From contig JAHFBZ010000001.1 of assembly GCA_023249725.1 (NCBI GenBank), positions 1 to 64,000 on the forward strand: a stretch of DNA of 64,000 nt. Reading direction: 5' to 3'. The position numbers and the translations under genes were made by a program. The notes beneath the pieces are model-generated. The model was given only the letters and a program-made list of their open reading frames with translations, searched no databases and was not told where the DNA came from. Shown here piece by piece: positions 1 through 64,000 of the stretch; within the stretch, counting starts at the first letter, position 1; every line of letters begins with the position of its first letter. The stretch is from Methanobacteriaceae archaeon (GTDB lineage: Archaea; Methanobacteriota; Methanobacteria; Methanobacteriales; Methanobacteriaceae).

Positions 1-250
1 CTATTTTTTTTATTTTTTTATTAATAATTCAATTTTAATTTAAGACGCTTTTAAAAATAAATATTTTTTTTATTTTTTTTAATAATTTATTTTAATTATT
101 TATTTTAAAAAATTTAAATTTGTTTTAAATTTTCCTGTTTTATGAAGTTTCTAATTTCTTATGAATATTTTTCACTATTTTCATTTAATTAATGAATAAT
201 GTGTACACCTATGCGTATTATACTTGACTTTTTTTATTAATTTTTCCTGA
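1..250. other. AT-rich intergenic DNA upstream of nif
   Basis: This stretch is extremely AT-rich, with long runs of T and A in the first 130 bases. I see no coding potential, RNA fold or repeat unit in it. It probably separates the nif operon from a gene outside the window. Confidence 0.6.
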
Positions 251-315
251 AATCGAAATATTTATATATTATATTTACCAACCATCTATTGTCGAAGTAT
301 CGGAAGTATGATTCC
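251..315 (+). promoter_or_regulatory. nifH promoter with NrpR operator
   Basis: A BRE-like element (AATCGAAATA, 251-260) precedes a TATA box (TTTATATATT, 261-270), so transcription should start near 288-295. At 302-315 lies GGAAGTATGATTCC, an exact match to GGAA-N6-TTCC, the operator known for the archaeal nitrogen repressor NrpR. One more base on each side (C and G) also pairs. The operator would sit just downstream of the start site, as described for the Methanococcus nif operon. An nrpR gene is present at 29-30.7 kb. The motif match is seen; binding is inferred. Confidence 0.85.
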
Positions 316-337
316 GTATTCCGATTAATAAACTTAG

Positions 338-1195
<858 letters not shown>

Positions 1196-1234
1196 GGCAT
1201 GGGGCTTGGAATTGTTATATTGGAGGTTAGTAAA

Positions 1235-1552
1235 ATGAAAATGATTAGAGCAATTATAAGGCCGGATAAGACTGAAGAAGTTGTTGATGCACTATCAGAA
1301 TCTGGATATGTGGCCTTAACAAAAATGGACGTTATAGGTAGAGGTAAACAGAAAGGTATTAAAATTGATAAAATCTACTATGACGAGCTGCCTAAAACCA
1401 TGCTTTTACTGGTGGTAGAAGATGATGAAATAGAAGGTATTGTGGATATCGTAAATGAAACCGCTTTTACTGGAAGTTTTGGTGATGGAAAGATATTCAT
1501 AAGTCCTGTTGATGAGGCATACACCGTTAGAACCAGAACTAAAGGATTATAA
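1235..1552 (+). CDS. nifI1: PII-like nitrogenase regulator NifI1
   Basis: GlnB-family protein of 105 aa, placed between nifH and nifD as in methanogens. NifI1 and NifI2 together shut off nitrogenase when ammonium returns, by binding NifDK; 2-oxoglutarate relieves this. The PII motifs are visible: the start MKMIRAIIRP, GRGKQKG before the T-loop, and FGDGKIFISPVDEAYTVRT near the end. I start at the ATG at 1235 because GGAGGT lies at 1222-1227. An in-frame ATG at 1199 would add 12 residues foreign to the family and has no ribosome site. Confidence 0.93.
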   Translation: MKMIRAIIRPDKTEEVVDALSESGYVALTKMDVIGRGKQKGIKIDKIYYDELPKTMLLLVVEDDEIEGIVDIVNETAFTGSFGDGKIFISPVDEAYTVRTRTKGL

Positions 1553-1615
1553 ATCAAAATTTAATTATCACCATTTAAAATCATTAATATAATAAAATAA
1601 ACAAGGTGTCACCTC

Positions 1616-1984
1616 ATGAAAGAGATAATAGCTATCATACGGCCTAATAAAATGGCCGCTACCAAGGAAGTGCTCACTGCCCTGGGGTTCCCGGCAATGA
1701 CTGCCCACCGGGTTATGGGAAGAGGTAAACAAAAAGCCATAATTGACGAAGTTTCTTTTGAAATACAAAAAGAAGAACTTCATAAAAAAGAGGGCAGCAT
1801 GCGATACATCCCCAAAAGACTAATGATCCTCATAGTGCCTGACGAAGATGCTTCTTTAGTAGTGGAAGCCATTATGAGAGTTAATCAAACCGGCCAGATC
1901 GGTGACGGTAAAATATTTGTATGCCCGGTGGACGAAGCCATCAGGGTAAGAACTAAAGAGAAAGGAGAAGAGGCCATAACTTGA
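1616..1984 (+). CDS. nifI2: PII-like nitrogenase regulator NifI2
   Basis: Second GlnB-family subunit, 122 aa, paired with NifI1 in post-translational control of nitrogenase. It begins MKEIIAIIRPNK, has GRGKQKA before the T-loop and ends with IGDGKIFVCPVDEAIRVRT. The T-loop (about residues 45-65, rich in Glu, Lys and His) is longer than in NifI1, which is what separates the two types. A GGTG ribosome site at 1605-1608 precedes the ATG. The 63-base gap after nifI1 holds no promoter I can recognise, so it should belong to the nifH transcript. Confidence 0.93.
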   Translation: MKEIIAIIRPNKMAATKEVLTALGFPAMTAHRVMGRGKQKAIIDEVSFEIQKEELHKKEGSMRYIPKRLMILIVPDEDASLVVEAIMRVNQTGQIGDGKIFVCPVDEAIRVRTKEKGEEAIT

Positions 1985-2068
1985 TTTATGGTCTTTAATT
2001 TAATATTCGCTGATTAAAAATCAATAAAAATCAGCATATCACAAAAATCACATATTTGGGAGAGTAAT

Positions 2069-3526
2069 ATGCCTTTCGATCTATTTGAAGTTGATAAAGA
2101 GATTCCAGAACGGAAAAAACACATTTACATTAAAGATTCTAAAGATCCTAAAGAACACATTCCGGCCTGCAACACCACCACGGTTCCAGGATGTATGACT
2201 GAGAGAGGATGTGCCTTTGCTGGAGCAAAAGGAGTAATTACTGGAGCAATAAAAGACGCACTGCATGTAGTGCATTCTCCAGTGGGATGTACGGCCTATG
2301 CCTATGGTACCAAAAGGTATCCTACCACTCCCGACATGCCCAATGGGGATAAATTCCCTATAGATAATTTTAACCTGAAATACATCACTGGAACTGACAT
2401 TCGGGAGTCTGATGTAGTATTTGGGGGTATGGATAAACTTAAAAAATGTATACTGGAAGCAAATAAAGAGTTTCCAGAAGCTAATGCTATTTATACCTAT
2501 GCCACTTGTACCACTGGGCTAATTGGAGACGATATTGATGCAGTTTCTAGAGAAGTTGCGGAAGAAATAGGAAAAGACGTTATTGCTATAAATGCTCCTG
2601 GATTTGCGGGGCCTAGCCAGTCTAAAGGTCACCAAGTAGCCAATGATGTCTTATTTGAGAGTCTGGTAGGAACCAAGGAGCCTCCACGTACTACGGAATA
2701 TGATGTAAATCTCATTGGTGAGTATAATATTGACGGGGACTTGTGGGTTTTAAGAGAATACTTTGATGAGATGGGAATCAATATCTTGAGTACCTTCAGT
2801 GGGGACTGCTGTCACGACGAAATTGGATGGATGCACCGGGCCAAATTGAGCCTGGTGAGATGTCAAAGATCATCCAACTACATTGCCAAACTCTTAAAAG
2901 AACGATATGATATTCCTTACATAAAAGTAGACTTTTTTGGTATTAGATACCCCACCGAAAACTTGAAAGCATTAGGTGAATACTTTGGAAAAGAGGAAGA
3001 AGCAGAAAAGGTTATTGAAAGCCGAATGAAATGGATCAGACCGGAACTGGATAAACTAAAAGAGAAACTGCAGGGTAAAAAAGTGTGGGTTTTCTCTGGT
3101 GGTCCTAAAAACTGGCACCTTCCTGAGCCTTTAGAAGAAGAGCTAGGAATGGATGTAGTAGCTGTTTCCACTATGTTCGAACACGAAGATGGTTACGAGA
3201 AAATCAAAGAAAGAGTAGGGGAAAATACAGTCATAATTGATGATCCTAACTCCCTGGAAGCTGAAGAAATAATTGAAAAATACAAACCAGACATTGTTTT
3301 ATCTGGTGTTAAGGAAAAATACTTGGCCCACAAAATGGGAGTGCCCTGTATATTAATCCACTCCTATGAAAACGGACCATACATAGGTTTTGAAGGATTT
3401 CTGAATCTGGCCAAGGATATGTATGCGGCCATTTACAACCCTGTATGGAAACTCATGGAATTTGAGCAAGAAATAGAAGAAGAAATTTCTGCGGAAAATC
3501 ACGCCAGAAGAAGAGGCCCCAGTTAG
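2069..3526 (+). CDS. nifD: Nitrogenase molybdenum-iron protein alpha chain NifD
   Basis: Alpha subunit of dinitrogenase, 485 aa. P-cluster ligands are Cys48 (RGCAFAG), Cys74 (HSPVGC) and Cys147 ([11 protein letters not shown]). FeMo-cofactor ligands are Cys265 ([10 protein letters not shown]) and His431 ([10 protein letters not shown]). Gln184 and His188 (SQSKGH) match the catalytic Gln191/His195 pair of Azotobacter. No delta-subunit gene lies between nifD and nifK, which argues against a vanadium or iron-only enzyme. A GGGAGAG ribosome site precedes the ATG. All ligands for an active Mo-nitrogenase are present. Confidence 0.97.
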
Positions 3527-3565
3527 TGCTGGTAAATAAATTAAAATTTAAAATTAGGTGATTTA

Positions 3566-4954
3566 ATGAGTGATGTAAATATTGTTGAAAGGGGAAGGAC
3601 CCTAGTTGTAAACCCTTTGATAACTTGCCAGCCTCTGGGGGCCATGTTCGCCACATTGGGTATTCACCGTGGTCTGCCACTGGTGCATGGATCTCAGGGG
3701 TGTAACACCTTCGTGAGATATGCTTTCAATCGACATTTCAGAGAACCTGCTGAAATAGCTGTTACCTCACTGCACGAGGACGCTGCTGTTTTTGGAGGTA
3801 GAAGTAACCTTATAAATGGTATTAAGAATCTTTCCAAGAGATTCAGGCCAGATTTAATAGGAGTAGTAACCACTTGTTCCAGTGAGATTATTGGGGATGA
3901 CGTGGAGGGGTTCATGAAAGTGGCCCATAAAGAATTAGCTGAAGAAATTGGGGAAGAAAAAGCCAATAAAACTAAATTGGTTCATATATCAACTCCTAGT
4001 TTTGTAGAACACCATTTCCGAGGCTATGGTAATGCGGTCAAGGCTTTTGTAAATACTCTGACTGAAGAACCAACAGAATCCAATGATAAATTAAATATCA
4101 TTCCAGGTATGGTAAATCCTGGAGATATAAGGGAGATAAAACACATCCTGGGCCTCATGGGAACGGAAGCTATCGTGCTAAGTGATACTTCTGATCCTTT
4201 TGATTCTCCTTTAAGACCTTCCACCACAGAATCAATGCCTTTCTATCCTAAAGGCGGTACTCGGGTGGAAGAAATTGCTGATTCATCTAATAGTCTAGGA
4301 ACTATTTCTTTACCATTCTATGGTGATGATGCGGCCAATTCTCTGGAGAAAAAGTATGATGTACCTGCTAAAATTGGGCCTATGCCTATTGGTGTTCAGA
4401 ACACAGATGAATTCGTGAGAAACGTTACTAAATTGACGGGTTTAGAGGCCAGTGAAGAACTACTGGATGAAAGAGGACTTCTCATAGATTCCATGGCCGA
4501 TTTATGTTCCAGATACTTATTTGGAAGGAAAGTTGCTATTTACGGGGACCCGGCATTAGTAATGGGTATGGCCCGATTTGTATGTGAAATAGGAATGATT
4601 CCTTCCTTTGTGTGCACCGGTGTGGAAAATCCTGAATTTGTGGAAGAGATGAAAAAAGTAGGTAAAGAGTCTGAGGGCCCAGTAGAAGTCATGCCTGGAT
4701 CTGATTTAAGGGCTTTAGAAGTAAGATTAGAGGAAGAACCAGTTGATTTAGTAATTGGAAATTCTGAAGGACGTTTGATTACTAGAGATCTGGATATTCC
4801 CCTGGTAAGAGTAGGATTTCCGGTTTACGATCGTGCAGGATACCATAGAGTACCTATTGTAGGTTACAATGGTAGTGTAAACCTCATTGACCGTATAACC
4901 AATATAGTTATGGAAAAATACTATGATGAACAGCACTGGAAACTTCAGCAATAA
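3566..4954 (+). CDS. nifK: Nitrogenase molybdenum-iron protein beta chain NifK
   Basis: Beta subunit, 462 aa, which shares the P-cluster with NifD. Ligands are Cys21 (CQPLGAM), Cys46 (HGSQGC) and Cys104 (TTCSSEIIGDD). It is shorter than the roughly 520-residue Azotobacter protein because the N-terminal extension is missing, which is usual in anaerobes and methanogens. The start follows the pattern GGTGATTTAATG, which also helps place GTG starts elsewhere in the window. It lies 39 bases after nifD. Confidence 0.97.
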   Translation: MSDVNIVERGRTLVVNPLITCQPLGAMFATLGIHRGLPLVHGSQGCNTFVRYAFNRHFREPAEIAVTSLHEDAAVFGGRSNLINGIKNLSKRFRPDLIGVVTTCSSEIIGDDVEGFMKVAHKELAEEIGEEKANKTKLVHISTPSFVEHHFRGYGNAVKAFVNTLTEEPTESNDKLNIIPGMVNPGDIREIKHILGLMGTEAIVLSDTSDPFDSPLRPSTTESMPFYPKGGTRVEEIADSSNSLGTISLPFYGDDAANSLEKKYDVPAKIGPMPIGVQNTDEFVRNVTKLTGLEASEELLDERGLLIDSMADLCSRYLFGRKVAIYGDPALVMGMARFVCEIGMIPSFVCTGVENPEFVEEMKKVGKESEGPVEVMPGSDLRALEVRLEEEPVDLVIGNSEGRLITRDLDIPLVRVGFPVYDRAGYHRVPIVGYNGSVNLIDRITNIVMEKYYDEQHWKLQQ

Positions 4955-5038
4955 TTCAATAAATTTAGCTTAAATTAGAATATTTAAAGATATCAAAATA
5001 GTTCTGAAGTTAATTATTGAATTAAACAATTTAATTAA

Positions 5039-5071
5039 TCTCTTTTTTATTTAAAAAGAATAAAAAAGAGA
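5039..5071 (+). terminator. Hairpin between nifK and nifE
   Basis: A perfect 13-base inverted repeat (5039-5051 with 5059-5071) encloses a 7-base loop. The stem is mostly A-T pairs. It lies 85 bases after the nifK stop and could end or thin out the nifHIDK transcript before nifE, or mark an RNA processing site. Function is inferred only from position and symmetry. Confidence 0.45.
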
Positions 5072-5122
5072 ATTACTTAAATTAATATTCTACTTTTCTT
5101 TAAATTTTTTAAAATTTTATAT

Positions 5123-5179
5123 TCAATTCGAATTGATTGAATAATTGATATTGAATTAAAAATTAGTTGATAATTATCA
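5123..5179 (+). promoter_or_regulatory. Two perfect palindromes upstream of nifE
   Basis: TCAATTCGAATTGA (5123-5136) and TGATAATTATCA (5168-5179) are perfect palindromes of 14 and 12 bases in the 261-base gap before nifE. No GGAA-N6-TTCC operator is present here. They could be binding sites for another regulator, or chance products of AT-rich DNA. Confidence 0.3.
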
Positions 5180-5215
5180 TTAAAATATCATTAAAATCAA
5201 GCCTTGGTGGTTTAT

Positions 5216-6757
5216 ATGAAAAATTCCTCAAAAAAATTTAATGGATCTGAATCATTAAAATCAACTGCTAAAGAGCCTTTAAAGGAATTAAAATCAAGTG
5301 AATCACCACAAAATGATGACTTGATTATTACTGAAGTTCCAGACTCCATCATAAAAACTCTGGAATCCCGAATAGATCACATGTGTGTGAAAAAAGACGA
5401 AGGTGATGAAAGAGGCCCATCATGTAACATGGCCTCTGTTCCAGGAGCAGTTACTCAAAGATCATGTGTATATGGTGGGGCCCGGGTAGTTCTAATGCCT
5501 ATAACTGATGCCATACATTTGGTACACGGCCCTATTGGATGTGCGTCTTGTACATGGGATATTCGTGGAAGTAGGAGTTCAGGAGAAGAATTATACAAAA
5601 AAGGATTTTCCACTAACCTTCAGGAAAAAGACATTGTATTTGGTGGAGAAAAAAAATTATTTGATACAATCATTGAACTCAATGGAATTTACAATCCCGC
5701 AGCCATATTTGTCTATTCCACCTGTGTAGTAGGATTAATTGGTGACGATTTAAAAAGTGTTGCCCGGGAAGCAGAAGAAATCACCAAGTGCCGCATCATA
5801 CCTGTTCAATCTGAGGGATTCAGAAGCTTTAATAAATCTCTGGGCCATCAACTGGCCTGTGATGCCATGTTGGATCATTTGATTGGGACTGGGGAACTGG
5901 AAAAACCGGAAAAATTAGGATTAGGTCAAAAATCATTGGCTTCAACTCAAGAAAAAGGTCCTACTTTAAATATTGTGGGAGAATTTAATGTGGCTGGTGA
6001 TTTGTGGGCCATACAGCCCCTAATTGAGAAAATGGGCATAACTGTTCAATCGGCCATAACTGGGGACTCCTGCGTAGAAGAAATAGCCAATGCCCATAGG
6101 GCTGATTTGAATATTGTGCAATGTCAGAAATCTTCTAACTACCTGGCCCGGCAAATGGAGGAAAAATACGGTATTCCTCACCTTAAGGTTAATTTCTTTG
6201 GGATTGAAGATACCGGGAAATCCCTACTTTCCATTGCTGATTTTTTCCAGGACCAATATCCTGAAATCAGGGAAATAGCTGAGAAAATAATTGAAACAGA
6301 AATAAAAAAGGTAAGATCTGAAATAAGCCACTATAAAACCAGATTAACCGGAAAAAGAGTAGCGGTTTACGTGGGTGGTAATAAGGCCTGGTCTCTTATC
6401 AGTGCCTTTGAAGAGCTGGGAATGAAAGTTATAATGACTGGAACTCAGAACGGACTACCTGAAGACTACCATCGAATAATGGAGACAGTAAGTGAAGGTA
6501 CTCTGGTGGTAGATGATGCCAACTCTATGGAACTGGCCAAGCTACTGAAAAAATATCATCCTGATTTAATTGTATCTGGGGCTAAAGAAAAATATATGGC
6601 TCACAAGTTAGGTATTCCTTTCTGTGACTTTAATCACGATAGAATAAGCTCATTTGCAAGTTTCAATGGATTTATAAACTTTGCTAAAGAAGTAGACCGG
6701 GCCGTTTCCAGCCCGGTATGGAAATTAACCTCAAAATATTATCAGGGGATAGTTTAA
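5216..6757 (+). CDS. nifE: FeMo-cofactor scaffold protein NifE
   Basis: NifE pairs with NifN to form the scaffold on which the NifB-derived cluster matures into FeMo-cofactor. The protein has 513 aa and resembles NifD: cluster Cys in [20 protein letters not shown] and [11 protein letters not shown], and a later [13 protein letters not shown] segment. About 45 N-terminal residues are a Ser/Lys/Glu-rich extension not needed for the fold. I start at the ATG at 5216 because GGTGGT lies just upstream; an in-frame TTG at 5204 has no ribosome site. A 261-base gap with a hairpin separates it from nifK, so it may have its own promoter. Confidence 0.93.
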
Positions 6758-6758
6758 A

Positions 6759-8207
6759 ATGAATGAAGATAAATTACTCCCTAATGAAGATTATTCAAAA
6801 TGCCAAGAATTAACTAACTGCGATTCAGGTTCACATACAAACTGTAAGGGGTCATGTGGTGAAATTAGCATTCCTAAATCAAAAAAACATTTTGCAGTGA
6901 TTAATCCCTCAAAAATGTGTCAGCCTATGGGTGCGGTACAGGTTCTTCTGGGAATTGAGGGAGCTATGCCATTAATTCACGGTTCTCAAGGATGTAGTAC
7001 TTATTTGAGGTTCCAGATGTGCAGACACTTCCGTGAACCAGTAAATATATCATCCACTTCCATGAGTGAAAGCACAGTAGTATATGGTGGTGAAGAAAAC
7101 TTATTAAAAGCTTTAGATACGATTTGGAGGGAATACAAACCAAAATTAATTGGGGTAACATCTAGCTGTCTCACTGAAACCATTGGGGATGATATGGGTC
7201 TCATTATCCGAAAATTCAGATCAAAACATCCTGATGAAGAATTACCTCCCATAATTCCCATATCTACTCCCAGCTATTCAGGTTCACATGTTGATGGATA
7301 TGATAAAGCAGTTAAATCTCTTTTGGAAAATATGGCTGTACAGAATCAAACTAATAGTAAAATAAACATTATAACTGGAAATATTTCCCCAGCAGATATC
7401 CGGGAAATTAAGGAAATTCTGGAAATAATGAAATGTTCTAGTATCATACTTACTGACAATTCAGAATCCCTTGATGCACCCCATACAGATTCTGTTTCAT
7501 TTTTACCGCCTGCCGGAACTAAAGTAAATGAAATAATTGATTCTGCAAATTCTAAAGCTACTATTTCTTTATGTAAACATGCCAATTCAGGAGCAAAGTT
7601 TTTGAAAAAACGTTTTGATGTTAAATCCATATCTGGACCTCTTCCAGTGGGATTAAAAAACACAGATAAATTCATCTCAGCAATCTGCAAAATTCAAAAT
7701 TGCGATCTCCCAGAGAAACTGGAAAAGGATAGGGGCCGTCTTATTGATACTATAATCGATGCCCACCCTTACAATTATCAAAGAAAAGTGGCCATATATG
7801 GTGACCCTGATGTGGTGAGTGGTTTGGCTGGATTTACTGCAGAGCTGGGCATGATACCGACAGTAGTCTGCACTGGGGCTGAAAGTAATCGTTTCATGGA
7901 CGACATGAAAGAAGTGGCCAAAGAAAGCCCTACTAAACCTTCCGTAATGGAAGGATGTGACCTTTATGATCTTCAAAATTATATAAAAGACAATCCAGTT
8001 GATTTGCTGATTGGAAATTCTTACGGTGCCCGTATAGCTAATGAAGAAAATATTCCTCTTTTTAGAGTAGGATTTCCTATATATGATAGAATGGGCGCAC
8101 AAAGAATCCCTATTGTCGGTTATTCAGCAGGAATCAGTTTAGTAGATACTCTGGCCAACATGATTCTGGAAAAGTACTATGATGCCTCAGGATGGGAAAT
8201 TGAGTGA
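6759..8207 (+). CDS. nifN: FeMo-cofactor scaffold protein NifN
   Basis: Partner of NifE, 482 aa, homologous to NifK: CQPMGAVQVLLGIEG, LIHGSQGCSTYLRFQMCRHFREP and SSCLTETIGDDMG correspond to the NifK cysteine regions. The start codon is one base past the nifE stop, so the two are translated together. An extra N-terminal tail of about 40 residues contains four cysteines (15, 21, 29, 33) not seen in NifK here; their role is unknown. Confidence 0.92.
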   Translation: MNEDKLLPNEDYSKCQELTNCDSGSHTNCKGSCGEISIPKSKKHFAVINPSKMCQPMGAVQVLLGIEGAMPLIHGSQGCSTYLRFQMCRHFREPVNISSTSMSESTVVYGGEENLLKALDTIWREYKPKLIGVTSSCLTETIGDDMGLIIRKFRSKHPDEELPPIIPISTPSYSGSHVDGYDKAVKSLLENMAVQNQTNSKINIITGNISPADIREIKEILEIMKCSSIILTDNSESLDAPHTDSVSFLPPAGTKVNEIIDSANSKATISLCKHANSGAKFLKKRFDVKSISGPLPVGLKNTDKFISAICKIQNCDLPEKLEKDRGRLIDTIIDAHPYNYQRKVAIYGDPDVVSGLAGFTAELGMIPTVVCTGAESNRFMDDMKEVAKESPTKPSVMEGCDLYDLQNYIKDNPVDLLIGNSYGARIANEENIPLFRVGFPIYDRMGAQRIPIVGYSAGISLVDTLANMILEKYYDASGWEIE

Positions 8208-8270
8208 ATTTTGTAAAATCTGATGATTTAAAGATTTATATAAGAATTAAGATTGAAATGAGGTTAAAAT

Positions 8271-8597
8271 ATGGGTGAGAATATTCGAATAGCAGTAGCT
8301 TCCAGTGATGGCAAAACTGTTAATATGCACTTTGGAGATGCTTCCCACTTTCTCATATTTGAAGTAGAAGGAAACCAAGTAAATTTTGTGGAATTAATGG
8401 AAAAAGAAAAGAAACCTCTTCAAGAACACTCTGACCGGTGGATGCAATCTCTGGACATTATAACAGATTGTAAGGCCATTTTATGCAGCAGAATGGGCCA
8501 AGAACCAGCTTCAAAACTCGAAGAAGAAGGTATATGTCCAGTACAATTCTCGGGAACTATTGCTGATGCTATAAAATACTACTTAAAAGGAAAATGA
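8271..8597 (+). CDS. nifX: NifX-like cofactor-binding protein
   Basis: 108-aa protein of the dinitrogenase iron-molybdenum cofactor family (NifX, NafY and NifB C-terminal type). It begins IRIAVASSDGKTVNMHFGDASHFLIFEV, and its N-terminal His-Phe-Gly motif is typical. Such proteins hold FeMo-co or its precursor in transit. It ends the nif run, 63 bases after nifN. No radical-SAM nifB lies in the window, so NifB must be encoded elsewhere. Confidence 0.82.
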   Translation: MGENIRIAVASSDGKTVNMHFGDASHFLIFEVEGNQVNFVELMEKEKKPLQEHSDRWMQSLDIITDCKAILCSRMGQEPASKLEEEGICPVQFSGTIADAIKYYLKGK

Positions 8598-8795
8598 TTA
8601 GAGAATTAGTTAATTAAACTATTATACTAGCTATTGCCTAGAGTAGTTAATTAATAATATATTTGATGATATAAATAATCTTTATAAAATATTTCATTAT
8701 TTAATTCTTTTAGTGAAATACTTAGTGGAATAACCATTCAAAGAAATAATATTTGATATGGGAATAGAAAAATATCAGTATTTAGAGGTATTTAA

Positions 8796-10820
8796 TTGAA
8801 AAAAATTTTGACGGCCTGTACCAAGGACTGTCCTGGGTCTTGTAGTATAATTGCCACAGTAGATGATGGCGAAATAACTTCCTTGAATGGAAATCCGGAT
8901 CATACCTATACTCAGGGTTTTCTATGTTCCAGCACTTCTAAATTCCTTAAAGACAGATTTTATAATCCTCAAAGGATTCTCCACCCAATCATTAAAAAAA
9001 ATGGGGAATGGGAAAGAATATCCTGGGGTGAAGCACTTCAAATAGCAGCAGATAAAATATCAGAAATCATCCTGGAGCATGGACCTGAATCCATACTTTA
9101 TTATCAGGGATTTGGTGCTAGAAGTGCCTTGCGAATTTTAAATAGAAGATTTTTCAATCTTTTAGGAGGAGCATCCACTCTCTATGGTACGGTATGTGGT
9201 GGAACTGGTCAAGCCGGCCAGGAGATGGATTTAGGTGAAAGAATATCACATGACCCTATAGATCACTTAAATAGTAATCTTATAATTATATGGGGACGAA
9301 ACCCGGCAGTTACTGACCTTCATATATGGAAAATCATTAAAAAGGCCAGAAAAAATGGGGCAAAAGTGGTAACCATAGATCCGGTAAAAACCAGAACTGC
9401 AAGGGCCAGTGATATTCATTACCAGCCAAAACCGGGCAATGACTCCTATCTGGCCATGGCCATGGCCAAGATTATTTTAAAAGAAGGCCTAGAAGACCAG
9501 GAATTTATTGAAAATCACAGTGAGAACTTTGACCAATACCAGAAAATCCTGAATGATTATACTCTGGAAGAACTGGCTGTAAAATGTGATATTCCCTTAT
9601 CTGAGCTGGAAATTCTGGCTAATATTTATTTAAACGGGCCTAGTAGCATTATAACTGGTTGGGGACTGCACCGTTATTTAAAAGGCCATTTAATTTTTAG
9701 AATGATTGATGCACTGGCAGCGGTTTCTGGAAATCTGGGAGTTTCTGGTGGTGGAGTAAGCCAGGGATTTGATGAATTTGGATTTTTTGATGATAAGTGG
9801 GCTGCTGAAGAACTCGCACCACATCATCGAAAACTTCCCATGCCTACCATTGGTCAAGCCATTCTTGATGCCGAGCCTCCCATAAAATTGATATTTTTAA
9901 CCGCCGGAAATCCCGTGGCCATGTGCCCTAACTCCATGAAGGTTAAAAAGGCTTTTAAAAGTGCAGATTTTGTAATAATGGTGGATCAATTCTTAAATGA
10001 CACTTCACAAACTGCAGATTTATTTTTACCCGCCACCACTTTCCTGGAGGATCAGGATTTGTTGGGAGCCTATGGTCATCACATTGTATCTCCATTAAAT
10101 CCGGTGGCAGATCCTCAAGGTGAATGTAAATCTGAATTGTGGATATTTCAGCAACTGGCCAATATATTAGGATTTGGTAATGACATGGCTGGCAACAGCC
10201 AGCAATGGCTGGAGAAACTGGCGGATCCTATCCTTAAAAAAGGAATTAATCTTGAAAATCTCCTGGAAAAACCGCAAAGAATTCCTGGCCCTCCAGTTAC
10301 TCCCTATTCAGATAAGCAGTTTTTCACTGAATCTCGAAAATTCCAGTTTATTAACGAATTTGAAATGAATGAATGTAATCAATATTCTGAAAAAAATGAA
10401 TTTACCCAGGATAATTTTTCTTCCAAAGAGAATGACAGTAAAATAGAGAATATACGGGATTCGGGTGATTATTCTTTAAGACTGCTTTCCATAATGCCTG
10501 AAAAATGGGTGGGTTCTGAAATTCCAGATAAAGAAATGGTAAAGGGCCATTTAGAACTTAAGGTTCACCCTCAGATACTGGAAAGCCTTGGTTTGAAAAA
10601 TGGCGATTTAGCAATTTTAGAGTCAAAATCAGGCTCACTAGAAGTTAAAATTTCATCAGACCCTGATACTCGGAAAGACTGCGTATCTACTTATAGGGGG
10701 GGCTGGATTGTTCACAATAAATGTGTTAATGTTTTAACAGAAGATATGATCAGTGAAAAAGGTAATGGGACTCCATATTATGAGACTATGGTCAGGATTA
10801 GAAAATTAAGTGATAATTAG
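8796..10820 (+). CDS. Molybdopterin oxidoreductase (DMSO reductase superfamily)
   Basis: 674-aa bis-molybdopterin enzyme. An N-terminal [4Fe-4S] motif uses Cys8, Cys12, Cys16 and Cys44. The molybdopterin domains follow (IIIWGRNPAVTDLHIW, VVTIDPVKTRTA), and a dinucleotide-binding C-terminal domain begins near residue 565. A Cys in TVCGGTGQAG (about residue 132) may be the metal ligand, but I cannot be sure. There is no partner subunit, twin-arginine signal or membrane segment, so it is probably cytoplasmic. The start is TTG with a GAGG ribosome site at 8784-8787. Substrate is unknown; formate dehydrogenase-like or polysulfide reductase-like roles are possible. It has its own 198-base upstream gap after nifX. 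Confidence 0.85.
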   Translation: MKKILTACTKDCPGSCSIIATVDDGEITSLNGNPDHTYTQGFLCSSTSKFLKDRFYNPQRILHPIIKKNGEWERISWGEALQIAADKISEIILEHGPESILYYQGFGARSALRILNRRFFNLLGGASTLYGTVCGGTGQAGQEMDLGERISHDPIDHLNSNLIIIWGRNPAVTDLHIWKIIKKARKNGAKVVTIDPVKTRTARASDIHYQPKPGNDSYLAMAMAKIILKEGLEDQEFIENHSENFDQYQKILNDYTLEELAVKCDIPLSELEILANIYLNGPSSIITGWGLHRYLKGHLIFRMIDALAAVSGNLGVSGGGVSQGFDEFGFFDDKWAAEELAPHHRKLPMPTIGQAILDAEPPIKLIFLTAGNPVAMCPNSMKVKKAFKSADFVIMVDQFLNDTSQTADLFLPATTFLEDQDLLGAYGHHIVSPLNPVADPQGECKSELWIFQQLANILGFGNDMAGNSQQWLEKLADPILKKGINLENLLEKPQRIPGPPVTPYSDKQFFTESRKFQFINEFEMNECNQYSEKNEFTQDNFSSKENDSKIENIRDSGDYSLRLLSIMPEKWVGSEIPDKEMVKGHLELKVHPQILESLGLKNGDLAILESKSGSLEVKISSDPDTRKDCVSTYRGGWIVHNKCVNVLTEDMISEKGNGTPYYETMVRIRKLSDN

Positions 10821-10962
10821 TCCGTTATTAATTGAATAAATTAATTTTCATTTTTAAATTTTTCATATCCTTTCATTTTTTCTATTATTTGATACTATTT
10901 TTTTAATTTATTTATTTAATTTAAAAATAAAAAGAACTTTAAACAAGATAAAAAAGATAATT

Positions 10963-11802
10963 TCATTCCCCATTCACTTTTAATGGGATACAGGCCTTTC
11001 TGTGTTCTATATCAACTATTTTTACCTTTATATTGTATATTTCTTCCATATTCTCTTTGGTGATTACTTCTTCAGGAGAACCGATATCAATAAAGCTTTT
11101 TCCTTTCATTAAAGCTACTTTATTGGCGGAAATGAAGGCCTGATCAGGAAAATGGGATGACATTAATATGGAAAGTCCATTTTTGGCCAATTTTTCTATT
11201 ATATTGAGTGTTCGCATTTGATTTCCAAAATCAAGGTGCGATGTTGGTTCATCAAGTAAAAGAATACTGGGTTTTTGAGTTAATATGCGGGCCAGAAATA
11301 CCAGTTGCTGTTCTCCCCCACTTATTTCTGTGTATGATACATCTCGCATGTGGGTAATTTTGAGAGTTTTCAAGGATTCTTCCGCAATTTTAATATCTTT
11401 TTCTCCAGGGGAAGCAAACATCTCCAGGTGAGGGGACCTGCCCATGAGAACCACGTCTAGAACGGAAAATGGAAATGTTGAATTGTGTATTTGAGGTATA
11501 TAACCGATATTTTTAGCTATTTCTGTTTTATTAAGAGAATAAATATTTTTTTCATTAAATAAAATTTTTCCAGAGCTTAATTTCATCAGACCATTAATAC
11601 ATTTGATTAATGTAGTTTTACCTGTACCATTGGGTCCTAGTATGCAAAAAACGTCTCCCTTTTCCACTGAAAAATTAATATTTTCAAATATATTGTGTTG
11701 GCCGTCATAGGAGAAACTGGCATCAGATACCTGCATCAAGCAATTTTTTAAAATGTCTGAATTCGGCCTATCAGCAATAGTGGAGGGCCTTAAAATACTC
11801 AT
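10963..11802 (-). CDS. Metal-chelate ABC transporter ATP-binding protein (FecE/BtuD type)
   Basis: 279-aa ATPase. Walker A is GPNGTGKTT, the signature is ISGGEQQL and Walker B is LLLDEPTS; the typical FecE spacing is kept. It energises the adjacent permease for uptake of an iron chelate, corrinoid or oxyanion. I start at the ATG at 11802, which overlaps the permease stop as ATGA and has a GAGGGAT ribosome site. The ATG six bases earlier is too close to that site. It is the last gene of a three-gene run. Confidence 0.92.
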   Translation of the reverse strand: MSILRPSTIADRPNSDILKNCLMQVSDASFSYDGQHNIFENINFSVEKGDVFCILGPNGTGKTTLIKCINGLMKLSSGKILFNEKNIYSLNKTEIAKNIGYIPQIHNSTFPFSVLDVVLMGRSPHLEMFASPGEKDIKIAEESLKTLKITHMRDVSYTEISGGEQQLVFLARILTQKPSILLLDEPTSHLDFGNQMRTLNIIEKLAKNGLSILMSSHFPDQAFISANKVALMKGKSFIDIGSPEEVITKENMEEIYNIKVKIVDIEHRKACIPLKVNGE

Positions 11803-12890
11803 GACCATCCCTCTTTACTTTTTGCTAGAAGATATAGAAAGAAGGGAGCCCCAATTATGGCCGTCAATATACCCAGGGGAATTTCTACCGTGGTGATAGT
11901 ACGGGCCACATCATCTATTAATAGGAGAAAAAAAGCTCCCATAAAAATACTGGCTGGTAAAAGTACTTTATGGTCTGGCCCTACAATCATTCGAGTAATA
12001 TGTGGAATAACAAGACCTATCCATCCTATTATTCCACTTATACTGACTGCTGCAGCAGTAACGATAGTACAACAGGTTATTATAATGATGTGAAGTTTTT
12101 TAGTGTCAACTCCCAGGGTTTGAGCTTCGTCTTCGCCCATGGAAAGCACATTTATTCTCCAACGTATTAATAAGAGAATCCCACTGCCTACCACCATGGG
12201 CAGGGTAACCATTAATATGTCCTGGTTGGTAACGGCAGATAGACTACCCATTAACCAGAAAACTATGGTGGGTAACTGTTCATAAGGATCTGCCACATAT
12301 TTAATCATTGAGATAAATGCGGAAAACAGGGCCGCAATGGCTATCCCGCATAAAACCAAGGTGAGCATGGACGTACCTTTAAAGGTTTGACTAATCATGT
12401 AAGTCAGGCCCACTGCCAATAGTCCTCCCATAAATGCTGAAAATTGTACCATAAATGGACCTGCAACGAATAAAATGGCAAGAGCAGCTCCAAAACCGGC
12501 ACCGGCTGAAACTCCTAATTTATCTGGAGAAACCAGAGGATTTTTGAACATACCTTGAAATGAGGCCCCGGCTATGGATAAAGCCGCACCAACCATCATG
12601 GCAGCCATAATTCGGGGCAATCGAATTTGAAAAATAACTGCCTCTACTGAAGGAGGTATATTATAATTCACCAGTGTTGTTTTCGCAGCCAGGGCCATTA
12701 AAACCTCTGAAGGAGATATGGGATATCTGCCTATTAAAAATGAAATAAAAAATAAGATAATTAAAGGGATTACTAGTAAAGAAGTCACTGATAATTTTTT
12801 TACCAGAGAATTATTTATCCAGGACTTGCTAGCATTTGAATCATTAATATTCGCATCTTGGGAAGAATTTCTGAACCTTAATTTAGTCAA
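11799..12890 (-). CDS. FecCD/BtuC-type ABC transporter permease
   Basis: 363-aa polytopic membrane protein of the FecCD family, with about ten membrane segments. Recognisable parts are GRYPISPSEV near the N-terminus, RLPRIMAAMMVGAALSIAGA and the ISGIIGWIGLVIPHITRM segment. A polar N-terminal extension of about 35 residues precedes the first membrane segment. The start is TTG without a clear ribosome site, so the exact N-terminus is uncertain. It overlaps the ATPase gene by four bases. Confidence 0.92.
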   Translation of the reverse strand: MTKLRFRNSSQDANINDSNASKSWINNSLVKKLSVTSLLVIPLIILFFISFLIGRYPISPSEVLMALAAKTTLVNYNIPPSVEAVIFQIRLPRIMAAMMVGAALSIAGASFQGMFKNPLVSPDKLGVSAGAGFGAALAILFVAGPFMVQFSAFMGGLLAVGLTYMISQTFKGTSMLTLVLCGIAIAALFSAFISMIKYVADPYEQLPTIVFWLMGSLSAVTNQDILMVTLPMVVGSGILLLIRWRINVLSMGEDEAQTLGVDTKKLHIIIITCCTIVTAAAVSISGIIGWIGLVIPHITRMIVGPDHKVLLPASIFMGAFFLLLIDDVARTITTVEIPLGILTAIIGAPFFLYLLAKSKEGWS

Positions 12891-13022
12891 ATTATCAGCA
12901 GCCTGTTTTTTGGAATAACTTCTTTAAATTTTTTGAAAAAAATTTTTTAAAATCTTTAAGAATAATTTTTTAAACTATTAATATTTGTTTTTAAATTATT
13001 CTACAATTTTCTTCTCAAGTTT

Positions 13023-14093
13023 TCAAGTATTTTTCAAACCAGAAGAGCTTAATATATTGGTTGCTTCCTGGTCAGTTAGGTTGTAATGGTAATATTCGTT
13101 GTAGAATTCTTTGGTTATTTTTTTAAGATCCATGTCCTGGAATTTATCTGGATATAAGACTTTAGCGGTCCAGGGTATACCTATTATGGTATTGGCACCA
13201 GGAGGTCCTTCAAACCAGTTAAATGGTGATGTGGGGACCATATACACTTGTTTTTCTTTCACTGCTTTAACATCGGCCCATAATGAGTTAGAATAAATAT
13301 TATCATAGAAATGTTGATTACTGGTGATTATAACGTCTGGGTTCCACTGTAGTATTAATTCCATGGAAACTCCCACACTACCTTTTGTTAAAGGAGCTTC
13401 CACAACATTTTTTCCTCCGCAAATTTCAATAAGCTGGGTATGGGTAGAACCTGGAGGATTGGTCATTAGTCCGGTGGAATCCCGTGCATAATACACTTTT
13501 TTCCTTTCACTTTCTGGAATGGTGGATACAGTAGAATTAACTTCATGCATCATATCATTGTAAAAGCTAATTAACTTGTCAGATTGTTCCTTTTTACCGA
13601 GCACTTTTCCTAAAAACTCCAGTGAAGGTGTGATGCTGGTTAAATTATTGTCTCCTTCAATATCCAGGGTAGGTATTCTCCCAAACTTACTTTGAATTTG
13701 ATCCACCTGGTCTACAGTTCCTCCATGCCCTATCAGGACTATGTCTGGATTCATGGAGATTATATTTTCGTAATTAGCATCTTTTTTACCTCCTCCAATA
13801 ACCGGAAGGCTAGAATAAGTTGATTTCATGTAAATATTTTCTTTACGGGTTCTTTTTTCATTCCATCCGATCATCTTTTCCGGAGCCAGCATAAAAAGCT
13901 CTACAGTGGTGGATGCTGAAATAGAAGCGACTTTATTGGTTTCAGAGGGAATATCTACATTACGGCCCAGCATATCTGTAACTTGCTGGATATCAATGCC
14001 AATGGATTGGTTGGTGTCAAAAAATAGCCATACTACTCCGCTGGCTATGAAAATAATGGATATTACTAGAATTACAGGGGATTTTTGATTCAA
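13023..14093 (-). CDS. Metal-chelate ABC transporter substrate-binding protein (FepB/BtuF type)
   Basis: 356-aa binding protein of the helical-backbone class III family. A hydrophobic N-terminal segment (about residues 6-27) anchors or exports it; there is no lipobox cysteine. TDMLGRNVDIP, VIGGG and NPDIVLIGHGG are typical. I start at TTG 14093 because AGGTGA precedes it; the GTG at 14102 overlaps that site. Ligand is not readable: an iron chelate, corrinoid or molybdate/tungstate (as in the related MolABC system) are all possible. The molybdopterin enzyme next door mildly favours an oxyanion. Confidence 0.85.
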   Translation of the reverse strand: MNQKSPVILVISIIFIASGVVWLFFDTNQSIGIDIQQVTDMLGRNVDIPSETNKVASISASTTVELFMLAPEKMIGWNEKRTRKENIYMKSTYSSLPVIGGGKKDANYENIISMNPDIVLIGHGGTVDQVDQIQSKFGRIPTLDIEGDNNLTSITPSLEFLGKVLGKKEQSDKLISFYNDMMHEVNSTVSTIPESERKKVYYARDSTGLMTNPPGSTHTQLIEICGGKNVVEAPLTKGSVGVSMELILQWNPDVIITSNQHFYDNIYSNSLWADVKAVKEKQVYMVPTSPFNWFEGPPGANTIIGIPWTAKVLYPDKFQDMDLKKITKEFYNEYYHYNLTDQEATNILSSSGLKNT

Positions 14094-14102
14094 TGTATTC
14101 AC

Positions 14103-14429
14103 CTAGTTTTTTTCTGATTAAGATTTTACTTTATAAGAAATTAAGGATATTTTAGGATAGTTTTTTAAGATTAGGTTCTATTGGTGGAGATAATAATTTT
14201 ATTTCATTATTTAACTTATAATCATAATTAACTAATTGCATTAATAAACATATTGTTAACTTTTTTTCGATGTAACAATATTTTACTAGTACTTAAAATT
14301 CTTTATTTTTATTTTAAATTATACGCTGATATTTTTTAATTTTTTTATCAAGAATTATCGATATGTATTTATATTCTTTTCAATAAATCAAAAATATCAA
14401 ATTTTATAAAAATAAATGGAGAGGGGTAT
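14103..14429. other. Divergent promoter region
   Basis: This 327-base gap separates the substrate-binding protein gene (minus strand) from a surface protein gene (plus strand). It is very AT-rich. The plus-strand promoter is listed separately. I see no recognisable riboswitch or RNA gene. Confidence 0.5.
14351..14375 (+). promoter_or_regulatory. Promoter with ATCGATATG element upstream of TATA
   Basis: AGAATTATCGATATG is followed at once by TATTTATATT (TATA), 55 bases before the start codon of the surface protein at 14430. The same ATCGATAkG-TATA arrangement occurs before tupA, the FmdE-like gene and the ferredoxin gene. It may be a strong BRE/TATA variant or a regulator site. Confidence 0.5.
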
Positions 14430-17195
14430 ATGAGAAAGTCTTTAATTTCAACAATACTCATGTTTTTAATAATTAGTTTAATGGCAGGGTATGCTTTTGC
14501 AGATTCAGGAATAATAATTAATAATGGGGTGGATAATCCCCTGGTAAATATTGGTGATAATGTGACCTTTATGGTAAATTTAACCAATAATGGTTCTCTA
14601 AATTATACAAATGTTCAGATACAAGCATTGTTGTCGCCGGGATTACAATATATCTCTTCCAGCGGTACTTATTCTAATGCAACCGGGATCTGGAATGTGG
14701 GAAATTTAAAGTCTGGTGTTTCAAAACAGCTTTATATAACCGTGAATGTCCTGGATGCATTGAAAGGACAAATGGTGGATTTTAAATCGTCATTGTTTTA
14801 TAATGATCAAAATGCAACCGCCAATAATGGACTGGTGAGTCTCACCATAAGCAACAATTCCACTTCAAATAATACCAACAACACCACTAACAATACTAAC
14901 GCCAGTAATACGTCCAATATAATTTTAAACAGTATAGTGGATAAATCAACAGTTAATCCGGGAGATCTGATTAATTTCACGGTTTCTATAAAAAATAATG
15001 GAACCAAAGACCTTTCAGCTTTACAAATTCAAGCACTACTGCCCCCAGGTTTAGAATATGTATCCCACGGGAATAATATAACCAATAATAATTATACTGA
15101 CGGGATATGGTATCTAGGTAATTTAAGAGCAGGTAATCAAAAATATCTTAATATAACTGCCAGGGTATCTCTGAATCTGTCTGGTCAACAAACTAATTTA
15201 AATTTTAAATTAATGCCTAATGTACAAAATGCCACAGTCGCTGATTCCCTGGTTAATCTGTCAATTTCAAACAATACTGCGGGTATATTAAACAACAATA
15301 CTACCAGTTCCTTAGTGGAACCTAAGGATAGTGCATGGAAAAGCGATTTGCTGGATAATGGCAGTTCTTACACTTCTCTGGTAATGGATTCCTTAGGAAA
15401 CCATCATCTGATCTACACCCAATTGCCAGTTTTAAAATATATTTATAAAACCGAAAATGGTTGGATTAATGAAACCATAGCAAATAATACTACTAGCCGG
15501 GGAACTGGTTTTTATCCAGATTTGGCCCTAGATTCATCTAATAATCCACATGTGGTATATAATGATGGTAATACGGCTCTTAAATACGCTTACAAGGATA
15601 ATTCAGGTTGGCATTTCGAAAATATCTTTTCAGGAGATGTATCCTATACCAACATCATCATGAATAATAACAGTCCCTGCATAAGTTTCTTTGATAACGG
15701 GGCAGAAACAGTAAAATATGCTTACAAAAATGGCACAAGCTGGGTTGTGGAGTCAGTGGCCAAATCAGCTGGCCATTATAATTCTTTAATTTTGGATTCT
15801 ACGGGAAACCCCAGAATTGCCTATCATGATGATTACTATGGAGATCTCAGGTATGCCATGAGAATTGGCCCTAATGATTGGAAAAATGTTATTGTGGACA
15901 ACTCCACTCATGTTGGATCCTGGAACTCATTGACTTTGAATTCACAGGGAAATCCTCAGATAAGTTACATCTTACAGGATGGAGGACTTAAATACGCCCA
16001 ATGGAATGGAATAAACTGGATATATGAAATACTTGATAATTCCACGGCTCAGGGGACTAATATGGTACTGGACTACACAGGAAATCCCCAAATAGCTTAT
16101 TTAGACACAATTAATCAAGTATTGAAATTAGCTTATAAAGATCAAAATAGCTCAGCTTGGAATATACAAAACATAAATATCACTTCTGGTGTTTCTCCAT
16201 GGATTTCTCTGGCTATGGACTCTCTGGGAGTTCCCCAAATAGCCTATTCTAATGGTAATGGCTACCTGAACTATGCTTATCTTAACCCAATTGCTGCAAA
16301 AATTAATTCTACTCCAGAATCCGGTTCTTATAAGTCTCCTGTGAGCTTAATATTAACTCCAGATAAAAATGGAACTATTTACTACACCACAGACGGTTCA
16401 GACCCTCGTAATAGTTCCAGCAGACTGGAATATGTGGGTCCAGTTAATGTTAGTACAGAAGGCAATACCATAGTAAAATTCGCGGCCATAGGAAACTATA
16501 GTTACTGGAAAAATGTCTGGTCTGATGTTTACACTAAAAACTACACCTTAGATACTCACGCACCATCTGTAGCATCAGACGTCCCCAGTGGTAATTACAA
16601 CACCTATAAATATGTAAAAATTACATCAAGTGATTCTTCAACCATATATTATACTACTGATGGAAGCAACCCAGTTACCAGCCCAACTAAGATTAAATAT
16701 ACTTCAGCTATTAAAATAAGTAAACAAGGAACTAACAGTCTAAAATATTCAGCGGTTGATAGTGTAGGAAACTGGGCGGCAGTTAATACTAAAACTTACC
16801 AGTTAGCTTTTCCAACGGCTTCCTTAACAGTTTCTAACAAGGGCACGGGAAAGATATCCTTAATTTACTACTTAACAGTTCAACTACCGGACAATCAGAA
16901 ACAGTACAAGAAATTCAGCACAACTCTGTATCCTAACAAAGCATATGTTTTAAACCTGGGTAAATATCCAGTGGGTACTAAATTCACTTTTGCAAAGTTC
17001 ATCTACAATAAATCGCCCTACAGAAAGACAATAAATGTGTATAACAAGCTTACCATGACTGGAAAAACTGCTTTTACTCAGAGAATATACTTAACTAAAG
17101 TATATCCTTCTAAAAGGGTTTATTCATCAATTTTGATGGAAATGTCCAGTACAGGAATAAAAGCCAAGGTTTTACAAGTCCCTGTACGTAAATAA
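14430..17195 (+). CDS. Large secreted DUF11/adhesin-like surface protein
   Basis: 921-aa exported protein. A signal peptide (1-25, ending AGYAFA) is followed by two DUF11 repeats (about 28-125 and 165-285; NPGDLINFTVSIKNNG) and Asn/Thr-rich linkers. Residues about 305-640 hold repeats of the form SxGNPxIAY...LKYAYK, suggesting a beta-propeller. Two chitobiase C-terminal-like repeats follow (about 645-790), each with IYYTTDGS. There are many N-glycosylation sequons. No C-terminal membrane anchor is visible. Such proteins are probably bound to the pseudomurein wall and mediate adhesion or wall contact. GGAGAGG precedes the ATG. Confidence 0.85.
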   Translation: MRKSLISTILMFLIISLMAGYAFADSGIIINNGVDNPLVNIGDNVTFMVNLTNNGSLNYTNVQIQALLSPGLQYISSSGTYSNATGIWNVGNLKSGVSKQLYITVNVLDALKGQMVDFKSSLFYNDQNATANNGLVSLTISNNSTSNNTNNTTNNTNASNTSNIILNSIVDKSTVNPGDLINFTVSIKNNGTKDLSALQIQALLPPGLEYVSHGNNITNNNYTDGIWYLGNLRAGNQKYLNITARVSLNLSGQQTNLNFKLMPNVQNATVADSLVNLSISNNTAGILNNNTTSSLVEPKDSAWKSDLLDNGSSYTSLVMDSLGNHHLIYTQLPVLKYIYKTENGWINETIANNTTSRGTGFYPDLALDSSNNPHVVYNDGNTALKYAYKDNSGWHFENIFSGDVSYTNIIMNNNSPCISFFDNGAETVKYAYKNGTSWVVESVAKSAGHYNSLILDSTGNPRIAYHDDYYGDLRYAMRIGPNDWKNVIVDNSTHVGSWNSLTLNSQGNPQISYILQDGGLKYAQWNGINWIYEILDNSTAQGTNMVLDYTGNPQIAYLDTINQVLKLAYKDQNSSAWNIQNINITSGVSPWISLAMDSLGVPQIAYSNGNGYLNYAYLNPIAAKINSTPESGSYKSPVSLILTPDKNGTIYYTTDGSDPRNSSSRLEYVGPVNVSTEGNTIVKFAAIGNYSYWKNVWSDVYTKNYTLDTHAPSVASDVPSGNYNTYKYVKITSSDSSTIYYTTDGSNPVTSPTKIKYTSAIKISKQGTNSLKYSAVDSVGNWAAVNTKTYQLAFPTASLTVSNKGTGKISLIYYLTVQLPDNQKQYKKFSTTLYPNKAYVLNLGKYPVGTKFTFAKFIYNKSPYRKTINVYNKLTMTGKTAFTQRIYLTKVYPSKRVYSSILMEMSSTGIKAKVLQVPVRK

Positions 17196-17303
17196 AATAT
17201 TTTTCTTTTTTTATTTTTAAAATATTCTAAAAAAAGATAAAAGACCTAAAATCACATTATTTGAAAATAGCTTTTCAATTAGCAAGATTTTTAATTTGAT
17301 TGG

Positions 17304-18191
17304 ATGATGAAAATGCGAAATATTAAACCTTTTTTGACTGTTATCATGACATTTTTTATTGTGTGTTCAAGTTCGGGAATAGTGTTTGCCGATTCGAGTG
17401 GGTTTTTAACAGTTCAATTTAATAAACAATCGGTTAATGTTGGGGATCAGGTTCAAATAACTGTTACTGCGTACAATACTGGAACTGTGGCTTGGAACAA
17501 TGTTATTGTTTCTCTTCCTGTTCCTGATGGGCTAAAATATTTATCTCACTATACCTCAGTTTCTAAAGCTGACTATTCATCTTCTTCAGGTTCATGGGTG
17601 GTTGGAAACATGAGACATGATTCTAATGGTAAAACTAAAACTATTTACATATCCTTTGAAGTTTTACCATCTGCTGAAGGAAAAACAGTGAGAGCAAATG
17701 GTCATTTTAATAGCATCATTTTAGAAGCTACTCAAGCTCAGTTTGCCAGCCATGTGTCTTCAGCATCTCCAGACACATTAAAAGTTAATATAAATAAAAA
17801 TGAAACGGGTAATGGAACCGGTAATGGTAATGGTAATGGTAATGGTAATGGTAATGGTAATGGTAATGGTAATGGTAATGGTAATGGTAATGGTAATGGT
17901 AATGGTAATGGTAATGGTAATGGTACTGCTTCATTTTACGAAGAAATATTTGGTAATATAATCAACAGCGATAATACTACTGGCATAGGCAATAATCTGG
18001 AATACAAGGCGAATTTATTACAAAGCGGTGGTGGAGGTGAAGGCCAGGAAGGAAAAAATGCTTATGAGGTTACTAAAGAAAATACTGAACCTCAAAAAAC
18101 ACCTTCAAATTTATGGCAAGCTTTAATAGCCGGTTTAATAATTTGTGGTCTAATTGTATTTGGTTATTTCAAAGGTATACGGGGTAACTAA
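17304..18191 (+). CDS. DUF11 surface protein with (Gly-Asn)n linker and C-terminal anchor
   Basis: 295 aa. A signal peptide (about 1-29, ending GIVFA) leads into one DUF11 domain (about 35-150; VNVGDQVQITVTAYNTG), then a Gly-Asn repeat linker (about 172-207), a short acidic region and a C-terminal membrane segment (WQALIAGLIICGLIVFGYF) followed by a basic tail. It should face outward, tethered to the membrane. It lies 57 bases before an ExbB-like channel gene on the same strand, so the three are probably one operon. Several ATGs lie at the start (17304, 17307, 17313); the first is used here, with a weak ribosome site. Confidence 0.82.
   Translation: MMKMRNIKPFLTVIMTFFIVCSSSGIVFADSSGFLTVQFNKQSVNVGDQVQITVTAYNTGTVAWNNVIVSLPVPDGLKYLSHYTSVSKADYSSSSGSWVVGNMRHDSNGKTKTIYISFEVLPSAEGKTVRANGHFNSIILEATQAQFASHVSSASPDTLKVNINKNETGNGTGNGNGNGNGNGNGNGNGNGNGNGNGNGNGNGNGNGTASFYEEIFGNIINSDNTTGIGNNLEYKANLLQSGGGGEGQEGKNAYEVTKENTEPQKTPSNLWQALIAGLIICGLIVFGYFKGIRGN
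17820..17921 (+). repeat. (GGTAAT)17 hexanucleotide tandem repeat
   Basis: Seventeen perfect copies of GGTAAT lie within the surface protein gene, flanked by imperfect copies (GGAACC before, GGTACT after). They encode the Gly-Asn linker. Because the unit is six bases, slippage changes linker length without breaking the frame. Confidence 0.97.
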
Positions 18192-18248
18192 TCAATAAAA
18201 GGATAAAAATAAATGATTAATCTCCAGTTAATTCAAGAGGTCTATTAA

Positions 18249-18896
18249 ATGATGGAAAATTTATTTAACAGTGAAATTTTAACCAGTGCTTTGCATTTAA
18301 TTTCCCAAGCACTTCTCATACCAGTAATAATAGGCCTATTACTATTTTTTGCCTATGCCTTAGTCAGCTTGGGAACTCTATTTTATGAATATTATCATAG
18401 AATTCGTATCAACATTAAGCAAATTGAAAGTATGATTATTTCCGTGGGAAATACTGAAAATCCTCAGAAAATAGTTGAAACGGTAAAAAATGCCCTTATT
18501 TCTCAAAATCAAAAGAATGCTTTGATTCAGTTAGCTGAAAGTTTCAGGATAAGTTCTAAATCTAGGGAAGCATTTGCCAGGAAATTGTTGGAATCAGAAG
18601 AAATAAAAGCGGCAAAGAAGCTAGAGAAAACAGACATAGTTACTCGATTAGGACCTACTCTGGGTTTAATGGGTACTTTAATACCAATGGGCCCTGGATT
18701 AGCTGCTTTAGGTGGGGGAGATATCCAGGGATTAGCCCAAGCCATCATTGTAGCTTTTGACACTACGGTAGTTGGTTTGGCTGCTGGGGGCCTGGCCTAT
18801 GTAATTTCTAAGATTAGAAGAAGATGGTATGAAGAAGATCTTTCTAACTTGGAAGTGATGGCTGAATCAGTTCTGGAAGTGATGAAAAATGCTTAG
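18249..18896 (+). CDS. MotA/TolQ/ExbB-family proton channel protein
   Basis: 215-aa membrane protein with three hydrophobic segments: about 15-50, [25 protein letters not shown] (about 135-165) and [21 protein letters not shown] (about 165-190). The last two match the TolQ/ExbB/MotA core that forms a proton path. The partner protein follows with an 8-base overlap, as in exbB-exbD pairs. A GAGGT ribosome site precedes the ATG. In bacteria such channels energise TonB or Tol; archaea have no outer membrane, so the target here is unknown, with the preceding surface protein the obvious candidate. Confidence 0.88.
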
Positions 18897-19227
18897 AAGA
18901 AGAAGTAGGAGGTTAATATCTATTGGAGGTGAAGAAGATCCCATGGCGGGCTCGGCCAATCTGGTGGATGCCATGTTGGTTTTGTCAGTGGGGTTTTTAA
19001 TTTTTTTAGTTATCTCATGGAATATGCAGAGTGTAATTTTTAGTGACATGACTCCTCAAGAACGTCAGGATACAATAAAAGCTATGAAAGAAGTAGCTCA
19101 AGTTAAAATGGGTGAAAAAATTAATGAAACTCCCCAATCTGCTTCTGGATTAGGGGAAGGAATGGAAGAAATGGGGACAGTATATAAAGATCCTAAAACT
19201 GGAAAATTGATTATGGTTCAAGGATGA
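18889..19227 (+). CDS. ExbD-like small membrane partner (DUF2149-like)
   Basis: 112 aa: an Arg-rich start, one membrane segment (about 27-46, [20 protein letters not shown]) preceded by Asp, and a polar extracellular C-terminal part. Layout and position match ExbD/TolR partners, with an acidic residue (LVDAM) at the edge of the membrane helix. I recall similar methanogen proteins as DUF2149, but this is from memory. It overlaps the channel gene by 8 bases. Confidence 0.75.
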
Positions 19228-19233
19228 TTCTCC

Positions 19234-19245
19234 TTTTTTTTTTTT
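19234..19245 (+). terminator. Oligo-T terminator
   Basis: Twelve consecutive T bases on the plus strand begin 7 bases after the stop of the ExbD-like gene. Runs of T in the sense strand are the main intrinsic termination signal in archaea, so this should end the 17304-19227 operon. Confidence 0.7.
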
Positions 19246-19371
19246 AATGATATTTATTTAATGAGGATATTTAATCTATTGAATCATAAAAAATAGTAAT
19301 ATGGGTTCTAATCGCAATATTTAAATTTTAAAAACCTTATTATTTTAAAAATAATCTTAAGAGGTAATTTA

Positions 19372-20079
19372 ATGACTATTTACGTTTGCATGGATGATAC
19401 TGACAATTTACATTCAAGAGGCACCGGACGATTGGCCCGGGCAGTGGCAGATGAACTGGCCAAAAATTATCCGCTTAGGGGAGTTACTCGGCACCAGCTT
19501 TACTTTCACCCGGACATTCCCTACACCTCTCACAACAGTTGTGGGGTAATCCACCTGGAATCAGATGACCAGGATGAATTAACGGATATTTTTGAAATTG
19601 CCCGAGAAGAAATGCTCAACGACTTTATTGAAGGCAGTGATCCTGGTCTGGCCGTAGCTCATCACAGTCAGATTTTGCCCCCATTGGTGGCATATGGTCG
19701 AGATGCAAAAGACACGGTCTTAAATCAAGGTAAATCAAGAACACTTGCTAGAAACCTGGGAATAAGATTAGAAGGCCTGGGTGGAACAGAAGATGGGGTT
19801 ATAGGGGCCATGGCTGGATTGGGTCTAGCTTTTACTAATATTGATGGCAGATTTCTGCAAATTGGGAAAATTAGAGACCTTACTGGCGCCCAAACTGTGG
19901 AAAACCTTCTTGATGCTGGAATTGATATTGTTTTTAATATTGATGGTAGAATCGTGACCAATGGTGAAGTCATTAATGAAGAAAATAAGCCTGTAAAACC
20001 ATGCCCGGTTAATGGGAAAGCAGTTTTATTTGTGGAAGAAGGAAGGGATGGCCTCCTTACGGCTGTTAAGCGCAATTGA
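19372..20079 (+). CDS. Stand-alone TiaS-type kinase-domain protein
   Basis: 235 aa. The start MDDTDNLHSRGTGRLAR is the nucleotide-binding signature of TiaS, the enzyme that makes 2-agmatinylcytidine at the wobble base of tRNA-Ile2. A later GGTEDGVIGAMAGLGLA segment also matches the TiaS catalytic domain. Full TiaS is about 420 aa with an OB domain and zinc ribbon, and those parts are absent. It is therefore a paralogue, not TiaS itself, and its substrate is unknown. GAGGTAATTTAATG gives a good start. It lies convergent with the tungstate transporter genes. Confidence 0.7.
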   Translation: MTIYVCMDDTDNLHSRGTGRLARAVADELAKNYPLRGVTRHQLYFHPDIPYTSHNSCGVIHLESDDQDELTDIFEIAREEMLNDFIEGSDPGLAVAHHSQILPPLVAYGRDAKDTVLNQGKSRTLARNLGIRLEGLGGTEDGVIGAMAGLGLAFTNIDGRFLQIGKIRDLTGAQTVENLLDAGIDIVFNIDGRIVTNGEVINEENKPVKPCPVNGKAVLFVEEGRDGLLTAVKRN

Positions 20080-20441
20080 TTTTTAATAAAATTCATAAAA
20101 CAATTTTGATTAATGAATTAAAATTCTTTAGACTTTTTAAGCCTACTATTTTTAATTAAACATTTTTATAATATTTTTTTAAATTTTTATTAAAATTAAA
20201 CATAAAATCATAAAAATAATTTTTCAAACTCTATCTTAATTCATAAAATGAATATAGGATTATTTTTACCATACTTTAAATAAAAACCTCTTTTAATTAA
20301 AATAATAAATTAAAGATAACTATTAAAATAAATCATGCTAACTTAAAGCATATGGGTGGACAATTATTCAAATCTAATTAATAGTCTCAGCATACACAGA
20401 TAAAGTCATAAATTTTATAATATGTAAAGGTTGATTTCATA
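20080..20441. other. Convergent intergenic region, no gene seen
   Basis: These 362 bases lie between two convergent genes. They are AT-rich with T runs that could end transcription. I found no reading frame, stable fold or repeat worth naming. Confidence 0.5.
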
Positions 20442-21509
20442 TTATTTAAAAACATGAACGGCCGAGGCTTTAAATTGAATCCATAATGGAGAACCAATGG
20501 TAAGTTCCATGTCTAAAAAGGATTTTCTGGTCATGTAAACCATGAAAATTTCCCCTGAAACATTTATTTTAACATTAACCAATGCACCCTGCTTACTTAT
20601 CTCTGAAACTTCACCTTTGAATTCATTCAAGGCGCTGGTTTCTACTTTATTAAGGGAAATAGTAATATCTTCTGGCCGAATACTCGCATGAACAGGGCCT
20701 TTCAGTGATTCAGAGGAGTAAATGATTAATGAGCTAGTATTTATGGCAGATAATCCTTCGGAAGCAGCTTCAGCATGGCCCTGGATGATATTCTTAACCC
20801 CTACAAAATCGGCCACAAAACGATTCTTTGGTTTACTAAAAACATCTTCCGGGGAGCCAATCTGGAAAATTTTATGATTTAAAATGGCAATTTCATCACA
20901 TAATCTTTGGCCCTGGATTAAATCGTGGGTAGCCATTATAACTGTGGTTTCATTCTTTTTAAGCTCCAGGATTATTGATTCAATTTTTTCAGTGGACAGG
21001 GGATCCAGATTAGCAGTTGGTTCATCCAGAACTAAGAGTTCTGGTTCATTAATAAGCACTCGAGCCAGCGCCATTCGTTGGGTTTCCCCGCCAGATAGGC
21101 TGGAAGCATCCCGGTCTTCGTAACCTCCCAGCCCCAGGGATTCCAGTTTTTCACTTATTTTTCCTTTTAGTTCATTTTTGTCACGGCCTCGTATATCTGG
21201 GCCATAAGCCACGTTTTCCATAACGGTTCCTCTAAAAACCACTGGTTTTTGAAATACCATGCCTATTTTTCTTCTAATTTGAATTTTTTCTTTTTTTGAA
21301 GAATTTAATACATCAATATCATTAAAAACAATCTTTCCAGAATCAGGAGTTTCCAGCAAATCTATTATTCTCAGTAATGTGGTTTTTCCACATCCTGTGG
21401 GACCAATAAGTCCTAAATTAGTACCTTTTTTAATTTTAAGGTTAACATTACGTAGAATTTCTTCTTGATCGTATTTTTTAGAAATTCCATTTAATTCTAA
21501 AATATTCAT
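20442..21509 (-). CDS. tupC: Tungstate/molybdate ABC transporter ATP-binding protein
   Basis: 355-aa ATPase. Walker A is GPTGCGKTT (about 36-44), the signature is LSGGETQRMALARVL and Walker B is LLVLDEPTANLD. The C-terminal ~120 residues look like a TOBE-type oxyanion-sensing domain (ISKQGALVNVKINVSGE), as in ModC/WtpC. It is the last gene of tupA-tupB-tupC on the minus strand. AGGAGA precedes the ATG. It could equally be named wtpC or modC; the binding protein points to the Tup family. Confidence 0.88.
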   Translation of the reverse strand: MNILELNGISKKYDQEEILRNVNLKIKKGTNLGLIGPTGCGKTTLLRIIDLLETPDSGKIVFNDIDVLNSSKKEKIQIRRKIGMVFQKPVVFRGTVMENVAYGPDIRGRDKNELKGKISEKLESLGLGGYEDRDASSLSGGETQRMALARVLINEPELLVLDEPTANLDPLSTEKIESIILELKKNETTVIMATHDLIQGQRLCDEIAILNHKIFQIGSPEDVFSKPKNRFVADFVGVKNIIQGHAEAASEGLSAINTSSLIIYSSESLKGPVHASIRPEDITISLNKVETSALNEFKGEVSEISKQGALVNVKINVSGEIFMVYMTRKSFLDMELTIGSPLWIQFKASAVHVFK

Positions 21510-21588
21510 GGTTTCTCCTGATTATTTTTTAGTTTTTATATTTTCTTATTTTCTGTGTGGGTTTAATTGTCATTTTAGATTTTTCCAG

Positions 21589-22275
21589 TTAATTTTCCTG
21601 TATCTGGTTTAGCATGAGATTGATAATAAGTGCAATACCCAGCAGAATAATTCCCAGAGCTATGGAAAGCTCTAAATTTCCTTTAGATGTTTCCAGGGAT
21701 ATGGTGGTGGTTATTACTCTGGTGGCCCCTCTGATATTTCCTCCAATCATAATGGCCACGCCCACTTCTGATATTGCCCTTCCAAATCCAAGAATCACTG
21801 CAGCCATAATGGCGTACTTAGCCTCGCGCATTATGGTGTAAATGGTCTGAAATTCACTGGCTCCCAGGGAAATAGATAAATCTGTGAGGTCTTTCCCCAC
21901 GGTTTTAAGGGCAGTAATAGTAAATCCAATTAATATGGGTAATATTAAAAGGGTCTGACCTATTATCATTCCGGTGGGGGTGAACAATAGATTTAGATCA
22001 CCGAATACTCCTTGTTGGGAGAGTAGTAAAAATACAAATAAACCCACAAGGACTGTGGGGAGACTATATAAAGTTTGAATTAGATTTATCAGACTTCTTT
22101 TGCCCTTAAATTTTTTAAAATTAATTAATCCTCCCAGGGGAATGGCAATCAGGGCTGCTATGAATGTGGCTGAAAGAGATATGAAAAGAGTACGGGTGGT
22201 TATTTCAACTAATTCTGGATTTAAGGTTAAAATTAGATTTATAGCCTGTAACATTCCATTTAAAAACTCGTTCAT
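21589..22275 (-). CDS. tupB: Tungstate ABC transporter permease
   Basis: 228-aa permease with about five to six membrane segments and the cytoplasmic loop motif FGRAISEVGVAIMIGGNIRG, which contacts the ATPase. The segment GGNIRGATRVITTTISLETSKG is typical of TupB. GGTGG lies before the ATG. It sits 103 bases after tupA and 79 bases before tupC. Confidence 0.9.
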   Translation of the reverse strand: MNEFLNGMLQAINLILTLNPELVEITTRTLFISLSATFIAALIAIPLGGLINFKKFKGKRSLINLIQTLYSLPTVLVGLFVFLLLSQQGVFGDLNLLFTPTGMIIGQTLLILPILIGFTITALKTVGKDLTDLSISLGASEFQTIYTIMREAKYAIMAAVILGFGRAISEVGVAIMIGGNIRGATRVITTTISLETSKGNLELSIALGIILLGIALIINLMLNQIQEN

Positions 22276-22299
22276 TAAACCACCAAAAAATGAATATAT

Positions 22300-22314
22300 G
22301 GGGTGTTTAACCCC
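22300..22314 (-). other. Small hairpin between tupA and tupB
   Basis: GGGGT (22300-22304) pairs with ACCCC (22310-22314) across a 5-base loop. In AT-rich DNA this GC stem stands out. It may stabilise the tupA message or reduce readthrough so that the binding protein is made in excess. No T-run follows. Confidence 0.3.
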
Positions 22315-22378
22315 TTAATTTATATATTTATCCCAAAAAATTTCAAAAAAAATAAGAGAATTAGAAAAATCAAACTAC

Positions 22379-23260
22379 CTAAGTAGGTTCACCTTTTCCA
22401 TACAAGGGAATAAAAAGTGCTTGTCCGTATTTTTCTTTACCATAGTTTCCAATTAACTGCTGGCCCTCGGTTGATAAGAGGAAATCAACAAATTCCATGG
22501 AAGCATTATAATTTACGCCTTTTATCTTTTCTGGGTTCACTGGTATGGCAGAATAAACATTTAAAAGATCTTTACCACTGGTCAGGTAAGGAACTAAAGT
22601 TATATTTCCTTTAAATGCCAGGTAAGTACCAGAATCAGATAGAGTGTAAGCCGATTTTTCATTGGCAATGACTAAGGTATCACCCATTCCTTTTCCAGTT
22701 TCAATGTACCAAGAAGATCCATTTATACTGGAATTGTAATTGGCTTTAGTATTATTCCAGATTTTCAATTCACGAGAGTTGGTCCCGGAATTATCTCCTC
22801 TGGATACAAATTTTACGGAAGAATTTGCTTCTCCAGCTTCCATAATCTTTTTAAATGCTTCTGTGGCATTTTTCATGCCTTTTATTTTCGCAGGATCGCT
22901 GGTTGGTCCCACAATATAGAAGTAGTTGTAGGCAAATGGATATCTCTTGGTTCCATATCCATCGTCTATGAATTGCTGTTCTTTCTTTTTATCGTGAACT
23001 ATGACCATATCGGCGTCACCTTTTTCGGCATATTTAAGCGCGATTCCAGTTCCTGCTGAGACAAATTGCACATCGATGTTGGGATGTTCCTTCTCAAAAG
23101 CGGTTTCTAAGTTATCAACCAGTCCAGTATCTTCTAAACTGGTTGTGGTTGATACTCGAAGGATTTGCTTTTCCTGGAAACCCCCATTCATGGCATAAGC
23201 CCCAACACCTATCAATGCAATAATTATTATTAATATTGCTGCTATAATCTTATTATTCAT
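22379..23260 (-). CDS. tupA: Tungstate ABC transporter substrate-binding protein
   Basis: 293 aa. An N-terminal hydrophobic segment (about 4-24) exports or anchors it; there is no lipobox. The ligand-site motifs of TupA are visible: STTTSLEDTGLVDNL, FVSAGTGIALKYAEKGDADMVIVHD and SRGDNSGTNSRELKIW. TupA proteins bind tungstate very tightly and discriminate against molybdate; selectivity here is not readable. GGAGGT precedes the ATG. The promoter carries the ATCGATAkG element. Confidence 0.92.
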   Translation of the reverse strand: MNNKIIAAILIIIIALIGVGAYAMNGGFQEKQILRVSTTTSLEDTGLVDNLETAFEKEHPNIDVQFVSAGTGIALKYAEKGDADMVIVHDKKKEQQFIDDGYGTKRYPFAYNYFYIVGPTSDPAKIKGMKNATEAFKKIMEAGEANSSVKFVSRGDNSGTNSRELKIWNNTKANYNSSINGSSWYIETGKGMGDTLVIANEKSAYTLSDSGTYLAFKGNITLVPYLTSGKDLLNVYSAIPVNPEKIKGVNYNASMEFVDFLLSTEGQQLIGNYGKEKYGQALFIPLYGKGEPT

Positions 23261-23324
23261 TTTTAACCTCCAAAATATTAATTAGAATATTAATAATTTC
23301 TTAACAAAAATGATTTATCGAATT

Positions 23325-23350
23325 GAATATATAATCCTATCGATTTTCTT
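23325..23350 (-). promoter_or_regulatory. tupA promoter with ATCGATAGG element
   Basis: On the minus strand AAGAAAATCGATAGG is followed by ATTATATATTC, a TATA box about 65 bases before the tupA start. The element matches those before the FmdE-like gene, the ferredoxin gene and the surface protein at 14430. Confidence 0.5.
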
Positions 23351-23491
23351 TTTCGATTTATTAAATATTTTTAAAGGATTATTAAAAAGTTACAAATTCC
23401 AAAAATTTAACAATATTTATTTTAGATATGCACATATTAGGTTAATTCATATATATTAAAAAACAAATATTAATTCTAAGAGGTGTGAATA

Positions 23492-23701
23492 ATGAAAATA
23501 AGTGCTAGAAATTCATTAAAAGGAAAAGTGGAAGAAGTCAAGGAAGGGGTTGTAACCGCCACAATAAAGATGAAAATTGAAACTCCAGGCGAAATTACAG
23601 CCACCATTACCAAAGAAGCCGTAGAAGATCTGGGCTTAAAAGTTGGTGATGAAGTAATGGCTATTATTAAATCCAGTGAAGTAATGATTGCCAAAAAGTA
23701 A
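23492..23701 (+). CDS. mop: Molbindin (Mop), molybdate/tungstate-binding protein
   Basis: 69-aa single TOBE domain: ARNSLKGKVEEVKEGVVTATIKM and VGDEVMAIIKSSEVMIAK match the Mop family. Such proteins form hexamers that store or buffer molybdate and tungstate in the cytoplasm. It is transcribed away from tupA, across a shared 231-base promoter region, and has an AGAGGTG ribosome site. Confidence 0.92.
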   Translation: MKISARNSLKGKVEEVKEGVVTATIKMKIETPGEITATITKEAVEDLGLKVGDEVMAIIKSSEVMIAKK

Positions 23702-23733
23702 TTTAAAACAAAAACCATGTTTTTAAACTTTTT

Positions 23734-24402
23734 TTAAATTTTTCTATATTTATTTTTTCTTTTTTGACTATTAACGATACTTTTTCTTAAAAAATGACCT
23801 AAATCATTTATTTTCTGGCCGGATAATTTTTCATATTCTTTTAAAAACTTTAGTGCTATAAATATTTTATCAGGATTATCCACTTTGTTATCTAGAATGA
23901 AAACACAGATTTCGCTTAAATCTTGTCGAGGATCTCCAAATAATTTTTCTTCAAAATCAAGGCCATAGATCTGGTTTTCATAGTAAATAAAATTCCTCAA
24001 ATTACAGTCTCCTTTTAAATAGGATTTTTTATTCTTCTTCTGCTTGGAATTCAATTTTATGGAATGCAATTTGAACATCCAGCAGGCTAATTTTTTAATC
24101 CACTCTCCTTTATTTAGTCTGTAAGCTAAATCACTCACCAAAACCCCGGGTATGTATTCTATTATATTGTAATGATCTTTGTTTTTTTTAACATGAGGAA
24201 CATTAAGACCTTCTCTATTTAATTTAATAAGATTTTTATACTCTATGTTACTTTTTAACATGGAATTGGGCTCTGAATAAAACTTCATTATAAATGGGGT
24301 AGTTTTATTATCCGAGGATTTAATTAGAAAGACATTATTACGTCTACTGAATAAATGTTGATATGATAATTGGGAAGGTGAAAATAAATTATTATTTTTC
24401 AT
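23734..24402 (-). CDS. Phosphotransferase-like (kinase-fold) protein
   Basis: 222 aa, distantly like aminoglycoside phosphotransferase or Bud32-type small kinases. FIMKFYSEP could hold the ATP-binding lysine, KGDCNLRNFIY is an HxDxxxxN-like catalytic loop with Gly replacing the usual His, and YGLDFEEKLFGDP is a DFG-like metal site. I use the ATG at 24402; the TTG at 24441 has no ribosome site. It lies 67 bases after the FmdE-like gene on the same strand. Substrate unknown. Confidence 0.55.
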   Translation of the reverse strand: MKNNNLFSPSQLSYQHLFSRRNNVFLIKSSDNKTTPFIMKFYSEPNSMLKSNIEYKNLIKLNREGLNVPHVKKNKDHYNIIEYIPGVLVSDLAYRLNKGEWIKKLACWMFKLHSIKLNSKQKKNKKSYLKGDCNLRNFIYYENQIYGLDFEEKLFGDPRQDLSEICVFILDNKVDNPDKIFIALKFLKEYEKLSGQKINDLGHFLRKSIVNSQKRKNKYRKI

Positions 24403-24469
24403 AATTATCTTTAATCTTAAATAGAATTTATTATAAATCAAAAAAAATAATAATGGGAGAGGTTTAAAC

Positions 24470-26938
24470 CTACTTCCCTAACTTTTCAGATTTTTTCAGA
24501 ATGGAACTGATGTTTTCTCTACTAAAGTATAGTCCCAGAGCAAAAATACTTAATAAAAGTAGAGTCACCATTGTTACCATGGGCATACCACTTACAGAAG
24601 TTGTTGAGGCTGTAGATTTCTCTAAGGGTAATCCTGAAGCAACTTCTTTAGTAGTTTCACTAAACTGATCAGTTGCTAAAACTGTATTCAAAGCACTTAT
24701 AATTTCTTCAGATATTGTACCTTGATCTACAGGACTAATTGGGTTTGCTGGTCCTGAAGGATCTGTTGTAGGATTAGTTGTCGGGTCGGTGGGATTTGTA
24801 TTATTATCTGTAGGTGGAGTAACTGGAACTACGTAATTTAATACGAATTGAACCGGGTCTCCTCCGGCAGCTAACATGGTACTTAACTCTTTTTGAGTAA
24901 TTGCTATTTCCCTTGTAACATTAAATGCACTCAAAGCCTCTTCATAACGCTCTTGTCCTGGAAATGCCTTTTCTAAATACCATAATGCCCAGTACATGGT
25001 TTTATAGTAATAGTTGTTACTACCCACATCCTGGTTTTGCATGGCATTTATAAGGTCACGGTTCATATCCAGTACTATTGCTTTACCAGTATGGGTACTT
25101 TCGCTCCACAGAATAAATATTCCTGCTAAATTAGCATTTGATGTATATCCTGATAAACCCAAGCTATAATAAGTACCTAAAGCTGTAGAAACACCTAAAG
25201 AATCGATTATAACCTGTTCTTTACAATGAGCCGGTATGCTGATAGTTATATATTGCTGCCCAAGCGCTAAAGGATATTTATTTAAAACATAATTGGCTAT
25301 TAAATATCCCTGTGATAGCCCCGAACCCGGACATCCACCACCTATACCTGAAATTTGATAATCATAGGGTACTCCGACGGCCCACTGGTTTGCTAGACTC
25401 ACTATGTAATAATCTTGCTGGAAGTAAGGCTTATCTGCAGCACCACCTGAAAATGCAGCCGAAACTGATTTTGCATAGGCATTATTTTTAAGGGCCTCAG
25501 CTGAGATATCGTATACTTGACTTGCTATGAGAGCACCATTTACATAATTCACAATCATGGCATTCAACTCTGCACCGTCTTTTTTGACAAAAGTGAACCA
25601 TAATGGCTGCCACATGGCTCTTTTAAGATTCATCAAATTAGACAGTTTAGTGCCAGTAACACTAATTGCTCCGTCAAGTGCCCCTTGAGTTGAAACTCCA
25701 TTTAAAAGCACATAACCTGCTGAACTAAGCACGGCTAAATCAGAATCTCCTTTTTGGAATCCAAGTACATTTTTTGCCAGTAATGCGGCCTGCTCTCCAA
25801 TATTATACATATTATTATAATCATTGGTTGTTAGGACATTACTGATCAAGTAGTCCTTACTTTCGTCAGTTAAACCATTAATATAATTTTTGTCTATACC
25901 TTTAGACCATAAATAGTCGAAATTTTCTTTATTTATAGTTTTTAGGCTGTCTATATTAATCAAAACGGCAGGATTATTATTTAACTTGTTCAATAACCAG
26001 TTATTAAACTTTATTTCACTTATAGTACCACTTACTACAGATAGGCCAGTTTCAGTGCTGAACTGACTATTCAAATTTTGAGAACTCATTAAAATGAGAA
26101 CCCCAGTTTGAGATACTCTATTCCACCACATATATGCGGCCTGGTTAGGATCTCCATTATCCATGGCCATATAATTGAAATAACTTACTTTATTGCTGTC
26201 TCTAACCCATTTTAAAGGTGTTAATTCCAGTAAATATTGAGGAACATTGTCATCGCCTCCCCCAGGAGTGGTTATGATGTGGTAAGACTCACTGTCACTT
26301 AATAAAGGATAATTCTGATTTATACTTTTGGACATTACATATCCACTTAAAAGTCCTTGAGATACTCCACCACTGGAACCTGCTATTCTTAAAAGATCAA
26401 CGGGAGCACCTGTGGCCCAAGCATTAGCTATACTGGCTATTTCAAAAGAATTAATTCCTAATTCAGTTTTTGCTTTATTCCAGTCTGATGCGCTGATATA
26501 ACTGGAAATATCAACAGTTTTACTTGATGTTATACTTAATTCAGAACCGGTTGTGGTAGCCCGGTATTGTTTGGCCATTAATTTGTTTCCTTTTTTTGTT
26601 ACAAATGTAAATGATAGAGTTCCTAATGGGTCAGAAATTCCAATCAAATTTCCTTTCCCAACGCTGATCTTCTGTTTATCTGGTTTATTGCTGGTTGCAT
26701 CAACCACGCCCTGCAAACTGTCTTCGGTACTCATATTTTTGTAATGTGCTGATCCACCGTTGGATATGCATAAAACATCATCAGAATTAGAAAAATTTAA
26801 TCCTGGATCTGAAATAGCGTTTTTTGTCACTAATTCTCCAATATTATAATTTTCTGTTGCTGAAGCAGATCCACAAATGAATAAGGCAAATAGGAATACT
26901 GATACAATTAACAAGAATTTATTTTTTTTATTATTCAC
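24470..26938 (-). CDS. Duplicated FmdE-like secreted, membrane-anchored protein
   Basis: 822 aa. A signal peptide (MNNKKNKFLLIVSVFLF..SASA, about 1-27) is followed by two related halves of about 350 residues, a Pro/Thr/Asn-rich linker and a C-terminal membrane helix. The second half has an FmdE-like core: ANQWAVGVPYDYQISGIGGG, then CPGSGLSQGYLIANYVL and AHCKEQVIIDSLGVSTALGTYYSL. The first half matches (ANAWATGAPVDLLRIAGSSG, GVSQGLLSGYVMS) but lacks both cysteines. FmdE family members occur beside formylmethanofuran dehydrogenase genes and bind zinc. I start at GTG 26938 because GGAGGTG precedes it; the upstream ATG at 26980 lacks a ribosome site and would spoil the signal peptide. Confidence 0.7.
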   Translation of the reverse strand: MNNKKNKFLLIVSVFLFALFICGSASATENYNIGELVTKNAISDPGLNFSNSDDVLCISNGGSAHYKNMSTEDSLQGVVDATSNKPDKQKISVGKGNLIGISDPLGTLSFTFVTKKGNKLMAKQYRATTTGSELSITSSKTVDISSYISASDWNKAKTELGINSFEIASIANAWATGAPVDLLRIAGSSGGVSQGLLSGYVMSKSINQNYPLLSDSESYHIITTPGGGDDNVPQYLLELTPLKWVRDSNKVSYFNYMAMDNGDPNQAAYMWWNRVSQTGVLILMSSQNLNSQFSTETGLSVVSGTISEIKFNNWLLNKLNNNPAVLINIDSLKTINKENFDYLWSKGIDKNYINGLTDESKDYLISNVLTTNDYNNMYNIGEQAALLAKNVLGFQKGDSDLAVLSSAGYVLLNGVSTQGALDGAISVTGTKLSNLMNLKRAMWQPLWFTFVKKDGAELNAMIVNYVNGALIASQVYDISAEALKNNAYAKSVSAAFSGGAADKPYFQQDYYIVSLANQWAVGVPYDYQISGIGGGCPGSGLSQGYLIANYVLNKYPLALGQQYITISIPAHCKEQVIIDSLGVSTALGTYYSLGLSGYTSNANLAGIFILWSESTHTGKAIVLDMNRDLINAMQNQDVGSNNYYYKTMYWALWYLEKAFPGQERYEEALSAFNVTREIAITQKELSTMLAAGGDPVQFVLNYVVPVTPPTDNNTNPTDPTTNPTTDPSGPANPISPVDQGTISEEIISALNTVLATDQFSETTKEVASGLPLEKSTASTTSVSGMPMVTMVTLLLLSIFALGLYFSRENISSILKKSEKLGK

Positions 26939-26984
26939 ATTTTCACCTCCTATTAATGTGATAATGAATATATTATCCATATGT

Positions 26985-27008
26985 AAATATATACATATCG
27001 ATTTTCTA
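26985..27008 (-). promoter_or_regulatory. Promoter with ATCGATATG element (FmdE-like gene)
   Basis: On the minus strand TAGAAAATCGATATG is followed by TATATATTTA, about 50 bases before the GTG start. It matches three other promoters in the window (14351, 23325, 28367). Confidence 0.5.
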
Positions 27009-27119
27009 GATAAAATGAGTGAGAAAATTTAGAAAATTACAATTTCAGTATAAAAAATAAAAAAAATAAAATAGAAAAATTTGAGGAGTTTTCTATTTTT
27101 AAATTATCAAAAATGAACT

Positions 27120-28127
27120 TCATTTGGATTGTTTTAGGCTATTCAATCGTTTATCCCACGAAGTGGAACGTACATTTGCTAGTCGCATGTCAATACGTTC
27201 TATAACTATTCCTTTTTGAGGACAAGCTCGTTCACAAGCCCCACATAGAACACAAAACTGAGGGTTAATAAATGAATGGTTATCCACCATACTAATGGCA
27301 TTGCATGGGCAAACATCCTCACAAGCGTGGCATGAATCTCCTTTGCACTCAAAATTCTCTTCAAAGGTTATATTTCCTTCAAATGGCTTGGTAACATGGG
27401 CTGCATCAACTGGACAAATTTCCTGGCACCAGCCACAATTTATGCACTGGTCTTCATCAAGAATTATATCTCCATCTACTGCGACGGGCTTAATATTGTC
27501 TCTATTCATACAAGTTGTACAAACAATTTTAATGGCGTCTTCAGGACAAATACGTTTACATATTCCGCAGTAAATACACTTTGATTCGTCTATTTTAGTG
27601 CTGCTGCCAACGTAGGGTTTATCGGAACTGACTTCATTTTTTTCAATGGTAATGGCATCTGCAGGACACATTTCTTCGCACATACCACAGTAAACACACT
27701 TATCCAGATCTACCTCTGTTTCTCCAAATACTAAATCCGATCGAGCTGGTAATTTTCTTTGTAGGTGTATAGCGTCTCTGGGACAAGCTATGGCACATTT
27801 ACCACAGTAGATACATTCTTTCTCATCTATGGATGCATTATGGTTCCATTGTGGATATTGTTTCATATGCCGTGTATTTTCATCATTTATACAAAATTCT
27901 AAAGCATCAAATGGGCAAGAAGAAGCACATAATCCACATAGGCAGCATTTTTCTTGGTTAATACTTATATAATCACTTTTTAAAAGTCCTCTTGCTATGG
28001 GAAGAATGGGGCCCAGCCGCAGGGCGCTAGTGGGACAAATATCTGTACAAATACCACATCCTAAACATTTTTGGTTTTTATGTTCTAGAGAACGATTTTG
28101 CTTTCCTTCTCTTTTTACAACTACCAT
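27120..28127 (-). CDS. Polyferredoxin with eight [4Fe-4S] motifs
   Basis: 335 aa, almost entirely ferredoxin repeats. Seven canonical CxxCxxCxxxCP motifs are visible (for example [36 protein letters not shown]) and one variant ([14 protein letters not shown]), giving up to eight clusters. An additional CTTC pair lies near residue 205. FwdF and MvhB/VhuB-type polyferredoxins wire methanogen enzymes in the same way; this one has no hydrogenase or fwd gene beside it. It begins four bases after the ferredoxin gene stop, so the two are co-translated. Confidence 0.9.
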
Positions 28128-28131
28128 TTTA

Positions 28132-28323
28132 TCATTCCTTCACTATGGCCTGGCTGGGACAGTTTTGTATGCAAATATCACAATCGTCACACTTTTCTGA
28201 AATAAATACAATTTGGTTGTCTTTTTCTTCTAATGCTCCTTTTTCACAGAGTTTGATACATAATCCTTCTCCAGGGCATTCTGATATTCCTTCGCATTTT
28301 TCTTGGTCAATAATCACTGGCAT
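28132..28323 (-). CDS. Small two-cluster ferredoxin
   Basis: 63 aa with two cluster motifs: [21 protein letters not shown] (irregular spacing) and [15 protein letters not shown]. This resembles FwdG-type or similar small ferredoxins of methanogens. The ATG at 28323 follows GGAGG; a longer frame starting at 28380 begins with residues foreign to ferredoxins. It is the first gene of a ferredoxin-polyferredoxin pair and its promoter has the ATCGATAkG element. Confidence 0.85.
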
Positions 28324-28366
28324 TAGATGGGCCTCCACATAATTGATATATAATAATTCACGAAGT

Positions 28367-28390
28367 GAATATATAAACATATCGATTTCT
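28367..28390 (-). promoter_or_regulatory. Promoter with ATCGATATG element (ferredoxin/polyferredoxin)
   Basis: On the minus strand AGAAATCGATATG is followed by TTTATATATTC, a strong TATA box about 48 bases before the ferredoxin start. Same arrangement as at 14351, 23325 and 26985. Confidence 0.5.
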
Positions 28391-28407
28391 ATAAAAAAAT
28401 AAAATGT

Positions 28408-28506
28408 TTAGTAATTAGTGGTATTTTTGTTTAATAGTTGGCTCATAATAGTTACCAAGGCAAAACTCACCATAAGTAAAATTAAAATGGTTATAGTAGT
28501 ATCCAT
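28408..28506 (-). CDS. Possible 32-residue membrane peptide
   Basis: A short frame on the minus strand encodes a start MDTTITILILLMVSFALVTI, one membrane helix, then SQLLNKNTTNY. A GTGAG-like ribosome site and an upstream TATATAA box fit a real gene, but a frame this short can arise by chance. No function can be given. Confidence 0.35.
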   Translation of the reverse strand: MDTTITILILLMVSFALVTIMSQLLNKNTTNY

Positions 28507-28588
28507 ATTCTCACTTGTAATTAAATTTTTATATAATTTAATTTATTATAATTTTACTATTTTACCTTAAAATTAATAATAAATTTTA

Positions 28589-28873
28589 TCAATCATCTTT
28601 AGCTTCTAAAACACATATACTATCTTCACATTCGTGTTCAACTTCTATGAGATGTTCTTTGAGTTTTTCAACATCAATGGTAGTTAATCCTTTTATCATT
28701 TCACTATCAATCTTAATTTGAATGACACCTTCATTAATGGTTATTACTTTCCCTGGAATGTAAACTCTTCCAATAGATAAACGAACGGTATCTCCATCTT
28801 TTACTTCGTTATTTATGTACTGGCAAATTTCGTCACAACTAGCACTAATATTTTCAGTTTTTTTCAATATCAT
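28589..28873 (-). CDS. Small conserved-type hypothetical protein (DUF2097-like)
   Basis: 94 aa, soluble, acidic at the C-terminus, with three cysteines (CDEICQY near the N-terminus and CEDSIC near the C-terminus). I recall small Methanobacteriales proteins of this type as DUF2097, but cannot confirm it. AGGTG abuts the ATG at 28873; a TTG two codons later is an alternative start. It stands alone between nrpR and the ferredoxin region. Confidence 0.5.
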   Translation of the reverse strand: MILKKTENISASCDEICQYINNEVKDGDTVRLSIGRVYIPGKVITINEGVIQIKIDSEMIKGLTTIDVEKLKEHLIEVEHECEDSICVLEAKDD

Positions 28874-29016
28874 CACCTGATCATGTAATTAATCTATGTT
28901 TCATTTTCCAATATTTAAAACTTATCATATATATTGAAATTTAATTAAAAAATGCTTTTTTTTAAATAAAAAATATTAATTAAAAATAAATCTATGAATA
29001 TAATTTTAGAGATTTT

Positions 29017-30723
29017 TTAAATAATCTTTTCTAATTCCTTAAGTTCAACCAAGGTTTCCACAGCTTTAGGTTCTACAGAAATGCCCTGCTCTTTAACCGC
29101 CGCTAAAGGATTTAAACCACCTGGAGCAACTATTCCTACTCTATAACGCTCTACTTTAGCATTATAAATCAATTCACTGGGCTCTCCAATTTTAAGCACG
29201 GATAATCCAGCATCTTGTATATGTGACAATATTTCTAGCGCATGGGGCCGGGCCAAGTAAGGAATTTCTTTTAAACCAGCCAATAATCGACCGTATCCAG
29301 TAAGGGCTTCATTAACAGAGGTCATATCTTTGGAGATATATATCTCGTGGGGATCCAGAGAAGAACCACTATATGCTGTTAGTTCTACAAATCGGGGCCC
29401 TTTTTCCTCCATTTCTAGAATTCCACCGTATTTTGGAGTGGACATTATTCCGTTTTTGATTAAAATCCCGTCCAAGGTCAAGCTGCACACGGTAGCAATC
29501 CCTTTTTTATTTTTATCCTCTGGGTGGTCCGTTATTTTATAAAAAGGGCTGGTACAATACTCAGGATGATCTTTGAAGATTTCGCCCATAATTTCCAGAG
29601 ATTCTTCTAGATGTTCTTTAGGTAAATAGGATATATTGACAATCATATGTCCTTTTTGAGTCTGAGGATCAAAATCAACTTGTTGTATTAAATTCCAGGC
29701 CTTAGAAAGTAAGAATTTAACTTTCTGCCCATTTTCATTATTTGAAGATTTCAAGGCACTCTTAAATGATCCAATTTTATTAAGTTCACTGTAATCCATT
29801 AAATTTTCAGCTAATTTTATATTAACATCAAATCCAGCTTCTTTAGCTGCACATAATGGGGCAATTCCTCCAGTCACGGCAATTCCTACCATATTATCTT
29901 CTACAGGAACTCCTAAAACAGATTCCCCATCTTCTCCTATTTTGAGCATACCTGAAATTCCAATTTTTTCTAATTTCTGGAACATCTGCTCTGCTATTTC
30001 TTTAGAAGAGCGGGGTATAATTCTAAAATTGGCGGGTATCATTCCCTGACCTTCTCTAACCACATTTAAAACAGAAGTCATTTCTTTAGCAGTAAAAGCT
30101 TCTAGGGGGGTCATGGAGGTTTTTTGATAAGCAATTAACTCAGTAAAATGAGTAGGTGTGTAATCTTCCACATTTACAATCCCTCCATACTGAGGAATCA
30201 CTGGTATTCCTTCATTAAGGAGCATACCATCAATAGTGGTTCCACAAACTGTTTTCAGTAGAACCTCTTTTTGGGAACTTTGTTCATAAATCGTTTTATC
30301 GATTTGAACCAGAGGGCTTACACCTATACCTCCTTCGAAAACCTCTTTTATGATATTCAGGGCTTTCTTATCATTAAAACTGGAAGTATTTACCACTACT
30401 TTGCCCTGAGCTTTAACTGCATCAAGGGTAGTCTGATAAATCATACTTTCAAATTTTGAGAAAATAAAATCTACTTGATCGTAAATTAGACCTTTTTTCA
30501 ATTCATTAAGGCCTTTATTGGTTATTTCTCTTCCGGCGTATCCTATACGTTCGGTAAATCCTTTTTCATCCAGGATGCGCATGTGATAGCGTACAGCACG
30601 CTCTCCTAGGTTATAACCTTTTCTTTTTAATTCTTCAGCGATGGTTTTTGCTCCAAGAACCTCCTCGCGGTCAGCGAGAATCCTTAGAATTTCCATCATC
30701 TTTTGATCAGTTTCATTGGGCAT
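29017..30723 (-). CDS. nrpR: Nitrogen repressor NrpR
   Basis: 568 aa: an N-terminal winged helix (about 8-75, KTIAEELKRKGYNLGERAVRYHMRILDEKGF) and two tandem NrpR effector domains (about 85-320 and 335-560), each with motifs such as GMLLNEGIPVIPQYGG / GILIKNGIMSTPKYGG and GLNPLAAVKE / GIAPLCAAKEAG. NrpR represses nif, glnA and other nitrogen genes by binding GGAA-N6-TTCC; 2-oxoglutarate releases it. Matching operators lie at nifH (302-315) and glnA (32212-32225). I see no such site in its own promoter, whose TATA is near 30754-30763. Both domains are on one chain, as in the two-domain type. Confidence 0.95.
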   Translation of the reverse strand: MPNETDQKMMEILRILADREEVLGAKTIAEELKRKGYNLGERAVRYHMRILDEKGFTERIGYAGREITNKGLNELKKGLIYDQVDFIFSKFESMIYQTTLDAVKAQGKVVVNTSSFNDKKALNIIKEVFEGGIGVSPLVQIDKTIYEQSSQKEVLLKTVCGTTIDGMLLNEGIPVIPQYGGIVNVEDYTPTHFTELIAYQKTSMTPLEAFTAKEMTSVLNVVREGQGMIPANFRIIPRSSKEIAEQMFQKLEKIGISGMLKIGEDGESVLGVPVEDNMVGIAVTGGIAPLCAAKEAGFDVNIKLAENLMDYSELNKIGSFKSALKSSNNENGQKVKFLLSKAWNLIQQVDFDPQTQKGHMIVNISYLPKEHLEESLEIMGEIFKDHPEYCTSPFYKITDHPEDKNKKGIATVCSLTLDGILIKNGIMSTPKYGGILEMEEKGPRFVELTAYSGSSLDPHEIYISKDMTSVNEALTGYGRLLAGLKEIPYLARPHALEILSHIQDAGLSVLKIGEPSELIYNAKVERYRVGIVAPGGLNPLAAVKEQGISVEPKAVETLVELKELEKII

Positions 30724-30825
30724 TTGATTACCACCCTAATAATGTTAGAAAGGGTCTTATATAAGTCTTATTTAAAATTAACAGGAAATAAAATAATATT
30801 AAAATAAAAAATTAAATATTAGAGA

Positions 30826-32157
30826 TTATATGGTTAAATATTTCTCTAATTCGTAGGGGAACACTTGTATTCTATAGTCATCCCATTCTTTGCGTTTAAT
30901 GGACATGAACTGTTCGAAAACATGGTCGCCAAGTGAAGATTTAATTACTTCGTCGGCTTCCAGAGCGTGGTAAGCTTCCCATAGGCTGGATGGTAAAACA
31001 TCTATTCCCATATCGGTTAACTCAGCACTTGTTTTTCCAAATACATCCACTTCTGTTGCTTCTCCTGGGTCAATCTTGTTTTTAATACCGTCCATACCTG
31101 CTTCTAAAACAGCTGCAAATGCTAAGTAAGGGTTACAAGATGGATCAGGCATTCTTAACTCGACACGAGTACGTTTCCCACGGGATGCAGGGATTCTGAC
31201 TAGGGTGGATCTGTTTTTGAGACCGTAAGCAATGTATACTGGAGCTTCGTATCCTGGAACTAACCTCTTGTAAGAGTTTATGGTTGGAGCACATATGGCT
31301 GCTAGAGCTTTTGAGTGTTTTAATAGGCCACCAGTGAAGTTTATAGCTTCTTCAGAAAGTTGAGTTTCTGTATCTGGGTCGTAAAATGCGTTTTCACCGT
31401 TTTTGAATAAGGACTGGTTGATGTGCATACCACTTCCATTTTCTCCGAAGAATGGTTTTGGCATGAAGGTCACATAGTGGCCCATATTATCTGCTATAGC
31501 TTTAATGGCCTGTTTAAAGGTGATTACAGCATCAGCAGTTTTTAAAGCTTTGTCAAATTTGAAATCAATTTCGTGTTGACCAGGTGCTACTTCGTGGTGA
31601 GAAACTTCTATATCAAATTCCAATGCTTCCAAATCCATGACTAACTTTCTTCGGATGTCAGTTCCTTTATCAACAGGTTCTACATCGAAATAAGCACCAT
31701 CATCATGAGGAATTATGTTTCCTTCTTCGTCCTGATCCAGGATGAAAAATTCTGGTTCGGGGCCTACATTGTATTCATATCCGGATTTTTCTACTTTTTC
31801 TAGAGCTTTTCTCAATACGTATCGGGGGTCTCCTTCAAAAGGTGTTTTGCCGTCTGGCCAGTATACGTCACAGATAAATCTGCAAACACCCTTCTCTTCT
31901 GGTCTCCATGGGAGAGTGGAGAATGTGTTGGGGTCTGGTTTTAGAATAAGGTCACTTTCATTTATATTTACGAATCCTGAAACGGATGAACCGTCAAACA
32001 GAAGACCGTCATTTATAATATCTTCGATCTGGTCTGGTCTGTTGATGGGAACGGCCATATTTTTAGGAATTCCGTGTATGTCTACAAACTGGAGTCGTAC
32101 GAACTTAACGCCGCATTCGTCCATTTTACTAATTATTTGTCCTACTTTATCTGACAT
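30826..32157 (-). CDS. glnA: Glutamine synthetase type I
   Basis: 443 aa, the dodecameric GSI-alpha type that joins ammonium to glutamate. Signature motifs: [16 protein letters not shown] (metal/glutamate site), [18 protein letters not shown] and [16 protein letters not shown] with [26 protein letters not shown]. It starts at ATG 32157 after GGAGGT. The promoter has an NrpR operator, and nrpR lies just downstream, 102 bases away on the same strand. Confidence 0.97.
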
Positions 32158-32211
32158 GGATTAATACCTCCGTGAATTTAAAATAATTATATGATAAGGT
32201 ATATTTACACC

Positions 32212-32242
32212 GGAAAGAGATTTCCTTTTAATTATATATAAA
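32212..32242 (-). promoter_or_regulatory. glnA promoter with NrpR operator
   Basis: On the minus strand the TATA box TTTATATATAAT (32231-32242) is followed by GGAAATCTCTTTCC (32212-32225), a perfect GGAA-N6-TTCC site. The operator falls between TATA and the expected start site, so NrpR binding should block initiation. Confidence 0.85.
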
Positions 32243-32497
32243 TGTTTTGAATATGATTTTTTGACCATTGAATAATAAGATTTATGGACAGCTTATCAGT
32301 ACATTTTATTGAATTAATGCTAATATTAATTGGATTTTTATTGGTTTTAGATAAATTCCTCAGTATTGACATTAATTAAACAATTAATTAGAAAGTAAAT
32401 ATTAATTATTTTTTTCTTTTTTTAAAAATAAAGTTTAGCTAATATTTGTTTTTAATTAATTAGTCTTTAAAAAAAATAACATGTTATTCTAGATTAA
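32243..32497. other. Rest of the glnA upstream gap
   Basis: AT-rich DNA between the glnA promoter and the end of the ThiF-like gene. T runs on the minus strand could end the upstream transcript. No gene is visible. Confidence 0.45.
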
Positions 32498-33250
32498 TTA
32501 TAATTCAATCATCGAAAAGGGTTCTCCACGCATTAAATCAAAATTCAAAACCTTCGGGGCCAAAATAACCTTTCCTTTTCCTGTAATGATTTTAAATGCC
32601 TCAGATGCCTGCAAACATCCTACGATGTTAGGCACGGGCCCTAAAACAGGAGGAGTGTCTTGACTTAATTTAAGGACTTCTGCAATGACTTCTGGAGTCA
32701 ATTCTTTATTTCGTGATGGTAATTTAAATAATTCTTCGTAAGATGGTGTTTCATTATTAAAAACACATAACTGGCCCATAGTGCCGTGAATAGCTCCATG
32801 AATGAATGGAATCTCAAGTTCTCTAGCTTGACGGTTTAGAATAATCCTGGAAACTAGGTTGTCCAGGGCATCAATTACTAAGTCACTATCTGCAATGATT
32901 TCTTCTACATTAGATTCATTTAATTCACCTTCAAAGACTTCAACTTCAATAAATGGATTTATGGACTGAATGGTTTCTTGAGTAACCTGGGTTTTAGATT
33001 TTCCCACGCTGTAAAAGCTGCTCATAAGCTGGCGGTTGATATTAGATACATCAAACGAGTCTTTGTCCACAATTTTTATATGGCCTACACCCATACGGGC
33101 CAGCATTTCAATGGCAGCTCCCCCAATTCCTCCACAACCGATTACAGTTATTTTAGAATCTTTAAGCCTATCTTGCTGATTTTTACTCACAATACTCATT
33201 TGCCTACTTACTATTTCCCAGTAGGTCATTCCTTCGTATCTTTTTGGCAT
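32498..33250 (-). CDS. ThiF/MoeB/HesA-family E1-like adenylyltransferase
   Basis: 250 aa. ITVIGCGGIGGAAIEMLARMG is the ATP-binding Rossmann motif and DVSNINRQ the Arg-finger segment of E1-like enzymes, which adenylate the C-terminal Gly of ubiquitin-like sulfur carriers (ThiS, MoaD, SAMPs). The two CxxC zinc pairs of MoeB and ThiF are absent and no obvious catalytic cysteine loop is seen. It may act like TcdA or another divergent member. It stands alone, so a pathway cannot be assigned. Confidence 0.82.
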   Translation of the reverse strand: MPKRYEGMTYWEIVSRQMSIVSKNQQDRLKDSKITVIGCGGIGGAAIEMLARMGVGHIKIVDKDSFDVSNINRQLMSSFYSVGKSKTQVTQETIQSINPFIEVEVFEGELNESNVEEIIADSDLVIDALDNLVSRIILNRQARELEIPFIHGAIHGTMGQLCVFNNETPSYEELFKLPSRNKELTPEVIAEVLKLSQDTPPVLGPVPNIVGCLQASEAFKIITGKGKVILAPKVLNFDLMRGEPFSMIEL

Positions 33251-33467
33251 AGAAACACTCTTTGAGATTATAAATTCTATTTATTTATTTTACTTAAAAT
33301 TAATTTAATAATTTTTATTTATTGATATAGTATTAATTAAATTATGGAATAAATAAAACTTTTAACTTTTTATTTAAATTTAAAATTCGTTAGAGGATTA
33401 AATAAAAAAAGATTAAAACCAGTTAAAAATCAAATAAACTGATTTTAAGGACTATTTTAAGGTTTAT

Positions 33468-34157
33468 TTATTGTATAGGAGTAATTTCTTCAAAAGGCTG
33501 AACAACAACAAAACCTTCGCCTTCGAATTTCATCTGGAATTCTTCTCCACTTCCACGGCCAGTTAAGGATTTGAAACTTATATCTGTTTTTATTTCTGGT
33601 CTTAATGTTCCGGACCAGGCCACGGTGGCATTAGGGTCGGTGTAAACTGGTCGGTCTGGAGTCACAATTAAGGTTAATGGGGTGTAATGGGTGGTAATGG
33701 CTACCATTCCAGTACCTTGCAGCTTCATATTAAATAAATTACCAGCTAAAGAACTACCAGAGCCTTTCATCATGCTGATGTCCCAGTCAATGGTTTCTTC
33801 AAAGGCCATAATGTCGTTTCCATTGACGTATATTTTTTCGTTATTTAATTTTAAAATGGCTATTCTTTTACCATCATCAGCTAGATAGAGGTTACCATAT
33901 CCATGGGCTTCCATCATATGAGCTCCTTCTCCGGTGACTGCCTTTTTAAGGAATTTACTAACGCCTCCTTCTAAGCTACTTTCCTTTTTGAACCTTATAT
34001 CTCCAGCATAGGCAATCATGGATCCTAATTTGACCCATACTTTACCATTTAAATTTACATAGAGTGTATAATCGTTTTCAAGTTCAAACAATTCATTTCC
34101 AGCATCTTCTTTTTCCGCGGTATTATAGACAAATTCATTTATGGAGTACTTAGTCAT
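33468..34157 (-). CDS. AIM24 family protein
   Basis: 229 aa, beta-rich, of the AIM24 (DUF124-like) family: [58 protein letters not shown] and [22 protein letters not shown] match it. The molecular function of the family in prokaryotes is unknown; the yeast namesake is mitochondrial. GGAGAG precedes the ATG. It forms its own transcription unit. Confidence 0.85.
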
Positions 34158-34443
34158 GGTTCTCTCTCCGGTATTTAATTTATTTAATCTTAAATAATGA
34201 TTTAATACATTAAGTATATTCCTAATTTTTAGAAATAACTCCGTACCAATTACTTGAAAATATACTTGGACTAATAAATGAATTAATTATAAAAAATATT
34301 CAATTAAAAATTCTAAATAAATTAATTTAGGATATATCTTGAAAATTAATATATGATAATTAAATAGAAGATAATTAGCTTTTAAAATAATAAAAACGAA
34401 TGAAAACAAAAATTAAGAATAATAAAAATTTTAGCTGGGTTTT
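34158..34443. other. AIM24 upstream gap
   Basis: AT-rich promoter region of the AIM24 gene. Apart from the hairpin that follows at 34444, I see nothing in it. Confidence 0.4.
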
Positions 34444-34480
34444 AAAGGTTCTTTAGAATCAATTTGATCCTAGAACCTTT
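34444..34480 (-). terminator. Long hairpin downstream of tRNA-Met
   Basis: AAAGGTTCT (34444-34452) pairs with AGAACCTTT (34472-34480) and the inner ATCAA/TTGAT also pairs, giving about 16 pairs with a two-base bulge and a very small loop. It lies 29 bases past the tRNA 3' end in the direction of tRNA transcription, so termination or processing of that transcript is likely. Confidence 0.5.
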
Positions 34481-34508
34481 CTTTCTCGTTGGGATAAATA
34501 AATGAGAG

Positions 34509-34617
34509 TGCCGGGAGCGGGATTCGAACCCGCGGCCTCACGGTATCCCAGGAAAAAGTCAGAGCACTGCTTAATACCCTATGAGCCGTGCGCTCTAACC
34601 AGCTGAGCCACCCCGGC
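34509..34617 (-). tRNA. tRNA-Met (CAT), elongator type, with intron
   Basis: Reading the minus strand, GCCGGGG pairs with TCCCGGC in the acceptor stem, the D-stem is GCTC/GAGC, the anticodon stem CACGG/CCGTG and the T-stem GCGGG/CCCGC with TTCGAAT loop. The anticodon CAT is at 34581-34583. A 35-base intron (34545-34579) interrupts the loop after the base following the anticodon, the canonical archaeal site. Mature length is 74 before CCA, which is not encoded. The stem differs from an initiator and from tRNA-Ile2. Confidence 0.93.
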
Positions 34618-34791
34618 GTGTGACTATAAAACATCAGTTTTTCTATAATTTAAAGTTTTCTATTATAACAGTTTATCCTACAATTTTATGAATTATTCGA
34701 GTTTATGACTAATTTTATTTGATACACTTTTGAATATAATAGTGAATGGGATTATAATTAAAATAACAAAGTTATGAACTGAGATGTAAAA

Positions 34792-35622
34792 ATGGACGAA
34801 CACGTTATTGAAGCTATGGGAAAGGCCAAAATCATTGTTAAAGATGGAAAAGTTGTGGATGTGGGAGACCCTCAAATTGATTACTGCCCTTTATTTCACA
34901 AGTATAGGGGAATAGAGAAACTTGACTCAGAATCCATAAAAGAGAATATTGAGTTTAGAATCAATGACTTTGGAATGTGCAGTCCTGAGCGAAACCTTAA
35001 AATGAAAGATTTTTTATCTTTTGGTATTTCAGAGACCATATCTACTCTTTTGGAAGAGAAAATAGTTGACTGTGCGGTAATAGTATGTGATGGTGCAGGA
35101 ACGGTATTGATAACTGACCCTGAAGAAGTTCAGGGGATAGGGGGCCGTATATCTGGGTTTATGAATACCAGCCCTATTCCTAAGGTTATAGAAACTCTGG
35201 GTGAAATTAAGGTGTTGGATCCCGTAAAAGCATCTATTAATCAAATCGAAGGCACAAAAAAAGCAATTGATAAAGGATTTAAAAACATTGCAGTTACTAT
35301 TGCTTCTTCTGAGGATGCTGAAAAGCTTAGAGAATTGGAAAAATCTGTAAATGGGGTAAATATTTACATCTTTGCGGTCCATGTGACGGGAATATCTGAA
35401 AAAGAGGCCCAGAAACTTTTTGATTACTCAGATGTAATTACTGCATGTGCTTCTAAACATATTAGAGAAATTGGGGGAAAAAAGTCACTCTTAAAGGTGG
35501 GTGAATCTATTCCTATTTTTGCTGTCACTGAAAATGGAAAAGAATTCATTTTAAGAAGAGTAGAAAAAATTGGTGGCTTGAAGGCCAAAAAGAATGCCCG
35601 AAGCCCGGAACCATTGATATAA
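34792..35622 (+). CDS. Methanogenesis marker protein 8 (DUF2099)
   Basis: 276 aa. EAMGKAKIIVKDGKVVDVGDPQIDYCPLF, FGMCSPER, CDGAGTVLITDPEEVQGIGGRISG and ITACASKHIREIGGK match the family found in essentially all methanogens. Its role is not firmly known. Several conserved cysteines suggest metal or Fe-S binding. It is transcribed away from the tRNA. A GAGATG site lies before the ATG. Confidence 0.9.
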   Translation: MDEHVIEAMGKAKIIVKDGKVVDVGDPQIDYCPLFHKYRGIEKLDSESIKENIEFRINDFGMCSPERNLKMKDFLSFGISETISTLLEEKIVDCAVIVCDGAGTVLITDPEEVQGIGGRISGFMNTSPIPKVIETLGEIKVLDPVKASINQIEGTKKAIDKGFKNIAVTIASSEDAEKLRELEKSVNGVNIYIFAVHVTGISEKEAQKLFDYSDVITACASKHIREIGGKKSLLKVGESIPIFAVTENGKEFILRRVEKIGGLKAKKNARSPEPLI

Positions 35623-35748
35623 ATTTAATTTACCATTAATTAGTGATAATTATTAAAATTAATATAAAAATTTATAATTAAATATTAAATTATCTTTTAA
35701 ATAAACTCTGATTAAATCATAGGTTTCAAATCACAGCTTGACCGGAAA

Positions 35749-36129
35749 TCAATCAAGATAATCTGCTACAGCTCTTATAATGCAGCTTTGGGTTATCAAA
35801 CCAATTAACTTATCGCCTTTAACTACTGGAATGCGTTGATACCCTGTATCGGCCATAATTTTGCTGATGTCTTTAAGGTGAGTGTCTTTATTAACCACTA
35901 CCAAATCCTTACTCATTAAATCTTCTACTTTAAGTTTTAATGCTTCTCCTCCGGCTAAAAGGATATCTCTATGGGTTATGAGACCAATTAACTTTTTTTC
36001 CTTAACTATTGGGACGCCACCTATGTTGGCACGCACCATTTTAAGATTAGCAGCAGCAACCAGGTCTTCTGGGGCTGAAACCACAACTTCAGTTATCATG
36101 ACGTCATGGGCATGCAAATTTCTTATCAT
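35749..36129 (-). CDS. Two-CBS-domain protein
   Basis: 126 aa made of two CBS motifs (about 8-62 and 68-124): GGVPIVKEKKLIGLITHRDIL and QRIPVVKGDKLIGLITQSCII. Paired CBS domains bind adenosine nucleotides and usually sense energy state or regulate a partner. No partner domain is fused and neighbours give no hint of the target. Confidence 0.9.
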   Translation of the reverse strand: MIRNLHAHDVMITEVVVSAPEDLVAAANLKMVRANIGGVPIVKEKKLIGLITHRDILLAGGEALKLKVEDLMSKDLVVVNKDTHLKDISKIMADTGYQRIPVVKGDKLIGLITQSCIIRAVADYLD

Positions 36130-36436
36130 AGATTTATTTGTGTTTATGATGATATATTAAAATTGAGGTGTAAATTTTCTTATTTAGGCATTGGTTATAA
36201 GAATATAAAAATCAAGTTAAATTTTCTTGCTGTGGGATTTGTATTGTACTTGATTTTTTAATAATTGGGGATTAAATTTAAGAATTTATATTTACAACTA
36301 TAACTTAAGATAATTAATAGATACATAAATATTTTGATTTTTGCTATCAATAGGCAAATTGAATTTTAAATTAAATTTTAAGACAAATTTCCTATTTAAA
36401 AATTAATGATTCATACTTAAAATTGAGGGATAAAAA
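36130..36436. other. Divergent gap between CBS gene and thiC
   Basis: 307 AT-rich bases hold the two promoters. I looked for a TPP riboswitch before thiC and did not find its conserved elements. Confidence 0.45.
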
Positions 36437-37711
36437 TTGACACAGATGGAACAAGCAAAAAAAGGCCATATAACTCCAGAAATGCAAGAAGTGGCTAGAA
36501 TCGAAGATATAGATATTCAAAAGCTTATCAGAGGTTTATCAGATGGCCGTATCGTAATACCTCGTAATTTAAACCGTGAATCGACTTCATGTGCGGTGGG
36601 TGAAGGTTTAAGCACTAAAATTAATGCTAATGTAGGTTCTTCTTCAGAAATGGAAGATATTGATCTGGAAGTGGAAAAAGCACTGGTGGCCGTAAAGTAC
36701 GGGGCTCACGCGGTAATGGATTTAAGTACTGGCCCAGGAATTAAAGAGATTAGAAAGGCCATATTAAAATCTATTGATGTTCCTATTGGAACGGTGCCTA
36801 TTTATGAGGCAGGTGTAGCAGCACGATCTCGCGGTGAAACCATAATTGACATGACGGAAGAGGATATGTTCCGTGCGGTGGAAAATCAGGCCAAAGATGG
36901 TGTGGATTTCATGACCTTACACTGTGGAATTACTAAAGACACGGTTGATAAATTGATCCGTGCTGAGAGGGTAATGGGTGTAGTTAGTAGGGGTGGGGCC
37001 TTTTTAGCTTCCTGGATTAAACATAATGGGCAGGAAAATCCTTTATATGAAAATTATGAATATTTATTGGAAATCGCATATGAGTACGATGTTACTTTGA
37101 GTTTGGGCGATGGATTACGTCCGGGATGCCTTTCTGATGCTACCGATATTCCTCAAATACAGGAACTAATTACTCTGGGAGATTTAGTTCAAAAAGCAAG
37201 AGATGCTGATGTACAGTGTATGGTGGAAGGCCCAGGACATGTTCCATTGGATCAAATCGCGGCCAATATGAAAATTCAAAAAACAATCTGTAAAGGAGCT
37301 CCTTTCTATGTTTTAGGCCCTATTGTCACGGATATGGCCCCAGGATATGACCACATAACTTCTGCTATTGGTGGGGCCATTGCTGCTTCATCAGGGGCTG
37401 ACTTTTTATGTTATGTGACTCCAGCCGAGCATCTGACCATTCCGGGGATTGAAGATGTTAAAGAAGGAGTAATTGCTTCTAGAATTGCAGCACAAGCTGC
37501 GGATGTTTCTTTAGGCCTTAAATCTGCCTGGGAAAATGAGAAAAAAATGTCTCATGCCCGGCGAAACTTTGACTGGGAAAAACAGTTTGAGCTGGCATTT
37601 GACTCTGAGAAACCTAAAAAGTTTAGAAAAGAATGTCCAGTTGAAGAAGATGATATGTGTGCCATGTGTGGGGAATATTGTGCTCTTAGATTGGCTAAAG
37701 ATGATTTTTAG
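36437..37711 (+). CDS. thiC: Phosphomethylpyrimidine synthase ThiC
   Basis: 424 aa. This radical-SAM enzyme turns aminoimidazole ribotide into HMP-phosphate for thiamine. NLNRESTSCAVGEGLSTKINANVG, MDLSTGPGIKEIR, VQCMVEGPGHVPLDQ and YVLGPIVTDMAPGYDHITSAIGGA are signature stretches. The C-terminal cluster motif is CAMCGEYC, one residue shorter between the last two cysteines than the bacterial CX2CX4C form. It lacks the long N-terminal domain of bacterial ThiC, as usual in archaea. The start is TTG 36437 after GAGGGAT; the ATG at 36446 is too far from that site. Confidence 0.95.
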   Translation: MTQMEQAKKGHITPEMQEVARIEDIDIQKLIRGLSDGRIVIPRNLNRESTSCAVGEGLSTKINANVGSSSEMEDIDLEVEKALVAVKYGAHAVMDLSTGPGIKEIRKAILKSIDVPIGTVPIYEAGVAARSRGETIIDMTEEDMFRAVENQAKDGVDFMTLHCGITKDTVDKLIRAERVMGVVSRGGAFLASWIKHNGQENPLYENYEYLLEIAYEYDVTLSLGDGLRPGCLSDATDIPQIQELITLGDLVQKARDADVQCMVEGPGHVPLDQIAANMKIQKTICKGAPFYVLGPIVTDMAPGYDHITSAIGGAIAASSGADFLCYVTPAEHLTIPGIEDVKEGVIASRIAAQAADVSLGLKSAWENEKKMSHARRNFDWEKQFELAFDSEKPKKFRKECPVEEDDMCAMCGEYCALRLAKDDF

Positions 37712-37935
37712 ATTTTAAATTATCTTTTTACTTCTTTTTTTATTATATTGCTGCTTTTTATTTTTTTATTATTTTTATTCTATTTTCTTAGATATTCTGA
37801 TTTTTCATAATTCTTTTTCAGTAATTACAATAATTATTAAAATTTTTTTATAAATCAATAAAATAATATAAAAAGATGAGCATAATTATTAAATGAATTA
37901 TATTTAGAATTATTTATTTACTCCGGAGGTATTTA

Positions 37936-38214
37936 ATGAAGTTAGAACATGTTAATGGTGAGAAAAAAGGAGAAATCCTCCTATTTGCCTTAAGCACCTG
38001 TGGATGGTGCAAAAAAACAAGACTTCTATTAGAAGAGCTAGGAGTAGATTATGATTATGTTTACGTGGACTTAACTGAGGGTGATGAGAGAAATGAAGTC
38101 ATAGAAAACCTTAAAAAATGGAATACTTCTTTATCTTTCCCAACCCTGGTTTTAAATAATGACAAATCAATTGTAGGTTTTGATAAGGCGTCTATTGAGG
38201 AGGAACTGGGATGA
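37936..38214 (+). CDS. Glutaredoxin-like protein
   Basis: 92 aa thioredoxin-fold protein with active site CGWC ([17 protein letters not shown]) and the cis-Pro segment [24 protein letters not shown] precedes the ATG. It overlaps the next gene as ATGA, so it is very probably the disulfide partner of the following ferredoxin:disulfide reductase. Confidence 0.9.
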
Positions 38215-38723
38215 GTTCCAGTGAAGACGATTCTCTGGTGGAAGATTATTATAAAAAACTTAAACAAGAGGCCGAAATATCAGGTTATCATCTCAATTCC
38301 GATGAAGAATTCACAAAGGAGCTTTTATCCAGTATATTGGTAAACCAACAGCGTTATGGATATGGGGCTTGCCCATGTCGTCTGGCTTCAGGTAAGAATG
38401 AAGAAGATCTGGATTTAATTTGCCCATGCGATTATCGTGATCCGGACTTGGATGAATACGGGGCGTGTTATTGTGGTCTATATGTTTCTGGCGAAATTTT
38501 AAGGGGTGAAAAGAAATTAAGATCTATTCCTGAGAGAAGACCTACTTTGGAAGAGCGTAAAGAAAACGCAGGCCAGTTCTCAGACATTGGAATTTCTGCA
38601 TCTGCTTTACCATTCCCTGTCTGGAGATGTAGGGTGTGTGGGTATTTATGTGCACGTGATGAACCTCCAGAAGTTTGTCCCATTTGTAAAGTGGGTAAAG
38701 AACGTTTTGAAAGGTTTTTGTAA
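38211..38723 (+). CDS. Ferredoxin:disulfide reductase (FTR catalytic chain fused to rubredoxin)
   Basis: 170 aa. Residues about 20-105 match the catalytic chain of ferredoxin-thioredoxin reductase: [23 protein letters not shown] and [10 protein letters not shown] supply the [4Fe-4S] ligands and redox disulfide. Residues about 135-170 form a rubredoxin-like iron site, [26 protein letters not shown] similar FTR-rubredoxin enzyme is known from Methanosarcina. With the overlapping glutaredoxin it should pass ferredoxin electrons to protein disulfides in the cytoplasm. Confidence 0.9.
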
Positions 38724-39004
38724 TTAAATTCAACTATAATTTTTTATTTTCTATTTAATCTTTTTATTTTTTAAGTATAACTGCGTATTATATGGGTGTT
38801 TTAAGTTTTTTAGGCCTTTTTTTAAGATTATTATTGAAATAATTTCCCATTAAATCACACCTAAAAGTATTATTTAATTCATATTTTATAATAAAATATT
38901 TTAAATAGTTCTTAAATCAAATTATACGATTATAGGGGTGCCTGTTTTATAACAGCATTAAAAATAGGCTTTTATTATTTGAAATCTTATTTGGGGGTGA
39001 TTTG

Positions 39005-39817
39005 GTGGATATGAATAGAGCATTAGGTTTATATGACGATGTAAAAGGTGATATGAAATTTTTTGTAAATTCGGATGTTCGATCCAAGATATTATTGAGT
39101 TTACGGGAAAAACCTAAAGATTTGCCTATTTTGAGAAAAGAGCTAGATTTTAGCTCTTCCACCATACTCCATGGAATCTATCAATTAGAAGACAAGAATT
39201 TTGTTTTTAAGAATTCTGGACTTTATTATCTCTCTCAGATGGGAGAACTCGCCGCTATAAAGTTAGTTAATCTAATGAAGTCATTTTCATCCATGAATAA
39301 ATTGGAAAGTCTTTTCTTAAATCATGAAATTGAAGTTATACCTCCTCATCTTTTAGAGGGTATAGATAATTTAGAACAAGGTCAAATAATTGAATCAAAG
39401 CTCCAAAATTTGATGGGCCCTCACAAAGCAATTTCAGACAGGATATTGAATTCTAAAGAAATTAGCATAATATCCTCTGTATTTTTTCCAGAGTATATGG
39501 ATTTATTAAAAGATTCAAACTCTTTAAAAAGGAATGTTAATTTAATCATGACTGATAATGTACGTGATATTCTTTTAAATCAATATATGGATGATTTAAA
39601 TAATTTAGACAATTCTAAGATAAATATATGGAAAATTGATGATCCTCTGAAACTTTCGTTTGCCCTGGCCGATGATTTTATAGCATTAGGCCTTTTTTTA
39701 GAAAATGGAGTATATGATTCAAATCGATTTTTAATCAGTGAAGGTAAGGAATCATTAAATTGGGGAAACAGATTATTTAATCACTACCTTGGACAAGCAA
39801 ATGAATTTAAACTATAG
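39005..39817 (+). CDS. FilR1-type transcriptional regulator (DUF1724)
   Basis: 270 aa. An N-terminal winged helix (about 20-75, SDVRSKILLSLREKPKDLPILRKELDFSSSTILHGIYQLEDKNFV) is followed by the regulatory domain typical of methanogen FilR1-like regulators (about 115-250). I start at GTG 39005, since GGTGATTTGGTG repeats the ribosome site-spacing seen at nifK. The family acts in methanogen gene control, some in quorum-linked responses; the target here is unknown. It stands alone. Confidence 0.75.
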   Translation: MDMNRALGLYDDVKGDMKFFVNSDVRSKILLSLREKPKDLPILRKELDFSSSTILHGIYQLEDKNFVFKNSGLYYLSQMGELAAIKLVNLMKSFSSMNKLESLFLNHEIEVIPPHLLEGIDNLEQGQIIESKLQNLMGPHKAISDRILNSKEISIISSVFFPEYMDLLKDSNSLKRNVNLIMTDNVRDILLNQYMDDLNNLDNSKINIWKIDDPLKLSFALADDFIALGLFLENGVYDSNRFLISEGKESLNWGNRLFNHYLGQANEFKL

Positions 39818-40052
39818 CTAGCATTAATATTAATTGAAGTAATTCCTAATGGATTTTTTAATATTAATCTTCTTTTATTAAAATATCATTTATTATAAAT
39901 TATCATCATTTTAATATATTAACCACTTAAACAAGCATAACTTGCGCTTATAAATAAACATTATTTAATATAAATTAACTAGATATTTCTAATCAATATT
40001 TCATTGAATGTATTCCATAATAATAACTTATGCTGCACTTTTGGATGATAAA

Positions 40053-41726
40053 ATGTCTTCAGAAAAGAATAAAATTAAATATGAACGTTTGGTTGATGTT
40101 TATCAAGCTTTAGACTCAACTACAAAAAGACTAGAAAAAACTGAAATTCTATCAGATTTTTTTTCAGACATACATCCAAAATTACTTCCTATAGTAACTT
40201 TAATGGCATTGGGAAGGGTATTTCCAGTTTGGAGTGAAGAAGAACTAGGTATTGGTTCTAAACTCCTTATGAAGGCCATTTCTTCTGTTGTAGGGGTGAC
40301 TTCGGAAGAGGTAGAAGACCAAGTTAGGGATCAGGGAGATATTGGTGCTGCCAGTGAAGTTTTATTTAAAAAAAGAATGCAAACCACATTCTTTTCCCAA
40401 CCACTTACTATTGAAATGGTTTATAATAATCTGAGAAAAATATCTTCAGTTTCAGGAAACAGGGCTCAATCAAGAAAAATGAACATAATTAGGGAGCTTT
40501 TATCACTTGCTTCACCACTAGAAGCTAAATACATAACTCGAACTATTTTAGAAGAACTAAGGGTGGGTGTAGGTGAAGGGACTATACGAGATGCTATTTC
40601 CCAGGCTTTCGGAGTTAAGAAAGAGGTACTTGATCGGGCACATATGCTAACCAATGATCTTGGTCTGGTGGCCCAGGTTACTATGGAGGAAGGTGAACAA
40701 GGTCTTAAAAAACTTACTTTAAAACCTGGAAAACCAGTTAAACCTATGCTGGCCCAGTTAGCACCAGGTATTAAAGAAAGTATTGCAGAAATGGGCCGTG
40801 CATATTGTGAGACTAAATATGATGGTATCCGGGTTCAAATCCATAGAAAAGGCTCTGAAGTTATGGTCTTCACCAGGAGACTGGAAAATATAAGTAATGC
40901 AGTTCCAGATATTATTGAATATATTGAAAACGCACTCCCCCACCAGAATTTCATTGTAGAAGGAGAGATAATTGTTACCAAAGATGGAAAGCCCATCTCC
41001 TTCCAGTATATTCTGCAAAGGGTTAGAAGAAAATATGATATTGAAAAAGTCATGGAGGAAGTCCCCCTAACACTTTACTTATTTGATGTTCTCTACTTTA
41101 ATGAACCACTTATTGATGCCCCATTGGAAAGAAGGAGAGATGTTCTAGAATCTATTGTGAAATTAAGTGAAAACAAGATTCAATTAAGTCGACAAGTAAA
41201 GGTGACTATGGAAAATGTGGAAGACGCCGAATACTTGTTCACGGACTCTTTAAATAAAGGGCACGAGGGTATAATGATAAAAGATCCTAATGAACCCTAC
41301 ATTCCGGGCATCAGAGGTAAAAAAATGCTTAAATTCAAGGCAGAACCAGAATCACTGGACCTGGTGGTGGTTGGGGGAACCTATGGTAAGGGTAAACGAG
41401 CTCACTTCATTGGATCTTATTTAATGGCCCTCAGTGATCAATCTGGCGATTTAAAGACTATTGCTCACGTGGCCACGGGTTTGGACGATAAAACTCTTTT
41501 AGAACTTTCTCAGAGGATGGATGAAATTATTCAGGAGAGCAAAGGACGGAAGGTAAAGGTAAAACCACATATTATTCTGGAGATAGCTTACAGTGAGATT
41601 GTTAAGAGCCCAGAATATGAGAGTGGCTATTCTCTTCGGTTCCCGGTTGTTAAAAGAATTAGGGATGATTTAAGTCTGGATGACATTGATACGGTGGCCC
41701 GAGTGGAATCCATGTTCAAGGGATGA
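40053..41726 (+). CDS. lig: ATP-dependent DNA ligase
   Basis: 557 aa archaeal ligase. An N-terminal DNA-binding domain (about 1-215) begins YERLVDVYQALDSTTKRLEKT. The adenylated lysine is in motif I, ETKYDGIRVQIH (about 247-258). Later motifs include FTRRLENIS, FIVEGEIIV, LFDVLYF, EGIMIKDP and LKFKAEPESLDLVVVGG. I start at the ATG at 40053, preceded by GGATGAT, because archaeal ligases begin a few residues before YERL; the ATG at 40008 adds 15 unrelated residues. It seals nicks in replication and repair. Confidence 0.95.
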   Translation: MSSEKNKIKYERLVDVYQALDSTTKRLEKTEILSDFFSDIHPKLLPIVTLMALGRVFPVWSEEELGIGSKLLMKAISSVVGVTSEEVEDQVRDQGDIGAASEVLFKKRMQTTFFSQPLTIEMVYNNLRKISSVSGNRAQSRKMNIIRELLSLASPLEAKYITRTILEELRVGVGEGTIRDAISQAFGVKKEVLDRAHMLTNDLGLVAQVTMEEGEQGLKKLTLKPGKPVKPMLAQLAPGIKESIAEMGRAYCETKYDGIRVQIHRKGSEVMVFTRRLENISNAVPDIIEYIENALPHQNFIVEGEIIVTKDGKPISFQYILQRVRRKYDIEKVMEEVPLTLYLFDVLYFNEPLIDAPLERRRDVLESIVKLSENKIQLSRQVKVTMENVEDAEYLFTDSLNKGHEGIMIKDPNEPYIPGIRGKKMLKFKAEPESLDLVVVGGTYGKGKRAHFIGSYLMALSDQSGDLKTIAHVATGLDDKTLLELSQRMDEIIQESKGRKVKVKPHIILEIAYSEIVKSPEYESGYSLRFPVVKRIRDDLSLDDIDTVARVESMFKG

Positions 41727-41952
41727 TTTTTTGAGATATTAATATTCCTATTTTATTTTTTTCTAATTAATTTCAGGAATTCTAATTTTTATTTAAAATT
41801 AATTTAAAATCATAATCAATTTTTATTTTATTTTTCTAGGGAGGAATCTCGTTTTTAATATTTTTTTATTTCCCAGTAATAATTTTTAAATAAAATAAAA
41901 TATTAATAATATTTAAAAAAAGTATTACTAAATTTTGTTAAGGGTAATTACC

Positions 41953-42342
41953 ATGGATGATAAAAAAATATTTAAAATGGCACTCATATTCTCTATAATT
42001 GGTATAGTGGGTATGATCGCTTTTGCAGGCCAAATAAGTCCTTATAAACTTAAAATTAGTGAGATTAATCAGGGAACTATGGATAAAGAAGTTACTGTAG
42101 AATGTTATGTGGAAGAGGTTAAAAAAGCCTTAAAAAGTGATACTTATTTTTTAAAGGTTAATGATGGCACTGGCAAAATGACCGTGGTAATCTTTGAAGG
42201 AACTACTCATGAAATGCAAAAAATGGGGACTAGTCCTTTGAACACTAATAAATTCAGAATAAGAGTAATTGGAACGGTTACTCAATATAATGGGGCTTTT
42301 GAACTGATATTAAAAGATCAAAACTCTATTAAAATATTGTAA
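41953..42342 (+). CDS. Membrane-anchored OB-fold protein
   Basis: 129 aa. One N-terminal membrane segment (about 9-26, LIFSIIGIVGMIAFAG) is followed by a nucleic-acid-type OB fold (about 35-129): MDKEVTVECYVEEVKKA, YFLKVNDGTGKMTVVIF and RIRVIGTVTQYNGAFELILKD. Such proteins occur in many methanogens without known function; the fold would face the outside if the anchor is a signal helix. I use ATG 41953, as the TTG at 41935 lacks a ribosome site. Confidence 0.7.
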   Translation: MDDKKIFKMALIFSIIGIVGMIAFAGQISPYKLKISEINQGTMDKEVTVECYVEEVKKALKSDTYFLKVNDGTGKMTVVIFEGTTHEMQKMGTSPLNTNKFRIRVIGTVTQYNGAFELILKDQNSIKIL

Positions 42343-42599
42343 TGTATAACTAAATTCTAAATTAATATTTAATTCAAGTTTTCATTTAATGTTGAGAAGC
42401 TTTGTTTAATTAATATTCATTCAGAACCTATTAGAATTTCTAAAATTAATTAAACCATCAAACTATATCTACTATAATGAAATAATTAGATTAGAAATAA
42501 TCTATTAAATTATCTATTAAAATAATAATTAGGAATAATCTATTAAATTTATTATTAAATATAAATTAATCTCTGAGTTAAATTCGAATGGGTGATTTG

Positions 42600-44012
42600 G
42601 TGTCGAACTTAAATACAAAAAACAGGAATTCAATTTTAGTTTTTATTCCAGCAATAATAACATTTTGCTTGGTTTTAATTCCAACTATAAAATATTCAGT
42701 TCCTCTCGGTGGAGAAACATTTTATCATGCTGCTTTAATTCAATTCTACTCTGAAAATGGATTATCCTGGACTAATACGCTTCTATGGTCTGGCCAACCT
42801 ATTTATTCTCCCCTTTTTGACTTTTTTATTCTTTCATTGAGTAAAATATTATCTATGGGCTCTATGGTAATTTTAAAGTATTTACAGCCATTATTTGCAT
42901 TTTTAATTGTCTTATCTTTTTCATTCACGGCTTATAAAATGTATAATGTGACAACTGGGTTTTTAGCTGGAATATTTGTCATGTTTTCTGCATTATTTTC
43001 TAAAATAATGTTTACCACACCAGAAGCCATGATTTTAATGATTATACCTGTACTGGCTTATTTTTATGTTTTGGCTCTTGAAAATAAAAGTCTAAAATAT
43101 GCTCTAATATCTGGAATGTTCTTAGGTTTGGCCTTTTTAACCCAGACAATCTCGGCAGCCATTATTTTTTTAATGCTTAGTATTTTCACTTTAATAATTT
43201 TCATAATGAAAAAAGAAGCTAATTTTAAGGCTTACTGGATATTAATGGCTGTTTCAATAGTGATTACAGCAATTTGGTGGCTACCTATATTTATAAAAGG
43301 ATCATTTACTTTTCAGATATTTATTTCCCCCTACTTATCGCAATTGATTGCTATTAACAAATATCCTGAATTTTTAGGAATAATTCCTTTAATTTTTGCC
43401 TTCATAGGAGCTTTTTACCTAACAAAAAGAAATCAAATTAAGGATATCTTAATTTTGACCTGGTTGCTTACAGTAATTATTTTGAGCTTCATTCAATTTT
43501 TGACCACACCTTTGGGGGCAGTATACATTCTGGCATTGGCCATATTCCCCCTTATGGTCATGGCAGGGATTGGTGTTCAATGTATTCGTATAGAGGGGGA
43601 TAAAAGACCTATTTATGTACTCACACTCGTAATTTTATTATTGGGTGCTTATTATGGATTTGAAGCTGCTAATTCAGTTCAAACAGAACTTGATTCTCAA
43701 ATTGCAGTAGCTCAATGGTTTAAAAACTCTGGTGATAAAAATCTAATTGCAATATCTAATAATTCTTCAGTGAATGCTGCAATATTTTCCATATCTAATC
43801 AATCAGTTCCTTACGGCCCCCAATATCTAAAAATATCCAAAAATTTGAATATAAAAAAATATCTTCTGGGAAAATACAATACATTAGATATGATAAATGA
43901 TAATGTAGGATATATTGTACTAAACAAGAATGTCATTACTATGCCTTATTCAACAGTAGCCTATGAAAATAAGGATTTTAAGGTGTTTGAACTTAATAAA
44001 ACTAGTATTTAG
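42600..44012 (+). CDS. Polytopic membrane protein, possibly GT-C glycosyltransferase-like
   Basis: 470 aa with about ten to eleven membrane helices. After helix 1, a loop GGETFYHAALIQFYSENGLSW resembles the acidic first external loop of GT-C enzymes such as STT3/AglB or dolichyl-phosphate mannosyltransferases. The C-terminal 100 residues are soluble. I start at GTG 42600 (GGTGATTTGGTG, as at nifK). The next gene is glmM, which fits a glycan role, but a 219-base gap separates them. Activity is not proven by anything I can see. Confidence 0.55.
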   Translation: MSNLNTKNRNSILVFIPAIITFCLVLIPTIKYSVPLGGETFYHAALIQFYSENGLSWTNTLLWSGQPIYSPLFDFFILSLSKILSMGSMVILKYLQPLFAFLIVLSFSFTAYKMYNVTTGFLAGIFVMFSALFSKIMFTTPEAMILMIIPVLAYFYVLALENKSLKYALISGMFLGLAFLTQTISAAIIFLMLSIFTLIIFIMKKEANFKAYWILMAVSIVITAIWWLPIFIKGSFTFQIFISPYLSQLIAINKYPEFLGIIPLIFAFIGAFYLTKRNQIKDILILTWLLTVIILSFIQFLTTPLGAVYILALAIFPLMVMAGIGVQCIRIEGDKRPIYVLTLVILLLGAYYGFEAANSVQTELDSQIAVAQWFKNSGDKNLIAISNNSSVNAAIFSISNQSVPYGPQYLKISKNLNIKKYLLGKYNTLDMINDNVGYIVLNKNVITMPYSTVAYENKDFKVFELNKTSI

Positions 44013-44231
44013 TATAAAATCTTCTTTACATCACATATTATTCTACTATAAAGGATAATAAACATTAAAATAAAATTTATTTAATATTTTTAACTATTAA
44101 ACGATAATAGGATAATAAAATAATTTATAGGGGTTAAATTAAAATTTATAGAGATTTATTGGTTTATAATTTAATTAAACTTCATAATTAAAAATTTTTA
44201 CAGATTATATTTTATAAAAGGAATTGATAAA

Positions 44232-45590
44232 ATGAAAAGATTATTTGGTACTTTTGGAGTTAGAAGACTTGCAAATGAGGTTTTAAACCCGGAATTCGCA
44301 TCAAAGTTAGCAGCGGCATATGGAACAGTTATTCAAGGAAAAATAGCAGTGGGTGGAGATCCCAGAACGACTACTCCTATGATTAAACACGCAGTAATTG
44401 CTGGATTATTATCTTCTGGCTGTGATGTGACGGATTTAGGTATTTTACCAACACCTGCGGTCCAATATGCAGTACGTAATTATTATGATGGTGGAATTAT
44501 AATTACAGCCTCTCACAACCCCCCACAATACAATGGAATAAAATTTGTGGATGAAGATGGTATTGGGATTCATGATGAGATGGAAATAAAAATAGAAGAT
44601 ATGTTTTTCAATGATAATCCTAAAAGAGTGGGTTGGGATGAAATTGGAGAAGTAACTGTTAATGTAAGGATAATTGAGGAGTATCAAGAAGAAGTCTTAA
44701 AAAGGTTGGATCTGGATTCAATTAAAAAGGCCAACCTAAAAGTAGTAGTGGACTGTGGGTCTGGAGCGGCCTGTTTCACAGCACCATATTTATTTAGAAA
44801 ACTGGGATGTGATGTTTTATCCTTAAATTGCCAACCAGATGGTTTCTTCCCAGGCAGAGACCCGGAACCAATAAAAGACAATCTCACAGAACTGATTGAA
44901 GTGGTGAAGGCCACTGGAGCAAATTTGGGACTGGCCCATGATGGTGATGCTGATAGAACCATTTGTATTGATGAAAATGGGGAATTCGTACTGGGGGATA
45001 AGACTTTTGCCCTGGTAGAAAAGCAAATGCTCAAGGAAAACGGCGGCGGCCTGGTGGTAACCACTGTAGCCACATCTACGGCCATATATGATGTTGCTGA
45101 GGAAAATAATGGTGAAGTAATCGCCACAGCGGTAGGGGACTTACTGGTAGCCAGAAAACTCAAAGAAGAAGATGGTCTATTTGGTGGAGAAGAAAATGGT
45201 GGATTAATCTTCCCTGACTTTGTTTATGGTCGAGATGCTGCCCTTTCTGCCGCTAAGATAATTGAAATCATGGCCAAAGAAGATAAACCACTTTCTGAGT
45301 TAGTATCAGAATTACCGGTTTATTATTCTGAAAAAATGAAAATTAAGTGCCCGGATGACCTTAAAAAAGAAGTAATGGACAACATTGCCGAAGAAATTGC
45401 CAATGACCCTCGTGGATATGAACTGGACACCACAGATGGTGTTAAAATATTCACTGAGGATGGCTGGGTAATTATACGGCCTTCTGGAACTGAACCAATA
45501 TTCCGGTGCTTTTCAGAATCTGATTCTCAGGACAAGGCCACTGAAATGGCCCAGTGGGGAATTTCTCTAGTTGAGAAGTACTTAAAATAA
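44232..45590 (+). CDS. glmM: Phosphoglucosamine mutase (phosphohexomutase family)
   Basis: 452 aa. The phosphoserine loop TASHNPPQYNGIK, the metal loop DGDADRTICID, the sugar loop GGEENGGLIFPD and the phosphate-binding RPSGTEPIFRCFSES are all present. It interconverts glucosamine-6-P and glucosamine-1-P for UDP-GlcNAc and pseudomurein synthesis. Related archaeal enzymes also use glucose or mannose phosphates, so specificity is inferred from family resemblance. Confidence 0.9.
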   Translation: MKRLFGTFGVRRLANEVLNPEFASKLAAAYGTVIQGKIAVGGDPRTTTPMIKHAVIAGLLSSGCDVTDLGILPTPAVQYAVRNYYDGGIIITASHNPPQYNGIKFVDEDGIGIHDEMEIKIEDMFFNDNPKRVGWDEIGEVTVNVRIIEEYQEEVLKRLDLDSIKKANLKVVVDCGSGAACFTAPYLFRKLGCDVLSLNCQPDGFFPGRDPEPIKDNLTELIEVVKATGANLGLAHDGDADRTICIDENGEFVLGDKTFALVEKQMLKENGGGLVVTTVATSTAIYDVAEENNGEVIATAVGDLLVARKLKEEDGLFGGEENGGLIFPDFVYGRDAALSAAKIIEIMAKEDKPLSELVSELPVYYSEKMKIKCPDDLKKEVMDNIAEEIANDPRGYELDTTDGVKIFTEDGWVIIRPSGTEPIFRCFSESDSQDKATEMAQWGISLVEKYLK

Positions 45591-45696
45591 GCTATAAGTC
45601 GAATAAGATTAAATAAACATAAATTTTAATAATTCGACAAAATAGATTGAAAAATAATTTTATTTTCAATTTTATTTACTTTTTTTAAATTTTATT

Positions 45697-46992
45697 TCAT
45701 GGTGCATTATTTTCCAGGATTTTACGTGCTACTTTGAGACCTAAAGCTGCGGCCAGTAATATGGTGGGCATACCTTGAGAACGAGGTGCCAGAGATAGAT
45801 CCCCCACCCACAATCCTTCAGGTAAATAGTTTGGTATCATTTCACCCACATCTGATTTTTTCAGAGGAACTGTACCTCCTAGGTGACCTCCATTGTACAT
45901 TCCCTGCACATATGGGCCTGAAACACCAGAATTCTCCATGATTTTCTGGACCTGAGCAATTGCAGCATTCATTTTCTGTTTATCATCATAGGATATTTCT
46001 TTTTGAACCTTTCCATCCTCAAATACAGATCCTTCTTCCAGATCTGCCAGTTTAACCATCATACCCACCCGGTCATTAAGGGAAACATTTTTCCAAGGCT
46101 TATGGAACCAATGGGATAATATATCTACATATGGAGATATGATATAATCTTTTTGCTGGGAGTACCATGCCATTGGAGGTTCTTTAATCATTTTTGCCCC
46201 AGAAAAGATTCCTCCGAGGGTTATTACAATATCGACCCATAAATTATCCTTAGCAGGTAGCCCAGAAGCTTTTAATATCTGAGCAGTACCAATACCTCCG
46301 GCCGAGAGAACCACCAAATCGGCCTTCAGTTTTTGTGAAGAAATTCCAGATCTTATCTCCACTCCTTTAACTTTTCCTTTTTCTAATAAAAGTTTTTTAA
46401 CAGGTGATTTTGTTTTTAAAATTGCTCCATGTTTCAGTGCATCTTCTAAGAATCTTCTGGAATCCCAACGGGAGTCACTTGCGCATCCTAACTCACAAAG
46501 TCCACAAGAAACACATTTTGCAGTATCCATGGCTTTAGGAGTTGCATGAGGATTTAAACCCATTTTTTCAGCACTTTTAAACATTTTCTGAGTTAAAGGG
46601 CGCCATCTTTGGTAGGGAAATTCTTTTACACCAATCAAATCTTCCAGTTCTTTAAATTCACTTTCCAGATCCAGACCTATCTCCTTTATACCCTGATCAG
46701 CCCGAACCATATTTCCACAGGAAAGAACGGTAGATCCTCCGGTACCTCGACCCCTGACCAGTACCAGTTCTTTGCTGGAACGGGTTGTTTCTAAATAAGG
46801 AAATAATCTAGTTATTGTTTTTTCATTTCCCATGAGCCCGATCTTTCGAAGTGGTTCACTCCAAGATAATCGGCGGGTAAATGGCTTAAAATCGCCCCCA
46901 GCTTCCAGTATAATTACTTCCATTCCATTTCGGGATAATTCGCGGGCAATAGTAGCCCCTCCAGCCCCACTACCCACAACAATAGCTCGCAT
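45697..46992 (-). CDS. GMC-like FAD oxidoreductase with cysteine cluster
   Basis: 431 aa. The N-terminal FAD site is [18 protein letters not shown] with [20 protein letters not shown] and the C-terminal [12 protein letters not shown] / [20 protein letters not shown] match GMC-type or fatty alcohol oxidase-type enzymes. A segment [11 protein letters not shown] (about residue 165) may bind an Fe-S cluster or zinc. It probably oxidises an alcohol or saturates/desaturates a lipid chain. It ends the minus-strand block that includes the reductase-adenylation fusion, which handles acyl groups. Confidence 0.75.
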
Positions 46993-47119
46993 TTCTTCAC
47001 CTACTCATAAACTGATAGTCCAATCTAATTTATATTTAAATTTTAGTCCTTTAATTCTAATTAATTCGGCTATTTCAATTATCCGCTAATCCCCATTTAT
47101 TTATATTTAAAATTTATTC

Positions 47120-47791
<672 letters not shown>

Positions 47792-47898
47792 ATTATCTCC
47801 TATTCAACCTATTAAAGTAAATTTACTTATATTTTAGTATTTAATTAATTATAATCATTTAATATAATCATATTTTTTTACATACTGCCGTAAAATTC

Positions 47899-50895
47899 CT
47901 AAATATCCTCTGCAGCCCCTAAATGGAGCATATTATCTGAAATCTTTCCTTCATAAAGACAATTTATAATTTCACTATATCTTTCTATGATGAATTTTCT
48001 CTTAAGCTTTAAATTAGCAGTAAGGTCGCCTTTATCAATTGAAAGATCATTTTTTAGAATTGCCCATCGCTTTATTTGTTCTGGGTGGGATAAATTGGAA
48101 TTAATGTTTATAATAGCATTATCAAGATTTTTTAGGGATATATTGGGTTTATCTAGCCATATAAGTCCTACACAATATGGTTTTTGTTCTCCTATTACCA
48201 TAGCCTCGGATGTGCCTGTTATGGACTTGATAAGGACTTCCATTTTAAGAGGGGAGATAGTTTTTCCATAAGAGTTTATTATGACTTCTTTTTTACGGCC
48301 AGTAATCACTAAACTGCCATCTTCTGTTAAATGCCCATAATCTCCAGTTAATAACCATTCATCTGAGAATAAGGAACCGCTATCCTGTTTAAAGTAGCCC
48401 TTAGTCACTTGAGGCCCTTTAACCAGTACTTCCCCATCATTTGCTATTTTAATACATGTTTGGGGTAGGGGTTTTCCCACGGTGTGTGGTTGATTATTAC
48501 CTAATCTATTGATGGTTATCAAAGGGGCTTCAGTAAGTCCATATGCATTGTAGATTTCAATTCCCAGTTTTTGAAATTTTTTAATGAGACTTTCGCTTAT
48601 AGGGGCGGAGCCCACAATTAATTGAGAACACTTATGTAGGCCGGCCTTTTTAAGGAGTAAATTTCCTAGAAAACCAGCCAAATATTTATTTAAAACGATT
48701 TTTAATCCCCATTGTTTTTTGCTTTTACAGTAAATCTTGCCCCACAAACTTTCGCTGAAAGAATCCCATAATTTTTCATAAAACCGGGGAACGGAAAAAA
48801 ACACTTTGGGTTTTACCTGGGGGAGAACATGTGCTAATTCTTGAAAATCTTCTAAAAAATAAAGTTTTAATGGGGCAGGAGCATAATATGGGGCGTAAGT
48901 GCCAAGTATCCCTTCTACCACATGATTCATAGGTAAAAATGATAAATAAGAAACTCCTTCCGTCCTATCTCTCCAGGGGGGCATGGAAGCAATGAATTCT
49001 GCCATCCAGCGTAGGTTTCCATGATTGAACATTACTCCACGGGGATCTCCTGTGGTTCCAGAAGTGTATCTAATGGTGGCCAGAGATTCAAAATCAACAG
49101 GAGCTCTTATACTGCCTTCGAGTATTTTGGCAGGGTTTTCCGAATTTTCATTCTCCATATTTTCTGTATTTTCAATATCCTTACTAGCATTTTCCAATCC
49201 AATATTCAAAAATTCCTCCCAGGAAATGATGGGATGGGCGGGATTGGATTCGCACTTTTTAGACTCTTCTTCAACAAGTTTCTGGTTTAAATTCGATTTT
49301 AGTGTAAATGAAACTGCTGGAATTTCTAAATCTAGTTCATTTATTTGTTTTAGCACGTTTTCATTTCCTAACAGGAGCAATTTTGATGAACTATCTTTTA
49401 TCAGGTCTTTTATTTCATTTAATGGACTAGTATAATATAATGGAACACTTATTGCCCCTAAAAGCCCTACCGCCACATCTAAAATAAAATAACGGGTGCT
49501 ATTGAATCCTAAGATGGCTACTCGATCTTGTGGTTTAATACCTAACTTTTGTAAAGCATTAGCGGCCATAATAATTTTTTTTCTTATATCTGGACCTGAT
49601 TGTTTGATTAACTGTCCATTAACAATATCAAAGCATTCTACAGGAAAACTTCTGCTTTTAAGGCGGTAAGTTATTTGTTCATGAACGGTACGTTCTGAGC
49701 GATGGAAGAATCCCATGTAAACGGAGTATTTTAGAATATTATCTATAAAATTTTTCCATTGGTGAGGATAAGGTCCTGAGAGTTGCTCAGTATTTTCCCG
49801 ACTAAAACGTCGATTTTCCTGTATGTATGGTGCCAGTATTCCTAATACTGATTTATCGAACCCTTCAGCACTTTTAGACTTTTTAATGTCTTTAAATACA
49901 AATTTAAGGATTTTTTCAGTCCATTGTTGAGGTAGTGGTAAAAATAAAGGCCGAGGAAGATTAATTCCTAAATTAGTAGATGCCCACTTTCGAGTATATT
50001 CTATCAGTTCCCTTACACTAGGTAAAACTTCGTCAGGAGCGGTTAAATGGAAGGTTAAATTCTGAGCTTTATCATTAAATGTTAAATCTACTACTGATTG
50101 GCCAATGTAGTCTACTGGGACCAGGTTAATCTTACTGGAGGGAGAAATAGGTAAAAATCTTAATTTACCAGTTAAATAAAGTCTAAGGGGAACATAAACG
50201 GTATTAAAAGTTTTTATCTGTCCCGTTTTAGAATCTCCCACCACCATTCCTGGTCGGAATATAGAAAAAGGAATTTGGGATTTTTTTACTTCCATCTCTG
50301 CTTCAAATTTACTTTTTTCATAGTTACTGGAAAAACCTTTGTAGGAATCCAAATAACTTTCTAAAATATCTCCTTCACGCTTTCCAGCCACATAAGCGGT
50401 GGATAAAAATGAAAATCTTTCTAAACCATGATTTTCATCAACTTTTCTGGCTAGATGCAGAACATTTTTAGTACCATTCACATTAGTCTTTCTGAGTTCA
50501 TTTAATGGCCCATTAAGTCTTAAATCAGCTACAGTATGTATAATATGGCTTATATTGTGAACCAGCATATTATACTGAGAATCCTTCAGACCAAGATTTT
50601 TTTCAGTGACATTTCCATTCAATATCTCTATCTTCCCGTCACTTAAGCTTTCAATAAGATCAGGATACTCCCACCATGCTCTTTTTAGCCGTATTTTAGC
50701 ATCAAAATCATTTTTCCCCCTTATCATTGCTAAAATTTGTACATCTTTTCGTTGGATTAATTCTTGAGCAATATATGTCCCAATAAAACCATTAGCTCCT
50801 GTAAGAAGGACTATTAATTTTTTCACAGGTGTTTTCTGGATAAATGGTGTGGAAATGGATTGATTTTTAGTAGAATTTTTGATAAGGGAGTTCAT
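47899..50895 (-). CDS. Acyl reductase-adenylation fusion protein (SDR + AMP-ligase)
   Basis: 998 aa, two enzymes on one chain. Residues about 25-390 are an extended SDR of the thioester-reductase/male-sterility type: TGANGFIG (32-39) binds NAD(P), LSTAYVAG (164-171) and Tyr192/Lys196 (YEKSK) form the catalytic set. Residues about 400-985 are an acyl-adenylate synthetase: RYTSGTTGDPRGVM (about 600), YGLTEAP, TGDYGHL and GRKKEVIINSYGKTISP. No phosphopantetheine carrier domain is visible. Carboxylic acid reductases have adenylation-carrier-reductase order, so this is reversed and carrier-less. It could turn an acid to acyl-CoA and then to aldehyde. Its start overlaps the pyruvyl transferase stop (ATGA). 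Confidence 0.88.
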   Translation of the reverse strand: MNSLIKNSTKNQSISTPFIQKTPVKKLIVLLTGANGFIGTYIAQELIQRKDVQILAMIRGKNDFDAKIRLKRAWWEYPDLIESLSDGKIEILNGNVTEKNLGLKDSQYNMLVHNISHIIHTVADLRLNGPLNELRKTNVNGTKNVLHLARKVDENHGLERFSFLSTAYVAGKREGDILESYLDSYKGFSSNYEKSKFEAEMEVKKSQIPFSIFRPGMVVGDSKTGQIKTFNTVYVPLRLYLTGKLRFLPISPSSKINLVPVDYIGQSVVDLTFNDKAQNLTFHLTAPDEVLPSVRELIEYTRKWASTNLGINLPRPLFLPLPQQWTEKILKFVFKDIKKSKSAEGFDKSVLGILAPYIQENRRFSRENTEQLSGPYPHQWKNFIDNILKYSVYMGFFHRSERTVHEQITYRLKSRSFPVECFDIVNGQLIKQSGPDIRKKIIMAANALQKLGIKPQDRVAILGFNSTRYFILDVAVGLLGAISVPLYYTSPLNEIKDLIKDSSSKLLLLGNENVLKQINELDLEIPAVSFTLKSNLNQKLVEEESKKCESNPAHPIISWEEFLNIGLENASKDIENTENMENENSENPAKILEGSIRAPVDFESLATIRYTSGTTGDPRGVMFNHGNLRWMAEFIASMPPWRDRTEGVSYLSFLPMNHVVEGILGTYAPYYAPAPLKLYFLEDFQELAHVLPQVKPKVFFSVPRFYEKLWDSFSESLWGKIYCKSKKQWGLKIVLNKYLAGFLGNLLLKKAGLHKCSQLIVGSAPISESLIKKFQKLGIEIYNAYGLTEAPLITINRLGNNQPHTVGKPLPQTCIKIANDGEVLVKGPQVTKGYFKQDSGSLFSDEWLLTGDYGHLTEDGSLVITGRKKEVIINSYGKTISPLKMEVLIKSITGTSEAMVIGEQKPYCVGLIWLDKPNISLKNLDNAIININSNLSHPEQIKRWAILKNDLSIDKGDLTANLKLKRKFIIERYSEIINCLYEGKISDNMLHLGAAEDI

Positions 50896-52190
50896 AGTGT
50901 GCCCGCCCGGTTTAAAGATATTTTAAGGAACTCTTTTAGCAAATTTTTATTTTTCTGTGCTCTTTTTAATTGATCATCATAACCTATTTTTAAAGCATTT
51001 TGTATGGATTCTGGTGATTTTAAAAGCTCTTCCGCTTTATTTCTAACTTTTTGCCATAAATCCGGGTCATCATAATCTATAAAGTAGTCTTCATAGATTC
51101 CTACTTCTTTATAAAGATTTTTTAACCGAGTATCATGTCCGATAGCAACTTGTGGGACTTTTTCACTCAAAGATAAAACTGAGGCATGATAACGGGAAGT
51201 AAGAAGAAAATTTAGGTTTCTCAGCAGTACCGTCATTTCTGAGGCGTTGTATTTATTAGAGGAGAATATTCTGGCTTTTTCAGGATACTGCATTTTTTCC
51301 AAAATTTTCCGGGCCAGTGGCTCATCCAGGTCCTCCATACATATCAATGCTATATTCTGCTGGTATTTTTGGATAAAATGGTCGGCCATTTGGGCCCAGG
51401 AATTTGCTAGTGCTTCGCTTTGATGGTCCCTTTCAGGGGAACGGGAGAAATAATAAGGCCATTTATACTGGTCTTCAGACCTCCCCCAGGGCCGAATTAC
51501 CACTGGCCACAGGTAAAAATCCACCACAGAAAGTCCCACCAAGTTATTTTCGGCTTCAAGCCAAGTTTCTTTTAGAAAATTGTAATTTTCGGGATTTAAT
51601 TTCAATTCAAATGCACAATCGGCAGTAACTTCTATAGGTGCAGTCACACCTGTAGATTTAAGAATTTCCCGAGATTTGTAGTTCCGGGTGATTATTAAAT
51701 CAGTTTTACTGGCTTCTCTTTTAACTAATCGTTTATTGAGGGAAGATAATTTTCCGGCATCAACGGCATAGGCCAGTGACGACTTTTTAAAATCATTGGC
51801 ACATTTAGTGGCCCATAAAAAGGCCCAAAGAAGAGCGGAAGTCCAGGTATCCATGTAACAACTACCTTCTACTAAAATTACAATATCATGTTCTTTAACC
51901 AGCTTGCGCATGGTGAAAAAGTAAATGGAAGGCAAAGGAACAATTTTAATGTTTTCAGTTTCTTTTAGATACCTTCGGAGATTTTCTTGATTGAGCGTGG
52001 GCACGGTAATCTCTACATTTTCCCCTAAAATTTCCTTTAAATCAGCTATAATTGCATGAAGTCTGGCTTCAGAGCCAGTATTATTGGCCCCATTATATCC
52101 TACTAAAAGTATTTTGACTTTTTTTCCACTTAAATCGTCATTATTTTGATTTATTGGAATTTCAGGTGATTTTGAAGAATTTTTTAGCAT
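50892..52190 (-). CDS. Polysaccharide pyruvyl transferase family protein
   Basis: 432 aa. KVKILLVGYNGANNTGSEARLHAIIADL and LLTSRYHASVLSLSEKVPQVAIGHDTRLKNLYKEVG are typical of the CsaB-like family that moves pyruvate from phosphoenolpyruvate onto a glycan as a ketal. Many methanogens have several members acting on surface glycans. AGGAGA precedes the ATG. It overlaps the reductase-adenylation fusion by four bases, which is strong evidence of co-translation and perhaps a joint pathway. Confidence 0.85.
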   Translation of the reverse strand: MLKNSSKSPEIPINQNNDDLSGKKVKILLVGYNGANNTGSEARLHAIIADLKEILGENVEITVPTLNQENLRRYLKETENIKIVPLPSIYFFTMRKLVKEHDIVILVEGSCYMDTWTSALLWAFLWATKCANDFKKSSLAYAVDAGKLSSLNKRLVKREASKTDLIITRNYKSREILKSTGVTAPIEVTADCAFELKLNPENYNFLKETWLEAENNLVGLSVVDFYLWPVVIRPWGRSEDQYKWPYYFSRSPERDHQSEALANSWAQMADHFIQKYQQNIALICMEDLDEPLARKILEKMQYPEKARIFSSNKYNASEMTVLLRNLNFLLTSRYHASVLSLSEKVPQVAIGHDTRLKNLYKEVGIYEDYFIDYDDPDLWQKVRNKAEELLKSPESIQNALKIGYDDQLKRAQKNKNLLKEFLKISLNRAGTL

Positions 52191-52357
52191 GAAATCTCCT
52201 TAATAATGATAATAATGTGTATCTGAAAATCATTTAATTAACTCAATTAATTATCATTATCCTCAATTAATCTCATATTATAATCAATTTTTAAATGGAT
52301 TTATTGTTCCATTTCAATTCAGTTTAAATTCAATAATTTTAATTAAATTAATAATTC

Positions 52358-53134
52358 TCAATTATCCGCAGGCCCCACGTCTCTCATTAAAAATAAAACT
52401 ATTTTCATCATTATGGTGACGCCAATTCTTTTAAAAGGACTTATTTTAACCGGATAAAAATAATTGTCTTTGTTTTGGTAAAATTCATGATCTGCTGGAA
52501 AGTAGTCTCCCATGCTAGATGTAAATTTCATAAAACGGAAGTGAATGTACTCGGTTAATGTAGGGCGGGCCATCCCACCTTTTTCCAGGCTTTTATAAAA
52601 TTCATGAGCTGATTTTTCAATATTTTGCTGATTTTTCTTTTTCAAAGCTTCACTCATAGTCCATGGTGGAATAATAACTCCTAACTTATTCATTTTCCCG
52701 AAACCCCATATATGCAATGTTTCCAGATATTTTAGAGTTTCATTCATACCTGAACCGGCTGTGGTACAAATTGCCAGTGCTCTGTGCCTGAAGAAGACGG
52801 GCCGGTGAAAAATATAGGCAAAACGGTCAATGAAATTTTTCATTAAGCCACTAATCATTTGACAGTACACGGGTGATGCAAATATCACCCCATCTGCTTC
52901 TAAAATTCTCTTTTCAATATCTTCGCGGTCATCTTTTAAGGGACAAAATTCTTCTCCGCGACTCACGCAGTTAAAACAACCTCTACACATTTCCAGATGA
53001 GCATCTTTTAAAAAGAGATATTCAAATTTAATATCACCCAGTTTCTGCATTTCTTTTTCCAGTTCTTGAGTGGCCTGATAGGTATTTCCTCTTTTTCTAG
53101 GACTCCCCATTATTGCTAATACTTTCATTTTCAT
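52358..53134 (-). CDS. Flavodoxin-fold NADPH-dependent FMN reductase-like protein
   Basis: 258 aa. VLAIMGSPRKRGNT is the FMN phosphate loop; CRGCFNCVSRGEEFCPLKDD and FASPVYCQMISGLMKNFIDRFAY are typical of archaeal iron-sulfur flavoproteins and FMN reductases, with the compact cysteine set CxxCxxC...C. The extra C-terminal region is basic and hydrophobic. I use the ATG at 53134, after AGTGATT; the GTG at 53143 overlaps that site. Partner and substrate are unknown; it lies between an Fe-S protein and the pyruvyl transferase. Confidence 0.75.
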   Translation of the reverse strand: MKMKVLAIMGSPRKRGNTYQATQELEKEMQKLGDIKFEYLFLKDAHLEMCRGCFNCVSRGEEFCPLKDDREDIEKRILEADGVIFASPVYCQMISGLMKNFIDRFAYIFHRPVFFRHRALAICTTAGSGMNETLKYLETLHIWGFGKMNKLGVIIPPWTMSEALKKKNQQNIEKSAHEFYKSLEKGGMARPTLTEYIHFRFMKFTSSMGDYFPADHEFYQNKDNYFYPVKISPFKRIGVTIMMKIVLFLMRDVGPADN

Positions 53135-53291
53135 GTGAATCACTTTTTAGTATTAATCATGTTTAATAATAAATTTTTTAAATTTGATTATGGTTATTAT
53201 CTGGGACTAAATTTTTATTTAAATTTAGACATAGACTTCAAGTGTAAAAAAATACACTAATTGTGAATTTTAATTAAAATATTTTATAAAT

Positions 53292-54194
53292 TTAGGAATG
53301 GAAATTATTTTCTATTTTCTGATATCCTAATCGGTTAAAACTACATTCTTTCATACAGATGGTACATCCATGACATAAATCAGTAATTATTTTTGTTTTT
53401 AATCCTTGAGGAGTATTTTTTTCTACAATAGCTTGGTTGGGGCATTTTTTTATGCATTTACCACAACTAACACAAAATTCACTAATCCACAGATGGGCAT
53501 CAGATGAGGTGTCTGGTAGGTTTTCTGCACTTATAAATATTGCAGATATTCTTTGTCTAGGCCCTAATTCGGGAGTTATTAGTAATCCATGTCTTCCAAT
53601 ATTTCCCAGTCCGGCTTTTTTTGCTAATTTGGTGTATACTACTAATCCTCCTGCTGGATGACTGGGGTGTGATGAAAAACCATTTTTTCGCAGATACTGG
53701 GCCAGGAGGTTGGTTTTTTTACCTAATTCATCATAGGTTAAGATTCCATCTTCTTGGGTTTGGGGGCTGGGGGCCATATTTACGGCATTTTCATCCATTT
53801 CCATGGTCAATACAATGGTTTTTTTAAATAAAATGGATCTATCTTGGAATATTATGTCCGAAGGAACATCCACATATCCAATTTTATTTATTCCCAGTGA
53901 ACTGGCATATTTTTCAAATTCATCCTTAAATTCTGAATCCATGTGCATTTTGGGATTTTCCGGATTTTCATCTAATGATTTAATGGTTTTTTCTATGTTT
54001 TTAGCAATGGAAAGTTGCTTAGGGAGAGTTTTTAATGTAATTTTGAGCTTGTCAGGCATTTTCTTTTCAGGTGAATTACTGGAAGCTGAAACTGCTCCAG
54101 GAGCTTTATTTAAGCTCATTTCCAATTTATTTATTTTATTAAGTCGATAATCTGCATATTTTGATTTTAAACTATCTATTTTATCTAATATCAT
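53292..54194 (-). CDS. 4Fe-4S protein of the epoxyqueuosine reductase/reductive dehalogenase-like type
   Basis: 300 aa. The C-terminal part has two ferredoxin motifs, CVSCGKCIKKCPNQA and CHGCTICMKECSF. The middle contains GLGNIGRHGLLITPELGPRQRISAIF, shared with QueG and reductive dehalogenase-type proteins that bind corrinoid. No signal is seen. I start at the ATG at 54194 (after AGGGTG); an in-frame GTG at 54218 also exists. The N-terminal ~90 residues are charged and unlike QueG. It is likely a redox protein in the TetR-headed block. Confidence 0.7.
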   Translation of the reverse strand: MILDKIDSLKSKYADYRLNKINKLEMSLNKAPGAVSASSNSPEKKMPDKLKITLKTLPKQLSIAKNIEKTIKSLDENPENPKMHMDSEFKDEFEKYASSLGINKIGYVDVPSDIIFQDRSILFKKTIVLTMEMDENAVNMAPSPQTQEDGILTYDELGKKTNLLAQYLRKNGFSSHPSHPAGGLVVYTKLAKKAGLGNIGRHGLLITPELGPRQRISAIFISAENLPDTSSDAHLWISEFCVSCGKCIKKCPNQAIVEKNTPQGLKTKIITDLCHGCTICMKECSFNRLGYQKIENNFHS

Positions 54195-54266
54195 TTTTGA
54201 CACCCTTGGTCTATTCACAATGCTTATTCAAACTAATCTATTCATTATTATTCTTTTTCAACTAAC

Positions 54267-55109
54267 CTATTCACAGATTAATATTTTCTCCAGTTCATTA
54301 TGATTAATTTCAGTAGGGAAACCATCTTCGTGCCAGCTGGTTCTGACATCCTAAATAGCGCCTCTAAAATTAAGATTCATAATCTCGGCTCCAAGTATGT
54401 TTAAATGATACTCCACCTGTTTCTCCCACAAAATATTAGGTCTTCTTTATCAATATGGTCAGCTAGTTTTTCATCAAGGAAATTGCCTACTTGTGAGTGT
54501 ACTGACTTAAATTTTTACAAGCAGTTTCATGAAACCAGTCGGCAAACATCAAGATGCTGGTAAGATCTAAGGCAAATTCTTCTTCTGATTTTTGAGATAA
54601 AAATTCTTTCCAGATTCTTAAGTGCTTTAATTCTTGAACATAATCTCCTGTCGCTTCTAACCATTTTAATAGAAGTTTTAGATTTTCTTTAGTTAATTCT
54701 GCCATTTCAAAGGATTCACTTAGAATATCATAGCTGGAATCATAACGGGAATTATTATTTGAAAGGAACATGGTGGCCATTAGTCCAAGCACATCATCTA
54801 TTTCTTCTTTTAAGGAGGGAATTTCATTTCTGAGAATGGAAAGTTTTGATAATAATTTCTGAGGCCTTTCATCCAGATTTAAAGATCTTGATGAGTAGTT
54901 ATTCCAGAAAATCCCTAACATCAATGCTTCAAAAATACATTCTTCTTTTGGGGGATTTTTTTATAGTTAGCGTGTGTGAATGATTGGAATTCACTAACCA
55001 GGGAATCAATAAATCCTTCTGATGCTTGGAGAACTTCTGGGGTGAAACTTTTGATTTTGTTATAGTAATCTTCTCTTCCAGATTGGAGATTATAGGTAAT
55101 GGTTTCCAT
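54267..55109 (-). pseudogene. Decayed gene with several frameshifts and a stop
   Basis: Three pieces of one apparent protein lie in different frames. Piece 1 (55109-54921) begins METITYNLQSGREDYY. Piece 2 (54924-54487) continues after a shift at an A7/C5 run near 54950; joined, the text reads IPPKEECIFEALMLGIFWNN. After the TAG at 54487-54489 another frame goes on (GNFLDEKLADHIDKEDLIFC), and after a further shift near 54430 comes EKQVEYHLNILGAEIMNLNF, then a TAG at 54351-54353 and a tail to 54267. I do not recognise the family. Pieces 1 and 2 might still be made. It sits directly after the TetR gene. Confidence 0.7.
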
Positions 55110-55119
55110 TCTATCATCT

Positions 55120-55749
55120 TTATTCGATTTTAACACTGTTTAGAATGAATTGCATGTGTTCTTCCATATCATCGAACATTTCGCGCAGAAATTTCTCTGG
55201 TTCGTCAGGGTACTTCAGCACGAAATTTTCAATTAAGAGGTAGATGGCATAGCTAAAATATTCTCGGGCCAATCTTTCGGGATCTACCGGTTTTATGATA
55301 TTTTTTTCTATCATTGCTGTGAATATCTGGGTCCAGGCCTGGATTGGTGTTTCTATTAATTCTTTTAAAAAGAATTCTTTGATTTTGGAGTTGTGGTACA
55401 TTTCAATTAGTAATAATCTCCATATTTTAATCATTTTTGGGTCGTGCATGCGTTCTTCAAACATCTTGGACCCGGCTTGGTAGAACATCTCCGGACTTTG
55501 ATCCAGGAGTATTTCCATTTGTTCTTCAGGAATGCCGGTTTCATCCATTTCTTTTATAAAATAATCAAGTATAGTGTCTAAGATAGCTTCTTTACTGGAG
55601 TAATGGTTGTAAATTGAGCTTTCTCTTATTCCCACTCCCCGACCTATTTCTCGGATGGAAACGGCGTCGAATCCTTTTTCTGAGAAAAGATCGATGGAAA
55701 CATCGAATATTTTTTCCTTGGTTGGTTTGCTTGATTTTTGTGATGTCAT
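55120..55749 (-). CDS. TetR-family transcriptional regulator
   Basis: 209 aa. The N-terminal helix-turn-helix (about 10-55, KIFDVSIDLFSEKGFDAVSIREIGRGVGIRESSIYNHYSSKEAIL) is classic TetR; the rest is a helical ligand-binding domain. I start at ATG 55749, after AGGTGA; a GTG at 55758 overlaps that site. Its promoter region holds two copies of a palindromic motif. It heads the minus-strand accessory block and is the likely local repressor. Confidence 0.93.
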   Translation of the reverse strand: MTSQKSSKPTKEKIFDVSIDLFSEKGFDAVSIREIGRGVGIRESSIYNHYSSKEAILDTILDYFIKEMDETGIPEEQMEILLDQSPEMFYQAGSKMFEERMHDPKMIKIWRLLLIEMYHNSKIKEFFLKELIETPIQAWTQIFTAMIEKNIIKPVDPERLAREYFSYAIYLLIENFVLKYPDEPEKFLREMFDDMEEHMQFILNSVKIE

Positions 55750-55775
55750 AATTTTCACCTGTAAATTTATTTACT

Positions 55776-55837
55776 AACTAACACTCGTTCGCATAGTTAA
55801 GTTGGCAAAAGTAGTATATAAAACTAACGTTCGTTCT
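55776..55837. promoter_or_regulatory. Two putative TetR operators in divergent promoter
   Basis: AACTAACACTCGTTCG (55776-55791) and AACTAACGTTCGTTCT (55822-55837) agree at 13 of 16 bases. The second contains AACTAACGTTCGTT, a 14-base inverted repeat with one mismatch per arm. Between them is a TATATAAA box (55815-55822). They flank the start region of both tetR and the response-regulator gene, as expected for an autoregulated TetR site. Confidence 0.6.
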
Positions 55838-55893
55838 TAAAAATTTCCATAAAAACAAATATTATTATTATAATATTATTATTGGTTATTCCC

Positions 55894-56626
55894 ATGCTAG
55901 CTAAAAAAATTCTATTGGTTGAGGATGAATGCATAGAAGCATTAGATATTAAGCGTACCTTAGAATCTTTTGGCTATGAAGTTCCATATATAGCTTCTAG
56001 TGGTGAAGAAACTGTAGATAAAGCTTTAAAAATCATGCCAGATCTTATTTTGATGGATATAATTCTTAAAGGAGAATCCAATGGTATAAATGATGCTTCT
56101 AAAATTAAAGAAATAAATATACCAATTATTTACTTAACTGCTAATTTGGAAGAGTCTACAATTGAAAAAGCTAAATTTACAGAACCCTATGACTATATAA
56201 TCAAACCATACGATCCTATAGAACTTAAATATGCTATAGAACTCGCCATTTACAAAACCCAAACCGAAAAAGAATTAAAGCAGAGTGAAAAAAGGTTCCG
56301 TCACATCCTGGAAAATTCATTAGATGCAGCTTATAGGCGTAATTTGGACATTGATGAGTATGATTATTTAAGCCCAGTGATTGAACAGGTACTTGGCTAT
56401 TCTGCAGAAGAGTTCATTTCCCTGCCATCAACAAAGGTTTTGGAACTAATACATCCCCATGACCGGGAAAATGCGGATAATATTTTTGCTAATGCACTTT
56501 CTGGAAAAACAAAGACATACAACATTGAATATCGTTTCAAACAAAAAGACGGACACTATAAATGGGTAAAAGATTTTGGTTCCATAGTGCAAGACGAAGA
56601 CATTATGTTTCTCATTGGTTCAGTGC

Positions 56627-56637
<11 letters not shown>
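55894..56637 (+). CDS. Response regulator-PAS protein (5' part of a split sensor)
   Basis: 247 aa: a receiver domain (about 4-120, phospho-acceptor Asp55 in LILMDIILKG, Lys in IIKPYDP) and one PAS domain (about 130-245) that stops short at GSVHDY. The next frame resumes with INERKKGEE. PAS domains normally end HDITERK, so removing one base near 56631 would give HDINERKK and join both genes into a receiver-PAS-PAS-kinase hybrid common in Methanobacterium. I start at the ATG at 55894; an upstream TTG has no ribosome site. The divergent TetR motifs lie in its promoter. Confidence 0.8.
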
Positions 56638-57721
<1,084 letters not shown>

Positions 57722-57893
57722 CTATAATTAAACTATTATTTAGAGATTATAATAATTTTACATGCATTTAAGGCCTTATTTAATAGTTAAATTCCTTTGT
57801 TAGTTAATTTATATCAAAATATTTCTATATGAGATTAATAATATTTTATTAGATATTATAATCCATCAAAATAATTAGATTTTATCCAATTAA

Positions 57894-58310
57894 ATGAGCT
57901 ATAAAATGTCTTTAACTCATGAAGAAGTGAAAAACTTATTTAACCACCTTAAAACCGGCCAAAATGAACTTTTTTTCCAACGAGTGGCCCCGGATGTTAA
58001 ATGGACGGTAATGGGAAATCATCCTTTGGCCGGGACATATTATAGTAAAGATGACTTTGTTTTGCACACATTTGGCAGATTAAACAAAATATTAAAAGAA
58101 GGAGTGATTCTGGAAGTTAAAAATATTTTCATAGACTTTGATGTGGCCATTGTGGAAATGGAATCATTATCTACGGCTTTAAATGGAAAACCATTCAACA
58201 ATACTTACTGCTGGATTACGCGATTTGAAAATGATATTATTGTAGAAGTGAGGGCCTATGTAGATTCGGCTCTGGTGCAGAAGGTTATTGATGAAAATGA
58301 AACTATTTAA
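57894..58310 (+). CDS. SnoaL-like/NTF2-fold protein
   Basis: 138 aa with the cone-shaped NTF2 fold signature: an N-terminal helix, VAPDVKWTVMGNHPLAGTYYSKDDFV, VAIVEMESLSTALNGKPFNNTYCWITRFENDIIVEVRAYVDSALV. Such proteins are small isomerases, hydrolases or binding modules; the substrate cannot be told. A second ATG at 57906 is an alternative start. It is followed 12 bases later by the ribosome region of the Fpg-like gene and may be co-transcribed. Confidence 0.75.
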   Translation: MSYKMSLTHEEVKNLFNHLKTGQNELFFQRVAPDVKWTVMGNHPLAGTYYSKDDFVLHTFGRLNKILKEGVILEVKNIFIDFDVAIVEMESLSTALNGKPFNNTYCWITRFENDIIVEVRAYVDSALVQKVIDENETI

Positions 58311-58340
58311 AATTCATTATAATTGAAAGGAGCTTTTAAA

Positions 58341-59156
58341 ATGGCAGAACTACCTGAAATAATTATTTTTAGCCGGCAAATGGATGAAGAATTGAGAGAT
58401 AAGGAATTTGATTCAGTGGATATTGTTCAGGAAAAAATTCTAAATATGGGGCCTAGTGAATTTGCAGAATTAATTCAGGGCAAAAAAGTTTCAAATGTTT
58501 ATAACAAAGGAAAATGGATTTTCATAGAGTTATCTGGTAATTATCATCTTTTATTAAATCTGGGAATGGGAACTGATTTATTCTACCACTCCAAAGGCCA
58601 AGAATGGCCAAAAGACTATCAAATTCGCTTCTCGTTCACTGATGAAACAGGGTTTTCATGTAGGTTCTGGTGGATTGGACGTTCTGAGCTAGTTTCTAAT
58701 AAAGAACTGCTTGAACATAAGGCCACTAAAGATATTGCCCTATCTCCGTTGGATTCTGACTTTACTTTAGAACACTTTAAAAAGCTTATTAAAGGCCGTT
58801 CGCAGATTAAAAACCTGATTTTAAACCAAAGGAAGATTGGAGGGATTGGGAACGTTTATATTCATGATATATTGTTTAAAGCCAAAATTCACCCTCAAAA
58901 ACTGGCCAATGAAGTAGAAGATGCTCAAATTGAAGATTTGTATGGAATAATGATTGAAAACTTGAGTGATGCACTGGATAAAGGCGGACTTTATTATGAA
59001 AAAGATTTTTACGCTAAAGAATGGGGATTTACCCGGGATTATTTCTTAGTGGCCTACAATGAGGAAAAGCCCTGTCCCGTATGTGGAACTACCATAGAAA
59101 AAATTAAAACAGGAAGCACATCTTCTTATATTTGTCCACAGTGCCAGCAATTGTAA
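58341..59156 (+). CDS. Fpg/Nei-like protein lacking the catalytic proline
   Basis: 271 aa of the formamidopyrimidine-DNA glycosylase fold. It starts MAELPE where active Fpg has MPELPE, so the N-terminal proline nucleophile is Ala; Glu3 is kept, as is the hairpin lysine in NKGKWIFIEL. H2TH residues (LILNQRKIGGIGNVYIHDILFKAKIHP) are good. The zinc finger is CPVC...CPQC, but the usual GRGTxYCP arginine segment reads STSSYICP. It may bind damaged DNA without lyase activity or use another mechanism. Start at ATG 58341 after AAAGGAG; the TTG at 58323 is upstream of that site. Confidence 0.85.
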   Translation: MAELPEIIIFSRQMDEELRDKEFDSVDIVQEKILNMGPSEFAELIQGKKVSNVYNKGKWIFIELSGNYHLLLNLGMGTDLFYHSKGQEWPKDYQIRFSFTDETGFSCRFWWIGRSELVSNKELLEHKATKDIALSPLDSDFTLEHFKKLIKGRSQIKNLILNQRKIGGIGNVYIHDILFKAKIHPQKLANEVEDAQIEDLYGIMIENLSDALDKGGLYYEKDFYAKEWGFTRDYFLVAYNEEKPCPVCGTTIEKIKTGSTSSYICPQCQQL

Positions 59157-59207
59157 TTAATTAATCTTCTTATATCTGCGGTAATGTCAGCAATTGTAAT
59201 TAATTAA
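59121..59207 (+). repeat. 44-base imperfect tandem duplication at the Fpg-like 3' end
   Basis: The end of the gene (59121-59164, coding SSYICPQCQQL and stop) is repeated at once (59165-59207). TCTTCTTATAT and CAGCAATTGTAATTAATTAA are identical in both copies; the middle differs. The second copy is outside the reading frame and probably arose by slippage. Confidence 0.85.
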
Positions 59208-59295
59208 AGAAAAAAAAATAAAAAGATAAATTTATAATTTTTTTAAATAAAAATATTTTAAAATAAAATAAAAAATTAAGAGTTTTTATTTTTGT

Positions 59296-59793
59296 TTATT
59301 CAGCTTTAGGTAAGAATATCATGAATATTCCTTCTAATAATAGGAAGATTCCGATTAAAGCACCTAAATAGAACGGATCAAGAGCATATAATCCTATTAT
59401 TATGTATAAAATACCTAATACTATTCCGCTCAGGCCCCTTAATTTTGGAGAAGAGCCGGCACCGCTGAAGAAAGCTATTATTCCAGTGATTATTAGGAAA
59501 AATCCACCTAAGTAAATTATCGTACTGGCAAATATACTGAAGGCCACTATTTTTCCGAATAAACCTATTCCCACAACTATACCAATAATACCCAGTATTA
59601 AAGATACTATACTGATAGCTTTACTGGCTTCCCAGGTTCCAAAACTGTGTGCAATCAACCATATACCAATGAACATTATTCCCAGCCCAGTAATGATACT
59701 GGCGGTAAAAACTCCTAATAATGGGAATGCCATAAGTAAAATACCTAAAATTATGGCCAAAATCCCTAACAAAACATTATTTCCTTCTGCCAT
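59296..59793 (-). CDS. HdeD-like/DUF308 membrane protein
   Basis: 165 aa with about six membrane helices in three Gly/Ile-rich pairs (LGILAIILGILLMAFPLL, SLILGIIGIVVGIGLF, GIVLGILYIIIGLYAL). The repeat pattern is that of the HdeD family, whose E. coli member lies in the acid-fitness island. Function in archaea is unknown. GGAGG precedes the ATG. Confidence 0.85.
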   Translation of the reverse strand: MAEGNNVLLGILAIILGILLMAFPLLGVFTASIITGLGIMFIGIWLIAHSFGTWEASKAISIVSLILGIIGIVVGIGLFGKIVAFSIFASTIIYLGGFFLIITGIIAFFSGAGSSPKLRGLSGIVLGILYIIIGLYALDPFYLGALIGIFLLLEGIFMIFLPKAE

Positions 59794-59957
59794 ATCTATT
59801 TCCTCCTATTTAAAAGCTTTATTTAATATTAATGTTGGAGGTTTTAGTTAATATAATTGTACTATTTAAATGAAATAGTAAAAATTAGAAATCTGGCAAT
59901 TATTTATGGAAGACTGAATCGGACTGAGAAAATAAAAATAAAAAATTTTAGGAAATA

Positions 59958-60113
59958 TTATCTTTTTCGGAACATATAGAATCCATAAAGCACGAATATT
60001 AGTATAGCTGCCCAATAGGCATACACAAACCACTGTGGTGGCAGTGCAAAATATAAAATAGCTAACAATACACCTAATACCATTAATAATAATCCATTCA
60101 TAGTGTCATTCAT
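59958..60113 (-). CDS. Small membrane protein, 51 aa
   Basis: A short frame: MNDTMNGLLLMVLGVLLAIL, YFALPPQWFVYAYWAAILIF, VLYGFYMFRKR. Two membrane helices with a short Pro-Pro-Gln turn and a basic end give a hairpin with both ends inside. GAGGGG lies six bases before the ATG, so I think it is real. It lies 164 bases upstream of the HdeD-like gene on the same strand. No family recognised. Confidence 0.7.
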   Translation of the reverse strand: MNDTMNGLLLMVLGVLLAILYFALPPQWFVYAYWAAILIFVLYGFYMFRKR

Positions 60114-60298
60114 CTTAATACCCCTCGATTTTATACTATTTTTTATTTTTGTAGGATGTATTAAATTAATTTTTCTAAAATTTGCTTAGAAATTAAAATT
60201 TATTCTAAATATAAAATTTAAAAGCCTTTAAAATGTACTAATTTATATTATAAAAAAAGCAATACTGAATATTGAATTAATAATCTGGAGATACTAAT

Positions 60299-60673
60299 TT
60301 GGCAAGAATTCTTATTGTAGAAGATGAAGGCATAGGTGCCATGGACTTAAAATACACCCTGGAGGCCCTGGGCCATGAAGTCGTTCATATTGCTTCTAGG
60401 GGTGAAGAAGCAATTGAAAAATCATTAGAAATGCTTCCAGATTTGGTTTTAATGGATATTATATTAAAAGGAGATATTGATGGAATCACTGCGGCGGAAG
60501 AGCTCAGTAAATCGGATATTCCTTTTATATATTTGACGGCTAATTCTGAAAATGCTACTCAAGAACGGGCCTTAGCTACAAAACCTCTTGGGTACGTACT
60601 GAAACCATTTGAAAACATAGAATTAAAAGAGGCGGTAGAATCTGCTATTAAGCAAACAAAAGATAATATTTAA
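60299..60673 (+). CDS. Stand-alone response regulator receiver
   Basis: 124 aa, a receiver domain only. Acid pocket VEDE, phospho-acceptor Asp53 (LVLMDIILKG), Thr (IYLTANSE) and Lys (YVLKPFENIEL) are present. It closely resembles the receiver of the split sensor at 55.9 kb, so it may be phosphorylated by that kinase (inference). The start is TTG 60299 with GGAG at 60286-60289. It has no output domain. Confidence 0.9.
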   Translation: MARILIVEDEGIGAMDLKYTLEALGHEVVHIASRGEEAIEKSLEMLPDLVLMDIILKGDIDGITAAEELSKSDIPFIYLTANSENATQERALATKPLGYVLKPFENIELKEAVESAIKQTKDNI

Positions 60674-60844
60674 AAATAGGAACATCTATTACGTATTCTC
60701 TCTTATGGGGCATTTATTTTATAAAATAAACATTAATGAAATCTATTATTAATTATAGCTTAGTTTATAGTAGATAAAGTTATTTTCATTATTTTTTTAA
60801 TTTAAACTATTATTCAATTTTTCAAATAATTAAGGTGTATATTA

Positions 60845-61459
60845 ATGATTGGACTTTTAATTGCCGGGATATCCCTTGGATTTTCAGCTGGATTCTCTCC
60901 AGGCCCCCTAATGGTGTTAATAATATCTCAAACCCTGAAACACGGGTACCGGGAAGGCATAAAAGTGGCCTGTGCACCAATAATAACGGACATACCAATT
61001 ATAATTGTTACCTTAATATTATTGTCTTATTTATCTCAAAATAGTGGCATTTTAGGATTAATATCCATAATTGGCGGATTTTATCTGGTTTATTTAGCAT
61101 ATGAAAGCTTTAAAACACATGGAATTGAAGAAAACTTTGATATGGAAGAACCTAGATCTTTTTTGAAAGGGGCTGCTGTGAATTTCCTAAGCCCCAATCC
61201 ATATATATTTTGGATAACTGTAGGGGGTCCTATTACCATAGCTGCTTATCAAGTAAATCCTTATTCTCCTTCATGGTTCTTTTTTGGGTTTTATATATTT
61301 CTGATAGGCTCTAAAATATTGTTAGCAGTTTTAGTTGGTAAATCAAGAGATTTTCTAACGGGAAAATCCTATATTTACATCATGCGATTCATGGGTGTCC
61401 TTCTATCGATATTCGCAGCTTATATATGGTGGAATGGCTTTCATTTGATTATAGGATAA
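60845..61459 (+). CDS. LysE/RhtB-family transporter
   Basis: 204 aa with about six membrane helices: IGLLIAGISLGFSAGFSPGPLMVLIISQTLKHGYREGIKVA is the family's conserved start with the SPGP motif, and AAVNFLSPNPYIFWITVGGP the second repeat. Members export amino acids or related small molecules. A GGTG ribosome site precedes the ATG. Substrate not determinable. Confidence 0.85.
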   Translation: MIGLLIAGISLGFSAGFSPGPLMVLIISQTLKHGYREGIKVACAPIITDIPIIIVTLILLSYLSQNSGILGLISIIGGFYLVYLAYESFKTHGIEENFDMEEPRSFLKGAAVNFLSPNPYIFWITVGGPITIAAYQVNPYSPSWFFFGFYIFLIGSKILLAVLVGKSRDFLTGKSYIYIMRFMGVLLSIFAAYIWWNGFHLIIG

Positions 61460-61572
61460 CTAAATTAAATTATATAAATTAATAATTACTTAAAACAATT
61501 ACAATCAAATCAACTACCATTAATCAATTATTTAAATTAAATTAATTATTAAATTATTTTTCCATTTTTCCA

Positions 61573-62877
61573 TTATTTGCTATCTTTATACAATTTCGAC
61601 CTTATTTTCTGTAATCTTAATGGCTCAGCAATGGCTGCACCTATTAAAAGGCCCAATGATATGGCTACCACGGTCATAATGAGCAAAATCAAATTATTTA
61701 CGGCTGTAAAATAATTTTGCCCGATTAATGTGGCCAGGCCAATGAATCCTAGAGATCCTGGAACTAGGAACCAAAAAGCAGATATGGTGGATACAAAGCT
61801 GGGTGTTCTTTTGGGTGAACGGCCGATTAAAGTGCCGCTCACGGTCATAAAGAGTGATCCTAAAAATGCACCGAAAAAGCTACCAATAAAATAGTTTCCA
61901 ACTTGCTGACCCAAAAAAGCAATGTAAAGGACAAGTATTACCCATGGCAAGTCTTTGGTTCGCATGGACATGAATAAAAACATTCCCATGGCAAATAAAA
62001 GGATACCTATCACAGGAACCCATCCAAAAGTACTGATAGGGATAGAATTTACAATAAGATCATGCTGAGATAATCCAGTAATCTGAACACCAATTAAAAC
62101 ACCAAATAACAGCAAAAACAAGATAGTAACGCCGTATATGGTTCTACTTGCTCCAGAAATCATGTCTCCGGAGGCCAGCTCAAACATACCCGTGGTTAGG
62201 GTGGCCCCTGGTAAGAAATAGGCCAGAGCTGGAACTAAGATGGTGAAAGACCCTACTAGTATCAGCCCTTCTTTTACTCCCCAAAATAATATGGTGGAAA
62301 CTATAAATGCTGCTAAAACAGGCAAAATAAGTGTTAATCGAGGTTTATTTTCACTTAAAATTAGTAATAAACTTACTATTCCTCCTAATAGTCCAGAAAT
62401 AAGTAATTGTTGGGGGGTAGGCTGTAACAACATTCCTAATCCCAAGGCAAATAATATATATCCTAAAATTATCCCTAAAACTCCGAAACGGTGCTTTTGA
62501 GAAGTTATTTTTTTAAGACGCTTTTGGCCTTCCTTTGGACTTATTTCTGCCTTCTCAGCTAAATATATTAATTCATAAAGTTCTGAAACCTGATTTAAGT
62601 GTGAAAGGCCGGATATCTGGTTTACTGTGGTTAAAGGGGGTGATTCTTCATCTCCCAGCTTTATTATTAGAAAAGTGGTGAAAATGAGTATTTCTGCCTT
62701 AACATCATAAGCTCTAGCTATATCATATAAAATTGATTGAACTGCAGTAACAGATATTCCTGCAGAGGTTAGGGACTTACCCAAACCAGCCATGAACTCT
62801 AAAAGTTCATGATTGAATTTTTTACCTTTATGCTGCTTTTTAAGGAAATTTAAGTCTGATTTATTTGTTTTATCCAT
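61573..62877 (-). CDS. Threonine/serine exporter ThrE-like protein
   Basis: 434 aa. An N-terminal soluble domain (about 20-125) of the ThrE/DUF1212 type (FMAGLGKSLTSAGISVTAVQSILYDIARAYDV) is followed by about ten membrane helices covering both the ThrE and ThrE_2 halves, fused on one chain. GAGGAAA precedes the ATG. It likely exports small amino acids. It is divergent from the glutamate decarboxylase gene across a 271-base gap. Confidence 0.85.
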   Translation of the reverse strand: MDKTNKSDLNFLKKQHKGKKFNHELLEFMAGLGKSLTSAGISVTAVQSILYDIARAYDVKAEILIFTTFLIIKLGDEESPPLTTVNQISGLSHLNQVSELYELIYLAEKAEISPKEGQKRLKKITSQKHRFGVLGIILGYILFALGLGMLLQPTPQQLLISGLLGGIVSLLLILSENKPRLTLILPVLAAFIVSTILFWGVKEGLILVGSFTILVPALAYFLPGATLTTGMFELASGDMISGASRTIYGVTILFLLLFGVLIGVQITGLSQHDLIVNSIPISTFGWVPVIGILLFAMGMFLFMSMRTKDLPWVILVLYIAFLGQQVGNYFIGSFFGAFLGSLFMTVSGTLIGRSPKRTPSFVSTISAFWFLVPGSLGFIGLATLIGQNYFTAVNNLILLIMTVVAISLGLLIGAAIAEPLRLQKIRSKLYKDSK

Positions 62878-63148
62878 TTATATTTCCTCTAGGGGGATTA
62901 AAATTTTACAGTATTAATTGAGAATCGGGAATTATAATTAAATGCATTTAAATTTTTTACTGTTATTTTATTTAGAGCTTAATCAATTTAAGATATTCTA
63001 AGAGAAATTTAATAAACTAGTTTCATTATAAAATATATTGTTGTATACTAGTGATTATATATGCTTATTATGAGAATAGGGCAATTAATTCTTTTATTTT
63101 TTATTAAATGGGATTAAATTAAGTTCCTATTACTGGCGGGTGAATTTA

Positions 63149-64000
63149 GTGTTATCTAAGAAAAAAAATCTTAAAAAGATGAAGAAATCTGAGAGAGAAG
63201 TAGCTAGTACTTTTGGGAGCCGTTATTTTTCGGAATCCATACCTAAATATGAAATTAGTGAAGAAGGAATGCCTCCTCGTGCAGCATACCAATTAATACA
63301 TGAAGAATTAAATTTGGATGGTAATCCGGCCCTCAATTTGGCCAGCTTTGTCACTACCTGGATGGAGCCTGAAGCAGACAAATTAATAATGGAAAGTATG
63401 GGAAAAAACTTTATTGATAATGATGAATACCCTCAAACTTCTAAAATCCAAGATAGAGTTATTAATATGCTGGCCCGGCTTTTTAACGCACCTCATGAAT
63501 GTAAATCTATTGGTACCAGTGCCATAGGCTCCTCCGAGGCCATTATGTTGGGTCTTCTGGCCCACAAGTGGACCTGGAAAAATCGCAGAAAAGCGGAAGG
63601 AAAACCATATGATAAACCAAATATTGTAATGGGTGCGGATGTACACACTGTTTGGGAGAAATTTGCACTGTATTTCGATGTGGAACTTCGTTTAATTCCT
63701 TTGGCAAAGGATACATACATTGTAACGGCCGAAGAAGTAGCCAAACAAATAGATGAAAATACCATATGTGTGGGTACTGTAATTGGAACAACATTCACTG
63801 GCCAAATGGATCCTATTAATGAAATTAATGATCTTTTAATTGATATAAAAGAAAAAAAAGGATGGGACATACCCATACATGTTGATGGTGCCAGTGGAGG
63901 ATTTATAGCTCCTTTTATTTACCCTGATCTTTCATGGGATTTCCGATTGGAACAAGTCCGCTCTATAAATGTATCGGGCCATAAATATGGTCTGGTATAT
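63149..64000 (+). CDS. gadB: Glutamate decarboxylase, 5' part (cut by window end)
   Basis: 284 codons are visible and the frame is open at the window end. The PLP-enzyme signatures of GadB are clear: [66 protein letters not shown]-like segment and [13 protein letters not shown], with the PLP lysine in [11 protein letters not shown] at the very end. The start is GTG 63149 after GGCGGGTG. The enzyme makes GABA from glutamate, consuming a proton. It is distinct from the shorter MfnA tyrosine decarboxylase of methanogens. Confidence 0.92.

Follow-up and report, generated by a model that had tools for sequence, protein, structure and literature searches.

A membrane-anchored, duplicated FmdE-like protein beside tungstate-type uptake genes in a Methanobacteriaceae archaeon, and its possible part in capturing or sensing scarce metals at the cell surface

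The window analyzed here is the whole of a 64,000-nucleotide stretch of a Methanobacteriaceae genome (contig JAHFBZ010000001.1). It carries an open 822-amino-acid reading frame (Table 1) whose GTG start codon at 26938 is preceded a few bases upstream by a good ribosome site, AGGAGGTG. The first-pass annotation described the product as an exported, membrane-anchored and internally duplicated FmdE-like protein, and this architecture was borne out: a signal peptide, a Thr/Pro-rich, stalk-like stretch and a C-terminal helix are recognizable by eye, and the two halves are homologous (26% identity, E 5e-11). A CPG motif (C536) and an HC pair (H571, C572) were located in the second half alone, as had been claimed. 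Judging from the sequence, both repeats probably face the outside and are held by the single helix. The neighbors named in the first pass (tupABC, mop, a ferredoxin and a polyferredoxin) were checked with profiles, the Tup names being best matches only, all three ABC genes scoring below the curated equivalog cut-offs. Upstream in the window, nif genes and a gene for a formate-dehydrogenase-alpha-like molybdopterin protein (368-8207 and 8796-10820) give the region a resemblance to a Mo/W island; a FecCD/BtuCD-type ABC transporter (10963-14102) is divergent from the exported DUF11/ExbB operon. A 109-nt Rfam tRNA match (model 71) at 34509-34617 on the minus strand was missed by ARAGORN and is probably an intron-bearing tRNA.

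Table 1. Coordinates of the locus features, in window positions.
Feature	Position	Strand	Remark
Core of promoter element, upstream of exported-protein/ExbB/DUF2149 operon	14357..14376	+	
Exported DUF11-repeat protein, first gene downstream of the 14357 element	14430..17195	+	
Exported DUF11 protein with anchor tag	17304..18191	+	
MotA/TolQ/ExbB-type channel	18249..18896	+	39.6 bits, cut-off 22.9
DUF2149 protein	18889..19227	+	81.6 bits, cut-off 27.1
TupC/WtpC-like ATPase with TOBE domain	20442..21509	-	WtpC 323, below cut-off 440
TupB-like permease	21589..22275	-	170, below cut-off 320
TupA-like tungstate-type binding protein	22379..23260	-	182 bits, cut-off 400 not reached
Promoter element upstream of tupA/mop	23315..23349	-	35-nt repeat
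Mop-like TOBE protein	23492..23701	+	Mop profile 79.6, over cut-off 55
APH/RIO-like kinase kin, partner gene	23734..24441	-	GDCNLxN and DFE conserved
Exported, membrane-anchored double FmdE-like protein (window clade), 822 aa	24470..26938	-	open ORF
C-terminal membrane helix, aa ~785-805, then ~17-aa basic (Lys-rich) tail ending GK	24524..24586	-	by eye
Second FmdE core, aa ~524-690	24869..25369	-	2glz_B Z 10.4, model 499-665 (add 25)
Motif PAHCKEQ, aa 569-575 (H571, C572)	25214..25234	-	invariant, window clade
Motif GGGCPGSG, aa 533-540 (C536)	25319..25342	-	invariant, window clade
First repeat, aa ~28-350	25889..26857	-	without HxHxC, without Cys at FmdE ligand positions
Signal peptide, aa 1-27	26858..26938	-	by eye
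Palindromic promoter element upstream of double FmdE gene	26973..27007	-	35-nt repeat
FwdF polyferredoxin	27120..28127	-	NF042909, 438 bits, over cut-off 375
82-aa ferredoxin	28132..28380	-	profile
Promoter element upstream of ferredoxin-FwdF operon	28357..28391	-	35-nt repeat

The promoter element that the first pass had seen to be common to the gene and its neighbors was found as a 35-nt repeat at tupA/mop, the double FmdE gene and the ferredoxin operon, with an extra core ahead of the ExbB-DUF2149 operon. With up to 3 mismatches, the pattern ATCGATATGTNTNTATATTC has six matches in the window, two of them being opposite strands of a single site, where 0.18 would be expected; the whole genome has 12, compared with 4 for a reversed control pattern. 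Five genome sites remain at no more than 2 mismatches, four of them the window promoters; these counts are descriptive because the pattern was made from the very sites counted. A weak copy (3 mismatches) lies at 252, ahead of nifH. Genome G134, which has the same gene order as the window (ferredoxin-FwdF-double FmdE gene-kin-mop region-tupABC), carries three operator sites, and the one ahead of its double FmdE gene is a nearly perfect palindrome. In a related genome, G004, the ferredoxin-FwdF-tupABC genes are present and the double FmdE cassette is absent, with FwdF abutting tupA, and the operator is kept at the ferredoxin gene and tupA (2 and 4 mismatches). This distribution suggests that the double FmdE gene, tupABC, the ferredoxin/FwdF genes and the ExbB-DUF2149 operon are co-regulated.

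Likeness to FmdE was assessed by sequence profiles and by predicted structure. The Pfam FmdE profile (PF02663) scores the protein at 18.4 bits, below its cut-off of 22.9, and the sub-threshold match covers residues 380-459, off the FmdE core (aa ~524-690); it was dropped as evidence since the structural model puts the core elsewhere. No FmdE entry was returned by a PDB sequence-profile search with the 822-residue protein, an NCBIfam profile search with it gave no match, and the FmdE profile did not match the window-clade relatives L114 and L115 at E 0.01. An AlphaFold2 model of residues 26-715, built from an alignment with 27 relatives (pLDDT 77, pTM 0.80), has FmdE-type structures as its top three Foldseek rows in the PDB (2glz_A, 2glz_B and 2gvi; probability 1.00 but E 0.03-0.05). 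The top three structures by VIA-align are 2glz_B (Z 10.4, rmsd 3.7, 141 residues aligned), 2gvi (Z 7.8) and 3d00 (Z 7.5), over model residues 495-665. The fold check proposed in the first pass thus came out in favor of an FmdE-like core, as predicted for the second repeat only, the first repeat being assigned through its homology to the second. In the model of a relative from the sister clade described below (L079; pLDDT 80, pTM 0.79), the first repeat itself resembles 3d00 and 2glz_B (Z 10.2 for each). The domain ahead of each core gave a serine dehydratase domain, 2iqq, at Z 7.0 only, which is in the tool's 'common' range, and no claim is made for it. The likeness to the FmdE family (2GLZ, 2GVI, 3D00) therefore lies in the predicted core fold of the second repeat and in its Cys residues at ligand positions; unlike that family, the window protein is exported, anchored and duplicated, has an additional domain ahead of each core, lacks the His ligands and stays below the Pfam cut-off.

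According to the available text of PMC2954224, FmdE proteins bind metal through two His and two Cys (HxHxC plus Cys), the B8FYU2_DESHY structure has mixed Zn and Ni at this site, and a relative in which one each of the His and Cys is missing carries an anion, which was modelled as chloride, in place of the metal. The second repeat of the window protein has both Cys and neither His, and the first has none of the His/Cys ligands. An intact FmdE metal site in the second copy is accordingly not supported, though a different Cys/His motif is conserved there; the missing FmdE His ligands had gone unmentioned in the first pass.

Within the family, a protein search turned up relatives of the double FmdE-like protein in 51 of 138 genomes. 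Across the phylum set, profile matches came from 122 of the 151 genomes, many of these matches being short and on the C-terminal anchor region of 1480-1690-residue reading frames taken as CobN-like. Exported double-FmdE proteins are widespread in Methanobacteria and form two clades, so that export of FmdE copies in itself lacks the novelty implied by the first pass. In a tree of 53 rows, for which the program gives a long-branch warning, five window-clade proteins (SH-aLRT 98) and the outliers L118 and L119 stand apart from 46 others (100). The window-clade profile exceeds 1200 bits in seven of the 151 genomes, and the next genome reaches 316. Viral contigs held no relative, and a plasmid search gave no match. 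The taxon words used here for compared genomes ('Methanothermobacter-like', 'Methanobacteria') were inferred from kinship labels, gene content and named records. Four contigs labelled as bacterial MAGs (L081, L095, L100 and L102) carry genes of the larger clade, which we call clade A, and are probably mis-binned methanogen contigs.

The two clades differ at the putative metal site. Clade A proteins, represented by one on contig C77 of the same genome and one at L034, share the architecture of the window protein at about 30% identity, with both repeats homologous. They differ in having HxHxC in both repeats and a Cys in the second, a Ni/Zn-type site: HxHxC occurs twice, together with a C(K/R/D)(D/E)D motif, in 44 of 44 full-length reading frames counted, a count that leaves aside the short proteins L067-L070 (neither motif), the fragmented genes of L125, L127 and L129, and two pieces of L036 with one HxHxC apiece. 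Within the window clade, GGGCPGSG and PAHCKEQ are invariant in all five proteins, which come from three families, and HxHxC is found in none of these reading frames; the window protein is 36-41% identical to three members from other families. The outliers L118 and L119 have neither HxHxC nor the window-clade motifs. A decayed clade A copy is ruled out by the Cys motifs invariant between families and by a dN/dS of 0.23, which indicates purifying selection on the window-clade gene. It is quite unlikely that the window protein is a Ni-, Co- or Zn-binding surface protein like those of clade A, its Mo/W setting reflecting general metalloenzyme co-regulation. Two Cys and one His do remain near the site, clade A adjoins CbiM, CobN, ExbB and DUF2149 genes, and CobN lies beside the homologue L114; against this, the His pair of the FmdE cation site is missing from all five window-clade proteins, whose neighbors are Mo/W genes rather than CbiM.

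Linkage to Mo/W genes recurs beyond the source genus, so that the second refuting outcome named in the first pass, no conserved linkage with metal genes, did not occur. Tup linkage proper is seen in that one genus only. In three Methanothermobacter-like genomes (G144, G148 and G150), the gene and kin adjoin tfx, fmdE, fmdCD, fmdB and a WtpC-like/ModB/DUF364/ModA set, families that were profile-checked in G144 and assigned in G148 and G150 by similarity to it. FwdF-like genes lie further on in G148 and G143, the latter also having a ferredoxin-like gene. In G140 the genes next to it are kin and mod-type ones, and fmdECB lies about 20 kb off. The outlier L118 belongs to a fwd locus with FwdF and FwdA. 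A short contig of G139 shows kin and CobN and no Mo/W transporter. Tfx scores above its cut-off in five of the 151 genomes, all among the eight that have kin. The available part of PMC3087415 describes a molybdate transporter next to fmdECB and repression of tfx transcription by tungstate. Because the transporter varies in type by lineage (TupA-type or ModA-type), the recurring element would be a shared function rather than one hitch-hiking gene. The window protein also differs from the Tup/Wtp/Mod transporters that it adjoins, and with which it shares an operator in the source genome, in that the best fold matches of its model are FmdE proteins and not a solute-binding protein. In other families, no copy of the operator was found next to the window-clade gene: loci L114-L119 and L152-L154 have no site within 3 mismatches, and four stray matches with 4 mismatches occur in L115, L118, L119 and L154.

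The partner gene kin occurs in eight of the 151 genomes, namely the seven of the window clade and G143, where a remnant of the double FmdE gene remains (Fisher p 2.6e-11 for co-occurrence, relatedness ignored). Its catalytic-type residues are invariant in four aligned sequences, and the kinase is apparently active. This near-perfect co-occurrence and adjacency would fit a sensor rather than an uptake part, in which Mo/W or another anion would be detected by the ectodomain and the signal carried by the kinase, with the cytoplasmic tail or a regulator as its phosphorylation target. Window-clade tails also exceed most clade A tails in length, contain Ser/Thr and have GK or SK as their last residues. 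Given a single helix whose tail is short, the lack of a recognized partner regulator, and the same kind of tail in the outliers L118 and L119, whose genome (G138) has no kin match, we regard a pure sensor as unlikely.

The window-clade gene appears to be dispensable, being sporadic, interrupted in three of seven genomes (G140, G148 and G150; stops in L116, L117 and L153) and nearly deleted in G143, where 24 codons remain beside kin (L152). Such losses, along with the stalk-like region and the anchor, could suit an adhesin-like surface or cell-wall protein that retained the FmdE scaffold but plays no part in metal handling. An operator held in common with tungstate-type uptake genes and Cys motifs invariant across families speak against such a protein, which we consider very unlikely.

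Clade A genes have a different neighborhood from those of the window clade, with CbiM, small HPGHG and AHGID proteins, CobN, DUF2162, ExbB and DUF2149. Among 38 clade A loci, HPGHG was found at 28, CbiM and AHGID at 25 each, DUF2162 at 18, and ExbB and DUF2149 at 17 each, and nine had no CbiM, ExbB, DUF2149 or DUF2162; the sample was 40 loci hand-picked from a longer list, of which L071 had no member and L035 belongs to the window clade. As a specific partner DUF2149 is weak, since it is present in 135 of 151 genomes. On C77 (L130) the order is double-FmdE, HPGHG, CbiM, AHGID, exported CobN (910 bits), DUF2162, ExbB, DUF2149, and this cluster and that at L034 (43-10475) resemble hmuSTUV plus a metal ECF component. 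In the available text of PMC10434189, the S, T, U and V genes of the Bacteroidota heme-iron system hmuYRSTUV are annotated CobN, hypothetical, MotA/ExbB and DUF2149. C77 thus has CobN, ExbB and DUF2149 in the order of hmuS, hmuU and hmuV, on which the likeness rests, and adds FmdE and CbiM. The window locus has counterparts of HmuU and HmuV in its ExbB and DUF2149 genes (18249-19227) and has no CobN-like HmuS, the sole CobN match of the genome being that on C77. A tag of the form (K)(S/A/N)AYEV(S/T)K, possibly an anchor or sorting signal, stands ahead of the last helix in the window protein at 17304-18191 and in two proteins at L034 (7461-10475 and 931-5295); it is missing from the window double-FmdE protein.

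The FmdE-like fold, the invariant motif, purifying selection, co-occurrence with kin, Mo/W neighbors and the shared operator together lead us to propose that the double FmdE-like protein is the putative surface part (ectodomain) of a Mo/W-responsive module that captures or senses Mo/W species, a proposal to which we give about an even chance. The first repeat would play a structural role, and in the second a Cys plus His-Cys site would have taken the place of the FmdE cation site (two His and two Cys), its ligand being Mo or W in the form of an oxo- or thio-anion or a metal complex. The bound species might then be handed to the TupA-like binding protein or reported to the cytoplasmic kinase via the basic tail, and the common operator over the TATA box would switch on the gene with tupABC, ferredoxin/FwdF and the ExbB-DUF2149 operon. 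Sister clade A, with its intact Ni/Zn-type site, would supply the equivalent part for Ni/Co beside CbiM and exported CobN. Cys and His are, to our knowledge, not a usual oxyanion site, and this counts against the Mo/W module, as do the dispensability of the gene, tup linkage in a single genus, the G139 contig, the missing motif of L118 despite its fwd locus, and the absence of the operator beside the gene in other families.

Methanogens need the metals Ni, Co, Mo and W; we know of little description of how these organisms, which have no outer membrane, gather such metals at their surface. In titles and abstract openings of a literature mostly outside subscription journals, no description of the exported double-FmdE family was found. 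The surface metal-acquisition or sensing role suggested in the first pass gains support from the predicted FmdE-like fold and the recurrent Mo/W linkage, a support that does not extend to the pterin ligand also suggested there. The context of this locus, together with relatives beside Ni/Co or Mo genes in other methanogens, points to an undescribed surface system that captures or senses scarce metals. More tentatively, and less likely than not, the exported double-FmdE protein of Methanobacteria may be a single scaffold whose site can be exchanged to capture different metals at the surface. In one version, HxHxC plus Cys would serve Ni/Co together with CbiM, exported CobN acting as a dechelatase and an ExbB-DUF2149 drive; in the other, GGGCPGSG plus PAHCKEQ would serve Mo/W species, accompanied by a kinase of its own and, within this genus, by an operator common with tungstate uptake. 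If so, the clade A cluster would be an archaeal counterpart of hmuSTUV. Work on the heme dechelatase HmuS published in 2025 calls, in its available text, the archaeal use of the many HmuS homologues unclear (PMC12583661). In clade A clusters, such CobN-like homologues stand with a metal protein of the FmdE type and a component of a metal ECF transporter; the window clade hints at a branch for Mo/W, and both clades are directly testable in genetically tractable methanogens.

Follow-up and report, generated by a model that had tools for sequence, protein, structure and literature searches.

Closest described systems

Carboxylic acid reductases (CARs) are defined by an A-T-R domain order, a PP-binding carrier domain and activation by a PPTase. 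Catalytic roles of CAR residues that are discussed below have been described (PMC5826065, PMC10168641), and a CAR R domain reduces only thioesters that contain the N-acetylcysteamine portion of the pantetheine arm (PMC10168641). In Myxococcus, a different arrangement, FAR-ACS-ACP-acyltransferase, is found in the protein ElbD (PMC9131029). FAALs have been reported across forms of life except archaea (PMC8460268). A literature search of open papers found none that joins the cassette genes described here or that describes a CAR from a methanogen, and the cassette is apparently undescribed.

The window is the whole 64,000-nucleotide stretch of DNA that was analyzed (contig JAHFBZ010000001.1 of a Methanobacteriaceae archaeon). 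It contains a gene in which a reductase domain is fused in front of an adenylation domain. This gene and three of its neighbors form a cassette that is conserved in archaea and bacteria.

Domain organization of the fusion protein

The fusion gene (47899-50895, minus strand) is one intact, uninterrupted open reading frame (ORF) of 998 codons that begins with ATG. In the 998-residue product, an NAD(P)H thioester/acyl-CoA reductase domain (residues ~27-400; 49696-50817, minus strand, with boundaries from the AF2 model) is followed by an ANL adenylation/acyl-CoA synthetase domain (residues ~404-998; 47902-49686, minus strand). In the AlphaFold model (14-row alignment; mean pLDDT 78, pTM 0.79), the reductase has its last helix at residues 380-393 and the adenylation domain its first helix at residues 404-412. 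The interdomain linker between them is ~10 residues long (residues ~394-404; 49684-49716, minus strand). The low-confidence parts of the model are residues 1-26, 335-346, 534-600 and 837-840 and the last residues.

The Pfam profiles NAD_binding_4 (residues 31-265, 182 bits), AMP-binding (residues 443-835, 196 bits) and AMP-binding_C_3 (residues 870-982) match the fusion in this order. Among NCBIfam models, the thioester reductase TIGR01746 covers residues 29-396 with 173 bits, the best family is the long-chain acyl-CoA ligase PRK06187, and the carboxylic acid reductase model scores 184 bits; all three matches are below their curated cut-offs. The best PDB sequence matches are carboxylic acid reductases (5mso for the A part and 5msc for the R part), and the top fold matches of the modeled adenylation domain are CAR A domains. 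The R-A order is kept in archaeal and bacterial orthologues, so it is not the product of a chance or assembly fusion. The intact ORF, the Pfam and NCBIfam matches and the conserved order in orthologues bear out the reductase-first, adenylation-second arrangement given in an earlier note on this DNA. A split or frameshifted CAR is ruled out by the intact ORF and the conserved domain order.

The reductase domain contains a TGANGFIG NADP motif (residues 32-39), S165/T166 and the pair Y192-x3-K196. The adenylation domain contains TSGTTG (residues 611-616), a PMNH motif with H658, residues E789, D852 and R867, and an A10-type lysine (K963); the ANL motifs are accompanied by a C-terminal lid with the A10 lysine. 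Residues S165, T166, Y192 and K196 of the reductase and T614/T615, H658, E789, D852, R867 and K963 of the adenylation domain are invariant across 14 orthologues. In an alignment with CAR, the essential CAR residues, including the PMNH histidine (H658) and the YxxxK pair, have counterparts in the fusion. Several of these residues have well-known roles throughout the ANL and SDR families. Judged by these alignments, the full set of expected catalytic residues is kept.

SDR and ANL domains are also paired in other lipid pathways. The fusion might condense or otherwise modify the acyl chain, comparable to the OleC/OleD pair (beta-lactone synthetase, ketone reductase) of olefin synthesis, and its SDR domain would not reduce a thioester. 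This role is unlikely. The 3Beta_HSD profile does match the SDR part of the fusion (41 bits), but NAD_binding_4 and TIGR01746 score far above it. The host genome has no ketosynthase match (PF00109), and the A10-type lysine and the CAR-like PMNH motif are retained. Thioester reduction is the preferred reading of the N-terminal domain. A LuxC-type reductase was also considered and rejected, as the sole LuxC-like match of the host is elsewhere, on contig C91.

Search for a carrier domain or carrier partner

The orthologue set contains 13 sequences that are 43-93% identical to the window fusion, or 14 sequences with the window fusion included. PP-binding matches are absent from all 14 (Pfam, E<=1). 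As a control, the same Pfam library detects PP-binding between the two domains of a true CAR (L061), in which an LGGDSL motif is visible. The earlier note had described the fusion as carrier-free and had named residues 385-405 and the C-terminus as the places where a carrier might be found. Residues 385-405 comprise only the C-terminal part of the last reductase helix, the linker and the start of the first adenylation helix, and the modeled linker is too short to be a carrier domain. At the C-terminus, the fusion ends 35 residues past the catalytic K963, and no carrier is found there. The low-confidence stretches at residues 1-26 and 534-600 are mostly absent from the orthologues in the 14-sequence alignment, which argues against a carrier hidden in the low-confidence parts. 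The Pfam search of the 14 orthologues, the model and a genome-wide PP-binding search together rule out a hidden carrier, and the description in the earlier note holds.

Neither PP-binding nor PPTase (PF01648) matches are present in the host genome, which is 94% complete (E<=1). With a threshold of E<=0.01 for non-host genomes, both are absent from 9 of the 16 fusion-bearing genomes (the host G000, G001, G014, G015, G049, G053, G172, G175 and G178). One of these, G049, is a closed single contig that is 99% complete. PF01648 matches are absent from nine non-host fusion genomes at E<=0.01, although divergent PPTases could escape this search. G013 contains PP-binding domains and no PPTase match, so the PPTase search is imperfect. 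G002 contains both NRPS-like carriers and a PPTase, on another contig. Carriers are also present in the bacterial and Methanomassiliicoccus fusion hosts. Because the fusion has no carrier domain and neither a carrier nor a PPTase is detected in the host and eight other genomes, the classic carboxylic acid reductase mechanism is very unlikely.

NRPS-like ORFs of ~2600 aa, with two carrier domains each, occur in G002 (contig C8, 48392-51568) and G013 (contig C235, 10182-13361). A PPTase is nearby in G002 only.

A carrier could also act in trans. The adenylation domain would load a separate carrier and the reductase domain would unload it, as in a split CAR or NRPS-like system. Near relatives of both fusion domains use carriers, and PP-binding domains occur in some hosts (G002, G013, Methanomassiliicoccus and the bacteria), but none is detected in the nine genomes listed above, including the closed genome, and the cassette holds no carrier gene. 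A carrier in trans is highly improbable.

Gene neighborhood

The conserved gene order consists of a PF04230 (CsaB-like) protein, the fusion, a PF14196 protein and a GMC oxidoreductase, all on the minus strand in the window. The CsaB-like PS_pyruv_trans (PF04230) protein (432 aa; 50892-52190) has a 4-base overlap with the start of the fusion, and its NCBIfam score for CsaB is 96, far below the cut-off of 213. The PF14196 protein (223 aa) is encoded at 47120-47791 and the GMC-type flavoprotein oxidoreductase (431 aa) at 45697-46992. Four cysteines of the GMC protein are invariant and form a ferredoxin-like CxxCxxCxxxC pattern (C160-xx-C163-xx-C166-xxx-C170). Profile searches with the CsaB-like and GMC proteins found no solved structure.

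Three further minus-strand genes are present upstream of the cassette. These encode an FMN_red/flavodoxin-fold protein (52358-53143), a 4Fe-4S protein that weakly resembles reductive dehalogenases (53292-54218; 74 bits, cut-off 160) and a TetR-family regulator, whose gene is the first of the run (55120-55758). The position of the 4Fe-4S protein is conserved in the same genus only (L013 and L014), and the regulator is in the same place in these two loci. In L013, L014, L087 and L088, too, flavin proteins are encoded upstream of the cassette. Elsewhere in the window, a 6-base repeat (GGTAAT, ~20 copies, 17808-17925) lies inside a 295-aa ORF (17304-18191), and a 109-base tRNA that presumably contains an intron (34509-34617, minus strand) was found by Rfam and missed by ARAGORN.

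PF14196 matches 9 of the 12 members of the small partner protein. In the AF2 model of this protein (pLDDT 85.6), the predicted fold resembles TRAPPC3/Bet3 as well as the V4R domains with which MopR and PoxR sense and bind phenol. The top Foldseek matches are TRAPPC3, with palmitate-bound 6aq3 as the best, and MopR/PoxR (E 1e-4 to 3e-3), with moderate query TM-scores of about 0.45-0.47. The match of its sequence profile to 7yh2 is weak (E 0.13). It has been proposed that hydrophobic ligands are bound by V4R domains (PMC2253512), and the small protein likely binds a hydrophobic ligand or intermediate.

In another reading, the small protein itself carries the acyl group, bound to a cysteine as palmitate is bound to TRAPPC3. 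Its gene adjoins the fusion in complete cassettes and its best fold match is covalently palmitate-bound, but with a query TM-score of about 0.47 this is a moderate match, and the fusion is also found without the partner, in G204. Three cysteines (C154, C165 and C198) are invariant, but they lie in the C-terminal half, presumably the region where V4R sensor domains place their metal site. The helices that correspond to the acylation site of Bet3 contain no conserved cysteine. A role as acyl carrier is extremely doubtful, and ligand binding is the preferred role of the small protein.

An (AAT)13 microsatellite (47131-47170) encodes the C-terminal poly-Asn tail of the PF14196 protein. The tail has ~12 Asn in the sister genome G002 and is absent in G001, so its length varies within the genus.

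Distribution of the fusion and the cassette

In profile searches, the cassette order is recovered in the Methanobacteriales, the Methanomassiliicoccales and further members of the same class, the Bathyarchaeota, the Chloroflexota, the Spirochaetota and the Lachnospirales. The cassette profiles were partly built from the same loci, so independent support for the cassette comes from L084, L085 and L087-L090. The small gene was not picked up in L087 and L025. The first gene was not picked up in L029, where the small gene is visible in other searches. L025, L027 and L030 are short contigs.

The distribution of the fusion is patchy. Within the home phylum, 8 of 152 genomes have it, and in three other groups it is present in 6 of 300, 2 of 297 (full length) and 4 of 392 genomes. 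In the fusion tree, one Chloroflexota and one Spirochaetota member fall among the archaeal ones, with support of 95/98 for the pair and 89/95 for the mixed group. The identities of the other three cassette proteins track those of the fusion pairwise (r 0.85-0.90, without correction for shared ancestry). The mixing in the tree and the correlated identities fit a transfer of the cassette as a unit. The cassette would mark a patchily inherited pathway that is common to unrelated anaerobes.

Two genomes, G204 and G193, contain the fusion without the cassette. In G204, from the Methanomassiliicoccus class, the stand-alone fusion (within region 3984-12176 of L083) is flanked on one side by genes for an aldehyde:ferredoxin oxidoreductase and its Fe-S partner and on the other by those for a pair of indolepyruvate-type oxidoreductase proteins, and a Ras-like GTPase is nearby.

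Two other sources of R-A fusions were rejected. Viral contigs gave three weak adenylation-domain matches only, which speaks against a virus-borne origin, and the two-piece Sphingobium matches from plasmids belong to an ordinary A-T-R CAR.

Proposed reaction and substrate

The fusion is probably a carrier-free bifunctional carboxylic acid reductase that converts an acid to an acyl-CoA and then to an aldehyde by way of free CoA. The C-terminal domain would form an acyl-adenylate from acid and ATP and transfer the acyl group to free CoA. Relatives of the N-terminal SDR domain hold a carrier by its phosphopantetheine arm. The SDR domain would take this arm when it is borne by CoA and use NADPH to reduce the acyl-CoA to an aldehyde and perhaps further to an alcohol. 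The acyl-CoA would be kept between the two neighboring sites. CoA bears the acylcysteamine part that is recognized by the CAR R domain, and loss of the carrier would therefore require no new chemistry. The earlier note had reasoned that the acyl intermediate must leave as a CoA thioester or be handed on directly, and the lack of detected carrier domains and PPTases in the host and in the closed genome G049 supports this. CoA as acceptor, NADPH as donor and the aldehyde as product are inferred.

The fusion would work in a four-gene pathway with the CsaB-like protein, the Bet3/V4R-like small protein and the GMC flavoenzyme, the last of which would act on an alcohol or aldehyde group. The conserved cassette counts in favor of a working pathway. 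The aldehyde:ferredoxin oxidoreductase gene beside the fusion in G204 counts in favor of the proposed reaction, and the finding that the Methanobacteriales fusion hosts have no such oxidoreductase counts against it. The GMC family normally oxidizes alcohols, which is the opposite direction to acid reduction and counts against the proposal. A tentative reading, somewhat short of even chances, is that the cassette encodes an undescribed anaerobic biosynthetic or salvage pathway that has spread between archaea and bacteria. The carrier-free acid reductase would make an acyl aldehyde, and the other three proteins would convert it to a new hydrophobic metabolite or surface modification.

The earlier note found the substrate puzzling in an archaeon. 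The puzzle stands for the host, in which neither a ketosynthase (PF00109) nor an ACP (PP-binding search) is found, so that an endogenous fatty acid from a bacterial-type synthase is unlikely. The fusion is not an archaeal oddity, as the cassette is also present in three bacterial groups. Weak partial PF00109 matches (27-31 bits) occur in G049, G053 and G172 and look like thiolase-type proteins. Candidate substrates include isoprenoid and other non-fatty acids as well as fatty or aromatic acids obtained by scavenging.

If the proposal is correct, the fusion is a natural carboxylic acid reductase that runs on ATP, CoA and NADPH only, without phosphopantetheinylation, which is relevant to biocatalysis. 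Hydrogenotrophic methanogens would gain a route from acid to aldehyde that is independent of tungsten aldehyde oxidoreductase.

Comparison with known systems

The N-terminal domain of the fusion resembles the fatty acyl-CoA reductases (FAR/NAD_binding_4) in fold, motifs and predicted use of acyl-CoA. Unlike these enzymes, it is joined to its own acyl-activating enzyme and has no FAR_C match. The C-terminal domain belongs to the family of the long-chain acyl-CoA synthetases (PRK06187, FadD11) and shares their LTxxxKxKR-type A10 motif, but it sits behind a reductase and its curated scores are far under the cut-off.

Both domains are homologous to those of CAR types I-V (e.g., Nocardia and Segniliparus), the catalytic residues are conserved and the same overall reaction is predicted. 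In contrast to these CARs, the fusion has the reverse domain order, no carrier domain and a predicted independence of phosphopantetheinylation. The contrast with the A-T-R order that was drawn in the earlier note is correct, but a reductase-first order has a precedent in Myxococcus (PMC9131029).

This precedent is ElbD of Myxococcus xanthus ether-lipid biosynthesis, which is likened to the fusion by published architecture and not by sequence. ElbD, too, starts with a FAR1/thioester-reductase-like domain and continues with an acyl-CoA synthetase domain, and it is proposed to yield an aldehyde from an acyl thioester (PMC9131029). ElbD adds an ACP and an AGPAT-like acyltransferase, whereas the fusion has no Pfam match to either and ends shortly after K963. 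ElbD serves fatty-acid-based ether lipids, and its operon partners (epimerase/dehydratase-type proteins and a HAD phosphohydrolase) differ from the cassette genes. The fusion carries the catalytic residues of CARs but is outside their definition in domain order and carrier, and it has the R-A order of ElbD without the ACP and the acyltransferase.
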